Source: Acarospora socialis (Eukaryota > Ascomycota > Lecanoromycetes > Acarosporales > Acarosporaceae). From it: DNA of 64,000 bases. A model generated the notes under the pieces. The model searched no databases. It saw only the letters and a program-made list of their open reading frames with translations, and had not been told where the DNA came from. Both the position numbers and the translations under genes were made by a program. This document shows positions 1-64,000 of the stretch, piece after piece (position 1 is the first letter of the stretch; each line of letters starts with the position of its first letter). The stretch covers positions 2,666,001-2,730,000 of the forward strand of contig JAMYGW020000001.1 of NCBI GenBank assembly GCA_025617375.2, written 5' to 3'.

Positions 1-1294
1 TTATAAGTTAGAGCTGCTGAAGATTCTAAATATTCATAATGTCTTTCATATCAGTTTACTCTGAGTTCATAGATCTTACAAAGACAATGAATCTTCAGAA
101 CTCAAATCTTTACATTTAGTGATAAACTCATGTTATAGAATCTTAACCACTAAGACAAAAGACCTGCCTGACTTGTGTGATCAGGTTCTAAGTGAATATA
201 TGAGTGAATGTGCAGATTGTGCAATGTGCAACTGTAACAACTCAGATGTACATGAGTATGAGATTTTCACTATTTTGAATTCATGAGTTCAAACAATTCT
301 CAATGAACAATCAATACTACAATATCAAATTACATAAAAAAAGTACACAGATTCTACCTGAGAATTCAAAGTTAATGTGAAGAATGTTTGAAGACTAATT
401 AACAAGTTTCACAAGAAAAATCTCAACAAGCTCAAATCAACATCTGCAAAGCTCACAGAAACTAAAGTCTGACTTAATTTCATCTTGTATTCACATGCAA
501 AACTACTTGTCACTCACATTGCATAAAAGTACAGACTCTTGTGAGTGTTCTTTACTCAGAACAGTTTAAATAATATGTTAATAAAATTCTTAAAAAGTCA
601 GAATACTGATCAAAAGAACTCAACAGAGCTTAACAAGATAGATCTGTGATGAAGATTTAACAAAACTGTTGAAGATAACTGAGTTCAGTGAAGCTTAAAT
701 TGAAGTTTTATGAAGATGTGAGAAAAACTGTGAATTATGATGCTAAAAAATCAATATTCATAACAATATCAGAGATAAGAATCATCTATAGAAGCTGAAA
801 AAAGAAGTTGACACATAATGAACTGAAGAGCAGAAAGAGAATTTATTTTTTTCAGTCAAAAAAAATATGAATAATGTATTTTCTTCAGTCATAGAAGAAA
901 AAGAGAATGTTATTAATCAGTATTATAATCATATCTGTATAAAGAAAACTTACAGAAAAAAGAGAAAGAGCTGATCATCATAGTGATGAAAGACATCTAC
1001 TCTGTTTTTTTGATCATGATCTGCTGAACTTTCTTCATATATATAAGTATTTGTGAAGTTTTCTCATTCTCACAAAGCTTCAAAAACTCATTCACATAAC
1101 TCAAAACAATTCACACAATCACACACAGAAGCAGCAACACATCAGAAAACAACACAGAGAACAATAATGATGATAAAGATGATGATGATAACAGCAATAC
1201 AGCACTCAAAACAATAACTGCAACAGCTATAAACTATTAATTTTAGACACAACAGATCAGAAAAAATCACATATTAATTTAATTTTCATCTGAA

Positions 1295-1680
1295 TCATCA
1301 GAAAATCTGCATGTCTGTTCAGAAATCTACAAGTATTCTGTGCACTTGTTAGTTTCTGTAATATAATATTTGTGAAAATAAACAATGATTCTTGAATTAC
1401 TTTGAGCTTCAGAGCACAGCAAACACATTAATATCTGAGCATTTTTCTGTTTCATCATCAGAATGAATTATTGATATGCTTTGTGATAATTCAAAAACTC
1501 AATAACTTACAATACTTTGCAATATTGTCAAAACAGCAAAGTCAGAAGCTCTGTTTTCTGAATAGTTAAGTTTTGTTGAAGAAATTGATTGTTGATGACA
1601 ACAAAAATCAAAAAATGTGTCAAATCAGTGATAAACTCATCATAAGCTTTAAAATGATGATCTGAAGAAGAAGCAGTCAT
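1295..1680 (-). pseudogene. Antisense Cys-rich reading in G1-A 3' region (fossil)
   Basis: On the strand opposite to pol, a reading begins at an ATG at 1680 and runs toward about 1295. It has a C-x2-C pair, a later Lys-Cys pair and a further Cys, followed by an acidic Asp/Ser tail. The same arrangement starts at 4832 in G1-B. Small antisense ORFs with Cys clusters near the 3' LTR occur in some fungal gypsy elements (family knowledge, not tested here). The reading is broken. Function is unknown; a zinc-binding fold is inference only. Confidence 0.4.
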
Positions 1681-2039
1681 TATTTAGTTATTTATGAAAT
1701 ATTCATGTATTAGTCAACAGTTCACTACACATGCTCAGAATGAACATCTGACACATAGTGAGATGAATGATGTTATCTCACAACTACTCATCAATTATAT
1801 TCAACTTGATTTTGTGTGTGCAAATGATGTGATGCAGAAAAAAGATTGAGAAAACATGTATTTTGTATGCAAAAAAATCAAAATCACTCACTTTTAATAT
1901 GTTTTCACATTCTGCTCAGGAATTCTTATCTGATTATGAGTGAAAAGACTTGATGAAAATTTCACTGCAATTATAATGATGAAGTTACTTGACTGCAAGT
2001 GAAAGATCTTGACATTTCATTGCAAAAAGATCATCTACT

Positions 2040-2570
2040 TACTCAGACAGTCAAATAAACTCATAAAACATTAAAGACATTCATAACAGTCAAGTAAGTT
2101 TGCAGAATGTCAAAAATATTCATAACAGTCAGATAAGCTCACAGAACATTAAAAATGATCATGAAACACTGAAGAAGATCTGTAAAATGTCAAAAATAAC
2201 TATAAAACACTGAAGAAGACTCACAGAACATCAGAAATGATCATAAGATATTGAAGAAAATTTGTGAAATGTCAAAGATGATTATAAGACACTGAAGAAG
2301 ATCTGTGAAATATTATAAATAATTATAAAATACTGAAGTAAGTTCACAGAGCATCAGAAAAGATCTGCAAAACATTATAGATGATTGTGAAACATCAGAA
2401 GCTGCTTATGAAAAATTAAAAAAGATTTACAAGACATAGTGCTCATAAGACACTGAAGAATGTTCATAAAGTATTGAGATAAGTTTGCAGAGTATTGACA
2501 TAAACTCATAAAATATTGAGATTAAATCACAGAGTATTGATCAAGTCAGAATGAGCTGAAGAACTGTTTC
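2040..2570 (+). repeat. Degenerate minisatellite of family G1
   Basis: Runs of short units of the type 'cataaaacactgaag / cacagaacatcaga' repeat with a period close to 39 bp. The same array occurs at about 5180-5860 in G1-B and inverted at about 17960-18835 in G1-C, always between the chromodomain and the 3' LTR, so it is a fixed part of the family. Boundaries are approximate. Confidence 0.7.
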
Positions 2571-2709
2571 AGTACTTTTTTTTTCTACAGAATTTTGAAT
2601 ATTAAAGAAATCTTACTCATTATTTTTCTTCTCATCAAGAAGTTTTTTCAACAGAGAGTTAACTGAAGATAAATATCATAAAAATGCAGCACATAAGAGA
2701 GAAAACAAC

Positions 2710-2903
2710 TATAAGCTCACTTTGATTTTCAGAGAGTTAGAGCTTTCTTGTGAGATCTTATGTAGTTAGTATGCTTAGTAAGTCAGTCTTTGCAAAGAGA
2801 TAAAAGTGCACACTTTTTCTTTTGCAAAGATTAACAACAATTCTATTTATGCATCTCAACTCTTAAAGTTCATTATCATGTAACTGTCAAGATCAGTTTC
2901 ACA
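2710..2903 (+). repeat. 3' LTR of G1-A (194 bp)
   Basis: 194 bp, homologous over its whole length to the LTR pair of G1-C (17586-17779 and 25925-26118) and to the split LTR of G1-B. It ends in ...CACA, and the integrase region of G1-B resumes at 2904. Confidence 0.88.
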
Positions 2904-4439
2904 TTAGCAGAGTTCACATATAATGTAAACAAGCATTTCACAACTCAAAAGACATCTTTTGAGATGATCTACAGATATCACTCAAGATTCAATTTATTGA
3001 TGATGAATAAAATAATTAAACATATCACAAAGCAAGAAAGCTTCACAGAAGCTAAAAATCTAACAAATTAACTTTGCACAAGTTGTGAAGAAACTCAAAA
3101 ATCTCTTATGAGAGCTCAAGAGTATCAGAAAAAGTACTATGATAAGAAATAAAGAAACATTATGTTTGTATTGAGACAGAAAATTTAACTATATATCAAG
3201 AACATATTCATAGAGAGACTCTCACAGAAACTAAATTGACTATGCTATAAACTCTATAGAATTCTCAAATGAATAAAGAATCAAGTTTATAAGTTAAAGC
3301 TGCTGAAGACTCTAAATATTCATAATGTCTTTTATGTCAATTTACTTTGAATTCATAAATCTTATAAAGATGACAAATTCTCAGAATCTGAATCTTTACA
3401 TTTAGTAATAAATTTGAATATATGTGAGTATGAAATCTTCATTATTTTAAATTTGTGAATTCAAACAATTCTCAATGAACAGTCAATACTGCAATATCAA
3501 ATTGCATAAAAAGAATACACAAACTCTATCTGAAAATCTGAAGTTAATGTGAAGAATGCTTGAAGATTAATTAATAAGTTGCATAAAAAAACTTCAACAA
3601 GTTCAAATCAACACTCACAAAGTTCACAGAAACTAAAGTCTGACTTAATTTCATCTTGTATTCATATGCAAAACTACTTGTCACTTGCACTGCATAGAAG
3701 TGCAGACTCTTACAAGTGTTCTTTATTCAGAACAGTCTAAATGATGTGTCAATAAGATTTTTAAAAAATCAGAATGTTGATCAAAAGAACTCAGCAGAGT
3801 TTAACAAGATAGATCTGTAATGAAAATTTAATAAAACTATCAAAGATAACTAAGTTCAGCAGAACTTAAACTGAGATTCTGCAGAGATACAAGAGAAATT
3901 GTAAATGATGATGTTAAAATATCAGTATTCATAATAATATCAGAAGTGAAAATCATCTATAAAAGTCAAAAGAAAAAGTTGACACATAATGAGTTAGAAA
4001 GCAAGAAGAAAATCTATTTTCTTCAGTTAAAGAAAATGTAAGCAACATATTTTCTTCAGTCATAGAGAAAGAAAAGAATGCTATTAATTAATATTATATC
4101 ATATCTGTATAAAGAAAACTTACAGAAGAGAAAGAAAGAGCTAATCATTATAATAATGAGAAACATCTGCTCTGCTCTTTCAGTCATAACTTATTAAACT
4201 TTTTTTATATACATAAATATTCACAGAGTTTTCTCACTCTCACAAAGCTTCAAAAACTCATTCACATAACTCAAAACAATTCACACAGTCACACATAAGA
4301 GCAGCAATACATCAAGAAACAACACAGAAAACAGTGATGATGATAATATTATAGCACTCAAAACAACAACTGCAACAGCTATAAACTATTAATTTTAGAC
4401 ACAACAAATCAGAAAAAATCACATATTAATTTAATTTTT

Positions 4440-4832
4440 ATCTGAATCATCAGAAAATCTATATGTCTGCTTAAAGATCTGCAAGTATTTTGTGTACTTA
4501 TCAGCTTTCACAGTATAACATCTGTGAAAGTAAACAACAGTTCTTGAATTACTTTAAGTTTCAGTGCACAGCAAACACATTGATATCTGAGCATTTCTTT
4601 GTTTCATCATCAGAATAAACTGTTGATATGTTTTATGATGATTTAAAAGCTCAATAGCTCACAACACTTCACAATATTGTCAGAACAGCAAAGTCAGAAG
4701 CTTTATTTTCTGAGTAGTTAAGTTTTGTTGAAAAGAATGACTGTTGATGACAATAAAGATTGAAAAATGCATCAAATCAGCAATAAACTCATCATAAACT
4801 TTAAAACAATGATTCAGAAAAGAAGCAGTCAT
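4440..4832 (-). pseudogene. Antisense Cys-rich reading in G1-B 3' region (fossil)
   Basis: Counterpart of the antisense reading at 1295-1680: same start context (ATG at 4832), same order of Cys residues and same acidic tail. It is broken in several places. Conservation of position in two copies is seen directly; function is unknown. Confidence 0.4.
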
Positions 4833-5179
4833 CATTTAGTTATTTATGAAATACTCATGTGTTAGTCAACAACTCATTACACATGTTCAAAATGAATGTC
4901 TGACACACAGTGAGATGAATGATGTCATTTTATAATTATTCACTGACTATATTCAACTTAATTTTGCATGTGCAAATGATGTGATGCAGAAAAAAGATTG
5001 AGAAAACACACATTTTGTATGCAAAAAAATTGAAATCACTCACTTTTGATATGTTTTCACATTTCACTCAGAAATTCTTACTCAGTCATAAGCAGAAGAA
5101 CTTGATGAAGATTTCATCATAATTATAATAATAAAGTTACTTAACTGCAAGCAGAAAGTCTTGACATTTCATTATAGAA

Positions 5180-5860
5180 AGATCATTTACTTATTTAACA
5201 CAGTTAAATAAGTTTGCAAGACATCAAGAATGTTCACAACAGTCAAATAAGCTCACAAGATATTAAAGATGTTTGCAACAGCTAAGTAAATTTATAAGAT
5301 ATCAGAGATGTTCACAACAGTCAGATAAGTTTGCAAGATGTTAAAAATGTTTATGATAGTTAAATAAGTTTGCAAGATATTAAAAATGTTTGTAACAGCT
5401 GAATAAACTTGTAAAATATCAAAAATATTCACAACAGCTAAGTAAGCTTGTGAGACATCAAAGACATTCACAATAGTTAAGTAAGTTTGCAGAACATCAA
5501 AAACATTTATAACAGTCAGATAAGTTTACAGAACATCAGAAATAATCATAAAATACTGAAGAAAATATGCAGAACATTAAAAATAATCATGAGACACTGA
5601 AAAAAATCTGTAAAATATTGTAAATAACTGTAAAACACTGAGATAAGTTCACAGAGTATTGAGAAAGATCTGCAAGATATTGTAGATGATTGTGAAACAT
5701 TGAGAGTTGTTTACAAAAGATCAAAGAAGATTTGCAAGACATAATATTCACAAGACATCAAAGAATGTTCATAAAGTATTGAGATAAGTTTGCAGAATAT
5801 TGATACAAACTTATAAAATACTGAGATTAAATCACAAAGTATTAATCAAGTTAAAATGAA
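5180..5860 (+). repeat. Minisatellite of family G1, copy B
   Basis: Tandem units of about 39 bp of the type 'cagctaaataagtttgcaag' followed by 'acatcaaagatgttcacaa'. It is longer than the array in G1-A, so unit number differs between copies of one family. Confidence 0.7.
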
Positions 5861-6014
5861 CTAAAGAACTGTCTCAGTACTCTTTTTTTTTACAGAATTT
5901 TAAATATTGAAAAAATCTTACTCACTGTTTTTCTTCTTATCAAGAAGTTTTTTCAATAGAGAGTCAGCTAAAGATAAGTGTCATAAAAATGCAATACATA
6001 AGAAGAAAAATAAC

Positions 6015-6151
6015 TGTAAATTCATTCTGATTTGTGAAGAGCTAGAGCTTTCTTATGAAATCTTGTGTAGTTAATATGCTTAGTAAGTCAGTCTTTGCAA
6101 AGAAATAAAAGCACACACTTTTTCTTTTGCAAAGACTAGCAACAATTTTAT
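6015..6151 (+). repeat. 3' LTR of G1-B, left part
   Basis: First 137 bp of the 194-bp G1 LTR. The remaining 57 bp lie at 12193-12249, beyond G2-1. The last five bases, TTTAT (6147-6151), are repeated at 12188-12192 as the target duplication of G2-1. Confidence 0.9.
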
Positions 6152-6468
6152 TGTTATGTCTCAACTGAGATTTCTCAGTTATAGGGCTAGAATTTGTGCT
6201 CTTTGATATAAAGGTTCAAAGATTCTAGATAAACAGTAGCTTTGTATTGCATAACTAAATGAGTTGAACACAATTGATTTCATAAGAAAATCAATTCTAC
6301 TATATAGAAATGAGCACACTGACATACTCAGCACTTCAGTGTTCTGGTGTGCTCTCTGACACATGCTCATGAGAAAATGCTTGGTGTTTTGTCATTTCAT
6401 GCTCAGAGTTACACTTTCTCAGATATATTTCTCATTTCACTGTTTCTTTCTAAAGTATGATTGTAACA
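6152..6468 (-). repeat. 3' LTR of G2-1 (317 bp)
   Basis: 317 bp, matching 11871-12187 end to end. Bounded by TGTTA...TAACA and preceded by target duplication TTTAT (6147-6151). Confidence 0.93.
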
Positions 6469-6666
6469 CTATTTCTTCTTTCTCAGGTGCTAGTTTTCTA
6501 GAATTTATTTAAGTAAGAGTATATATCAGCATCTGCTCATCATCTTTTGATGATGCATCTGAAATTCAAAAATTGACTTTGTCTTGCTGATACTATATTT
6601 TGTAAAGAAAATCCTGCACTTGTTTCTTGTGATTGTTGTCTAAACATCAGTCTCTCTTGTATCACA

Positions 6667-7013
6667 ATGTCTTCTGATTCTTCAGCATTGTTTGACTTTT
6701 TTAAGTCTGCAAAGTGTGTCAAGTGTGTGTGTCAAGATTGTTTCTGCATTGATCTCTTTCTTGACTTTCTTGAGTCTGTTTGCTTCAAAACCAAAAATGA
6801 GCTCTCTCTGACTCTTGATGAGCAACTTTCTGTGCTTTTGACAAAAATTGCTAGATTGCAAAAAATCTTAAAACAGTCTGAAACTTGAATTGATACAAAA
6901 GCAAAGTGTCTTGCTGAAGAGCTTACAGATGATAATGATGAAACAGAGAATGAGAATTCTCAATCATTGTTGTAACTCATTAACATGATGTCTTCATTCT
7001 TCTGAGCTAATCT
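6667..7013 (+). pseudogene. Antisense small ORF of family G2, copy 1
   Basis: On the strand opposite to pol, between the chromodomain and the 3' LTR. The reading starts 198 bp inside the LTR edge with MSSDSS, followed by a Cys cluster (KC-x2-C-x-C-x2-C-x-C-ID) and a Leu-rich helix with the motif LKQSE. Homologous ORFs lie at the same place in G2-2 (34046-34384) and G3 (53395-53712). In this copy the longest open part is 73 residues (6667-6888), with homology continuing to about 7013. No recognised domain; a small zinc-binding or coiled-coil accessory protein is inference. Confidence 0.6.
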
Positions 7014-7711
7014 TGACTTCTTTTCTTAAAACATCAAAGTGTTCTTGCACAGTTCTTGAGATTTTTCTTGAGTTTTCAGATATTTTCTGATGTATTATAT
7101 TTCTTTCATTTCATGAGATAGTGAACTTTCCCACTAATCATTCTCTTCTCTAAAATGTTCTTGACTTCATATTCTTTGTTGAGTTTGACAGGTGTTTTGA
7201 TGATTTGAAGTGGTATGAACTGATTGCAGTGCTGTAACATGAATGCATGAAATACTGAATGTATTCTCATCTTCTTGAGTAAGTCTAGCTCATAGCTTAA
7301 TTTCTTGATGTTTCATATGATTTTGAATGGTTCAATGCTCTTGTTTTCTAGCTTCTTGCTTCTTTTCTTTGTTCATATGTTGTTCATTCTCAGATATATC
7401 TTCTTCTCTTTTTTAAATGCTTTTGTCTCTGTTGTTCATTTCATCTGCTGTTTGATTCATTTTATCAGATTTTGATGCAGTTTCTTCATTTAAGTGATGT
7501 CTAAAATCACTCTTTGACTTCATGATTCATGTTCTTTGAGATCTCATCATATCTCTGAGTTATAGTCATAGTTCACATAGAAAGATGTCTCTTCTGTGGT
7601 TTCATTTCTTGTGTTGTTGTATGTAAATTGTGCTGTTGATAACAGTCATACTCAGTTGCTCTGATTCTCATTGATATAGTGTTTCAAGTATGTTTTTACT
7701 GTCTGATTCAT

Positions 7712-7960
7712 TCATTTACTCTGTTCATCTGTCTGTGAGTGATATGTCATCAACATTTTGTGTTTTATCTTGAGTTTTGCTGTGAGCATTTCCCAAAACT
7801 TGCTTGTAAACAGCTTGTCTCTGTCAATGATAAACTCTTTTGATAGTTCATGATTGCTAATCAATTCTTGCAGTATGATATATGTCAATACTGGTGCTGT
7901 TGTGATTTCTTTGAATGAAATGAACATTGTGTACTTGATCAATCTGTTCACTATAGTCAA
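7712..7960 (-). pseudogene. Integrase core segment of G2-1
   Basis: An 82-residue open stretch matches the central gypsy integrase core: 'IVNRLIKYTMFI', 'LISNHELSKEFIIDRDKLF' and 'HKMLMTYHSQTDEQS' correspond to the family's VDR-x-TK, SDRG-type and YHPQTDGQ-type landmarks. It is an open fragment of a broken pol and is listed only to anchor the element's strand and family. Confidence 0.85.
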
Positions 7961-10900
7961 TATACTATTGAATCTTATTTTTCATGCTGAGTCCTTAAAC
8001 AGTGATAGCTTCATAATGAAGTTCATGATAACTGATTTTCATGATGCATTTGATGCATTCAATTGTGTTACTTCATTGTATTGTCTGCTTCAACTGATCT
8101 TATTTTTTCAACATGAATTGCACACAGTGATCATCTTGATGATTCAATTTCTAAAATCACTAATGTTGTGTCTTCTTCACACTAGATCTTCAGTGCATTT
8201 AACTTCTAGATGTTCTTCAGCTCTGTCATAGTGACATATCTTGATGAGTTCTTTGTTCATCAATGAAGCTTACTTCATCTTGTGCATTGCTGCTAAGTCT
8301 TTTGTGAGAATTCTGTCATTGTCTTCACTTAGAATTTCAGCATGTATTGCTTGTACATCTTCATGATCAGATTATCTGCTCAAGACATCTGCTTCACTGT
8401 TCTCATTATTTTTCTTGTAATGAATTTGAAATTCATAATCTGTCAACTGTTCTGCTCAACAAATCTGTTATTGATTGAGTTGCTTTGTTGTTGTGAAGTT
8501 TCTCAGATTCTTGTGATTCATATAGATCTGAATTGACTTGCTTGTTTCTGCAAAATAAGATCTTCAATCTTGCAGTGCTTTCACTATCACAAGAAGTTTC
8601 TTGTCATGAACCTCATATCTTTTCTTGAGTTCTGATAGTTTTCTAAATTGATACATTATGAGTTTCTGTCATTTTTCTTCAATCTGATATAGACATGCTT
8701 TTACTGCAAAATCTGAAGTGTTGATCTTCAGTATCTTTTTACATGCTGAATTGAGTATTCTCAGATGTGTCATTTCACTGAGACTTTTCTTTAATATGTG
8801 AAATGCATTCTTCTGTTCTTTTTCTCAATGTTATTCTTTGTTCTTGTGTGTCAAATGTGTTAATGATTTTGCAATTCTTGCATAGTTTGATACAAACTTT
8901 CAATAATAGTTTGTCAGTCCTAGAAAGACTTGTACTTTCTTGATTCTTTTCAGTGTTGATCAGTTTCTGACTGCTTTTATCTTCTTTGAATTCTTCTCAA
9001 TTTGTTCAGATCAAATTACATAGTCTAGAAACTCAACTTTCTTGATCTCAAATCTGCTTTTCAACTTTTTCATGTACAAAGCTCTCTGATTAAGCTTTGT
9101 TAACACTTTTCTCATATGCTCTCAATGCTTTGTAAGATCTTCTGAGTATATCAGAATATTATCAAGATACATGATCACAAAATCATTGAGATACTCTCTC
9201 AACATGTCATTGATCAATCTCTGAAAGATGATTGAGACATTTTTTAACTCAAATGACATAACAGTGTACTCATAATGTCTGTATTTCATTCAGAATGTCA
9301 TTTTTCATTCTTTATCTTCTTTCATTCTGACTCAGTAATAGACATTCTTAAGATTTAAGCTCATAAACTACTTAGTCTTATCTAACTGATCTTGCAACTC
9401 TTTTATCAATGATAGAAAATAACTATCTTGATGAGTTATCTCATTAAGTTGTCTGTAGTCAACACATAGTCACTTTCTGTCATTCTTCTTTGATATAAAC
9501 AGAATCAGGTATTCTGCTGATGACTTAAATAGTTTGATGAATTCTCTCTTTAAATTCTCATCAAGATAAGTTCTTACTTTCTTGAGTTGATTCTCACTCA
9601 TTGAGTATAATGACATTCACTTAGATTGCTTTTCATCCAATAGCAGTATCTCATGATTTCATAACTTATGCTCTGATAAACTCATTTCTGATTGTTCAGA
9701 GATCTCATATGTGTCTTCAATTGTGCATATTTCTTTTGTGACTCAGTCAATTCATAAATTCTTTTCATGTAATCAGAACATCTCTAGTACTGTGTCATAT
9801 CTGATTGATCTCATAATGTCAAAGATTATCTCTTGTGAGTTTTTCAGAATTGAGATCTTCACACTGATTTCTTCATTAATTCTTTTGATGACTTCATTTG
9901 TCATTTGTATGTTGAATGAACAGTGCACTCACTGTGTCATCAATTTTAACATGTCAATCATTCATTAATTTATAATGTTGCCATCTGCTTCAGAATTCAC
10001 CAATGTGTCAATCTGATGTTCATTAATTATGACTTTGATTCATATTTGATGATCATTGTTCTGTTCTTGAGATGCTGCTAGTTTTTTATTCTCTAGTTTT
10101 GTTGAGAAAGCTTTTCATTTTTTGACTCACTTGATCATTCAGTTCATCTTCAAAGTTCTTGAAACCATCTGAGTTTTCTTCTGATCATAAGATTCACATA
10201 CTTTAGGCTGTGCTGCTCAATGTGTCTTTTCAGATGTAGTCAAGATTTATACTGATCATACTTCATCTGCAACTGACTCTCAAAAATTCTTACTCTTTGC
10301 AGAAATTCAGATGATATATATTCTTCACTGAAGATTCATCTGCTCTTATTTTGTGTGATGTATTCTTCAGATAAGCATATCTTGATCTTGTGACTCTTTG
10401 TTTTTCATACAAGAGATTTTGACAATGTTGCATCATTGCTGCTGAAACATTCATTTTTAACAGTCATCATCAGTTCTTCTAACTGATTGCATGTCTTTTG
10501 TTCTTCTATACTTTTGTGTCATGCTTTCTGTTTTTAAGCTTGCATCTCTTGCTCAAGCTCTCATTCTTCAAACTGAAGCTTTTCTTCTTTCAATGCTTGT
10601 TGTTGATTCTTGAAGTGCTGATATGTTGTTGTCAGTTTCATGTTGATTTTTCATTGATCAACTTTCTCTTGATTTGCATTCAAATTCAAGATCATTCAGA
10701 TGCTATCACTGTAGTCTTCTTTTATCTGAGTATCACAAGTATCAGTTTCTTCAATCTTAATCTTTAGAACACACAGTTCTTTTTTTACAGTGTTGTCTGA
10801 TCTAGATCATTCTGTAATATTGTAAGCTTTCTGTTTCTGACATAACTTCTTTGAATAATATTTGACTTCATTCTTGCTGCTCATGTGAGTTCAACACATG

Positions 10901-11870
10901 TCATCATAGCAAGCTGTTCAGCTAAAATCATCATGCACTACTTTCTTAGTTATGATTGCAGCTTTCTTTCTTTCTTTCTTGAGTTTCTTGCAATTCTGTG
11001 CAAGATGTTCAGTAATGTTACAGTTGTAACATTTTCATGTCTCTCAGTTACTCAGAGACTTCTCTTTTGAAAATTGTTTTTTTTTTTGTGGTGCTTTCTT
11101 CAGTCTCTGTGTCAAAGATTGATTTTATTTCATTGTATTAAGATTCATGAAGTTCAAGTAATGTCATCTTTGATTTTCTCTATTGATTCAGCCTGTTCAT
11201 TTCTGATGTCAGTAGTCTCTTTTTTTTATCTGTTGCTCTCATTGATAACTGTTTATCATGATTGTCTTATTGATAAGTTCTTGCAGATCATTGAGTCTGT
11301 CACTTTGTGCAATCTTGTTCTTGATAGATTCTTTCAAGTCTCAATAGTAAGCTGATGCTAACTGATTCAGATTTCATTACATGAGTGCTGCAATCTGTTG
11401 AAACTCTGTCACATACTTGACTGCAGATTCTTCTTGTCATAACATGTGAATTCTTCATTCTGCTGCACATTTCTCATCAATTATTCTGAAGATTCTTCTC
11501 AGCTTTTCTTTGAACTGCATTCAGTTCTCTATACAAGATGTATTTCATTTTCAGTTGAGAATGCTCTTGATCATAAACTTGTTGAGCTGTGATTTGATTC
11601 AATTAAATGCTGTGTTCTTCATGTAGAATGTTGCAAACAAGACTCTGTTGACATTGCTTTCAAACTTTTTCTGATTGAAGTTGACATACAGATTAATTTG
11701 AGCAAGAAATTGTCTCAAGTTTCATCAATCTTTCATAAAGTTCTCTGAAGTCTTGACTTTAGATACTCTGTGATTGATGTTGACTATCTTTGTTGATTTG
11801 ATGCTCTGCAATACATCATCTGAGATTGATTCTTTGAATGACATTCTTTATATTGTAAGAGTGTTCAAAG

Positions 11871-12187
11871 TGTTACATTTTAACTGAGATTTCTTGATTA
11901 TAGGACTAAAGTTTGTGCTCTTTGATATAAAGATTCAAAGATTCTAGATAAACAGTAGCTTTGTATTGCATAACTAGATGAGTTGAACACAATCAATTTT
12001 ATAAGAAAATCAATTCTACTATATAGAAATGAGCACACTGACACATTCAGCACTTCAGTGTTCTGATGTATTTTCTGACACATGCTCATGAGAGAATGCT
12101 CAGTGTTTCATTGTTTCATGCTTGAGACTACACTTTCTCAGACATACTTCTCATTTCACTGTTTCTTTCTAGAGTATGATCATAACA
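11871..12187 (-). repeat. 5' LTR of G2-1 (317 bp)
   Basis: Same length as the LTR at 6152-6468. The target duplication TTTAT follows at 12188-12192. Gag begins just inside, near 11840 on the minus strand. Confidence 0.93.
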
Positions 12188-12249
12188 TTTATCTATACAT
12201 CTCAACTCTTAAAGTTCATTATTATGTAACTGTCAAGATCAGTCTCACA
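12188..12249 (+). repeat. 3' LTR of G1-B, right part
   Basis: Five duplicated bases plus the last 57 bp of the 194-bp G1 LTR, ending ...CTCACA. Minus-strand copia sequence follows at 12250. Confidence 0.9.
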
Positions 12250-13668
12250 TTAAGTATGAATTACTGTGTACATCAGACTTTCAATTATATATTGATACTG
12301 TTTTTGATCTATTTTTTAATCAGCTGAGTTAATGAGATAAAAAGCATCATATTCATTGAGTAAAATCATTGTAATCTTGTGTTTATCAAATTACATATAA
12401 AGATCTTTCAGTATCTTATTTACATAATGAGTTTGATTTAAATGTAGAATTCTTCTCTTGTAATTGTGTGTGACTTGTATATTAAGAATTTTCTGTGTCT
12501 TTTTTAAGTTCTTAATTTTGAACATTTTCATAAGAATTTTCTTAAATCAGAAAATGTGTATCAGACTTGCTGAAATTACAATCATATTGTTTACATAGAG
12601 AAGCAGCATGATTCTTTTGATGCTGTTGATGAGAAAACATAAGTTAATATTGTTTTAATGAAAATTTAATTTGTATAGATCAATGATGCATTATTTATAT
12701 CAATTTTGTGCAGCTTACTTCAAATCATAAAAACTACACAATATATACAGTGCACAATCAGATGCAACTTGAACTTCAAAAGAAATTATTATGTAGATGA
12801 TTTTTTTAAGAAAGAATTTTGTGAAAATATTGTTGATATTTACTTAATGACATTCAAGATTCTCAAGAACAACAATAACAAAAAAAACTCAAAGAGTGTT
12901 GAATTTAACTGTAGATGTAAAAATGTTTTTATAATTAATGTTATACATTTATGAGAAATCTCTTGTTATAATTCTTGTTTTAAACTTGTTCAGAAATTCA
13001 TCAGTGTTCAGTTTAAGTTTAAATACTCATTTGCTGATCACTATGTTTGCATTCTTTGATGATATAATTTCTTTTTATGTTTTATTGACTGTCAAAGTCA
13101 TTAACTCTGCATAAATAGCATTCTTTTACATTTTTTCTCAAACTGAGTCTTTTACTACTTTAATATAGATAACAAATTTGAAAATGTCAGATCTGATGTT
13201 CTCAGTGTCTTTTTTATTATTTATAATGAATGTTGTGAATATCAACATAATTTATAATATCTTAATTATGAGTTCATCAAAGTCTTCATTGTTGTTGTTC
13301 TGTTTTCTCTTTGAAATCTTGATACACAAGAATGTCTTGACTTTCTCAGTTAAAATATTCAGTGCTTTGCTGACAAAAACTTCAATATATAAAAATTGTT
13401 TAATCTCACTTTGTTCATTTGTCTGTAATTTGTTTAAATTGATTGTAATTGATTTATTCATCATATAAATGTCTGATGAAAATGTATTGAGATTGTTTAC
13501 AGTTAACTTAAATTCTTTTTTATTGTCTAAACTCATAAGTCTGAATCTATAAGTTTGTTCAGAGACAGTAGACAAAGTTGTAGATGTTGTAAAATTCATG
13601 ATAACTACATTCTTTTATGATTACTTAACTGATTTTTGTTTAGACAGAATGTTTAATATTTGTTTTTA
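12250..13668 (-). mobile_element. Copia-2, reverse transcriptase part
   Basis: Minus-strand homologue of Copia-1 from about 27700 to 28500: it contains the copia reverse transcriptase palm region and the segment leading to the RNase H ('MYAVIY...' type landmark near 12270). Homology stops near 13668, where unidentified sequence begins. The 5' part of the same family and strand lies at about 35656-37660, beyond Copia-1, so the two pieces probably belong to one element split by later insertions (inference). It is a fossil with many breaks. Confidence 0.75.
13252..13599 (-). pseudogene. Open stretch inside Copia-2 pol
   Basis: A 115-residue open stretch on the element's coding strand. The opposite strand of Copia-1 near 27630-27800 is its homologue. 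It falls in the linker between integrase and reverse transcriptase of the copia pol and has no independent function that I can see. Confidence 0.45.
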
Positions 13669-16025
13669 CAACATTTAATCTTTTCATTCATTTTACAGAC
13701 ATTATTATTTTAGAATATTGTACAAACTCATAAAAGAAATTATACAATAATGAAAGATGATGAAGAATCAGAAGAAATGCATTGCAGTGAAATTTTACTT
13801 AAGTAAAAGATTCATTTTTCTCATCACTTTCAAAGTCTCTCAGAGACAATCAGCTCTCTAAACTGTTTCATATGAATCAGTAACTGTTTAGTTAAGATGA
13901 AAAAAATTTGAGAAATGATTAAAACTGTGATACAGAAAAAAAAAATAACACTTTAAACATTGATCTTTAAAAGATTAAAAAGCAAATTAAGAATTTTACA
14001 AGCATTGTATAAGATTTCATCAAAGTTTTCACACTTTTACAAACATACTCAGCAGCAGCAGTCAGTCTCAAGAATCTTGAAACAAAAGTTTTATCAGTGT
14101 TTCAGAGAAAATATCAAAAGATAATGATTAAATTAAAAGCAAAAACAGAAATATAAAGAACAAGAACAGAATAAAACATCATATAAGAGATATAAAAAGA
14201 AATAGAAATCTTAGAGATAATGATGACTGCAAGATGTCTGTTCAGTAATGATGTGATTTTTATCTTTAAGAAGAAAAAGAACAAAATGATGTGAAAAAAG
14301 AGAGAGAAAATCATACAAGTTTTTGAACTCAATATCAGAATTAAGCAGCAGAAGTACATTATTATAACTTATGAAATTTAAATCATCTTCATAAATGACA
14401 AAAATTAAGTCAAGACAATAGAGACTCTTTATATGCAAAACTCACAACTTAAAAAACAAGTGAAGATTCTATGAGTAGAATGATTCAAGAAAACAATTGT
14501 ATGAGAATATTTCTTTGAATCACTTCATATCAAGATAGCAAAGACTGAACAGACAAACTATTTTCTGTAAAATGATCTTTTTCTTGACTTAAAGCTTCAT
14601 AATTGTGAGATTTTCTCTGAGAACTGTATTGTTACTCAATGCTTTAAATGTTAGCAATACAAAAATTACATAGTCAAACACTGCAAAAAAATCATACAAT
14701 GTGACTTCTGTACAGTATTGAATCACATAATTGAGAATTACATTAAAAAAAAAGAATTCTCTGAAAATCTGATGCACACTATGCAGAAAGAAGAACAAAG
14801 ATCACTCTGTATGAATCAGATATTGTTTAGAAAAAGTGAAGAAAGTAAAGAAAGTAAAACAAATCTATTTTATATGACTCACACACTTTCAGATTTCAAT
14901 CAAAAATTCTTTTCTCAAAACTCTGCTAAACATTTTATTCAGAACATTCTCTTATGAAGATATCAGTTTCACTTTTCAGTTCTTAAGCTCAGTTACAATA
15001 GTTAGTGATAATGACTTTCTTTCAGTTCTAAAAAGAAAAAGAGAAAAATCATTTAAGACATTGACAGCTAATTATACAAATCTTATAATTACAGAAATAC
15101 TTTCTCAGTCACAAGCTGATGAATAAGCTCTTCATTCTGCAATATAATGTGCAGAAAAGCAAGAACAAGATGATGATTTCTTTTCTGACTGATAAGACAA
15201 TTTAATTATATAATATTTTGACAATTTAGAAACTTTGACAAAATTCTTTTACATCAACATTTTACAGCTTCAAGATCACTTCTTTCATTTTACAGCATGA
15301 TTTAATTTCATGATGAAGTTGCTTTCTGATTAATAAAAAACTTGATTTTAGTATTTAATCAGTAAACTTTTTTACTTTTAACTTATGTATATTCTGTCTT
15401 TGTATGAACAGCAAAACTCTCTGAATATACAACATTTATTTGCAGTTTTCAGAAAGTCATACAAACACTGACTATTTCTTCTTTATTTTTCTTTTGTTAA
15501 CATTTGTACAAAGAAAGAATAAACATATAATTTTAGAAAATTTCAATCTACACTATTCACTGTGAAGTGAACTCTTCAATTCAAGTATTCACAACATGAA
15601 AGAAGTTTTTGCTGAAATGATCACATCATACAATTTTTCTCTATTGATCACATCAGAAATTGCTACTTAACATGTTCAGAGAATCTTCAGCACAATAAAT
15701 TTAATCTTTGTCAGTCAGATTTTTGCAGATCAGCTGAAAGAATGCTTTATTAGAAAGAACATGAATTATGACTTAAATTATTTTTCAATCTCAGTAATTT
15801 TCAATCTTAAAATTGTATGAATCACTCAAAGCAAGATGAGATACTGAAAGAAGATAAATCAAAAGATTATACTGATTGAAACTCAACATCTTCAGACAAA
15901 TAAAAATCTGTTAACAAGAACTGAAATTGTATAATATACAGAGTATCTTGTCAACTTCATTGAGACACTAGTTAACAACTCAATTTCTATGCACAAGCTC
16001 TTGAATTAAGAAGAAGTCTGATGAA
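13669..16025. other. Unidentified AT-rich stretch (left part of about 2.5 kb)
   Basis: No similarity to the other elements in the window that I can see. The plus strand near 14040-14240 reads as a Lys/Asn/Arg-rich, helix-like stretch, and a 79-residue open stretch lies at 14718-14957; neither carries a motif I recognise. Copia-1 inserted at its right edge with duplication CAAAC, and the sequence resumes at 35503. It is probably another decayed element, such as a DNA transposon, but that is a guess. Confidence 0.35.
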
Positions 16026-16030
16026 CAAAC
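16026..16030. repeat. Target duplication CAAAC of Copia-1, left
   Basis: The five bases immediately before the 5' LTR are identical to 35498-35502, immediately after the 3' LTR. Confidence 0.85.
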
Positions 16031-16249
16031 TGTTGAGAAGTGCAGTGTTTTAGCTGCTTTCATAGTCTTAGTTGAAACTAACATCAGAAGTTGCTCATTA
16101 CTCATATAGTCTGTGTGACAGAGTATGTAAATAGACAATCTTTACAACTTACATCAATCACAGTCAAATCAACAATGTATATTTCACTAGATAGACAGTT
16201 AGTCAGCAGTATAACATGAGTATTCTTTTATCTTTCAATAAATTTAATA
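16031..16249 (+). repeat. 5' LTR of Copia-1 (219 bp)
   Basis: 219 bp starting TGTTGAGAAG. The same sequence is at 35279-35497, and inverted at 37441-37660 (Copia-2). Confidence 0.9.
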
Positions 16250-16299
16250 AATTATAAACTCAGATTAGCAAGAAGCTTCTTAAAGAAAGTGCATACTGT

Positions 16300-16570
16300 T
16301 TTAATATCTTGATAGCTTAATACAGAAACTCAAAGATTAAGTAAAACAAACATTACTGATCATTGATACAGAGCTTTAAGATTGAGTAAAATGACACTCT
16401 TGACAGCTTGATATGAGATTAAAATAAGCACTCTTGACTGTTGATATAAAGCTCAAAGATTGAGCAAAATGACATTCTCAGCACTTAATATAAAGCTCTA
16501 AGATTGAGCAAAACAAGACTTATTGACAACTTAATACAGTACTCAACAATTGAGTAAACAAGCACACACA
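16300..16570 (+). repeat. Tandem repeats of about 45 bp in the Copia-1 leader
   Basis: Five to six imperfect units of the pattern 'cttgatacagagctttaaga / ttgagtaaaatgacactc' lie between the 5' LTR and gag. The inverted counterpart is at about 37150-37400 in Copia-2, so the array belongs to the family. The untranslated position suggests a leader or promoter array (inference). Confidence 0.75.
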
Positions 16571-17585
16571 CTTCTTCTTTCTCTTATTTACATTATCTTT
16601 TTCTGTACATCTTAATACTTCACTTTATTCATTTTTTATATTATGTGTCAACTGTCATCAAAAGCTATATTATGAATTTTGATAACTCTTTCATGAAGTG
16701 ACAACTTATTTCAATTTTCAGTTGCAAAAACTGCAATCAATGATTCACTTTCATGAGAAGATGACTGATAAATGAAGATCTTTGATATACTATTAAGATC
16801 TCAGCAATTAACACTTCTGTCAGTGACTTCTTCTTTTTACTCAACAATTTTAATTTTAAAAATCAGAAATCTAACACAAAAACTCTGTACTGACTCATTA
16901 TCTACATTAGTGCAAATGATTAAAAGTACATTGCAGACAAGATCAATGTGAAAAACACTTGAAATGTCTTGAAATTCAAATACAAGAAGAAGCTGCAGAT
17001 CATTGAAAAACAATATTTAATGAAATTTATTGAATACAGAATGTCAATAAATGTATTTATTAATGAAGCATAAATACATCTCAGCAAGCTGAGCAAAAAA
17101 ATTGCTGCAACTCAGTTTGATATGATTAATTTATTTAAGTTTGAGCAACAATTTCAGACACTTCTTTAAACATTATTTAAGAACTACACAATAATTTACA
17201 ACACAATCAACACTTAAAACATTTCAAATATCAAGAGAAGTTTGCAGAAGCTTTAAGAGAAAAAAATATAATTAAAGACTGTTGAGACTGTCTTGTGAGC
17301 AGATTGACACAAAGAGAAAAATTCAACACATTTATATCAGTATGATGTGAGATATCATTATTGAAGATCATCAAGCTTTGACAATAATCATTCTTCTCAA
17401 TATAAATCAGTTAAATGTCTTCTCTGCTGTAACTCTCATCATATTTAAAACTGTGAATATCTTTCTGCTGCTTGCAAAAACATTAAGTTAAAAAAGTTAT
17501 CTGTCTTAACTATGATTAAGTTAGTCAGAAAGTCAGACAAATTATTTGCAAATAACTCATATTATAAAGACAAAATAAAATTCAA

Positions 17586-17779
17586 TGTAAGACTGATCTT
17601 AACAGTTACATGATAATGAACTTTAAGAGTTGAGATGCATAGATAGAATTGTTGCTAGTTTTTGCAAAAGAAAAAGTGTGCACTTTTATTTCTTTGTAAA
17701 GACTGACTTACTAAGCATACTAACTATATGAGATCTTGCAAGAGAGCTCTAGCTCTTTATAAATTAAAGTGAATTTACA
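17586..17779 (-). repeat. 3' LTR of G1-C (194 bp)
   Basis: 194 bp, TGTAAG...TTTACA. It differs from 25925-26118 at about 20 positions, nearly all transitions. Confidence 0.92.
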
Positions 17780-17959
17780 GTTGTTTTCTCTCTTATATAC
17801 TATATTCTTATAATATTTATCTTCAGCTGACTCTCTGTTGAAAAAACTTCTCAATGAGAAGAAAAATAGTGAATAAAACTTCTTTAATATTCAAAATCTA
17901 TGAGAAAAAAAAGTACTGAGACAGTTCTTCAGTTTATTTTAACTTAACTGATACTTTGC

Positions 17960-18835
17960 AGTTTAATCTCAATGTTTTGCAAATTTGTGTCAAAGTTTTA
18001 TGAACTTGTCTTAATGCTTTGTAAACATTCTTTGATGTCTTGTGAACACTATATCTCACAAATTTTCTTTGATCTTTTGTGAGTAACTCTTAATGTCTCA
18101 CAATTATTTACAATATTTCACAGATCTTCTTCAATACTCTGTGAACTTACTTTCAGTATTTTATAATTATTCACAATATTTCACAGATCTTCTTCAGTAT
18201 TTCATGATTATTCATGATGTTTCACAGATCTTACTCAACTGTCATGAATGTTTTTGATATCTCATAAGTTTACTCAGCTGTCATAAATGTTTCTGATGTT
18301 TTATGAACTTACTCAGCTGCTGTAAACATCTTTAATATTTTACAAACTTATTCAACTACTATAAATGTCTTTAATGTCTTGCAAACTTATCTGACTGCTA
18401 TGAACATCTCTGATATTTTGTGAACTTATTTAGCTGCTGCAAATATTTTTAATATCTTACAAGCTTACTTAACTGTCATAAATGTTTCTGATATTTCACA
18501 AACTTACTTGACTGTCATAAACATTTTTAATATCTCACAAACTTATTCAGCTGTCATAAACATTTCTGATATTTCACAAACTTACTTAGTTATCATAAAT
18601 ATTTTTAATGTCTCACAAACTTATTTAACTGTCACAAACATCTCTGATGTCTTACAAACTTACTTAACTGTTATAAACATTTCTGATATCTTACAAACTT
18701 ATTTAGCTGTCACAAACATTTCTGATGTCTTGTAAACTTACTTAGTTGCTGTAAATGTTTCTGACATCTTACAAGTTTATTTAACTGTCATAAATGTCTT
18801 TGACATTTCACAAACTTACTTAACTGTGTTAAGCA
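17960..18835 (-). repeat. 39-bp minisatellite of family G1, copy C
   Basis: About twenty units with a clear 39-bp period, best seen at 18508-18735. There the plus strand is open and repeats a 13-residue unit ending in 'QTYL'. Because 39 is a multiple of three, any frame through the array stays in register. The element's own coding strand is minus, so the plus-strand reading may be incidental. Confidence 0.8.
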
Positions 18836-19299
18836 AGTGAGTAATTTAACTGCAATGAAACATCAAGACTTCTCACTTGCAGTTAGATAACTTCATCATT
18901 ATAATCATGATGAAATTTTCATCAAATCTTTTTATTTACAGCTAAGTAAGAGTTTCTGAGCAGAATGTGAAAACATATCAAAAGTGAGCAATTTCAATTT
19001 TTTTACATACAAAATGTGTGTCTTTCTAAACTTTTTTTCACATCACAACATTTGTACACACAAAATCAGATCAATTATAGTTAATGAGTAATTGTGAAGA
19101 GACTCTTCTCTGATTTATGCTTGAAGTGTTATTACTGAGTATGTGTGAACAATTTGTTTTGAACTTTGAATCATAAGCATGTTAATTAACACTGTGAGTA
19201 TCAGATAACTAAATAATAACTTTTTACTTTGTGAATGTTCAGCAGCTCTCAAGTTTAATTATTGATTTGAGTCTCTTCAGTCATATACTAATCAATCAT

Positions 19300-19640
19300 G
19301 AAACTGCTTTTAATATGCAATCTTCATGAGCATAAACTTTAAAGAACAAGTATGCATTGAAAAACTGATCTTGATGACATCAGTATTAAATTATTGACAC
19401 TTTGTCATGTTTTACACATCATAAACACTATAAACAGATTGTTTTAATCATCAAAACAAATGTTGTTTGTGTTTCAAGATGTATTGTGTGCACTTCTGAC
19501 AGTGAGAAGAAAAAGATGTTTGTGAAGTGCTATAATAATGTCTCAAATCATATTCAGAAGTGTGTAGATTGTCTTTGAACTGATTGTTTTTGCATTTTCA
19601 ATATTACATCATTTTCATCTGCTTCTGCATCATCATCATC
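19300..19640 (+). pseudogene. Antisense Cys-rich reading in G1-C 3' region (fossil)
   Basis: On the strand opposite to pol. Between about 19465 and 19600 the reading has clustered Cys residues (RC-x2-C, a Lys-rich stretch, KC, then KC-x2-C and C-x-C), followed by a Ser-rich tail. The Cys order resembles small zinc-binding proteins, and the position matches the antisense readings of G1-A and G1-B, although the upstream part differs. It is a broken fossil; function unknown. Confidence 0.4.
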
Positions 19641-21605
19641 ACTTATTTTTATGTTATCACTATCATCATCTACTTTATCTGTTTTCACATTGCTTCTACA
19701 AATAACATAAAAGAAAAAAGTATTTTTTCAGAATCTGATTTGTTTTTTTATCTGATGATGATTATGTACACTAACTCTGATAATATTGTCATCTCTTTTT
19801 TCTGAATTGTCACTCTCAAATTTAGTATCATCATCTCTGCTCTCTACATTGTCACTGTCTGTTTCTGTGAAGTTGTATATGTTGTAGATATTGAACTATC
19901 TTATAACAGTTTACAATTGAGAAGAAACTTCACAAATAATGAAAAATATGAAAGCACTTTGACAGATCATGATCAAAAGAACAAAAATGTCTTTCATTAC
20001 TATGATAATTCATTTTCTCTCTTTCTTCTGTAAGTTTCTTTCATACTGATATGATTTAGAGTATTAATCTGAACAGCATCATCAATCAAAGAAAATAAAT
20101 CAGCTCTATCTTCTTCAACAGAAAAAAATATATTGATTTTCTCTTTTTTCTGTAGATACTTTTTAATAAATATAATTCAGAGTACTGATCTGAGTAATAT
20201 CATCTGTAATTGAAGAAAATAGATCTTCTTCTTACTTTTTAGTCAGATATATGCTGACTTCTTTGTCTGATGACATCATCTCTGAGTTATTTTTCTCAAT
20301 TTTTTGTAAATTTTCTGAGAAGCACAAACAGTAAAAGTACATTTGTCAATACTGCTAGATCTCTGTCACAGATTTATTCTGCTAAGTTTTGTTGAATTTT
20401 TTTAATCAGCATTTTGACTTCTTGAGAATCTCACAGTGTCAACACTCTGAGTAAAAAACACTCACAAGAGTCTGCACTTCTATGCAGTGTGAATGACAAG
20501 TAATTTTTGCAGATGAGTGTAAGAGTGAAATTAAGTCAAACTTTAGTTTTCTTGAACTTTGTGAATGTTGACTTGAACTTGTTAAGATTTTCTTTGTGAA
20601 ATTTGTTAACTAGTCTTCAAACATTCTTCACATTAACTTTTGATTCTCAGATTAGATCTGTGTATCTTTTTTATGCAATTTAATATTACAATGTTGACTG
20701 TTCATCAGAAATTGTTATGATTCATAAATTCAAAATAATGATGATCTCATACTCACAAAGATCTGAGTCTATCACTAAACATAAAAATTTAAATTTTAAG
20801 AATTCATCATCTTTGCAGAATCTATGAGTTCAAAGTAAACTGACATGAAAGACATCATGAATATTAAGAGTCTTTGACAGCTCTAACTTGTAGATTTGAT
20901 TTCTTACTCAGTTAATAATTCTATAGAGTTCATAACATAGTTAATTTAGCTTCTGCAAGAATTTCTTTATGAATATGTTTTTAATATATAGTTAGATCTT
21001 TTGTTCAGACTTATATGTGATATTTTATTATCTCTTATCATAATACTTCTTCTGATACTCTTGAGCTTTCATGAGAAATCTTTGAATTTCTTTGCAACTG
21101 ATGCAAAATCAATTCACAAGAATTTCAGCTTTCACAGAGCTATCTTTTTTCACTGTATACTTGATTATTTTATTCATGAATAATAAATTGAATTTTAAAT
21201 GATATTCATAAATCATCTCAAAAGATGTCTTTTGAGTTGCAGAATGTCTGCTTGCATTGTATGCAAACTTTATTAAGAACAATAGCACTGTTCAGTCATT
21301 TTGCTTATAGTTAACATAACTTTACAAATATTGTTCAAGAACATTATTTTAACACTCTGTCTGCTCATCAGTTTTTGAATGAAAGACAGTACTTAGTTGT
21401 TATTTGATCTTTAAAGTATACATCACATTGATTCAGAACTGTGAAATAAACAGTGATTTCTGATCTGACACTATGATAATTGAAACTCTGTGCAAATGAA
21501 TTATTTTTTATACAAAGATCTCTGTGAGATCTTCTGCAATCATGTTTTTTTCAATATGAAATATAGTGACACATCTTTAAAAATTTGTCAATTACATTCA
21601 GAATC

Positions 21606-21837
21606 ACATCATAAATATGATGAAGATGAGATTTAGAAAAGAAGAAAGATATTGGTTGACAATCAGCATCAGGTTGACTGAACAGAAGTGATCAAAAAGT
21701 ATTCAGATTGATTATTCACATGTACAAGATTTTGAGTTTTGTTTTGTGTCTACATCTTTCACTATATGTCTATTAACTGCCATAGCTTTTATAGCTGCAT
21801 GCATAGAATGAAGAATAAATAAATACATCATAAATAT
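21606..21837 (+). mobile_element. 5'-truncated LINE copy (LINE-3), 206 bp
   Basis: 21619-21824 matches the last bases of LINE ORF2, the 3' UTR and an AATA-repeat tail of the LINE at 46130-53159. It is flanked by a perfect 13-bp duplication, acatcataaatat (21606-21618 and 21825-21837). Unlike the surrounding G1-C sequence it keeps intact GG dinucleotides and agrees with LINE-2 wherever LINE-1 has G-to-A changes. It is a dead-on-arrival insertion by target-primed reverse transcription, younger than the decay of its host element. Confidence 0.95.
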
Positions 21838-23168
21838 CTTTATAGACTCTGTTCTCTGACAAATCTGTAATGAAATTCATTATAATTATGTCTCAAAACT
21901 GTGTAGAATATTTTAAGAACTGTAACTGTTCTGTAGACTTTTCATGAATTATTTGTGCTTTTAAATATATAAAACAGAATAGACAATAGTTTTCAATCTG
22001 TTTTTTCATTTCTGATCATCAGTACTTCTCATGAACTTATACATAGATTTAATTTGTGATCAAATGTTTCATAAAAGAATTATTGTGATGTTTTCACAAT
22101 ATCTCATTATGCAAAGCTTTCACATGCAAAATATACATCACATCATTGACATAGAGAAGATTTCTCACCTGTGCTCAGTTAAGATATCAACTTTTTTTTC
22201 TCAGTGTTTTAGCAGTCTTCAGACTCTGAGTTATCTTATTTGTAAGAGAATTTATTCAAAAATACTTTGATAGACTCTCTAAAAGAATCTTACTTACATT
22301 TTCATATGTGATTTTTTCTGCAGCAGCTTCACAAACTTATTGTTTATAATCTTTATTTTTTTAATCTGTGCAGTCTGCACTTAGTAGCTATTTAACTTGC
22401 ATATAAATTTAAATGTGCACTTCACAACTTACACTTACATTCTGTTCATTCTCTGCAGCAATCATTGCTGTTGAGAACAGAATTTTTTTTAATGTTGAGT
22501 GATACTTTATGATAGCATTTTCTACTTTGATCTCTTGTCAATAATTAACTTTTTGAGATGACTTATTTACAAAATTCATAGTCTTCTTGCAATACATCAT
22601 ATAAAAGTTGTATGCTGATAGTTGCAGAACTCATTTTACATATTTTTGTGACAATTTATAAAATAATTTTACTATCTGATGCAGATTGTTATAATTTGTA
22701 AGAATCTCAACTGTATATCTTGTTTCTTTAAAGTAATGTTGTCAGTGACAGATGCTCTCAACTATAATAAGCAGCTCTTTATCATCAGTTTTATAGTTTT
22801 TCTCTGCAAATATCATCTTTTGTGAATAGTATGTGACTGATCTTCAGTCATTGTGTCTTTGCATTAAAATATTAAATATAACAAATTCTGAAATATCTGT
22901 CTTTACTTGAATTTCTTTTTCTGAGTCAAAGTATCTTAAAAAAGATGCTGTTGTAAAGATCTTAATTAGTTTACAAAAAAAATGTGTAATTTCTAAGATC
23001 AGAAATTCTGATATCTGTGAGATTAGCTTTTTCTTTAAAATATCTTCACTGTTTTTCAGCATGCTCATAAGTTTCACAGCAATATAAAAAAAATTTATCT
23101 ATAAATCTTCTATAGAAGTTCATGAAGTCTATAAAGCTTTAAATTTTGAAAATACTTTCTGACTCTAA

Positions 23169-23474
23169 TCAGTTGAGAATCATGATAATGTAAATTTCTT
23201 TCATCTTTATTTCTTTGTCTGTAATAATAAATTTCACAAAAAATATTCTTTTCACAGAGAACTGACACTTACTGAACTTCACATACAGTTCTGCTTTTAA
23301 AAGCACTTTTAAAATAATATGAACATATTGTTCATACTTATTCTCATTCTTGAAATAAATCAGAATGTTGTTCAGAAATATTATCACAAAGATGTTTAGA
23401 TACTCACAAAGTATCTTGTGAATGTATGACTGAAAGATTGTCAATGTATTGATTAATTCAAAGAACATCATCAA
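23169..23474 (-). pseudogene. Reverse transcriptase core segment of G1-C
   Basis: A 101-residue open stretch on the element's strand matches the gypsy RT palm: 'FFELINTLTIFQSYIHKIL' followed by the 'FLNNILIYFKN' equivalent of the YLDDILIYS box. It is a fragment of a broken pol and fixes the family as Ty3/gypsy. Confidence 0.85.
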
Positions 23475-25196
23475 ATACTCATACAGTTCATATCAGATGT
23501 GAAAGACTGTCTTTTATTTGTCATTTTTGTGAATGTGAATTCAGTAGTAAATATTCTTTATATTAATCTTTGTGAAGATTTTAACTTCATTTATGTGATT
23601 CATGCATGATCTTCTCAATTAAAAATAAAAGATAATGATTCTTTACAATAATTGCATTGAGTTTGCAGTAATCAACATATAGTTGCAGCTTATTGTTAAG
23701 CTTAAGTGCAAATAGCACTGATACTCTCACAGAAAACTGTGAAAATCAGATGAAATCATTTTCTAAATTCTCATTCAAATATTTTTAAAGCTCTGTGAAC
23801 TTCTTTTCTGAGAGATTATAAATAGAGTTAAAGAATGAAGTCTGTTCATTAATTAAGTCAATAATGTGATTCTGTTTGCAATGCAGAAACAAGTTATTAA
23901 CTTTGCTTTCTGAAAACATCTCTGCAAGATTGCAGTACAGTTTTGAAATTTTTATTTAGATTACATCATTCTGATTTTCTGTGTGCTCTATGTGAACTTA
24001 ATATATTTAATTTGAATCTTTGAACTTTAGTTTTTTCATGAGAACTTTGAGATTTAGTTTATTGCTATTCTTTAACTTTGTGAAGTCTTTCACATTCTTT
24101 CTTCAAGTGAAAATTCACTAAGAGTAGTTTATTACTGAATTTCTCTGAGTCAGTCAGATTACTTTAAATATTGTATTAGATTTTATCTTTGTGATTGTAA
24201 GAAATTTATGATGCTTGCAAATCTTTTCATTGTCATCATGAATGAAGATCTGTTCATGATACACATTATATATAATTACTAATTATTGATTAATATCAAC
24301 AGCATCTCTTACAGAAAACAGAGATACTAAATTTAAAGTTATAACTATGTTCAGATGCAGAAAGTTAATGTTATTTCTGCTGTTCATTATTGTTCATAAT
24401 TTCTGCTTCATAAAATATATTATAACTTATAGAGCTTTTTTCTTGAAGAGATTCAACTGAGAAAATTCATATATCTTGTGTACAGTTTCTTTCTTAAAAG
24501 ACTCTGTCTTTGCAAACTTTTTCTTTGTCTTTTCAGTGATATTATTCTTCTTTAAGAATTCATATGCTTTGTGAAAACTCTGCAAGCTCTTTTTGTTTGT
24601 AACATTTACAGAAGTTTTATTCTTCTTGATGCTTCAGCAGTTTCTTGTGAGATGATCAATTTTGTTGCAATTAAAGTACTTAATAAATTAATCTCTATCA
24701 TTTTGAGAGACTTTTTTCTCAAGTCTTGTTGCAAACTTACTGTTAATCTTTTAAAAAGACTCAGACTTCTTCTGATAGAATGATGCTTTTTTTTGTTTGT
24801 GAAAAAATAAATTGAACTGTAATTTTTTTACAAGAACTATCATATTCTCTTTGATATTAAACAGCTCTGATTGTTCACAAATTTTTTTGTGTATAAGTTT
24901 GTTTAAATTGCAATAGAAGAGCATAATTTGAATCTTATTCATCTTATTTACTTTGCTTTTTATCTGAAATTGAAATTTATTATAATAACAAAGATATTTC
25001 TCATCTGACTTTTCATCTCTTTTACTTGTTCACAATCACTTCATTCAGATATTATGAGTTTGATTTGTTTTATCTTCTAATAAATTCTTTAAAAATTTCT
25101 TCAAGAATCTTCATTCTTCTGTGAGCTTTTTCTCTTCACAATACATTTTTTATTGATTTATGACAAAGTAATGTGAATAATAAATCATCTCTGAAT

Positions 25197-25241
25197 ACTG
25201 AGTCTTCTTTAACTGAGTCTTCTTTAACTGAGTCTTCTTTA
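25197..25241. repeat. Three 15-bp tandem units
   Basis: actgagtcttcttta occurs three times head to tail. It lies in the gag region of G1-C, where a 15-bp unit is five codons. Confidence 0.85.
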
Positions 25242-25434
25242 ACATGTTCTCTGTATTAATATTCATTTGATGACAAAAATTATAATAATAACTGTAAATG
25301 CTGCTCTTATAGAGATTTACATCTGAGAGTATCTTTATAAACTGAGTTTATTTAATTTCACAATCTATCTCTAGATCTGCAAATTCAAAGTAATCATGTT
25401 TAATTTGTGTACAGAGTTGCAGATTTATATGTTT

Positions 25435-25833
25435 TTACTTTGTGAGCTGAATTCTTAACTTTAGTTTGTAAATTGCAGCATTTTCTGAGAACTTTCTGAA
25501 TTTTGATGTCTTCATAAAAGTATTTACTATTTTGTAAAGAGATTCTTTACTCTTCTGTAAAGTATATTTGATTTTGTGAACAACTTCTTTAGATTTGTGA
25601 ACTTGCTTGTTGATTTTGTGAAATATGATTTGCATTTCATGAACTTTGAGTTCATTCTCTTTTTCTTTTTCTTCATCATTCAATATCTGCAGTATGAAGT
25701 TCTCATCATTTTCAAGTTTATTAATAACTGATTCATAAACATCTTCAGTGAAATTATTCACAAAGACTTCAGATTTCTTCAGATGCTCAGATTTTTTTTG
25801 TATTACAGAATTTTTTAATTTCACTTCTTTCAC
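25435..25833 (-). pseudogene. Gag N-terminal segment of G1-C
   Basis: A 132-residue open stretch just inside the 5' LTR, rich in Lys and Glu, with helix-forming repeats such as 'NKQVHKSKEVVHKIK'. Position and composition fit the N-terminal part of gag. The CCHC-type knuckle follows downstream near 24650. It is part of a broken element. Confidence 0.55.
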
Positions 25834-25924
25834 TTACATGATTCTTTCTGCTCTTCATGAGAGTTGTTTTAATTTTGAAGTCATTGTTGAATAACTGCTT
25901 TATGATAAATTGAAGCAACAATAC

Positions 25925-26118
25925 TGTGAGACTGATCTTGACAGTTATGTAATAATGAACTTTAAGAGTTGAGATGCATAGATAGAATTGTTGCTAGTCT
26001 TTGCAAAAGAAAAAGTATGCACTTTTATCTCTTTGCAAAAACTGACTTATTAAGCATACTAGCTATGTGAAATCTTGCAAAAGAGCTCTAAATCTTCACA
26101 AATCAAAGTGAGTTTACA
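25925..26118 (-). repeat. 5' LTR of G1-C (194 bp)
   Basis: Paired with 17586-17779. Copia-1 gag resumes at 26119 with TTTAA, the counterpart of TTCAA at 17581-17585. Confidence 0.92.
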
Positions 26119-28863
26119 TTTAAGCACAGAAACAGAAAGCATAAAGCTTTTGATGCTGAAACTGAAAAAAATAATAACTCATTCTTATTTGAGTCTGATG
26201 CAAAGAAAGACAATAAGATTGTTACTCTGTTTAAGAAAGCTGTCAGTAAGATATTTAACTCTGAATGAGTTGCAAATTCTGAATATTTTATATATATAAT
26301 TGATTAATGTTAACTCTTCAGTAACTCTTTAATATGTATATGATGCTGAAGAATTAAAGTTGAGAAAAAACACTTATATTCTCATTACTATGAAGTAACT
26401 GTGATGCAGAATAAATTCAGAAACTTTGTAAATTTGAGTTCAACACTCTATGTATTTGAACTAGAAGTTAATCTTTTATTGAAAAAGTAAATATGCAAAA
26501 TGAAATTGCAGAGAAGCTTTGATCAGCATAGTCTTTACATGTGAAATAAATATGACAATGTCATGATAGAAGTGTCTGAGTGAAGCAGTGTCTATATAGT
26601 CAAACATGTTGCAAAAAAACTGAATGAGTTCACTCTGTTATCTGTCATACACATATTATTTAATTCAGAGATGACTTTTTCAGTCACAGTATTAAATGTG
26701 AACTCTTAAACACAGACTGATTCATCAAGCTCTGCTGATACTTCATTCTCTGTTGACACTTCATTTTTAAGTAAAAAGATTAAGATCTACAAGCTGTAAC
26801 ATCAATAATTTGTTCATCTTGACTCTGCAAAGCTCTGCAATCTTTATAAAGTTATAATTTTTAAAAAGTCAATTTTCATTGCTGAAAACAAGAAAAACAT
26901 GTGTGAAGTTTGTGTCATCATTAAGTTTATCAATCAGTAAAAGCACACTGTGAGTAAGCAGAAGCTCAACATTCTTGTTTTGATTTTCATTGATATATGT
27001 AGTTTTTTATCTCTATCATTTACTGAACATCAGTACTTTCTGAAGATTGTAAACAACTATTTTTAAATAACATAAATAATATTGCTGAAGCAATGCAATA
27101 ATGTTTTACAGAAATTGTGAGAGTAACAATTAAAAATTGAACTTCAAATCAATACAAGAGTGCTTACTGTACAGAGTGACAATGTTACAGAATTAAGATC
27201 AATTTTAAATGACTGATGCAGATTTTTTGACATCATACTGCAGTACACTATGCTCTATATATTTATTCAGAATAATATTGCTGAAAGAATTATCTGTATC
27301 ACTGAGAATTCAGTGCATATTATGATCAAAAAGACAGAACTTTCAATAAAGTTCTAAGCAGAAACAGCATAAACAGATATTTATCTTTGCAATTAAACAG
27401 CAACTGATTTCTTAATCAATGATAAACAAACAACTCTGAAAAAAATCTTCACTGATGTGCAGCTATTCATTGATTACATTTGTGTCTGAAATTGCAAGTA
27501 CTACTTCTATATTGATCTTAAGTTGTTGCTGAAGAACAGATAGAATAAGTTTATAAATTAAGAATGAGTAAGAGTTTTCATAAACTATATAAATAAAATC
27601 ACAAAGCAGTATCTGCTTTAAGCTTCAGATCTTAAGCAGATCATTAAGAATTATACTGTAAAGTTTGTTGAGAATGAGAAGAAAGACAGTGTTGATCTCA
27701 AACTACAAAGACAAACATTAAACATTCTGTCTGAACAAAAATCAGTTGAATAATTATAAAAGAATGTAATCATTATAAATTTCACAACATCTACAACTTT
27801 GTCTACTATCTCTGAACAAACTTACAGATTTAGATTTGTATAATATTGATTATAAGAACATCTTTACATTTACAGTTAAGTTCAACACTCTTTGAGTCTT
27901 TCTTGTCATTGTTGCTCTTGAGAATCTTAAATATCATTAAATAAATATTAACAACATCTTCACAAAATTCTTTCTTAAGAAGATCATCTACATAATAATT
28001 TCTTCTGAAGTTCAAGTTGCATCTGACTGTACACTATATATACTGCATAGTCTTTATGATCTGAAGTAAACTGCACAAAATTGACATAAATGATGCATTA
28101 CTGATCTGTGCAAATTAAACTTTCATTAAAGTAATATTAATTCATGTTTTCTCATCAACAGCATTAAAAGAATCATGCTGCTTCTCTATGTGAATAATAT
28201 AATTGTAATTTCAGCAAGTCTAACACACATTCTCTGATTCAAGAAAGCTCTTGTAAAAATATTCAAAGTTAAGAACTTGAGAGAGACACAGAAAATTCTT
28301 GACATATAAGTCACACACAATCACAAAAGAAGAACTTTACATCTAAATCAGACTCATTATGTAAACAAGATGCTGAAAGATCTTCACATGTAATTTGACA
28401 AGCATAAGATCATAATGATTTCACTTAATAAATATGATGTTTTTTGTTCTGTCAGTTCAGCTGATTAAAGAATAGATTAAAGACAGTATTAACATGCAAT
28501 TGAAAGTCTGATGTATGCAGTGATTTATATTTAATCAAATATTGTCTTTATTCTAAATCAATTAAGTCAGTATTTTAGTGATTCTGCAGAGCATCATGAA
28601 CATGTGTTTAAGAAACTGCTGCAATATGTGAGATTAATTATTAATTTTGACATTGTGTATAAATTCAGTGAGAGTTAAGTCATACTTAAATATTCTGACT
28701 TCAACTATACATCAGACAAATAAGATTGAAAGTCAATTCTGAAACATATGTACATGCTTAAAGACAGATTAGTGTTATGAACAAATTAAAAACAAAAATT
28801 TATTGTCATCTCAATCACAGAGACTGAATACATAATTATATTAATATGTGTAAAGACTGAGAT

Positions 28864-29180
28864 TGTTACAACCATACTCTAGAAAGAAACAGTGAAATGA
28901 GAAATATGTCTAAGAAAGTGTAGTTTCAGGCATGAAACAATGAAACATCAAGCATTTTCTCATAAGCATGTGTCAAAGAGCACACCAGAACACTGAAGTG
29001 TCAAGTGTGTCAGTGTGTTCATTTCTATATAGTAGAATTGATTTTCTTATGAAATTGATTGTGTTCAACTCATCTAGTTATGCAATACAAAGCTACTGTT
29101 TATCTAGAATCTTTGAATCTTTATATCAAAGAGTACAAACTCTAGTCCTATAATTGAGAAATCTCAGTTGAAATGTAACA
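28864..29180 (+). repeat. 5' LTR of G2-2 (317 bp)
   Basis: TGTTACAA...GTAACA, 317 bp, preceded by GAGAT. Confidence 0.95.
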
Positions 29181-31761
29181 CTTTGAACATTCTTACAATA
29201 TAAAGAATGTCATTCAAAGAATCAATCTCAGACAGTGTGTTGCAGAGCATCAAACTGACAAAAATAGTCAACATCAATCACAGAGTACCTAAAGTCAAGA
29301 CTTCAGAGAACTTTATGAAAGATTAATGAAATCTGAGACAATTTCTTGCTCAAATTGACCTGTATGTCAGCTTCAATCAGAAAAAGTTTGAAAGCAATGT
29401 TGACAGAGTCTTGTTTGCAACATTCTACATGAAGAACACAGTGTTTGATTGAATCAAATCACAGCTCAACAAGTTCATGGTCAAGAGCATCTTCAATTAA
29501 GAATGAAATACATCTTGTATAGAAAACTGAATGCAGTTCAAAAAAAAGCTGAGAAGAATCTTCAGAGTAATTAATGAGAAATGTGCAGCAGAATGAAGAA
29601 TTTACATGTTACAACAAGAAGAATTCACAGTCAAGTATGCAGCAGAGTTTCAACAGATTGCAGCACTCATGCAATGAAATCTGAATCAGTTAGCATCAAC
29701 TTACTATTGAGACTTGAAAGAATCTATCAAGAACAAGATTGCATAAAGTGATAGACTCAATGATCTGCAAGAACTTATCAATAAGACAATCATGATAGAT
29801 GATCATCAATGAAAGCAACAGATAAAAAAAAGAGACTACTGACATCAGAGATGAATGAGTCAAACTGATAGAGAAAATCAAAGATGACATTACTTAAACT
29901 TCATGAATCTCAATACAATGAAATGAGATCAACCTTCAGCACAGAGATCAAAGAAAGCACTGCAAGAAAAAAAATGATTCTTAAGAAAAAAGTCTCTGAG
30001 CAATTGAAAGACACAGAAATGCTACAACTGTGATATTACTGAACATCTTGCACAAGATTGCAAGAAACTCAAGAAAGAAAGAAAGAAAGCTGCAATTGTA
30101 ACTAAAAAAGTAGTGCACAACAATCTTAGCTGAATGACTTGCTACAATAACATATGTTGAACTCACATGAGCAGCAAGAACAAAATCAAATATTACTCAA
30201 AGAAGTCACATCAGAAACAGAAAGCTTACAACATTACAGAATGATTTAGATCAGATAACACTGTAAAAAAAGAACTGTGTGTTCTAAAGACTGAGATTGA
30301 AGAGATCAATACTTGTGATACTCAGATAGAAAAAGACTACAGTGATAGTATCTGAATAATCTTGAATTTGAACACAGATCAAGAGAAAGTTGATCAATGA
30401 AAAATTGACATGAGACTGACAACAACATATCAGCATCTCAAGAATCAACAATAAGCATTGAAAGAAGAAAAGCTTCAGTTTAAAGAACAAGAGCTTGAGC
30501 AAAAGATGCAAGCTTGAAAACAGAAAGCACAACACAAAAGTATAAAAGAACAAAAGACATGCAACCAGTTAGAAGAACTGATGACAGCTGTTAAAAATGA
30601 ATGTTTCAGCAGCAACAATGCAACATTGTCAAAATTTCTTGTATGAAAAACAAAGAGTCACAAGATTAAGATATACTTACTCAAAGAATACATCACACAA
30701 AATGAAGACAGATGAATCTTCAGTGAAGAATATATATCATTTGAATTTCTGCAAAGAGTAAGAGTCTTTGAGAGTTAGTTGTAGATGAAGTATAATCAGT
30801 ATGAATCTCAACTACACTCAAAAAGACACATTGAGCAGCACAGTCTAAAGTATGCAAATCTTATGATTAAAAGAGAACTCAGATGATTTCAAGAACTTTG
30901 AAGATGAACTGAATGATCAAGCAAGTCAAAAAACAAAAAGCTTTCTCAATGAAACTAAAGAATAAGAAGCTAGTGGCATCTCAAGAACAGAACAATGATC
31001 ATTGAATATGAATCAAAGTCATAATTAATGAACATCAAATTGACACATTGATGAATTCTGAAGCAGACAGCAACATTATAAATCAATGAATGATTGACAT
31101 GTTAAAATTGATGACACAGTGAGTGCACTGTCTGTTCAACATACAAATGACAAATGAAGTCATCAAAAAAATTGATGAAGAAATCAGTGCAGAGATCTCA
31201 ATTCTGAGAAATTCACAAGAGATAATCTTTGATATTATGAGATCAATCAGATATGACATGATACTAGAGATGCTCTGATTATGTGAAAAGAATTCACAGA
31301 TTGACTGAGTCACAAAAGAAATATGCACAATTAAAGACACATATGAGATCTCTGAACAATCAGAAATGAGCTTATCAGAGTATAAGTCATGAAATCATGA
31401 GATATCACTATTGAATGAAAAGCAATCTAAGTGAATGTCATTATACTCAATGAGTGAGAATCAACTCAAGAAAGTAAGAACTTATCTTGATGAGAATTTA
31501 AAGAGAGAATTCATCAAATCATTTAAGTCATCAGCAGAATACTCAATTCTGTTCATATCAAAGAAGAATGACAGAAAGTGACTATGTGTTGACTACAGAC
31601 AACTCAATGAGATAACTCATCAAGATAGTTATTCTCTATCATTGATAGAAGAGTTGCAAGATCAATTAGATAAGACTAAGTAATTTATGAGCTTAGATCT
31701 TAAGAATGCCTATTATCAAGTCAGAATGAAAAAAGATAAAAAATGGAAAATGACATTCTGA

Positions 31762-32040
31762 ATGAGATATGAACATTATGAGTACATTGTTATGTCATTT
31801 GAGTTAAAGAATGTTTCAGTCATCTTTCAGAGATTGATCAATGACATATTGAGAAAGTATCTTGATGATTTTGTGATCACATATCTTAATGATATTCTGA
31901 TATACTCAGAAGATCTTATGAAGCATCAAGAGCATATAAGAAAAGTGTTAACAAAGTTCAATCAGAGAGCTCTGTACATGAAAAAGTCAAAAAGCAGATT
32001 TAAGATCAAGAAAGTTAAGTTTCTAGACTATGTAATTTGA
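31762..32040 (+). pseudogene. Reverse transcriptase core segment of G2-2
   Basis: A 92-residue open stretch with the gypsy RT landmarks 'MSFELKNVSVIFQRLIND' and the 'YLNDILIYSED' box (equivalent of YLDDILIYS). It is a fragment of a broken pol. Confidence 0.88.
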
Positions 32041-32604
32041 TCTGAACAAATCAAGAAGAATTTAAAGAAGATAGAAGCAGTCAGAAACTGATCAACACTG
32101 AAAAGAATCAAGAAAGTACAAGTCTTTCTAGAACTGATGAACTATTATTGAAAGTTTGTACTGAACTATGCAAGAATTGTGAAATCACTAATGCATTTGA
32201 CACACAAAAGCAAAGAATAGCATTGAAGAAAAGAACAGAAGAATGTGTTTCACATATTAAAGAGAAGTTTCAGTGAAATGACACATCTGAGAATACTCAA
32301 TTCAGCATGCAAAAAGATACTGAAGATCAACACTTCAGATTTTACAATAAAAGCATGTCTATATTAGATCAAAGAAGAGTGACAGAGACTCATAGCATAT
32401 CAATTTAGAAAACTATCAGAATTCAAGAAAAGATATGAGATTCATGATAAGAAACTTCTTGCAATAGTGAAAGCACTGCAAAATTGAAGATCTTATCTTG
32501 CAGAAACAAGCAAGTCAATTTAAATCTATATGAATCACAAGAACCTGAGAAACTTTGCAACAACAAAGCAACTCAATCAACAACAGATTTGTTGAACAGA
32601 ACAG

Positions 32605-32874
32605 TTGACAGATTATGAATTTCAAATTCATTACAAGAAAGATAATGAGAACAGCAAAGCAGATGTCTTGAACAGACAATCTGATCATGAAGATGTACAA
32701 GTGATACATGCTGAAATTCTAAGTGAAGACAACAACAAAATTCTCACAAAAGACTTAGCAGCAATGCACAAGATGAAGCAAGCTTCATTAATGAATAAAG
32801 AACTCATCAAGATATGTCACTACAGCAGAACTGAAGAACATCTAGAAGTTAAATGCATCAAAGATTTAGTGTGA
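32605..32874 (+). pseudogene. RNase H end and integrase start segment of G2-2
   Basis: An 89-residue open stretch beginning at the end of RNase H ('KADVLNRQSDH', the family's NxxADxLSR landmark) and running into the linker before the integrase zinc-binding domain. It is a fragment of a broken pol. Confidence 0.85.
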
Positions 32875-34045
32875 AGAAGACACAACATTAGTGATTTTAG
32901 AAATTAGATCATCAAGATGATTGCTGTGTGCAATTCATGCTGAAGAAATAAGATCAGTTGAAGCAGACAATATGATGAAGTAACACAATTGAATGCATCA
33001 AATGCATTATGAGAATCAGTTATCATGAACTTCATTATGAAGCTATCACTGTTCAAGAATCTGACATGAGAAATAAAATTCAATAGTATATTGACTATAG
33101 TGAACAGATTGATCAAGTACACAATGTTCATTTCATTCAAAGAAATTGCAACAGCATCAGTATTGACATATATCATACTGCAAGAATTGATTAGCAATCA
33201 TGAGCTATCAAAAGAGTTTATCACTGACAGAAACAAGCTGTTTACAAGCAAGTTTTGAGAAATGCTCACAGCAGAACTCAGAATAAAACACAAAATGTTG
33301 ATGACATATCACTCACAGACAAATGAACAGAGCAAATGAATGAATCAGACAGTAAAAACATACTTGAGACACTATATCAACAAGAATCAGAACAACTGAG
33401 TATGACTGTTATCAACAGCACAATTTGCATACAACAATGTGAGAAATGAAATCATGAGAGAAACATCTTTCTATGTGAACTATGACTACAACTCAGAGAT
33501 ATGACAAGATTTCAAAGAACACAGATCACAGAGTCAAAGAGTGATTTTAGACATCACTCAAATGAAGAAACTGCATCAAAATCTGACAAAATGAATCAGA
33601 CAGCAGACAGAACAAACAACAGAGACAAAAGTATTCAAAGAAGAAAAGAAGATATACCTGAGAATGAACAACATACAGACAAAGAAAAGAAGCAAGAAGC
33701 TAGAAAACAAGAGCATTGAATCATTCAAAATCATATGAAACATCAAGAAATTAAGCTATGAGCTAGACTTACTCAAGAAGATGAGAATACATTCAATATT
33801 TCATGTGTTCATGTTACAGCACTGCAATCAGTTCATATCACTTCAAATCACTGAAATGTCTGTCAAACTCAACAAAGAATACAAAGTTGAGAACATTCTA
33901 AAAAAGAGAATGATTAGTGAGAAAGCTCACTATCTCATGAAATGAAAGAAATATGATACATCAGAAAATACCTGAAAACTCAAGAAAAATCTCAAGAACT
34001 GCATGAGAACACTTTGACATTTTGAGAAAAGAAGTTGAGATTAGC

Positions 34046-34384
34046 TCAGAAGAATGAAGACATTGTATTAATGAGTTGTGATAATGATTGAGAATTCTCA
34101 TTCTCTGTCTCATCATTATTATCTGCAAACTCTTCAGCAAGACACTTTGCTTTTGTATCAATCTGAGTTTCAGACTGTTTCAAGGTTTTCTGCAATCTAG
34201 CAATTTTTGTTAAAAGTGTGAAAAGTTGCTCATTGAGAGTCAGAGAAAGCTCATTTTCAGTTTTGAAGCAAACAGACTCAAGAAAGTCAAGAGAGAGATC
34301 AATACAGAGACAATCTTGACACACACACTTAACACACTTTGCAGACTTAAAGAAGTCAGACAACACTGAAGAATCAGAAGACAT
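34046..34384 (-). CDS. Antisense small ORF of family G2, copy 2 (112 residues)
   Basis: Open reading of 112 codons on the strand opposite to pol. Its ATG lies 198 bp from the 3' LTR, and it ends next to the chromodomain. Order: Ser-rich start, Cys cluster (KC-x2-C-x-C-x2-C-x-C-ID at about residues 16-28), then a Leu-rich amphipathic helix (about 45-75, with 'TLLTKIARLQKTLKQSE') and an acidic Glu/Asn tail. Homologues at the same spot: 6667-7013 and 53395-53712. Part of an LTR-element fossil, yet open over its whole length while the pol around it is heavily decayed. No known family recognised. A DNA- or RNA-binding regulator of the element is a hypothesis only. Confidence 0.6.
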   Translation of the reverse strand: MSSDSSVLSDFFKSAKCVKCVCQDCLCIDLSLDFLESVCFKTENELSLTLNEQLFTLLTKIARLQKTLKQSETQIDTKAKCLAEEFADNNDETENENSQSLSQLINTMSSFF

Positions 34385-34582
34385 TGTGATACAAGAGAAA
34401 TTGATGTTTAGACAATAATTACAAGAAACAAGTGCAGAATTTTCTTTACAAAATATAGTATCAGCAAGACAAAGTCAATTTTTGAATTTCAGATGCATTG
34501 TCAAAAGATGATGAGCAGACACTGATATATACTCTTACTTAAATAAATTCTAGAAAACTAGTGCCTGAGAGAAAAGAAATGA

Positions 34583-34899
34583 TGTTACAATCATATTCTA
34601 GAAAGAAACAATGAAATGAGAGATATGTCTGAGAAAGTGTAGTTTCAAGCATGAAACAACAAAACATCAAGCATTCTCTCATGAGCATATGTCAGAGAGC
34701 ACATCAGAACACTGAAGTGCTGAGTGTGTCAGTGTGCTCATTTCTATATAGTAGAATTGATTTTCTTATGAAATTGATTGTGTTCAACTCATCTAGTTAC
34801 ACAATACAAAGCTACTGTTTACCTAGAACCTTTGAATCTTTATATCAAAGAGCACAAACTCTAGCTCTATAATCAAGAAATCTCAGTTGAAACATAACA
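34583..34899 (+). repeat. 3' LTR of G2-2 (317 bp)
   Basis: Same length as 28864-29180. Followed by the GAGAT duplication and then the remaining Copia-1 RNase H. Confidence 0.95.
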
Positions 34900-35278
34900 G
34901 AGATCTGACTTACACAGATGCTGTAAGACATGAATATGAATAAATATCTTGAAAATAATTCATATTATGTGAACATTAAAAAGAATGAATCTCATTGAGC
35001 AGTCTTATCTCTTCAGCTCAAAAAAGACAATCAGACTGTCTTGATTCTGATTAAGAATGCACATGTGTATGAATAATTAAAGCACATTAACATTATTTAT
35101 CATCATATCTGTGATCTGCACAAGCAAAATCAGATTAATGTGAACTTTGTGTTCAGTCAAGACATGATGATTGATGAATTAATTAAGTTTTTATTTAAAT
35201 GAATCTTTAAGCACTTTGTTGAACAACTGAGACTTACTGTTAATGAAAGTCAATAGATGCAGCATCATTAAGTGAAAA

Positions 35279-35497
35279 TGTTGAGAAGTGTGATGTTCTA
35301 ACTGCTTTCATAGTCTTAATTGAAACTAACATCAGAAATTACTCATTATTTATATAGTCTGTGTGACAGAGCATGTGAATAGACAATCTTTACAATTCAC
35401 ATTAATCACAGTTAAGTTAACAGTGTACATTTCACTAAATAGACAGTTAGTCAGCAGTATAGCATGAGTATTCTTTTATCTTTCAATAGATTTAATA
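35279..35497 (+). repeat. 3' LTR of Copia-1 (219 bp)
   Basis: 219 bp matching 16031-16249. Preceded by the end of copia RNase H (landmark 'QDMIIDELIKF' type near 35160) and followed by CAAAC. Confidence 0.9.
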
Positions 35498-35502
35498 CAA
35501 AC

Positions 35503-35655
35503 ACAATTAATGAGACAGTCAGACAAAAATAAAATAAAACAATAAGTAAGAATAATTCATACAGAAGAAGCATGAAAGTTAATTAAGATGAAAGACAAAA
35601 TTAAGAGAAATCTGATTGCAAAAGCAAAAATCATACACTTTTACAATGTAGTCAG
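35503..35655. other. Unidentified stretch, right part of the split sequence
   Basis: About 150 bp that would join directly to 13669-16025 if Copia-1 were absent. No motif recognised. The right boundary with Copia-2 is approximate. Confidence 0.35.
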
Positions 35656-35920
35656 TGAGACAGCTAACATTATTATGTTTATTCTGCATATAAAAACTAT
35701 GCTGATCAAAGCTTTTCTGCAATTTCATTTTGCAAATTTACTTTCTTAATAAAAAATTAACTTTTAGTTCAAACACATAAAGTGTTGAACTTAAATTCAC
35801 AAAGTTTCTGAATTCATTCTATATCATAGTTACTTCATAGTAGTGAGAGTATAAGTGTTTTTTCTCAACTTTAATTCTTTAGCATCATATGCATATCAAA
35901 GAGCTGCTGAAGAATTGATG

Positions 35921-36148
35921 TTAATTAGTTATATGTGTAAAATATTTGAAATTTACAACATATCTAAAGCTGAGTATCTTACTAACAACTTTCTTAAACA
36001 GAATGACAATCTTATTGTTTTTTTCTGCATCAGACTCAGATAAAAATGAGTTATTGTTTTTTTCAGTTTTAACATCAAAAGTTTTATGCTTTCTGTTTCT
36101 GTGCTTGAATCTTATTTTATTTTTATGATGTGAATTATTTGCAAACAA
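35921..36148 (-). pseudogene. Open gag segment of Copia-2
   Basis: A 75-residue open stretch, very basic (for example 'KHRNRKHKTFDVKTEKN'), just after the CCHC knuckle. The same stretch in Copia-1 is split by G1-C at 17585/26119. It is part of a broken gag/pol. Confidence 0.6.
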
Positions 36149-37149
36149 CTTGTCTGACTTTCTGACTGACTTAACTTCAATTAAAATAAATAACTTTTTT
36201 AACTTAATATTTTTGCAAGCAGCAGAAAGATATTCACAGTCTTAAATGTAATGAGAGTTATAACAGAAAAGACATTTAACTGATTTATGCTGAGAAAAAT
36301 GATTGTTGTTGAAACTTAACAATCTCTGATAGTGATATCTCATATTATGTTAATATAAATGTATTAAGTTTTTCTTTTTGCATTGATCTGCTTACAAGAC
36401 AGTTTTAACAGTCTTTAATTGTATTTTTTTCTTTTGAAGCTTCTGCAGACTTTTCTTGATGTTTGAAATGTTTTAAGTGTTGATTGTGTTGTAAATTATT
36501 GTGTAGTTCTTAAATAATGTTTAAAGAAGTGTCTGAAATTGTTGCTCAAACTTAAATAAATTAATCATATCAAACTGAGTTGCAGCAATTTTTTTGCTCA
36601 GCTTGCTGAGATGTGTTTATACTTCATTAATAAATACATTTATTGACATTCTGTATTCAATAAATTTCATTAAATATTGTTTTTCAGTGATTTGCAGCTT
36701 CTTCTTGTATTTGAATTTCAAGACATTTCAAGTGTTCTTTGCATTGATCTTATTTACAATATACTTTTAATCATCTATACTGATATAAATAATAAGTCAG
36801 TACAGAGTCTTTGTGTCAGATTTCTGACTTTCAAAATTAAGATTGCTGAGTAAAAAGAAGAAGTTATTAATAGAAGTATTGACTGCTGAAATCTCAATGA
36901 TGTATTATAGATCTTTATTTATCAGTTATCTTTTTATGAAAGTGAATCATTGATTGCAGCTCTTGTGACTGAGAATTGAGATGAGTTGTTGCTTTGTAAA
37001 AAAGTTGTCAAAATTCATGATGTAGCTTTTGATGACAGTCAATATGTAATATAAAAAATGAATAAAAAGAAATATTAAGATGTATAGAAAAAGATAATGT
37101 AAATAAGAGAAAGAAGAAGTGTGTATACTTGTTTGTTCAATCATTGAGC

Positions 37150-37400
37150 ATCATATCAAGTTGTCAGTAAGTTTTGTTTTACTCAATCTTAAAACTTCAT
37201 ATTAAGTGTCAAGAATGTCATTTTGCTCAATCTTTAAGCTCTGTATTAATGATCAAGAGTACTTGTTTTAATTCTGTATTAAGTTGTCAAGAATGTTGTT
37301 TTGCTCAATTTTAAAGCTCTGTATTGATGATCAATAATGTTTGTTTTACTTAATTTTTGAGTTTTTGTATCAAGCTGTCAAGATATTAAAACAGTATGCA
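37150..37400 (-). repeat. Tandem repeats of about 45 bp in the Copia-2 leader
   Basis: Inverted counterpart of 16300-16570, with units carrying 'ttgctcaatctttaagctct'. It has about the same unit number. Confidence 0.75.
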
Positions 37401-37440
37401 CTTTTTCTGAAAAGCTTCTTGTTAATCTGAACTCATAATT

Positions 37441-37660
37441 TGTTAAGTTTATTGAAAGATACAAAGAATACTTGTGCTATACTGCTGACTAACTGTCTAT
37501 TTAGTGAAATGTACACTGTTGACTTAACTGTGATTGATATAAATTGTAAAGATTATCTGTTCACATACTCTGTTATGCAGACTATATGAATAATGAGTAA
37601 TTTCTGATGTTAGTTTCAACTAAAATTATGAAAGCAGCTAGAAAACTGCACTTCTCAACA
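37441..37660 (-). repeat. 5' LTR of Copia-2 (about 220 bp)
   Basis: Inverted match to the Copia-1 LTRs. At 37661 the sequence changes to an unrelated gag-like remnant. Confidence 0.88.
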
Positions 37661-38300
37661 ATATTGTTATTATTAGACTTGAATGAAGTAAATAACTTAG
37701 TCACTTTGTCTTTGTTCTTGCTTTTTTGCTTAATGAACTTAGTCACATTAAATTTCTTCTTCTTATAAAGATATTTAAGAAAGCAGTTATGTTTATCATG
37801 ATCAGTCTTCTTGTAATGAGTACAAAGAAGTGACAATATCAATTTGAAGTTTGATTTAAAAATCAAGTTCAAGTTCTTGTCTCAAAAGATCATGATCACT
37901 GAGATCTTATTATTCTTTATTTTAATCTCATCAATAAATTTAATGATGAGAGCATCAAAGATAGAAGTAGTAACTCAAATAAATTGATGTTTAACTATAA
38001 CAAAAATATTGAAAGTAGATTTCAGATTGTTAAGAAGAATTGTGAGTATAACTCAGTTTGAAAAGATAAAATTTATCTTTTTCAAATATTATGACAAAGT
38101 CTTAAACTGATCAACATAGTTCTCAATGAACTTAAAAGTGTTGTAATGATAACTGAGAAATATAGTGAATGTGAGATATTTAACATTAAATTCTTAAATT
38201 TTATACAACTTTTTCAGTTTTAATCACATCTGATAGACAGATAGATCTTAAATGAAGCTTTTAAAATTATTTTGACAAGAGAAAACTATAATAACATATA
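37661..38300 (-). mobile_element. Older copia-like gag remnant cut by Copia-2
   Basis: On the minus strand an open stretch crosses from here into the Copia-2 LTR. It carries a degenerate zinc-knuckle pattern ('CTHYKKTDHDKHNCFLKYL', the C-x2-C-x4-H-x4-C arrangement of copia gag) near 37790-37830, followed by a Lys-rich stretch. It is not similar to the Copia-1 gag, so it is another family. Only part of gag is present. It is a fossil. Confidence 0.55.
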
Positions 38301-38321
38301 CTTCATCAGCAATTTAATAAC

Positions 38322-38910
38322 ATGGCTCAGAGCTAGCTCAGAGCTAGATTTTGCTCACTTTTACTCAAAAAACTGCTCTGAGCTAATGATCTCATGTACT
38401 AGCTCTGAAGCACTCTGAGTCAGCTCTGAGCTACATATAAAATGTGTATAAAAGTGAATAATATTCATAAATAAAATCATAAAAAATTGCTTAATAATCA
38501 GTCTATATTTAGAAACTTTCTTGACTTTAGATAAATTTAATAATTATAAGTGTGTGTAGTATTAGTAATAATAATATATTTAATACTAGTGTATTTTGTC
38601 TGATTTCTCAAAAATAAAATTATAAATGCACTAGTGTTGATGACTCATTAATTAGAGCATTAGTGTTGTTTTTACACTAAGCAATTAAGCTTAAAGCTTA
38701 GTGTATAGTTTAATTCTAATTTTAGTAATTTGTAATATATGATGTAAAATACAATATAAATGAAATATATAATTTATAAGCTTACTAAGCAGCTCAGAGT
38801 CAGCTCAAAGCACTTAAAGCAAGTACACATAGCTAAAATCTAGCTCTGAGCTGGCTTTGAGCTGCTTTTTCACTTTTTTCTAAGTCAAAATAGCTGAGCT
38901 GTCTTTTAAC
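38322..38910. mobile_element. MITE-like inverted-repeat element
   Basis: The two ends, each about 100 bp, are inverted copies of one another: 38325-38433 against about 38780-38875 (both contain agctcagagctagatttt and the gtacttgcttt/gtactagctct segment). Each end is built from many agctc/gagct units. The middle, about 350 bp, is very AT-rich and non-coding. This fits a small non-autonomous DNA transposon. I could not find a convincing target duplication, so the exact edges are uncertain. Confidence 0.6.
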
Positions 38911-40247
38911 TTGTCAATGCAGTGAGATTGAGACTCTGCAATAAGTTAAGACTCTGTGAAAGTATTCAGCATTAGTCTTTAAGAAGTTTGCATCTAAGTA
39001 AAACATCACTTTCTAAATAGTTTTCTTAAGCAATTAACACATTATCATAGACTTAGAAATCAATTATATAAATTGATTTTAACAATTGATAGCATCAACC
39101 ACATTAAGCAGTCAGTTTAGATCTTCATATTTAGATGTCAGTGAGCTTAAAAATACTACATCAAAAAATGTTCTCTGTGATAGTTCATGAAATTGAACAA
39201 AAAATGAAACATTTACTACTTCAAAATCAAATCACTATGATGACTAAATCTTCAGAAAACAAGACAGCAACTATATATTTTGACAAAATAAGCTCTGAAT
39301 CTTATCATTATTTTATATGAGACTTCATAAATGCTCTTGTCAGTCAAATGAAGAATACTCATTTTTTAAAAGATGAAAAGCATCAAAACAATCTCATTTT
39401 AATGAGTATTAACAAGATGTATGACACTATTGAAAAGTCAAACATCAATTTGAATATCAAATTAAATCTTCTTCTTCAATAACAAATTTTTTATTTACAA
39501 TTTTGTTATTCTGTCAGTTCATCAATCTCATTAAAGATTACAGTTAGATAATCTTTAACAGAGCAATTAGTGAAGAAAGAACTACAGAATAATAATGACT
39601 ATAAATTAGAAAGTTTGAGCAAGAATCATGTCAATGAATTAAAAAAAAGAAAAATATAAAAATTTCACAACTTTAAAAGACTTCTGAGTGAAAGCAATTA
39701 ATCTTTTTGACTCACATCTATCTATTAAGTATGATGACAGTGACATTATCAGTGTGAGCAAAACAGTGTATTATCATAATGTTCATTTATTTGTGTCACA
39801 ATGTCAGATCATAGTCAAGATTCATGACAATAAAATGATTTAAACAAGTCTTTACACATGTCTTTGCAGCATCACACTCATCTGATATGCAGCAAAATTA
39901 TTATTTAAATAAATAAGTTTATTCAATAAGCATGAGCTAGACAACTGAACTCACAAACTCATGACTTAATTTAAGATCTTGCTGTCACAGACTATAAATG
40001 TCTTACTAAAGAAAAAGTATACAGTGAAGAATATTCACAATAATCAAAATCTTATGATCTATGTACAGACTGTTGTTTGATATGAAAAATTGATGAAATT
40101 ATCACTATATAATTATGTGCTTTTCATCTGACAGAACCTTGATTCAATGCTGTAATTGCATGTTTTACAGTTCACAATTGAGATCTTCAAGACTTAATTC
40201 ATTGATCTTTTACTGAAAAAAAAAGAAATATAAATACAACACTTTAT
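38911..40247. other. Unassigned AT-rich stretch left of element X
   Basis: No recognised gene. A 61-residue open stretch (39135-39320, plus) with Ser/Lys-rich sequence continues in fragments to about 39500 and could be a gag remnant, but no knuckle or other landmark supports that. X inserted at its right edge with duplication TTTAT, so it continues at 55175. Confidence 0.35.
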
Positions 40248-40464
40248 TGTCAGAAGTGCAATACTCACAATAAGAAGTTAAGTTCTCAGTAAAGATCTAT
40301 TGAACTCAATGTCATATAGTATTTAGTATGTAATGAGAAGTCATGACTATTAATGTTAAGTGTTATGAATGAAGTCTGTTGTTGTTCTACTCTAGTTACT
40401 GTGTAAAAGTTATATAAGATTTAAGTAACAGCACAAGTGAATAGACTAGAGCATAATCATAACA
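40248..40464 (-). repeat. LTR of element X, left (217 bp)
   Basis: TGTCAGAAGTGC...CATAACA, paired with 54953-55169. Strand follows the interior reading. Confidence 0.92.
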
Positions 40465-41046
40465 ATATGCTCACAACAAAATGAAAAAGCAATGTCTTCA
40501 TTGCAAAACACACTGCAATATCTATTTGTCAAGACAAATATCACAGTGATCAAAGAACTTCATAGTAACTAGTATGCAAATCTCTATGTCTCATGTTCTT
40601 CTCTTTGCATATGCTCTATAAGCTTGTTGTATGTATTGAAGTGAAAGTGACAGTGAAAGCATTTTGTAACAAATTTGTACATGTTGTTCAGTGAGTCATA
40701 ATAGTAAACTTTGTAAATCTTGTCAGTAATATCTGCATTGTCTTCAGCAACATTGTAGACTCATGACTTATTGACAAACTCATTTTGTATGATAGTTGAA
40801 GCATGATGATTATGATGATTTCATGATTTGTGTGATGAGTATCATTTATACTGATATGAAGACTGGTTTTGAGACTGATTTGATGTTGTCATTGAGTAGT
40901 ATAAAGAATTTGAAGATCAATATTGAGACTGTGAATTCAATGAATATGAGGCATTGATATGATATGGTGAATTCATATAGTGATAAATTTGTAGTGTTTT
41001 TCATCAAAATTGAAGACAAAACAAGCTGTATATGTGTGTGACATGT

Positions 41047-41364
41047 TGTAACAACCATATCTAGATGAGTCAAAGCAGATCTGAAACTATATGAAAGAAC
41101 AAGACATCTAGACATGAAACAACAACATAAAAGATGTTTCATTATGATTATGTGTCAGAAACACATCAAGACAAGAGTACATCTGTCATGCAGATGTGTC
41201 AGACTCTATATAGATAGAATCATTTTTCTTATGAAAACAATCATGTTCAACTTAAATAATCATCTAAGAGTTAAAGACCAGAACCATTTCAGACCAGTCA
41301 TTATATCAATAAGCACAAATTCTTAGCTCTACATACTCAAGAAAGCTCAGGTTAGAATATTACA
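41047..41364 (+). repeat. 5' LTR of G3 (318 bp)
   Basis: TGTAACAACC...ATTACA, 318 bp, preceded by CATGT. The bases after it (ctttgaacattctta) match those after the G2 5' LTR, suggesting the same primer-binding site. Confidence 0.93.
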
Positions 41365-44096
41365 CTTTGAACATTCTTATAATATAACAAGTACAATGTC
41401 TGACACACAGAAGAATGTCTCAATCTTATTCTTGAGACAAGTTCAGACAAACTTATCTCTATCATTTACTTCAGATAAAATGATGATACAATCAGCAATG
41501 ATGTCAGCTCAAGCAATACAACTATCTTTAAGTGCATCTAAGATACAGATACTGAATATCTTTGGTGAAGAATGAAAAAAACTGCAAGTCTTTGTGGTGA
41601 AGCTCAATCTATATATTGAATTCAATCAGTTAAAGTTTCAAACTGATCAAGAGAAAACATTGTTTGCAACAACTTATCTTGTGAATGCAGTCTTCAATTA
41701 AATTGACTTCAAGCTGCACAAGTTTCTGAGAAAAAAATATGAAGAATGCAACACAGACATGAAGTCTATGTTCAATGACTATGCACAGTTTAAAAAAAAA
41801 CTAAGAAAAGTCTTCAGAATAATTAACAAAGAGAGAGCAGCAAAGAAACAAGTTCATATCTTGCAACAGAGTGAATCAGCAACAGTATACATCACAGAGT
41901 TTCAGTGATTAGTGACACTTATCAGATAAAATGATAAAGCACTTATCTATCAGTACTATTGTGAGTTGAAAAAGTTCATCAAAAACAAAATAGTCTGAGC
42001 AGAACAATCAGACAATCTTCAGAAAATGATTGATTTGAGTATTAATATTAATAGTCATCAGTAAGAATGACAGATGAAACAAAAAGAATATTGAATGTCA
42101 TCTATAATAAAAGATCAAGAAGAAAGCTTCTGACTATGAATTAAGCAATATGTTTTATTAATAAGATATAGAAAAACAAATTCTATGAATCTCAATACAA
42201 TCAAGAAGCATCATCAGAAATCATAAAAGACTAGATGAACAGAGTATGAATGTCAGTCAGAGTGATTCACTAAGTCTTAGATGACACTGTGAAATGAAAT
42301 ATGAACATGTTACAATTGCAGAAAATTCAAACATCTTGCTTGAGAGTGTAACAGATCTCAGATAAAAAGAAAAAATATTGCAGTGATAGTTAAGAAGAAT
42401 ACACATATAGTGCACAACATTCTCAATTAAACAGTCTGTTACAATGACATGTGCAGAGTACACATAAGTGCAAAAGATAAAGCTGAATGATATTCTCAGA
42501 AGTCTAAAAAAAACAAAGATGAATGCAACAAATTAATCTATGAGAAAGAATTAACTATTCTTACAAAAAAAGATATCAAGAAAAAAGTTCTTAATATCAA
42601 GATCAAAGAGATCAATACTCAAGAAACTCAGATAGAAAAAAACTACAGCAATAGCATCTGACAAGCACTGAATTTGAATGCAAATCAGAAAGAAATCAAC
42701 AAATGAAAAGTTAACATGAAACTGAAAACAGCATATCAGCATTCTGAGAATCAATGTTGAGTGTTGAAGAAAGAAAAGCTTCAATTTAAGAAGCAAGAGC
42801 TTGAGCAAGAAATGCAAGCTTGAAAATGAAAAGCACAATACAAGAGTGCAAAAGAACAAAAGACATATGATTAGCTAGAAGAGCTGATGATAGCTGTTAA
42901 AGATGAATGTTTCAACAGTGACAATGCAGTATTGTTGAAATTTCTTGTTTAAAAAACAAAGAGTCACAAGATTGAGATATACTTATCTGAAGAAAACATC
43001 ACACAAAATAAAAACAGATAAATCTTCAGCAGAAAGTATATATCACTTAAATTTCTGCAAAGAGTAAGAGTCTTTGAGAGTCAGTTGCAGATGAAGTACA
43101 ATCAGTATAAATCTCAACTACATTTAAAAAGACACATTGAGTGATATAGTTTAAAGTATGCAAATCTTATAATCAAAAGAGAATCAAAGTGATTTTAAGA
43201 ACTTTGAAGACAAGTTAAATGATCAAGTAAGTCAAAAAACAAAGAGCTTTCTCAATAAGACTAAAGAATAAGAAGCTAGTGATGTCTCAAAGACAAGACA
43301 ATGATCATTGAATATAATTAAGATCACAATCAACAGACATTATATCAATGCATTGATAGATTTTGAAGCAGACAGTAATATTATGAATTGAAAGACAGTC
43401 AATATGTTAAAATTAGAGACACAGCAAGTGCACTGTTCATTCAACATACAAATGACAAACAGAGTCATTGAAAGAATTGATGAGAAAATCTGTGTGAAAG
43501 TCTCAATTCTTGAAAATTCACAAGAGATAATGTTCAATGTTATGAGATCAATTGAATACAATGCAGTGCTAGAAATACTCTGATTGTATGAAAGAAATCT
43601 GAAAATTGACTGAGTTATAAAAGAGATATATGTAATCAAAGACACATACAAGATTTCTGAATAATCAGAAATGAGCTTATTAAAGTATAAGTCATGAGAT
43701 CACAAAATACTGCTATTGGATGAAAAACAATCTAAGTGAATGTCATTGTATTCAATGAGTGAGAATCAACTCAAGAAAGTTAAAGCTTATCTTGACAAGA
43801 ATCTAAAGAGAGAATTCATAAAATCATTAAAATCACTGACAGAATATCTGATTCTGTTCATATCAAAAAAAAATGACAAGAAATGACTATATGTTGACTA
43901 CAGACAACTCAACAAGATAACTTATCAAGATAGTTATTTTCTATCATTGATAGAAGAGTTGCAAGACTGACTAAACAAGACTAAGTGATTCACAAGCTTA
44001 GATCTTAAAAACATCTATTATCAAGTCAGAATGAAAGAAGATGAAGAATGAAAAACAGCATTTTGAACATGATATGAACACTATAAATACACTGTC

Positions 44097-44345
44097 ATGT
44101 TATTTAAATTGAAAAATGCATCAGTCATCTTTCAGAGATTAATCAATGATATATTGAGAGAATATCTCAATGATTTTGTGATCACATATCTTAATAATAT
44201 TCTGATATACTCAGAAGATCTTGAAAAGCACTGCAAACATGTGCAGAAAATATTAGCAAAGCTTAATGAGAGAGTTCTGTACATAAAAAAGTTAAAAAGC
44301 AGATTTGAGATTAAGAAAGTTGAGTTTCTAAACTATGTAATTTGA
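44097..44345 (+). pseudogene. Reverse transcriptase core segment of G3
   Basis: An 82-residue open stretch with 'LKNASVIFQRLINDILREY' and the 'YLNNILIYSED' box, aligning with the G2-2 stretch at 31762-32040. It is a fragment of a broken pol. Confidence 0.87.
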
Positions 44346-46115
44346 TCTGAACAGATCAAGAAGAATTCAAAAAAGACAGAAGCAGTCAGAAACTGATTAA
44401 CACTGAAATGAATCAAGAAAGTACAGGTCTTTCTAAAGTTGATGAACTATTATTGAAAGTTTGTATCAAACTATGCAAGAATTGTGAAATCACTAATGCA
44501 TTTGACACACAAGAGTAAAAAATAACACTGAAATCAAGAACAGAAGAATGCATTTCACATATTAAAGAAAAGTTTTAGTGAAACAGCACATTTAAGAATA
44601 CTCAATTCAGCATGTGAAAAAACACTGAAAACTAATGCTTCAGATTTTGCAGTAAAAGCATGTCTATATTAGATTGAGAATGAGCAACAGAAATTCATAG
44701 TGTATCAATTTAAAAAACTATCAGAACTCAAGAAAAGATATAAGATTTATGACAAGAAACTTCTTGCAATAGTGAAAGCACTACAAGACTGAAGATCTTA
44801 TCTTGCAAAAACAAGCAAACTGATTCAGATCTATACTGATCACAAGAATTTGAGAAACTTTGCAATGATAAAGCAACTCAATCAACAACAAGTTTGTTGA
44901 ACAAAACAGTTGACAGATTATGAATTTCAGATTCATTACAAGAAAGATAATAAGAATAATAAAGCAAATGTCATGAGTAGATAATCTGATCATGAAGATA
45001 TACAGACAATATATGTCAAAATTCTGAGCAAAGACAACAAAGAAGTTCTCATGAAGAACTTAGCAGCAATGTATAAGATAAAGTAAGCTTTCTTGACAAA
45101 CAAAGAACTCATTAAAATGTGTCACTACAGCAGAGTTGATGAACATTTAGAAATCAAGTGCACTGAGAATCTAGTGCAAAGAAGATGCAATGTTAGCAAT
45201 TTTAGAAATTGAGTCATCAAAATGATCACTGTGTACAACTCATGTCAAAGAAATAAGATCAGCTGAGATAAACAGTATAACAAAGTAATGTAACTAGATG
45301 CATTAGATGTATCATGAAAGTCAGTTATCATGAACTTCATTATAAAGCTATTATTGTCAAAGAACTCAACATGAAAAGTGAAATTCAATAACATATTGAT
45401 CATAGTGAACAGATTGATCAAGTACACAATGTTCATTTCATTCAAAGAAACTGTAACAGCATCAGTATTGATGTACATCATACTGCAAGAATTGATTAGC
45501 AATCATGAGCTATTAAAAGAATTTATCACTAACAGAGACAAGCTATTTACAAGTAAGTTCTGAGAAATGCTTACAGCAGAACTCAGAATAAAACATAAGA
45601 TGTTGACAACATATTATTTACAGATGAATGAACAAAGTAAATAAATGAATCAGACAGTAAAAACATACTTGAGACACTATGTCAGCAAGAGTCAAGACAA
45701 ATGAATATGACTGTTATTGATAATACAGTTTGCATACAACAACACAAGAAATAAAATCATGAAAAAAATGTTTTTCTATGTGAACTATGACTACAACTTG
45801 AAGATATGATGAGATCTCAAAGAACATAAATCACAAAGTCAAAAAGTGATCTTAAATATCACTCAAATAAAGAAACTGCATCAAGATCTAATAAAATGAA
45901 TTGAACAGCAGACAGAATAAACAACAGAGACAAGATCATTTGAAGAAAAAGAAAGAATATATTTAAGAACAAACAACATATGAACTAAAGCAAAAAGCAA
46001 GAAGCTAAAGAACAAGAGTATTGAATCATTCAAGATCATATGAAACATTAAAGAATTAAGTTATGAGATAGACTTACTCAAGAAAATGAGAATACATCTG
46101 ATATTTCATGCATTC

Positions 46116-46129
46116 ATGTTACAGCATTG
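46116..46129. repeat. Target duplication of LINE-1, left (14 bp)
   Basis: atgttacagcattg is repeated at 53160-53173, right after the LINE tail. Confidence 0.93.
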
Positions 46130-47461
46130 GGGAAAATCAAGCTAGAACCAAAAAACCACAGAACCACAACTAAAGCAGCTATCAAAATTCTGAATAGTGC
46201 AAATTCTTTGTCTCATTCACTTCTATAAACCCTCAAAACAGCTTATCTTCATCATCAATACTGGTGGTGGGGTACCTCAATTATCATTCAGTGAAAATTT
46301 TTCGCGTACCTCCAGCCAAAACTCAAAACAACATCTCAGACATCAACATCGCCACAATCAACGCATCTTTGAAAATTCTGAATCAACAGTTTTCTTCACC
46401 TTGATCTCTTCTAAAATTCATACTATTACTGCTTTTTGATATCTTTACTGCTCACAAAGTTGTTGGACTGTTTAGTTGTACCCCTTAGTATCTAGTTTTT
46501 GAAGTTCGCAAATTTTCGCTTAATTTTTCTAGCTTGCTTGACAGAGTTTCTGCGCACCAAGCATCACCAGATACCTCAACTAAGCCTCACTCACACCAAA
46601 ACACCAAAAACACCAAAACAACCAAGAAAACACCAAAAACACCACTTTTACGCCAACTACACAGCAATTCCAGCCTATACACACCAAGCCACATCAATTC
46701 ACGCATTATACAACATACCTACATAGCTCCACCATCAAAACAAGCTATTTTATCAACAAAATCGACTACTTTTCAGCTATTTTCGCCCAAAAACCAGCGT
46801 TTCAGGTCAAATTTCTAAGCGTTACAGGCTGAATTACACCAAATCGCTCAATTCCAGCAACTGCACGCAGTTTCCGCAAAAACTAGCCGCAAAATAGCCA
46901 TTTCTTGACGGATTTAGCTGGAATTTGAGCATTTCTTCTGTCAATTGATTAGCGTTTTGCATGCAGAAAGAACCTACCAGTGAAGACATACCCTACACTA
47001 GAAGCATCTCACAAAGACCTAGTGAAGGGTATAAGCAGGTAGCTATTTTCTAGCCCTACCTGCTGGTAAAAGCTCAGACTGGCAAACAACGTCGTCTGAG
47101 TAGTTGGGATATAAATACGAGACTCCACGTGGAAATCTTGCCCTAGACGCATCTGCCCCAAGATCTAGTGGTTGAGTGACTTATAGTATAGTCTTGCTTA
47201 TAGTAGAGCTGGTAAAAGCCTATTGTAGAGTTTATCTACTCTAGGTGAATTGGGATATTAAGCAACATCTGGATTAGGCAATTGGGTACAGCCTATTCTA
47301 GATGAAATAAGGATCCAAAGCTTCTATAATCTAGAACCTCAGGAAAATCTAGTTTTTACCTTTAAAAACTAGATAATTACTGCTAGACATAGACCTTCTG
47401 GACCTGGATTTGGATAGGATTTTGGATTTGGACAGGACGGACCCCAAAAACACCTCATATC
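46130..47461 (+). promoter_or_regulatory. 5' UTR / internal promoter region of LINE-1
   Basis: 1332 bp before ORF1. It is the only stretch in the window with frequent CpG (for example tttttcgcgtacctccagcc near 46290). It has an acaccaaaa-rich part at about 46585-46650 and a hairpin (agcaggtag at 47034-47042 pairing with ctacctgct at 47056-47064). LINEs use promoters inside the 5' UTR (family knowledge); the exact start site is not visible. Confidence 0.6.
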
Positions 47462-49051
47462 ATGACTTTTGCACTGGATTCTAGCAACTTCATGCAAGAT
47501 TTCAACCTAGAAAACCCAAAAACACCTACAAAACAACAAAAATCACCAAAAACAGCACTTCCACAACTCTTTATGAGTTCACCAGACCTGTTGGGATCAC
47601 AAATCACCATGAAACCTTCTCAAAAGACTATTCTAAAGTCTAAAAAGAGAAGAGCCATTGCCAGTCCAGTGCTAGAAGCTATTTCTTCTGATGAAGAATC
47701 AAATCAGCATGAAACTCATCATGCAAACTGCACAAACCTACACCCAAAAAGTCAAAATGGTGACAAACTACTTCAACAAGCCAGAAACTACCTCAAGCAA
47801 GCTATTCAGCAATTCACAAACCCCATAGTTCAACAAGAACTAGAAACTAGCATCAAGACACTGGATCAAGCAAGACAAAATGCAAATCTAGACTCACTCA
47901 AACAGTCAGATGAAGCATTTCATCAGAAATTAGATGTTCAACAACAACTAGACAGCTTCAAAGATGAAGTCAACATCAAACTAGACAAAATTCTTCACAC
48001 AATGTCTAAAACAAAGTCAGAAACCACAGAGAAACCAGCATTTGTCTTTCAGACAAACAAAACAAACCCTATCAACTTTGTACAGACAAACAAAACCAGC
48101 TTTGGACAGCCAACATCAACAAAAACAGTGAAATCAGCAACATATGCATCAATTGCAAGCAGCAAAGATCAAAATGCTCAAAACTCATGGACAACTGTTC
48201 AAAAAAAAGCACCAAAGTCAAAAGTAGTGGATAAACCCATTACTTTCAGAGAAAGACGTCTAGTTATAAAGTCAAAAACACCCACAACTACTATCAATGC
48301 CATAGACATGCGCAACAAAATCAACAACACACTTAAAACAGCAAAAATAGACAATTTGCTGGTTTCCACAGTTGCTATTTCACAATCCAAAGCTAGTATA
48401 GTGCTCACAACCAGTGAAGGCACAGCAGAAGACTTGCTAAAACATCAACAAATCTGAAATTCATCATCTGAATTCATAGAAATCAAAAAGGATGAAAAGT
48501 GGTACAAAATAGTAGCACATGGAATTCCCACAGCTATTTTCAACGGCAAAGAAGACATGCAACTAGTCAAAGATGAAGTAGAAATCTTCAACAAAGATAT
48601 CAAACTAGCTATTTTACCACACTGACTTACTTCAGAAGAAGCCAGACAGGAAAAACAGCATGCATCTATTGTTTTGACAGTCAAATCAGAACAAGAAGCT
48701 CAAAAAGCACTCAGAAACAGACTGATAATTGCTGGAACATCAGTTAGAACTGCAGTCTACAACACTTGCAAACCAACAGATCAATGCAGAAAGTGTCAAA
48801 AGTTTGGACATACTCAAAAAGTATGCAAAAATCAAGACACATGTCAATTCTGTGCGGGAAACCACAATACTAGAGAACATGGCTGTTTCCTTTGTCCCAC
48901 ACAGTCAAAAGGAACCACTTGTGCACATATAGTCTATAAATGCAGCAATTGTGGTGAGAAACATCAAGCAAATAGTGCAGAATGCAGTGTTTTCAAAGCA
49001 CTACAGTCTATTTCTTCAACAGCAGATCCACTATCTATGAAAATGTCATGA
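47462..49051 (+). CDS. LINE-1 ORF1, nucleic-acid-binding Gag-like protein
   Basis: 529 codons from ATG at 47462 to TGA at 49049. Order: a Pro/Lys/Thr-rich N-terminus, a Gln-rich helical part (about 100-170), a Ser/Thr-rich linker, a basic part ('FRERRLVIKSK' near 260), an RNA-recognition-like middle, and three Cys/His knuckles near the C-terminus: C-x2-C-x4-H-x4-C at 442-455, C-x2-C-x3-H near 461, and C-x2-C-x3-H-x6-C at 494-508. Such proteins coat LINE RNA. Two in-frame TGA codons (codons 332 and 388; 48455 and 48623) interrupt an otherwise continuous frame. Both sit where the flanking sequence would read well with Trp, so TGG-to-TGA is the likely origin. As it stands the ORF would stop after 331 residues. 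Confidence 0.88.
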
Positions 49052-52000
49052 ATAACACAACAAATTCATCACAAATCACCATTCTACAACACAACTGCGC
49101 AAGATCTATGAATGTCATGTACTCATGTCTGAATTCAGCTACAAAAACTGCAGACATAGTTCTTCTTCAAGAACCATGGGTTGCAAGAGACAACAAAACC
49201 ACTATTTCACATTCATCTTTTACTAGTTTGATACCCACATCTAATCTAGATATTAGACCTAGAACTATGGCATTTGTGTCTAAAACTAAACAAGATTTAG
49301 TGTGTATACCAAGACCTGACTTGTCAAAAGACTCAGATTTGCAAATACTCAGTATTTCAGCAAATGGAATTTCTAGTATACTGTTACTTAACATATACAA
49401 TGAAAAGTCACAGCAAATCAACAATGATCAATGGACCATAGACAGATGTTTAACAGCAATTCAACTACCACAAAGAGCTACTATCTGTGGGGATTTTAAT
49501 GCACATCATGCATGGTGGAATTCATCAATAGAAAACTCTATAAGAGCTACTTCTTTGATAAACTGGCTGAAAATTCACAACTGTGAGCTATTAAATACAC
49601 CAGACATAAACACCTATACACATCACTCAGAAAATGCCACATCAGTGATTGATTTGACTTTTGCAACACCCTTACTTTGCAATTTCATCAGAAATTGGCA
49701 AGTAAATCAAGACATGGAGTCTGAATCAGACCATGAAGTTATTCAGTTTCAAATAACTGCAAATGAGTCTGAATGGGTTGAAAGTCCACTGAGTGCATCA
49801 TACAATATAGACAAAGCAGACTGGGTTAAATTTGCAGAAACTCTGCAAATAAACTCAGTACAAACCAGTGTTCAAATTCAAAGCTTAATGCAACATCTAT
49901 CAGATCAAAATCTAGAAGAAATGGCTATTTCTCTCAGAAATCTGATAGCAAATGCAGCAGATCAGCATATACCAAAGAGAAAACCTTGTTCAAAAGCCAA
50001 AGTATGGTGGTCTGAATCATTATCAGTACTTAGAACTGAAATGAGTGGTTTTAGAAGATACTGGAAACATCACAAATCACAAGAAAACTGAAATCAATTC
50101 AGAAATGCAAGAAATAGATACTTTCACGCAATTCAGAAAGCCAAACATACCTCATGGACTACTTTTCTGCAAGGTGCAGCTGGAAAAGATGTTTTCACAG
50201 TATATCATTACACTAAACCACGAAAAATAGAGAAAACACCTCCTATAAAGCATGAAAACAAAGTAGGACTCACATTTAAAGACAAATGTGACTTGTTTCT
50301 TGAAGCTATGTTTCCAAAACCACCTCAAACAAGTTCAGTTGAGCTAGAATGTGATAATAGTCTCACAAAACCATGGTTTTCAGTCATTTCTAAGGAAATA
50401 AAACAAGCTATTATGACTTCATCAACAAAAAAAGCACCTGGGCCAGATGGATTGTCCTTTTTGATAATTCAACATGCATATCAAGCTATATCTGAGTTAT
50501 TTCACACTGTTTATTCAGTTTTAATAAATCAAGGTTATCATCCAGTATGCTGGCGTCAAGGAACTGGTGCAATTCTAAGAAAAGAAGGCAAAGCAGACTA
50601 TTCAATACCCAAAGCATATAGGCCAATCACTCTACTAAATTGCTTGGGCAAAATATCTGAAAAGATAATGGCAACAAGACTTTCCTATTGGGCTGAAACC
50701 ACAAACTTGCTATATCATGAGCAAATGGGCGGTAGAAAGCAAAGATCAGCTGTGGATGCAGCTATGTGTTTAACACATGACATTCAACAAGCAATCAACA
50801 ACAACAAAGTCTTGACAGCTTTATTCTTGGATGTTAAGAGTGCATTTAACTATGTGTCTTTAAATCAACTGCTAAAAGTCATGAAAAGACTACATTTACC
50901 ACAAACTGTACTAAAATGGGTGCAATGCTTTCTTACAAATAGAACAATTGCTCTAGCTTTTGATGGTGAAAAAAATCACCCACAAAGTGTCAATTCTGGA
51001 ATTCCACAAGGATCACCTATATCACCAATGCTATTTTTGATCTATATGCGATTTCTATTCACAAAAATCAACAATAAACACACTCAACTAAAGCTATCAA
51101 GCTATATTGATGATGTGGCTATTATTGTGGAAGAAAAAACAGCTGCAGACAACAGCAAAACACTAGAATCAGTCACAAAAACTGCATTTCAATGGGCTGA
51201 AGAAAATGCAGTTATATTTGATGACAGCAAGTCAGAACTCATCCATTTTCAGAAAGGAAATCAAGCTATATCAACAGTAAAACTATCAAATAACACTGTT
51301 ATACATCCTTCTAAAGTTGTACGCTGGCTAGGTGTTTGGTTTGACACTAAAATGTCTTTTAAGACACATGTGCAAAAGAAAATAGCTTCTGCAACTAGAA
51401 CATTGCATTTACTGCATAGACTGATGAATTCTGAATGGGGTTTATCAACATCAGCTGGAAAACAGCTGTACACAGCCTGCATCACATCTATAAGTGACTA
51501 TGGAAGCCCAGTATGGTGGAAACAACAAAAGAATTTTGAAAAGCTGTTTCAAAAACTTCAAAATTCAGCAACTAGAAAAATTCTAGGTGCATTTAGGTCT
51601 TCACCATCAGCTGCTATGGAGCTAGAATCAGCTATATTACCACCCAGATTTAGACTTGATCAAAAAACAGAGCTATATGCTTTAAGAATAGCTACTTTGT
51701 CAGAAAATCATCCAATTAGACAAAGAACTCCATACACCTACCCACCAGGACTTGGAACTGGATGTGATATTGATGAAAATCATTATCTTGACTGGAATCA
51801 ACATCCAAACTCTCTCATTAAGAAGAAACACCCAACTCAGTTGATTAAAGTGCTATATAGCATTTGCAAATATCTACCAGAAACACTAAATTTGGAGGTT
51901 TCAACTCAAAATGAGTTATGCTGTGCACCTTGGAGTGTTTCACCAAACATAGACATTCAAATCAGCAAATCTGACAAAAAACTAGCTACTTTGGAACATC

Positions 52001-52965
52001 TAAAGAGACTAGAAACACTTTTCTCTAAGGAAATCAAGTTTAAAAATGCTGTTTTGTACACAGATGGGTCAAAACTAGATGAGAATCTAGGTGCAGGTCT
52101 TTGCTACATGTATAAAGATATTATACATCAACAATCTTGGAATCTAGGAACCACCATGGAAGTCTATGATGCTGAATTGTTTGGAATTTCACAGTCTTTG
52201 AAGTTAAGTCTCAAAGAAATCATGAAATATCAAAGAATCAAAGACATATGGATCTTTTCAGACAATCAAGCAGCTATACAAAGAATTCAAACTACAAACC
52301 AAGGATCTGGACAGCAGCTAGCTATTAAATGTCAAGAAACTCTTCAAAAACTCATAGATTATGAAGTTACACCTCATATTCATTGGGTTCCTGGACATGA
52401 GGACATTAAAGGCAATGAAATAGCAGATGAAGCTGCAAAATCAGGTGCAAAGCAGTCAATTTCACCAGATATTGATAGATTTACATCTATTAGCTATATC
52501 AAACACAAAATCAAGGCCAAAGCACTGGAAAACTGGACCACTCACTGGAAAAAGACAACCCAAGAAAGATACTATGCTCAGTTTGATCAAACACCTAGTT
52601 TTCACATCAAAGAAGATCTGAAAAGTGCAGACAGACTTTCATTTGCTACTTTTACACAAATGAAACTAGATCATAACTATTTCAAAGCATATCTGCATAG
52701 ATTACCAGACTATAATAGCAAGAAATGCAATGGTGCATGCAACAAAGATCAAACCCCAGAGCATTTGTTGACAGCCTGTCAATATAACAAAAAGGAGCAA
52801 ACTGAGCTGAAAAATCAGCTCAGAAACATCAATTTGCCATATACAGCAAAGGTGCTGTTTACTACCAAGGAAGGAATCAAAGCTACTTTGCTGTTTTTGA
52901 AGAAAACCAAAGTAGCTACTAGAAAATGGTTATTAGAAGAAGTTGAGAATGAAGATGAGATTTAG
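49048..52965 (+). CDS. LINE-1 ORF2, endonuclease / reverse transcriptase / RNase H
   Basis: 1305 codons; the ATG at 49048 overlaps the ORF1 stop as ATGA. Domains: APE-type endonuclease, residues about 10-235 (HNCARS, catalytic Glu42 in LLQEPW, GDFN from 148, SDH 227-229); reverse transcriptase, about 430-760 (KKAPGPDG from 462, YRPITLLN, FLDVKSAF, GIPQGSP from 651, catalytic YIDD 686-689); RNase H, about 1000-1130 (Asp1006 in TDGS, Glu1043, Asp1072, His1117, Asp1127); a C-terminal Cys/His group (CNGAC...H...C, about 1230-1250). One in-frame TGA at codon 348 (50089) lies between endonuclease and RT, again in a TGG-like context. Otherwise all catalytic residues are present. It makes cDNA at a nicked target and inserts the element. 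Confidence 0.93.
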
Positions 52966-53159
52966 AAAAGAAGAAAGATATTGATTGACAATCAGCATCA
53001 GATTGACTGAACAGAAGTGATCAAAAAGTATTCAGATTGATTATTCACATGTACAAGATTTTGAGTTTTGTTTTGTGTCTACATCTTTCACTATATGTCT
53101 ATTAACTGCCATAGCTTTTATAGCTGCATGCATAGAATGAAGAATAAATAAATAAATAA
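52966..53159 (+). other. LINE-1 3' UTR and AATA-repeat tail
   Basis: About 175 bp followed by aataaataaataaa. Identical in layout to LINE-2 (62734-62930) and LINE-3 (21636-21824). The AATA-type repeat replaces a poly(A) tail. Confidence 0.92.
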
Positions 53160-53394
53160 ATGTTACAGCATTGTGATCAGTTCATATCACTTTAAATCAT
53201 CAAAATGTCTGTCAAACTCAAAGAAGAATATGAAGTTGAGAACATTCTAGAAAAGAGAATGATTAGTGAGAAAGTTCACTATCTCATTAAATGAAAAGAT
53301 TATGACATCTCAGAAAATATCTGAAAATTCAAAGAGAATCTCAAGAACTGCACAAGAATACTTCAACATTTTGAGAAAAAGCAAAAATAGAATT

Positions 53395-53712
53395 TCAGAA
53401 GGACAGAGACATCAAATTAATAATTTGTTGCATATTTAAAGAATTTTTGTTCTTCATCTCATCATTATCATCAGCAAGCTCTTGAGCAAGATACTTGACT
53501 TTTGTGTCAATACAAGCTTCTGATTGTTTTAAGATCTTATGTAATTGTACAATTTTAATTAGCAGTTTAAACAATTGCTCATCAAGAGCTTCAGATAACT
53601 CAGATTTAATCTTGAAGCAAGTGAACTTCAAAGAATTAAGTGTAAGATCAATGCAGAAATGATTATGATGAGTACACTTGACATACTTTGAGTGCTCAGT
53701 ACTATCAGACAT
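53395..53712 (-). CDS. Antisense small ORF of family G3 (105 residues)
   Basis: Open reading of 105 codons on the strand opposite to pol, its ATG 205 bp from the 3' LTR. It aligns with the 112-residue ORF of G2-2: a Cys-containing start (VKC...FCIDL...CF), then ELSEALDEQL, a Leu-rich helix with 'LHKILKQSEACIDTK', and an Asp/Asn-rich tail. Residues kept between the two include CIDL, LKQSE, IDTK and the acidic tail, although the elements are different subfamilies. It lies in an LTR-element fossil but is itself uninterrupted. Function unknown. Confidence 0.6.
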   Translation of the reverse strand: MSDSTEHSKYVKCTHHNHFCIDLTLNSLKFTCFKIKSELSEALDEQLFKLLIKIVQLHKILKQSEACIDTKVKYLAQELADDNDEMKNKNSLNMQQIINLMSLSF

Positions 53713-53917
53713 GATGATACAAGAAAAATCAATCTTAAGACAGTGATTACAAGAAAAAAGAACAGAAACTTCTTTTCAGATTATGATGACTGCAAGATGA
53801 AGATAATTTTTGAATTTGTCTTTCATGATTATGAAACTGATGAGTGAACATCATTCAACTATATACTCTCACTTAAATAAACACTAAGAAACTAGATGTC
53901 TGAGAAGAAAAAAATGA

Positions 53918-54235
53918 TGTAACAATCATATCTAGATGAGTCAGAGCAGATCTGAAACTATGTGAAAGAATGAGACATTTAGACATGAAACAACAACATG
54001 AAAGACATTTTATTGTGATCATGTGTCAAAAACACATCAAGACAAGAACACATCTGTTGTGCAGATGTGTCAGGTTCTATATAGATAGAATCATTTTTCT
54101 TATGAAAACAATCATGTTCAACTTAAATAATCATCTAAGAATTAAAGACCAGAATCATTTCAGACCAGCTGTTATATCAATAAGCACAAATTCTTAGCTC
54201 TACATATCTGAGAAAGCTTAGATTAGAATGTTACA
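53918..54235 (+). repeat. 3' LTR of G3 (318 bp)
   Basis: 318 bp, paired with 41047-41364, followed by CATGT (54236-54240). Confidence 0.93.
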
Positions 54236-54952
54236 CATGTGTTGAGTGATAAAAGCTGAATTTATCATGAATTTAGCTTGAGTCAGACTCATCAGTATCA
54301 CATATGTGTGTATGTGTGTATGAGATGTCATTACTGTGATATTTTGAGCAACAGTGATTTGCTTGATGAAGAATTTGGTGATGTGATTGATGAAGAACTT
54401 AATGATGTAATTGGTAAAGAATTTGACAACAGCTATATCAGTATAAAGTGACATAGATATAGTGATCTAAATAAGTGTCTGAATAAACTGCATTGAGATT
54501 ATTGATATAGAAGACTGACATAAAGATTTGATGAAAGACTCAGACATAGATGTATGCTCTATAGACTTGAAATCATGAGATTGAAGATTAAAATGACAAA
54601 AGATCTTGTCAACTGCTTGTTTCACAATAGTTTTGATGTCATCATCACTTAGATAGAACAGCATTGATGTGAACTTAAAAGACTCACAAATAAATGTGAT
54701 TTGCATAATATCTTGAGCATAACTGATTGGCATACCTGCTTGCAAAGATGTGATGTAGATATTGTAGTAGTCATCATAGTACAGATTGTATGTGAAGTGA
54801 CTGTTAATGACATAAATATTGTACTGACTGTTGTTATTGTCATAAAGATCATAATAAAGATAAATTTAATGAGTCTAGTGAAAGAGTCAAATGCTGAGAT
54901 GAATAAGAAGATTTAAATAAAGATATAAAATTAAACTGTTGATGCTATCATT

Positions 54953-55169
54953 TGTCAGAAGTGCAATACTCACAATAAGAAGTTAAGTTCTCAGTAGAGA
55001 TCTATTGAGCTCAATGTCATATAGTATTTAGTATGTAATGAGAAGTCATGACTATCAATGTTAAGTGTTATGAATGAAGTCTATTATTATTCTACTCTAG
55101 CTACTATGCAGAAGTTATATAAGATTTAAGTGACAGCACAAGCAAATAGACTAGAGTATAATCATAACA
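54953..55169 (-). repeat. LTR of element X, right (217 bp)
   Basis: Paired with 40248-40464 and followed by TTTAT (55170-55174). Confidence 0.92.
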
Positions 55170-55174
55170 TTTAT

Positions 55175-55900
55175 GAAATTCTTGTTGCTGCATAACTTCT
55201 GTTGATATGAATCTTTAAATTATGACTACTTTATAAATTTACTTTATTCTGTGAATTCACATTCTTATGAATCTTCAAATTACAGTGATTATACTATGAC
55301 ACACTCATCTTGTTCTTACAAAAACTGTGACTATAACTTACATCAAGATGACAGATCACAATCTTCATCATAACAATCACTTTGTTTACATTGAGTGTCT
55401 CATAAGCATGAATCTCATGAGCACAGATTTTGTGCACATAAAAATTGAGCATATTCACAGTGTTATGAATAGAGCATAGTCTCACTGTTTTAATCTCATT
55501 TGTTGAATGTGACTCATCAGATCACTTTGCAAGCTTATTGTTGTTATGAACTTATAACTAGTTGCTAGATATAAAAGACATCTCTATAGATATTTAGACA
55601 GAATTTTTCATAGATAGATTTTTAGCAATTACATCTTTCATTCACTTGTATAATGATTCTAATAATTTGATAGCACTAACTGTACAAATTATCAAGTCTA
55701 CAATCATTGATTTGTGTCTCAAAATCAGTCATCTTCATATGACATCATCAGTCTGATTTTATCTCACTAAAATCATCAGATCTTCAATGTATTGAGTTTG
55801 TCAATTTTATCAAAACTGTTTTCACTGTTTATCATTTACCTGATCATTACATCTTATCTGTTTAATATCAACAACAATGATCTTGTTAACTGACATCACT
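55175..55900. other. Unassigned stretch between X and the Y gag
   Basis: AT-rich sequence continuous with 38911-40247 before X inserted. No motif recognised. It may hold the 5' leader or a decayed LTR of element Y, but no repeat partner is inside the window to prove it. Confidence 0.3.
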
Positions 55901-56907
55901 GTGCTTCACTTTCTGTATTTATTATTAACATTACTTCACTTTTGTTTGTATTTATCTGAGCTCTCTATCACAAACTCATCTTCTACACAGTCTTCTCACA
56001 ACTGTGATTTGTCAATTTGACAAAGTCTTCAACAGACATTCAGATCAGCTCTAGCTCAACTGCTTTAAGTTAAGATCTATTTCATTTATTAAATTGTTGT
56101 GTGTTGATCATTTATCAGCTTAAACAGTTTGAATCAATTAATCATGCTTACACTTCATTAATATTAAATGATGTCATCAGACTAGCTCACAGCATCATTA
56201 CTTTATTTTCTACACTCATTGAGTATCAGTCTGTTAATATGTTAGACTCTCAACAAACTCATGTGAATTCTACTCAGTCAGATTTAAATTACTTTATTAA
56301 CTGATCACTTATCAAAAGCAGTTTCATCAGAACTATTCATCATTTCAAGAACAATTCAACATCAGTATTGAATCATTCAGTCTTTTTAATGTGAATCTCA
56401 TTTTAATCTACATTCAACAACATTGAACAGTCTGATTCCTTCAAGACTGAATGAAGATTTTGTCAATTCTTACTTTTCTCACTGAATCAGTCTGACAAAC
56501 TCAAATCAACAGTGTCATCACTGCATGAATCAATGCTTCTAGAAACTCAATCTCATATATTCACTTTTGCTGACAAAAGCATACTGTGTGATCTATCTCT
56601 ATCACAAGAAATGATCAATAACAACAATAATGAAAGTCATCATGACAGTAACTGAAATACATCACTGATCAATTCAGTCTTTTTTGATGCTTAAATGCAG
56701 ATACTTTGTGAGTTAATAGCACAAGCAAAGACAGATGAACAGATCAAGAATTATGTTAAGACTGTTAACTCAGAATTTCATCATCTCAAAGCAGACTTAT
56801 CTCATTGCTCTAAACAGTATTCAGATAGAAGAGATCTATCTTAATGACATCAATATGATTCAGATTCTGACAACTCAGATGATTCAGATGAATCAGTTTC
56901 AAATATA

Positions 56908-57159
56908 TTGAACACATTCTGTAAACACTGTCTGACAGATAAGAATACTCAATTTTGTTCTGAGAAGATAGAATTCTTTAATTCACATCTCAATACTAAG
57001 AACTATGATGCTGACAACATCATTGACATCAGTGAAAAGATCTACTTTCAAGACATACATCTCTTTATCAATTCATTTAAAGATGTGACTCATATCAAGA
57101 CAGATGAAGTGATACATCAAAATCTGAATAAATATCTTTGCAGCATAGTTCAGAACTGA
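56908..57159 (+). pseudogene. Gag segment of Y
   Basis: An 83-residue open stretch ('FQDIHLFINSFKDVTHIKTD' and similar), part of the gag capsid region by position, upstream of the Gln/Tyr-rich stretch and the finger. It is part of a broken element. Confidence 0.55.
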
Positions 57160-58203
57160 TATATTGATTAGTTATTCATCATTAAGCATGAGTATATACA
57201 GAAAGATCAAGGTGTCAAATGATGAAAAAAGATGTTATTTTGTTGCTTTAAACAGACTCAGTTTAATGCAATGAAGACTCTTAAAACAGAGCATTATATC
57301 ATTCAGAATGTTCATAATAATCATGAACTGTTGAACTTTGTTCTTAATGTTATTCATCATGTGAAAAATACCAATATGATTGATATATCTGCTCAGCTTA
57401 CATAAGTATGAAACTGTTTAAATACTAGTCTTCACAAAGACATACATTGTTTTACTAGTTTAATCACAGTATTGTTGTTCATTGAGAATATGAAGAATAT
57501 GAAGAAAGTATGATTCAATAAGTATAGTTGTCATAACTTTACAGTCAGACCATCATCTGTGCAGTTAACTCAGCAGCAACAGTGTTGACAACAAGATAAC
57601 AATTTCAACAATAATTGTTCATTTCATTCATACAGTCAATTTCAAGAACCTCAATTTTCTTATCAACTTTATCAGAATAATGCTTACAATTATTCATTTC
57701 AGTCATATCAGTTATATCAACTCTATTCAGCACATTCATACAATATCAACATAAACATATCTTCATCTTCACAGCTGCAGATCTTCTATCATCAGTCTTT
57801 GCAAATTATCTTTGACAATGTCAACTACTCATAAAATGAGTACACTGAACATAATTAAGATAGTCAGAATAATCAACATTCTTTATATCAATTATGTTTT
57901 TTTTATCAATCTAATTGTTCATATCAAACAACTCAACCTCAGTCAGTCTATCATGACAAATTAATTCTGTTCAATCAATCTGATGAAGACTTCAACAAAG
58001 AAGAACATAACAATGAATATATCAGCAAATATAACTATAATTATGAAGAAAATGTCTATCAGAAAAATAATAAAGAGAAGAAGCAGATCAATCATGATGA
58101 TACTGTTGCAACAATTTTAACATCAGTCTCAGATCTGTTCAAAGATACCTATTATATTGATATCTTTCATGTACAAACTCAGATCACAACATATACTTAT
58201 TAT

Positions 58204-58443
58204 ATGTGCAAGATCATCTTTCAGTTCAATAATAAACTACATCAACATGTTTGTTCAACTCACAGAAAATTCAAGACAAAGATCAAAAAAATCAGTTCTA
58301 TCATCTTAAACACTGATTTTGAGTCAGCACTGATATCTATTTCAGCAATAGTTCATATCAATATTCATCACATGACTGCAGAAATCATCAAATCTGATGC
58401 AATTAATGTCATTGAGAAATCTGATTGTGATTTTTGCAACTGA
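58204..58443 (+). pseudogene. C2H2-type finger segment of Y
   Basis: A 79-residue open stretch beginning with a finger-like motif ('CKIIFQFNNKLHQHVCSTH') just before the protease. The finger occupies the place of the usual CCHC knuckle. A similar motif closes the gag-like interior of element X. Confidence 0.65.
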
Positions 58444-58671
58444 CATTACATGACAATATTATTTTGATTTAAGCTTAATGAAGACTTCATCAAATCTGTC
58501 TGCCTTGATACTAACTGTATTATGTCACTGATTGATCAAATCTTTCTTTAAAAACATCTATCTGATCTTCTTGTTTAAAAGACTAAGAGTAAAATAATTG
58601 TGTAAGAAATAAACAGTCAAACTCATGAATATCAGAAGTATGTTTGTCTGAGTTTATATTTATTAGACACA

Positions 58672-58875
58672 TTGAATGAAAAGATCATTATTGTTTATAT
58701 AATGTGTAATGTTCATCTTGTCAATAATCTTCAAGTCAATCTTCTTATTAATATAAATATAATAAAGTCAGAACAAATAAGTACAGATATTTCATCACAA
58801 AAGATTATTATAGAAGAATGTTGCAACATATTAATAGATCTGAACATAACATCAGAAAAGAATGACTCTGTTTGA
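58672..58875 (+). pseudogene. Protease-end segment of Y
   Basis: A 67-residue open stretch with 'HLVNNLQVNLLININIIKSE', the typical end of gypsy aspartic proteases where a Leu-Leu-Ile-Gly type motif is followed by a helix. It is part of a broken pol. Confidence 0.6.
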
Positions 58876-59003
58876 TGAGTTGTTTGAGTTTTGACAAAAA
58901 TTGTGATGATATCTCAGTCAGTGCATCTAGTTTCTGTCAAGACAGATTGACAATTCTTGTCTGATTATTATGATCAAGTTAGAACAGACTTAAAGCAAAC
59001 TGA

Positions 59004-59317
59004 TGCATATGCATGAGAAGTATATATTCAGAAAATATCTAGGCAGCAGTCATGTGACATCTCAATATGCTCAATGATGAGCTTGATGAGCAAGCTCAAC
59101 AAGTTGCATGAATGAGCTGTCTCAATGAGCTCAACAGTGAGATCAGCAAGCAGACTCAGTATATAGTCACAATCATTTTTCTTATAAAAAGAATCATGTT
59201 CAACTTAAATAATCATTTAAGAGTTAAAGACCAGAACCATTTCAGACCAGTTATTATATCAATAAGCACAAACTCTTAGCTCTACATACTCAAGAAAGCT
59301 CAGATTAAAATATTACA
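59004..59317 (+). repeat. Solo LTR related to G3
   Basis: The right half (from about 59170) matches the G3 LTR closely; the left half is different sequence with agctca-rich short repeats. About 314 bp, with flanks CTGA at 59000-59003 and TTGA at 59318-59321 (duplication of four or five bases with one transition). Y reading resumes across the site. A single LTR is what remains after LTR-LTR recombination. Confidence 0.7.
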
Positions 59318-59334
59318 TTGATGATTAAGATCTG

Positions 59335-59652
59335 ATGTTTTATCTCACATATTTAGACATCTATAATCATGTAATTGATGTCAACTTAGTCTATATTCAC
59401 ATTCAAAATGATGAATCTACCAATCTGATAATTTCAAGACATGCTTGTCTGAAAATCATTGTTGAATATGAAGAGAAAGACTGTTACATCAACAATATTG
59501 AGAATCTCAAATTAGTTATTCTGCTCAGACACATTCTGAAGTACATTGATATGTTAGAAATCTGTTTAGTTAATGAAGTCACAATATATGATGACAAACT
59601 CAACAAAGTTGTCATTCTTACTGCAGTTGTGAAGACTTACTCAAATCTATAA
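59335..59652 (+). pseudogene. Linker segment between protease and RT of Y
   Basis: A 105-residue open stretch with 'LIISRHACLKIIVEYEEKDC' and similar, matching the region in which gypsy polyproteins of this type pass from protease to reverse transcriptase. It is part of a broken pol. Confidence 0.55.
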
Positions 59653-60513
59653 CATGACTGTAGAAAAACAGTGAATATATTTGAGTCAGATTATCTTTAG
59701 ATCTCACTTAAGCAAGACTGAAAGAACACAAAATTGTTAAAATAGATTTATTCACTTGATGATGAGACATATTGACTAGTTGATGAGAAATTTGATAAAT
59801 TACACACACAAGAACAAATGAATTGATCAACTTAATCAACATCATTTAACTTTTCTGTTTTTATCATCTGAAAGATTGTGATACAGTTTGATGACATAGC
59901 AAAATGAAAAGAACAAGTTGTTGTGAATATATGTGATCTCAATTGCATATCTCAGTTCAATATCTACTCACTGTCATTACAGATCAATATCACATCAATA
60001 GTATGAGACTGTCACTACATATTCATCATAGATTGTGTCTTCTTTTTCTATCAATGACTGATAAATTCAGCAGATAGATTCAAGTTTACAGTAGTCTTGC
60101 ACTGCAGTCAGAAACACTTTAATGTCACTGTTATGAGATATTACAATTCATCATTATATGTACAACAGCAAATGAATTGAATTCTTTGAGTCTTTCACAC
60201 TTTCACATGAAACTATGTCAACAATATAGTTGTCTTTTTCAAGACACTAGATGAGCATTTTCACCATTTGCACCAAGTTTTCAATCTATTTCAAAATCTC
60301 AGTAAAAGTCTAAAATCTAAGAAATTCTACTTAGACTATTTGATGATTACTCTTCTAAATCAGTGAGTAAATGCTTTAGATCTATTCATCTCAGAAGAAA
60401 AAATCAAGATACTGACAGACTTGCAGTTTCTCACTACACTCAAGACACTTAAAATCTATCTTGATCTTACTGACTGACTACACTTCTATATTTTCTATTA
60501 TGTTTAAATCAGT

Positions 60514-60702
60514 ATGCTGTTGCAAGCTTGCAAGACAGCATTGTTGAAGACTTCATCAGTCTTCAAAGAGAATACTCAAAAACAGCACATCAGTCATATA
60601 TTTCTCAACAAATCTAGTTCTGAAGAACAGTATGCATTTGAGATTTTACAGAATTTATTTGTGACATCTATCTTTTTGACTCATTTTGATTCTAGTTGCT
60701 GA
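60514..60702 (+). pseudogene. RT-to-RNase H junction segment of Y
   Basis: A 62-residue open stretch ending 'ILQNLFVTSIFLTHFDSS', the family landmark just before the first catalytic Asp of RNase H. It is part of a broken pol. Confidence 0.75.
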
Positions 60703-62052
60703 CTCTATATTGATGTGAATGCATTTAAGCAATATGATTTTGACATTGTCATCTATCATGTTGAGAAAGATTCACAAAATACTACAAAATGATTACATCA
60801 TAAGATTCAGTCTATTCTGTTTCTTAACAAGTTATTAATGTCAGCTGAATGAAATTACTGGTTGATGAAAATGAAAACAGTCAAATTAGTATGAGTAATG
60901 CATAAAACAAAACATCTAATCAAATTGACACCTAGAAGCATCATAGTTTTTATGAATTACTCAGTAACAACATCAATTGCTCATCAAACACATTTAACTA
61001 TCACTGTCAGTATCAACAAATTGAATCTATGACTTGTATGAGTCTCACAATATCTCAGTCAGTTTGATCTAAACATACAGCATTGTTCTGAGAAGATTCA
61101 TCTGATTTCAGATGCATTATCAAGATTATTAAATGATATGAGTATTAAAACAGAAGATAAAACTGATACTCTCAATGATCTAACTTTAAAATCTTATCAT
61201 ATCACACTGATAAAATTGATAGATGATTTCAAGCAACAGCTAAAGAATGCATACAAAAACAATTCACAATGAAAACAAATACTGAATATAATCAAGCTGA
61301 TAAAGCTATCTTGTTGACATGTCACAGACACAGTTCATGACAAAGATATCATGAATAAACTAATCAAATTACACTTCACTTATTGAAATGACCTGATCTA
61401 CTATATCAATGATGTTGATGGTTGCAAATATCTATGCATATCAGTTCATTTTGAAAAGAATATCTTTGAACTTACTCACAAACAACAACATCATAAGAAA
61501 TTTCATAAAATCTATGATCACATATCTGTCTCACTATTCATGCAACATCTAACTCAACATCTAAAGACCTACATCTTTCATTGCTCAGAATGCAATGTCA
61601 ATCAAATGAAATAACATAGTTCATATGAATCATTACAGTTTATATCAACATCTGCAATATCTTTTCACACAATTACAATGAATTTTATTCTTATCTTATC
61701 ATCAGTCAGTTCAGAAGATTTCAATAACATATTTACAGTCATTAATAAATTCACAAAACAGATGTTACTTCTATCTGACAAATCTATCTATACAGTTTCT
61801 GATTAAACAGATGTGTTACTTTCAGATCTTATAGAATATAAATGAAACATATTACATCAGATCATTAGTGATCAAGATTGAAAGTTTCTCTCATTATTTT
61901 AACACATCATTTTTGAGCATTTAGAAATCAAGTTACTCACTTCAACAGCATATCATTCTCAAACAGATGATCAGTTCAAACAAATAAATCAAACAGTCAA
62001 AATCATTCTGCATTACTATTTTATCTCAAATTCTGACAAAGACTTCATCACA

Positions 62053-62325
62053 GTGATTTCATACATTCAAGATCATCTCAACAACAGTCAAAATGTCTTC
62101 ACAGATTATGCATCTAACAAATTGACTTATGACTTCTGCATTAACAACACTCTTAATACATTGTTATTGATAAACTTGTCATCTGAAAATTACACTCACA
62201 TTTATTATATTCATCACAAAGAAGCAGAACAGACTATTGTCTTTGTGAATGTTATCTTCAAATTATACTATGATGCAAGTCATCAGTCTATTGTCATGAA
62301 ATCAGACTTGATGATATATCTATGA
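62053..62325 (+). pseudogene. Integrase C-terminal core segment of Y
   Basis: A 90-residue open stretch after the YHSQTD landmark (61950-61980), with 'VISYIQDHLNNSQNVFTDYA' matching the integrase region that precedes the C-terminal domain. It is part of a broken pol. Confidence 0.7.
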
Positions 62326-62733
62326 CTATTTCATAAATATATCATATCAGATCTCACAAACCACAAGCTGTCAAATCAGCAAGTTGATTCATTTCAGATC
62401 TTAGAATGAGTCAGTTAACTGACTTATTGACTTAAATTGTCACTCACTATGCAGATTCATTTCATCATGTTGATTACACAGTTAGAATCAGTTTTCAAAA
62501 ACAATTCATATAATCATCAAATGAATATCAATTCTTCACTCATCAAAAACAAAGTTACAGTCAACAACATCAAAACAGCACTCATTTACAAAATTAAACA
62601 GCTTTTGAATAAGCACACTACACATTATGAATGTAGTTGATCTACAATTGAGTATCTCATTAAGTGAAAGAAATACAATCATAATCATAATGTATAATAT
62701 GAAGTTAAGAATCTAGCTAATGTCAAGAAACTG

Positions 62734-64000
62734 ATTTATTTATTTATTTATTCTTCATTCTATGCATGCAGCTATAAAAGCTATGGCAGTTAATAGACAT
62801 ATAGTGAAAGATGTAGACACAAAACAAAACTCAAAATCTTGTACATGTGAATAATCAATCTGAATACTTTTTGATCACTTCTGTTCAGTCAACCTGATGC
62901 TGATTGTCAACCAATATCTTTCTTCTTTTCTAAATCTCATCTTCATCCTCAACTTCTTCTAATAACCATTTTCTAGTAGCTACTTTGGTTTTCTTCAAAA
63001 ACAGCAAAGTAGCTTTGATTCCTTCCTTGGTAGTAAACAGCACCTTTGCTGTATATGGCAAATTGATGTTTCTGAGCTGATTTTTCAGCTCAGTTTGCTC
63101 CTTTTTGTTATATTGACAGGCTGTCAACAAATGCTCTGGGGTTTGATCTTTGTTGCATGCACCATTGCATTTCTTGCTATTATAGTCTGGTAATCTATGC
63201 AGATATGCTTTGAAATAGCCATGACCTAGTTTCATTTGTGTAAAAGTAGCAAATGAAAGTCTGTCTGCACTTTTCAGATCTTCTTTGATGTGAAAACTAG
63301 GTGTTTGATCAAACTGAGCATAGTATCTTCCTTGGGTTGTCTTTTTCCAGTGAGTGGTCCAGTTTTCCAGTGCTTTGGCCTTGATTTTGTGTTTGATATA
63401 GCTAATAGATGTAAATCTATCAATATCTGGTGAAATTGACTGCTTTGCACCTGATTTTGCAGCTTCATCTGCTATTTCATTGCCTTTAATGTCCTCATGT
63501 CCAGGAACCCAATGAATATGAGGTGTAACTTCATAATCTATGAGTTTTTGAAGAGTTTCTTGACATTTAATAGCTAGCTGCTGTCCAGATCCTTGGTTTG
63601 TAGTTTGAATTCTTTGTATAGCTGCTTGATTGTCTGAAAAGATCCATATGTCTTTGATTCTTTGATATTTCATGATTTCTTTGAGACTTAACTTCAAAGA
63701 CTGTGAAATTCCAAACAATTCAGCATCATAGACTTCCATGGTGGTTCCTAGATTCCAAGATTGTTGATGTATAATATCTTTATACATGTAGCAAAGACCT
63801 GCACCTAGATTCTCATCTAGTTTTGACCCATCTGTGTACAAAACAGCATTTTTAAACTTGATTTCCTTAGAGAAAAGTGTTTCTAGTCTCTTTAGATGTT
63901 CCAAAGTAGCTAGTTTTTTGTCAGATTTGCTGATTTGAATGTCTATGTTTGGTGAAACACTCCAAGGTGCACAGCATAACTCATTTTGAGTTGAAACCTC
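62734..64000 (-). mobile_element. LINE-2, second LINE copy, runs off the window
   Basis: Minus-strand copy of the same LINE: AATA-repeat tail at 62734-62753, 3' UTR to 62929, then ORF2 to the window edge. It is nearly identical to LINE-1. It inserted just after the chromodomain-like end of Y. Its target duplication cannot be checked because its 5' end is outside. Confidence 0.95.
62930..64000 (-). CDS. LINE-2 ORF2, C-terminal part (RNase H and Cys/His end)
   Basis: Open from the window edge to a TAG stop at 62930, about 357 codons, matching residues from about 950 to the end of LINE-1 ORF2. It contains the complete RNase H (TDGS, AELFGI, SDNQAA, PGHEDIKGNEIADEAAK) and the Cys/His end. It differs from LINE-1 only where LINE-1 has G-to-A changes (Gly to Glu, Gly to Asp, Gly to Asn, Asp to Asn), so LINE-2 is closer to the active parent. 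No break is seen in the visible part. Confidence 0.93.
   Translation of the reverse strand, partial: EVSTQNELCCAPWSVSPNIDIQISKSDKKLATLEHLKRLETLFSKEIKFKNAVLYTDGSKLDENLGAGLCYMYKDIIHQQSWNLGTTMEVYDAELFGISQSLKLSLKEIMKYQRIKDIWIFSDNQAAIQRIQTTNQGSGQQLAIKCQETLQKLIDYEVTPHIHWVPGHEDIKGNEIADEAAKSGAKQSISPDIDRFTSISYIKHKIKAKALENWTTHWKKTTQGRYYAQFDQTPSFHIKEDLKSADRLSFATFTQMKLGHGYFKAYLHRLPDYNSKKCNGACNKDQTPEHLLTACQYNKKEQTELKNQLRNINLPYTAKVLFTTKEGIKATLLFLKKTKVATRKWLLEEVEDEDEI

What the first reader, a model, noticed from the sequence alone, without database searches (positions are those of the whole stretch)
52541..53030. Strand-biased G-to-A change in GpG context in LINE-1, read against LINE-2 and LINE-3
Seen directly: over about 630 bp, LINE-1 differs from LINE-2 at seven positions, all G in LINE-2 and A in LINE-1. 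In every case the G lies in a GG dinucleotide, mostly its second G, and I saw no C-to-T difference. LINE-3 agrees with LINE-2 where they overlap. On the other strand this is CpC to TpC. Classic fungal RIP prefers CpA; APOBEC3G-type editing prefers the 3' C of CC. This pattern is neither. The three in-frame TGA codons of LINE-1 fit the same change (TGG to TGA).
Basis: partly seen in the sequence, partly recalled or inferred. Interest (0 to 1): 0.75.

Follow-up and report, generated by a model that had tools for sequence, protein, structure and literature searches.

The report
RIP-like decay erasing CC and CG
In this fungal genome, probably a lichen fungus, old repeated DNA has been hypermutated until almost no C is followed by C or G on either strand, a rare variant of the fungal anti-transposon mutation process that the usual detection index misses here.

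Summary
The seven G-to-A differences are real: LINE-1 and LINE-2 differ at 7 of 1267 bases, all G to A, six at the second G of GG. The GG (CpC) context holds; the strand bias does not: 8 full-length copies carry 113 C>T and 93 G>A private changes, without same-strand runs.

Rates per site are CpC 112/367, CpG 14/68, CpA 46/1188, CpT 34/946. Around the LINE the process has gone to completion: 9750 bp (11904-21653) hold no CC, GG or CG, against 539 expected. Two decayed 6-kb copies differ by 560 transitions and no transversion, too fast for ordinary methylcytosine decay. Of 30 genomic samples 27 look normal.

I read this as RIP-like hypermutation of C before C or G, sparing CpA and CpT. DIM-2-, RID- and DNMT5-like genes are present; the nearest named relative is Pleopsidium (Acarosporales). 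RIPper cut-offs flag 0 of 127 windows. A review mentions CpG and CpC in Coccidioides, so this is a new variant of a known kind. Enzyme, trigger and timing are inferred.

The parts
46130..53159 (+). LINE-1: 7.03-kb non-LTR retrotransposon with a 3' AAATAAAT-type tail, lightly mutated
   Evidence: Six other fetched copies match over about 7.0 kb at 96.3-99.6%; L049 matches in two pieces (91% and 98%) and L045 in fragments. RT and RNase H Pfam hits.
46116..46129 (.). 5' copy of the 14-bp target-site duplication of LINE-1
   Evidence: Exact match to 53160-53173.
53160..53173 (.). 3' copy of the 14-bp target-site duplication of LINE-1
   Evidence: Exact match to 46116-46129.
47462..48457 (+). LINE ORF1-like frame, ended by an in-frame TGA at 48455 (TGG in 4 of 8 copies)
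48982..50091 (+). LINE endonuclease frame, ended by TGA at 50089 (TGG in 1 of 8 copies)
   Evidence: Exo_endo_phos_2 E 5.4e-21
50092..52965 (+). LINE reverse transcriptase and RNase H frame
   Evidence: RVT_1 E 5.9e-35, RNase_H E 3.5e-11 for 50293-52962; open frame 50092-52962
52565..53002 (+). Span of the seven G-to-A differences of LINE-1 from LINE-2
62734..64000 (-). LINE-2, 3' part, cut by the window end
   Evidence: 99% identical to LINE-1 over 1267 bases
21620..21828 (+). LINE-3, 3' tail fragment
   Evidence: 99% identical
1..46115 (.). Decayed DNA, depleted of CC and GG and without any CG
   Evidence: First CG of the window is at 46303; bins; 110 of 127 one-kb windows of the whole window have CpS O/E below 0.15.
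11904..21653 (.). 9750 bp with no CC, GG or CG (539 expected from base composition)
53174..62733 (.). Decayed DNA between LINE-1 and LINE-2
6152..12187 (+). Decayed repeat, copy 1 of pair I1
   Evidence: 560 differences from copy 2, all transitions
28864..34899 (-). Decayed repeat, copy 2 of pair I1

Best explanation
The differences are hits of a RIP-like (repeat-induced point mutation) genome defence that changes C to T, on either strand, wherever the next base is C or G (CpS), and largely spares CpA and CpT. Young repeats such as this LINE carry scattered hits; older DNA around it has been driven close to, or to, an end state with no CC, GG or CG, which leaves almost no glycine, proline or tryptophan codons and no CGN codons in its frames. 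Shown here: the mutation type, the context, both strands, compartments with sharp edges, saturation, and a speed far above ordinary mutation. Inferred: that being repeated is the trigger (about half of the decayed DNA has a second copy inside the window; the rest was not tested), that a cytosine methyltransferase of the RID/DIM-2 group drives it, and that it happens in the sexual phase. A possible structural basis, untested: in this fungus's DIM-2 the residue matching Neurospora N1170, reported to contact the +1 site on the non-target strand, is Arg, which could read the G of a C:G pair in either orientation.
For: Private changes in 8 full-length LINE copies: CpC 112/367 sites, CpG 14/68, CpA 46/1188, CpT 34/946; CpS against CpW odds ratio 10.5, p = 2e-51; CpC and CpG do not differ (p = 0.11), nor CpA and CpT (p = 0.82). 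Leaving out flanking columns or the LINE's first 670 bases changes little. On a tree of 30 fragments CpC sites are hit repeatedly: 61 of 82 columns more than once, against 8 of 37 CpA, 3 of 25 CpT and 2 of 4 CpG. Saturated DNA: 0 of 539 expected CpS dinucleotides in 9750 bp. Putting genic DNA of the same genome through a saturating CpS model gives GC 0.262 to 0.353, against 0.288 observed, and the two closest trinucleotide spectra of seven models (KL 0.047 and 0.152; CpC alone 0.379, CpG alone 0.515, CpA 3.65). Decayed pair I1: 560 of 560 differences are transitions; 112 CA/TG swaps, against 5 AC/GT swaps and about 13 expected by chance, the mark of the same CpG lost on either strand; 34 of 38 remaining CpC in one copy are TpC in the other. 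Estimated CpG decay at least 2e4 times the transversion rate. 27 of 30 genomic samples look normal, and one edge passes from 17 CpS per 100 bp to 0-1 within 200 bp. 29207 of 55675 decayed bases lie in repeat pairs inside the window. DIM-2-, RID- and DNMT5-like genes are present.
Against: No same-strand runs (57 of 117 neighbours, null 65.2, p = 0.94; swaps in I1 p = 0.16); I recall that Neurospora RIP of one cross tends to hit one strand in stretches. Context is opposite to the usual RIP order. No cross, no methylation data, no expression data. CpW sites are also hit at a low rate (80 of 2134), and 103 of the 309 private changes are not C>T or G>A. Decayed pairs other than I1 and I5 do hold transversions (31, 4 and 6). 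Past 46800 CpG is hit less than CpC (8/48 against 105/328), and partly decayed DNA suggests CpG and CpC are lost at different speeds. Gene conversion could add to the shared states on the LINE tree. The Arg in the DIM-2 loop is His or Thr in 3 of the 11 sequences of its group.
Confidence: 0.78

Rival explanations
1. Slow decay of methylated cytosine: CpG and CpC in heterochromatin are methylated and lost by ordinary deamination, without an active mutator.
For: A DNMT5-like gene is present; hits show no strand runs; CpG is nearly absent in partly decayed DNA such as L073 (1 CG).
Against: In the I1 pair about 214 ancestral CpG decayed independently in both copies with 0 transversions in 12072 bases, a ratio of at least 2e4 (an estimate that assumes equal strand odds); ordinary methylcytosine deamination is, as I recall, roughly ten-fold above background.
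Confidence: 0.12
2. Two processes: CpG lost through DNMT5-type CpG methylation, CpC lost through a separate RIP enzyme. This overlaps with the best explanation, which does not need a single enzyme.
For: A DNMT5-like gene is present; partly decayed stretches lack CpG while keeping CC and GG (L073: CG O/E 0.01, CC 0.34, GG 0.74; L057:1-400 CG 0, CC 0.61, GG 0.53); the young LINE itself is CpG-poor; past 46800 CpG is hit less than CpC.
Against: Over the whole LINE CpC and CpG rates do not differ (0.305 and 0.206, p = 0.11), and both reach zero in the same tract.
Confidence: 0.25
3. Strand-biased editing of LINE intermediates, as by an APOBEC-like deaminase or an error of reverse transcription.
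For: 7 of 7 differences between LINE-1 and LINE-2 are G to A; L051 and L048 lean to one strand (24 against 9, 9 against 2).
Against: The five most-hit copies are hit on both strands, no runs, non-LINE DNA shows the same end state, and the hit C is the 5' C of CC: CCA second C is hit in 8 of 210, ACC in 55 of 157.
Confidence: 0.02
4. Ultraviolet damage (lichens are sun-exposed) at pyrimidine pairs.
For: One GG to AA double change; a small excess of Y-C-W over R-C-W hits, 53/1028 against 27/1106, p = 0.0013.
Against: ACC and GCC are hit more than TCC (0.35 and 0.33 against 0.23), CpT is spared and ACG/GCG are hit; 27 of 30 genomic samples look normal.
Confidence: 0.01
5. Sequencing or assembly artefact at methylated cytosines.
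For: The reads and the assembly method cannot be inspected here.
Against: The same sites recur in many copies on several contigs, with hits on both strands, and a read error cannot empty 9750 bp of every CC, GG and CG.
Confidence: 0.02

Closest known systems
RIP of Neurospora crassa (RID-dependent, with DIM-2)
   Same: C to T on both strands, low-GC compartments, genic samples spared; RID- and DIM-2-like genes present.
   Different: The Neurospora order is CpA>CpT>CpG>CpC (quoted in PMC5496416, passage). Here CpC and CpG are the targets and CpA and CpT are largely spared.
Repeat-induced mutation in Coccidioides
   Different: Another order (Onygenales). I saw only the review sentence; a first guess at the original paper (PMC6879716) holds none of the terms and a second is not held. 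Strength and saturation cannot be compared.
CpG-type decay in Tuber, Microbotryum and rusts
   Same: C to T in repeats, CpG lost.
   Different: The survey of 10 genomes reports CpA, CpT and CpG signatures; the term CpC does not occur (PMC4352252, abstract and passages).
RIP-like SNPs of Rhizoctonia solani AG8
   Same: A table gives C<->T SNPs in CpC every 214 bp, denser than CpG (370 bp) (PMC4014442, passages).
   Different: Basidiomycete heterokaryon; genes and repeats alike; the authors describe a CpG bias.
RIP compartments of the lichen fungus Cladonia rangiformis
   Same: Sharply bounded low-GC repeat compartments, one large one on most chromosomes taken as centromere, RID and DIM-2 homologues (PMC12542154, section 6 read).
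   Different: Cladonia repeats fall to about 16% GC; here decayed 2-kb bins hold 25-32% GC, as expected if CpA and CpT are spared. The terms dinucleotide, CpG and CpC were not found in that text.

Membership tests
RIP (repeat-induced point mutation) | Only C:G to T:A changes, on both strands | tested here: met
   560 of 560 differences in pair I1 are transitions; 113 C>T and 93 G>A private LINE changes, beside 103 of other kinds; pairs I2, I4 and I6 hold 31, 4 and 6 transversions.
RIP (repeat-induced point mutation) | Confined to repeated DNA, single-copy genes spared | tested here: inconclusive
   27 of 30 samples have CpS O/E 0.82-1.02, the others are L035, L057 and L037, the last being the LINE; one of the 27, L041, ends in about 600 bp of depleted DNA. 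29207 of 55675 decayed window bases lie in repeat pairs of the window; the rest, L035 and L057 were not tested for copies elsewhere, and samples were not annotated for genes.
RIP (repeat-induced point mutation) | Preference for CpA (classical context) | tested here: not met
   CpA 46/1188 against CpC 112/367; RIPper cut-offs met in 0 of 127 windows. Context varies among species, so this is typical rather than defining.
RIP (repeat-induced point mutation) | RID/Masc1-type methyltransferase homologue | tested here: met
   L032: DNA_methylase hits on two exons, PPCQ motif and homologues incl. Pleopsidium flavum. Filing it under RID rests on recall, not on a RID reference sequence.
RIP (repeat-induced point mutation) | Occurs premeiotically, triggered by duplication | not testable with these tools
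   Needs crosses.
RIP (repeat-induced point mutation) | Strand-wise runs of hits from one event (recalled, typical) | tested here: not met
   No same-strand runs in 6 LINE copies or in 4 decayed pairs; many rounds could hide them.
APOBEC3G-type editing | 3' C of CC hit, one strand | tested here: not met
   5' C is hit, both strands.

The most novel reading that the evidence does not exclude
One cytosine methyltransferase of this fungal lineage, DIM-2 or RID, has changed its reading of the +1 base pair so that RIP fires at C before a C:G pair in either orientation (CpC and CpG alike) and hardly before A or T. In the DIM-2 candidate the change would lie in the target-recognition loop, where an Arg replaces Neurospora N1170. 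The query and its 10 closest DIM-2 relatives also share the Neurospora-like R1175, which the other 110 of 121 aligned sequences lack, though the N1170 position is Arg in only 8 of these 11.
Probability: 0.3. Interest if true: 0.8.

Novelty: new variant of a known kind. Interest (0 to 1): 0.62.

Why it matters
RIP is widely scored with CpA-based indices, whose published cut-offs flag none of this window, so genomes with this variant could be scored as lacking RIP. A clean two-class context (CpS hit, CpW spared) gives a simple test of which enzyme sets RIP context, still an open point: the DIM2 structure paper leaves its sequence preference to later work (PMC11315935, passages). It also changes what RIP does to proteins. 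CpA RIP makes stops from CAA and CAG; this variant makes stops mainly from TGG (and CGA) and otherwise removes Gly, Pro and Trp: 11, 15 and 4 of 9523 residues in stop-to-stop frames of 60 or more codons, all six frames, of the decayed DNA.

Tried and rejected
Strand-run tests on 6 LINE copies and on CA/TG swaps of 4 decayed pairs gave nothing. Five decayed open frames against Pfam gave no match over a curated cut-off, and the integrase-like frame at 61903-62322 (so named from a recalled motif) none in PDB. A length-limited protein search with it found three relatives (7 candidates), which hold 0-1 Gly and 0-1 Pro each; their DNA was not seen and one holds 4 Trp, so I draw no conclusion on other species. 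tblastn of the LINE proteins at E 1e-3 found only LINE-1 and LINE-2 in the window. Rfam on 8 sources gave one snoRNA, in L041. SET-domain genes were listed (15 matches) and not followed. Species identification by 18S failed because the tool did not complete. Singletons alone gave a weaker CpC excess (12 CpC, 20 CpA, 10 CpT, 1 CpG; CpC against CpA+CpT p = 0.009): most CpC sites are hit in several copies, and two copies were present twice, which hides their private changes. The tree count uses costs that favour C>T and G>A, so its directions lean that way. A regular-expression search for the DIM-2 loop missed 107 of 121 rows and was replaced by an alignment.

Full report
WHAT WAS CHECKED. LINE-1 and LINE-2 share 1267 ungapped bases with 7 differences, all G to A in LINE-1, six of them at the second G of GG and one at the first G of a GG that became AA. 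The context is far from chance (6 or more of 7 in CpC type, p = 3.6e-5). The three in-frame TGA codons of LINE-1 exist, and among 8 full-length copies 4, 3 and 1 read TGG there. The seven sites are not a LINE-1 event: at six of them A is also found in 8 to 18 of the 33 other aligned fragments (L005_2 and L013_2 re-read copies also present as L026_1 and L018_1).

STRAND. In 34 LINE fragments (pieces of at least 1190 bases from 30 fetched loci; shorter pieces left out) 99 columns are A/G and 88 are C/T. In 8 full-length copies (LINE-1 and L046-L052; L045, which matches only in pieces, was left out) private changes are 113 C>T and 93 G>A (p = 0.19). Two copies lean (L051 24 against 9, L048 9 against 2), but for CpS hits no copy departs from the ratio of available sites (lowest p 0.13 over the full alignment). 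Neighbouring CpS hits are not on the same strand more than chance (57 of 117 pooled, null 65.2, p = 0.94; lowest p of six copies 0.43). In the region compared LINE-2 has 37 GG and 22 CC, so six of six CpC hits on GG is unremarkable (p = 0.06). The strand claim is not supported.

CONTEXT. Private changes per site in the full-length copies: CpC 112/367, CpG 14/68, CpA 46/1188, CpT 34/946; 103 further private changes are of other kinds. CpS exceeds CpW by an odds ratio of 10.5 (p = 2e-51); CpC and CpG do not differ (p = 0.11), nor CpA and CpT. A rerun without flanking columns gives 111/366, 14/71, 46/1170, 34/931 and 92 others; past 46800 it gives CpC 105/328 and CpG 8/48. The 5' base matters little (ACC 0.35, GCC 0.33, CCC 0.28, TCC 0.23). 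On a tree of 30 fragments (over 1600 bases) CpC takes 226 steps, CpA 49, CpT 28, CpG 8, and 61 of 82 CpC columns are hit more than once (costs favour C>T and G>A).

THE SURROUNDINGS. In the 2-kb bins outside the LINE copies CpG O/E is 0.00, CC and GG O/E are mostly below 0.15, CA O/E is 1.34-1.80 and TA 0.47-0.79, so CpA has not been emptied. From 11904 to 21653 no CC, GG or CG occurs in 9750 bp; 539 are expected. Of 30 samples taken at set positions of the genome (10 of 5 kb, 20 of 2 kb), 27 have CpS O/E 0.82-1.02 and GC 47-60%; L035 and L057 are depleted (0.00, 0.18) and L037 (0.36) proved to be the LINE. One of the 27, L041, ends in about 600 bp with few CpS. The edge at about C1:496300 falls from 17 CpS per 100 bp to 0-1 within 200 bp. 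Of 30 LINE loci 15 hold a flank of 250 bp or more; 14 of 15 have CpG O/E of 0.09 or less, and 12 have CC+GG O/E of 0.17 or less; the exceptions are L010 (0.47), L014 (0.73; CpG 0.35) and L018 (0.39). About half of the decayed window DNA (29207 of 55675 bases) lies in repeat pairs found inside the window; copies elsewhere were not sought. LINE-1 is bounded by a 14-bp target-site duplication, and the decayed state reaches that point on both sides (1 CpS in the 1700 bp before, 8 in the 1700 bp after), so the LINE most likely landed in DNA already decayed.

MODEL. Genic DNA of the same genome (8 samples of 5 kb) was passed through saturating C>T in different contexts. CpS gives GC 0.262 if all hits fall at once and 0.353 if hits fall one by one and protect neighbours; observed 0.288. 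Trinucleotide divergence: CpS 0.047 and 0.152; CpC only 0.379; CpG only 0.515; CpR 3.54; CpA 3.65; all C 7.39; untreated 0.789.

SPEED. The decayed pair 6152-12187 and 28864-34899 differs at 560 of 6036 bases, all transitions. CA/TG swaps number 112, against 5 AC/GT swaps and about 13 expected by chance: the same ancestral CpG lost on one strand in one copy and on the other strand in the other. About 214 CpG therefore decayed independently, none survive, and no transversion occurred in 12072 bases: a ratio of at least about 2e4 (an estimate that assumes equal strand odds). Other pairs: I2 462 transitions of 493, I4 181 of 185, I5 98 of 98, I6 127 of 133. This argues for an active mutator.

MACHINERY AND HOST. 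PF00145 finds four matches that belong to three genes. L031 matches the Neurospora DIM-2 structures (9bap, E 1.3e-191; named in PMC11315935) with a BAH hit just under its cut-off. L033 pieces match 7r76, deposited as Rad8, which I recall to be Cryptococcus Dnmt5. L032 is a Masc1/RID-like gene, by recall, continuous over a presumed intron. The nearest named relatives are Pleopsidium flavum proteins, 62% for DIM-2 and 51% for RID, of Acarosporales, Lecanoromycetes; the species itself was not identified.

DIM-2 LOOP. In the phmmer alignment Neurospora R1145, D1173 and R1175 are kept and N1170 is Arg; numbering uses an offset of 2 that I inferred from the residues named in the paper. Among 121 DIM-2 sequences (query plus the best 120 of 506 hits) the R1175 position is Arg in 11, which are the query and its 10 closest relatives; the N1170 position is Arg in 11, of which 8 are in that group, the other 3 of the group having His, His and Thr. 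The paper says N1170 and R1145 contact the +1 site on the non-target strand. Arg there could read the guanine of a C:G pair either way round. This is a lead, not a test.

AGAINST KNOWN SYSTEMS. RIP order in Neurospora is CpA>CpT>CpG>CpC; in Trichoderma reesei CpA and CpG lead and CpC is last (PMC5496416, passage). A survey of 10 genomes lists CpA, CpT and CpG signatures (PMC4352252, abstract and passages). CpC loss is not unheard of: Stagonospora nodorum repeats are depleted of CpC among others, with CpA dominant (PMC2621366, passages); a Rhizoctonia solani table has CpC SNPs denser than CpG (PMC4014442, passages); and one review sentence reports CpG and CpC for Coccidioides repeats (PMC9409882). 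The original Coccidioides data were not seen, and Clutterbuck's 2011 survey I know only from citations. Ten searches of an open-access library listed no other paper that I could see to name CpC as a main RIP target; most listed papers were not opened. The RIPper cut-offs (PMC6714961, passages) flag 0 of 127 windows here.

VERDICT. The context observation is right and is the edge of something larger; the strand reading is wrong. Best account: RIP-like hypermutation with CpS target in a probable Acarosporales lichen fungus. What sets the context, whether copy number is the trigger and when it acts remain to be tested.

Noticed in passing
G000: C1 2.65-2.80M, C2 1.47-1.50M, C3 568-587k, C4 1.99-2.00M, C5 1.53-1.60M, C6 653-689k, C7 1.32-1.36M, C8 205-242k, C9 1.25-1.26M, C10 185-268k, C11 927-932k, C12 143-152k, C14 10-89k: The LINE matches listed by two searches (43 and 40 rows, lower bounds) fall in one cluster per contig on 13 contigs, which looks like LINE-marked centromeres.
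   Followed up: partly
L031 (C3:855595), DIM-2-like protein, loop LFPTITTGIRPQDGR: The target-recognition loop of DIM-2 in the query and its 10 closest relatives differs from the other 110 of 121 sequences.
   Followed up: partly
L073 (C2:398001-400000) and L057:1-400: Partly decayed DNA with 1 and 0 CG but many CC and GG left, as if CpG goes first.
   Followed up: no
window 46130-53159: The young LINE is itself CpG-poor (36 CG in 7 kb, 25 of them in the first 1.3 kb), as if adapted to the mutator.
   Followed up: no
window 61903-62322 (+): Integrase-like decayed frame (recalled motif); the three relatives found hold 0-1 Gly and 0-1 Pro in 122-239 residues.
   Followed up: partly
L014:1-400 (C1:2762185-2762584): About 400 bp of near-normal composition (14-24 CpS per 100 bp) inside the decayed C1 cluster, origin unknown.
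   Followed up: no
window 5179-5568: Direct repeats at a 39-bp step in decayed DNA; seven overlapping 156-nt copies, six of them 62-74% identical to the reference copy.
   Followed up: no
LINE copies: Among the rare CpA/CpT hits, those with a 5' pyrimidine are twice as common (53/1028 against 27/1106, p = 0.0013).
   Followed up: no
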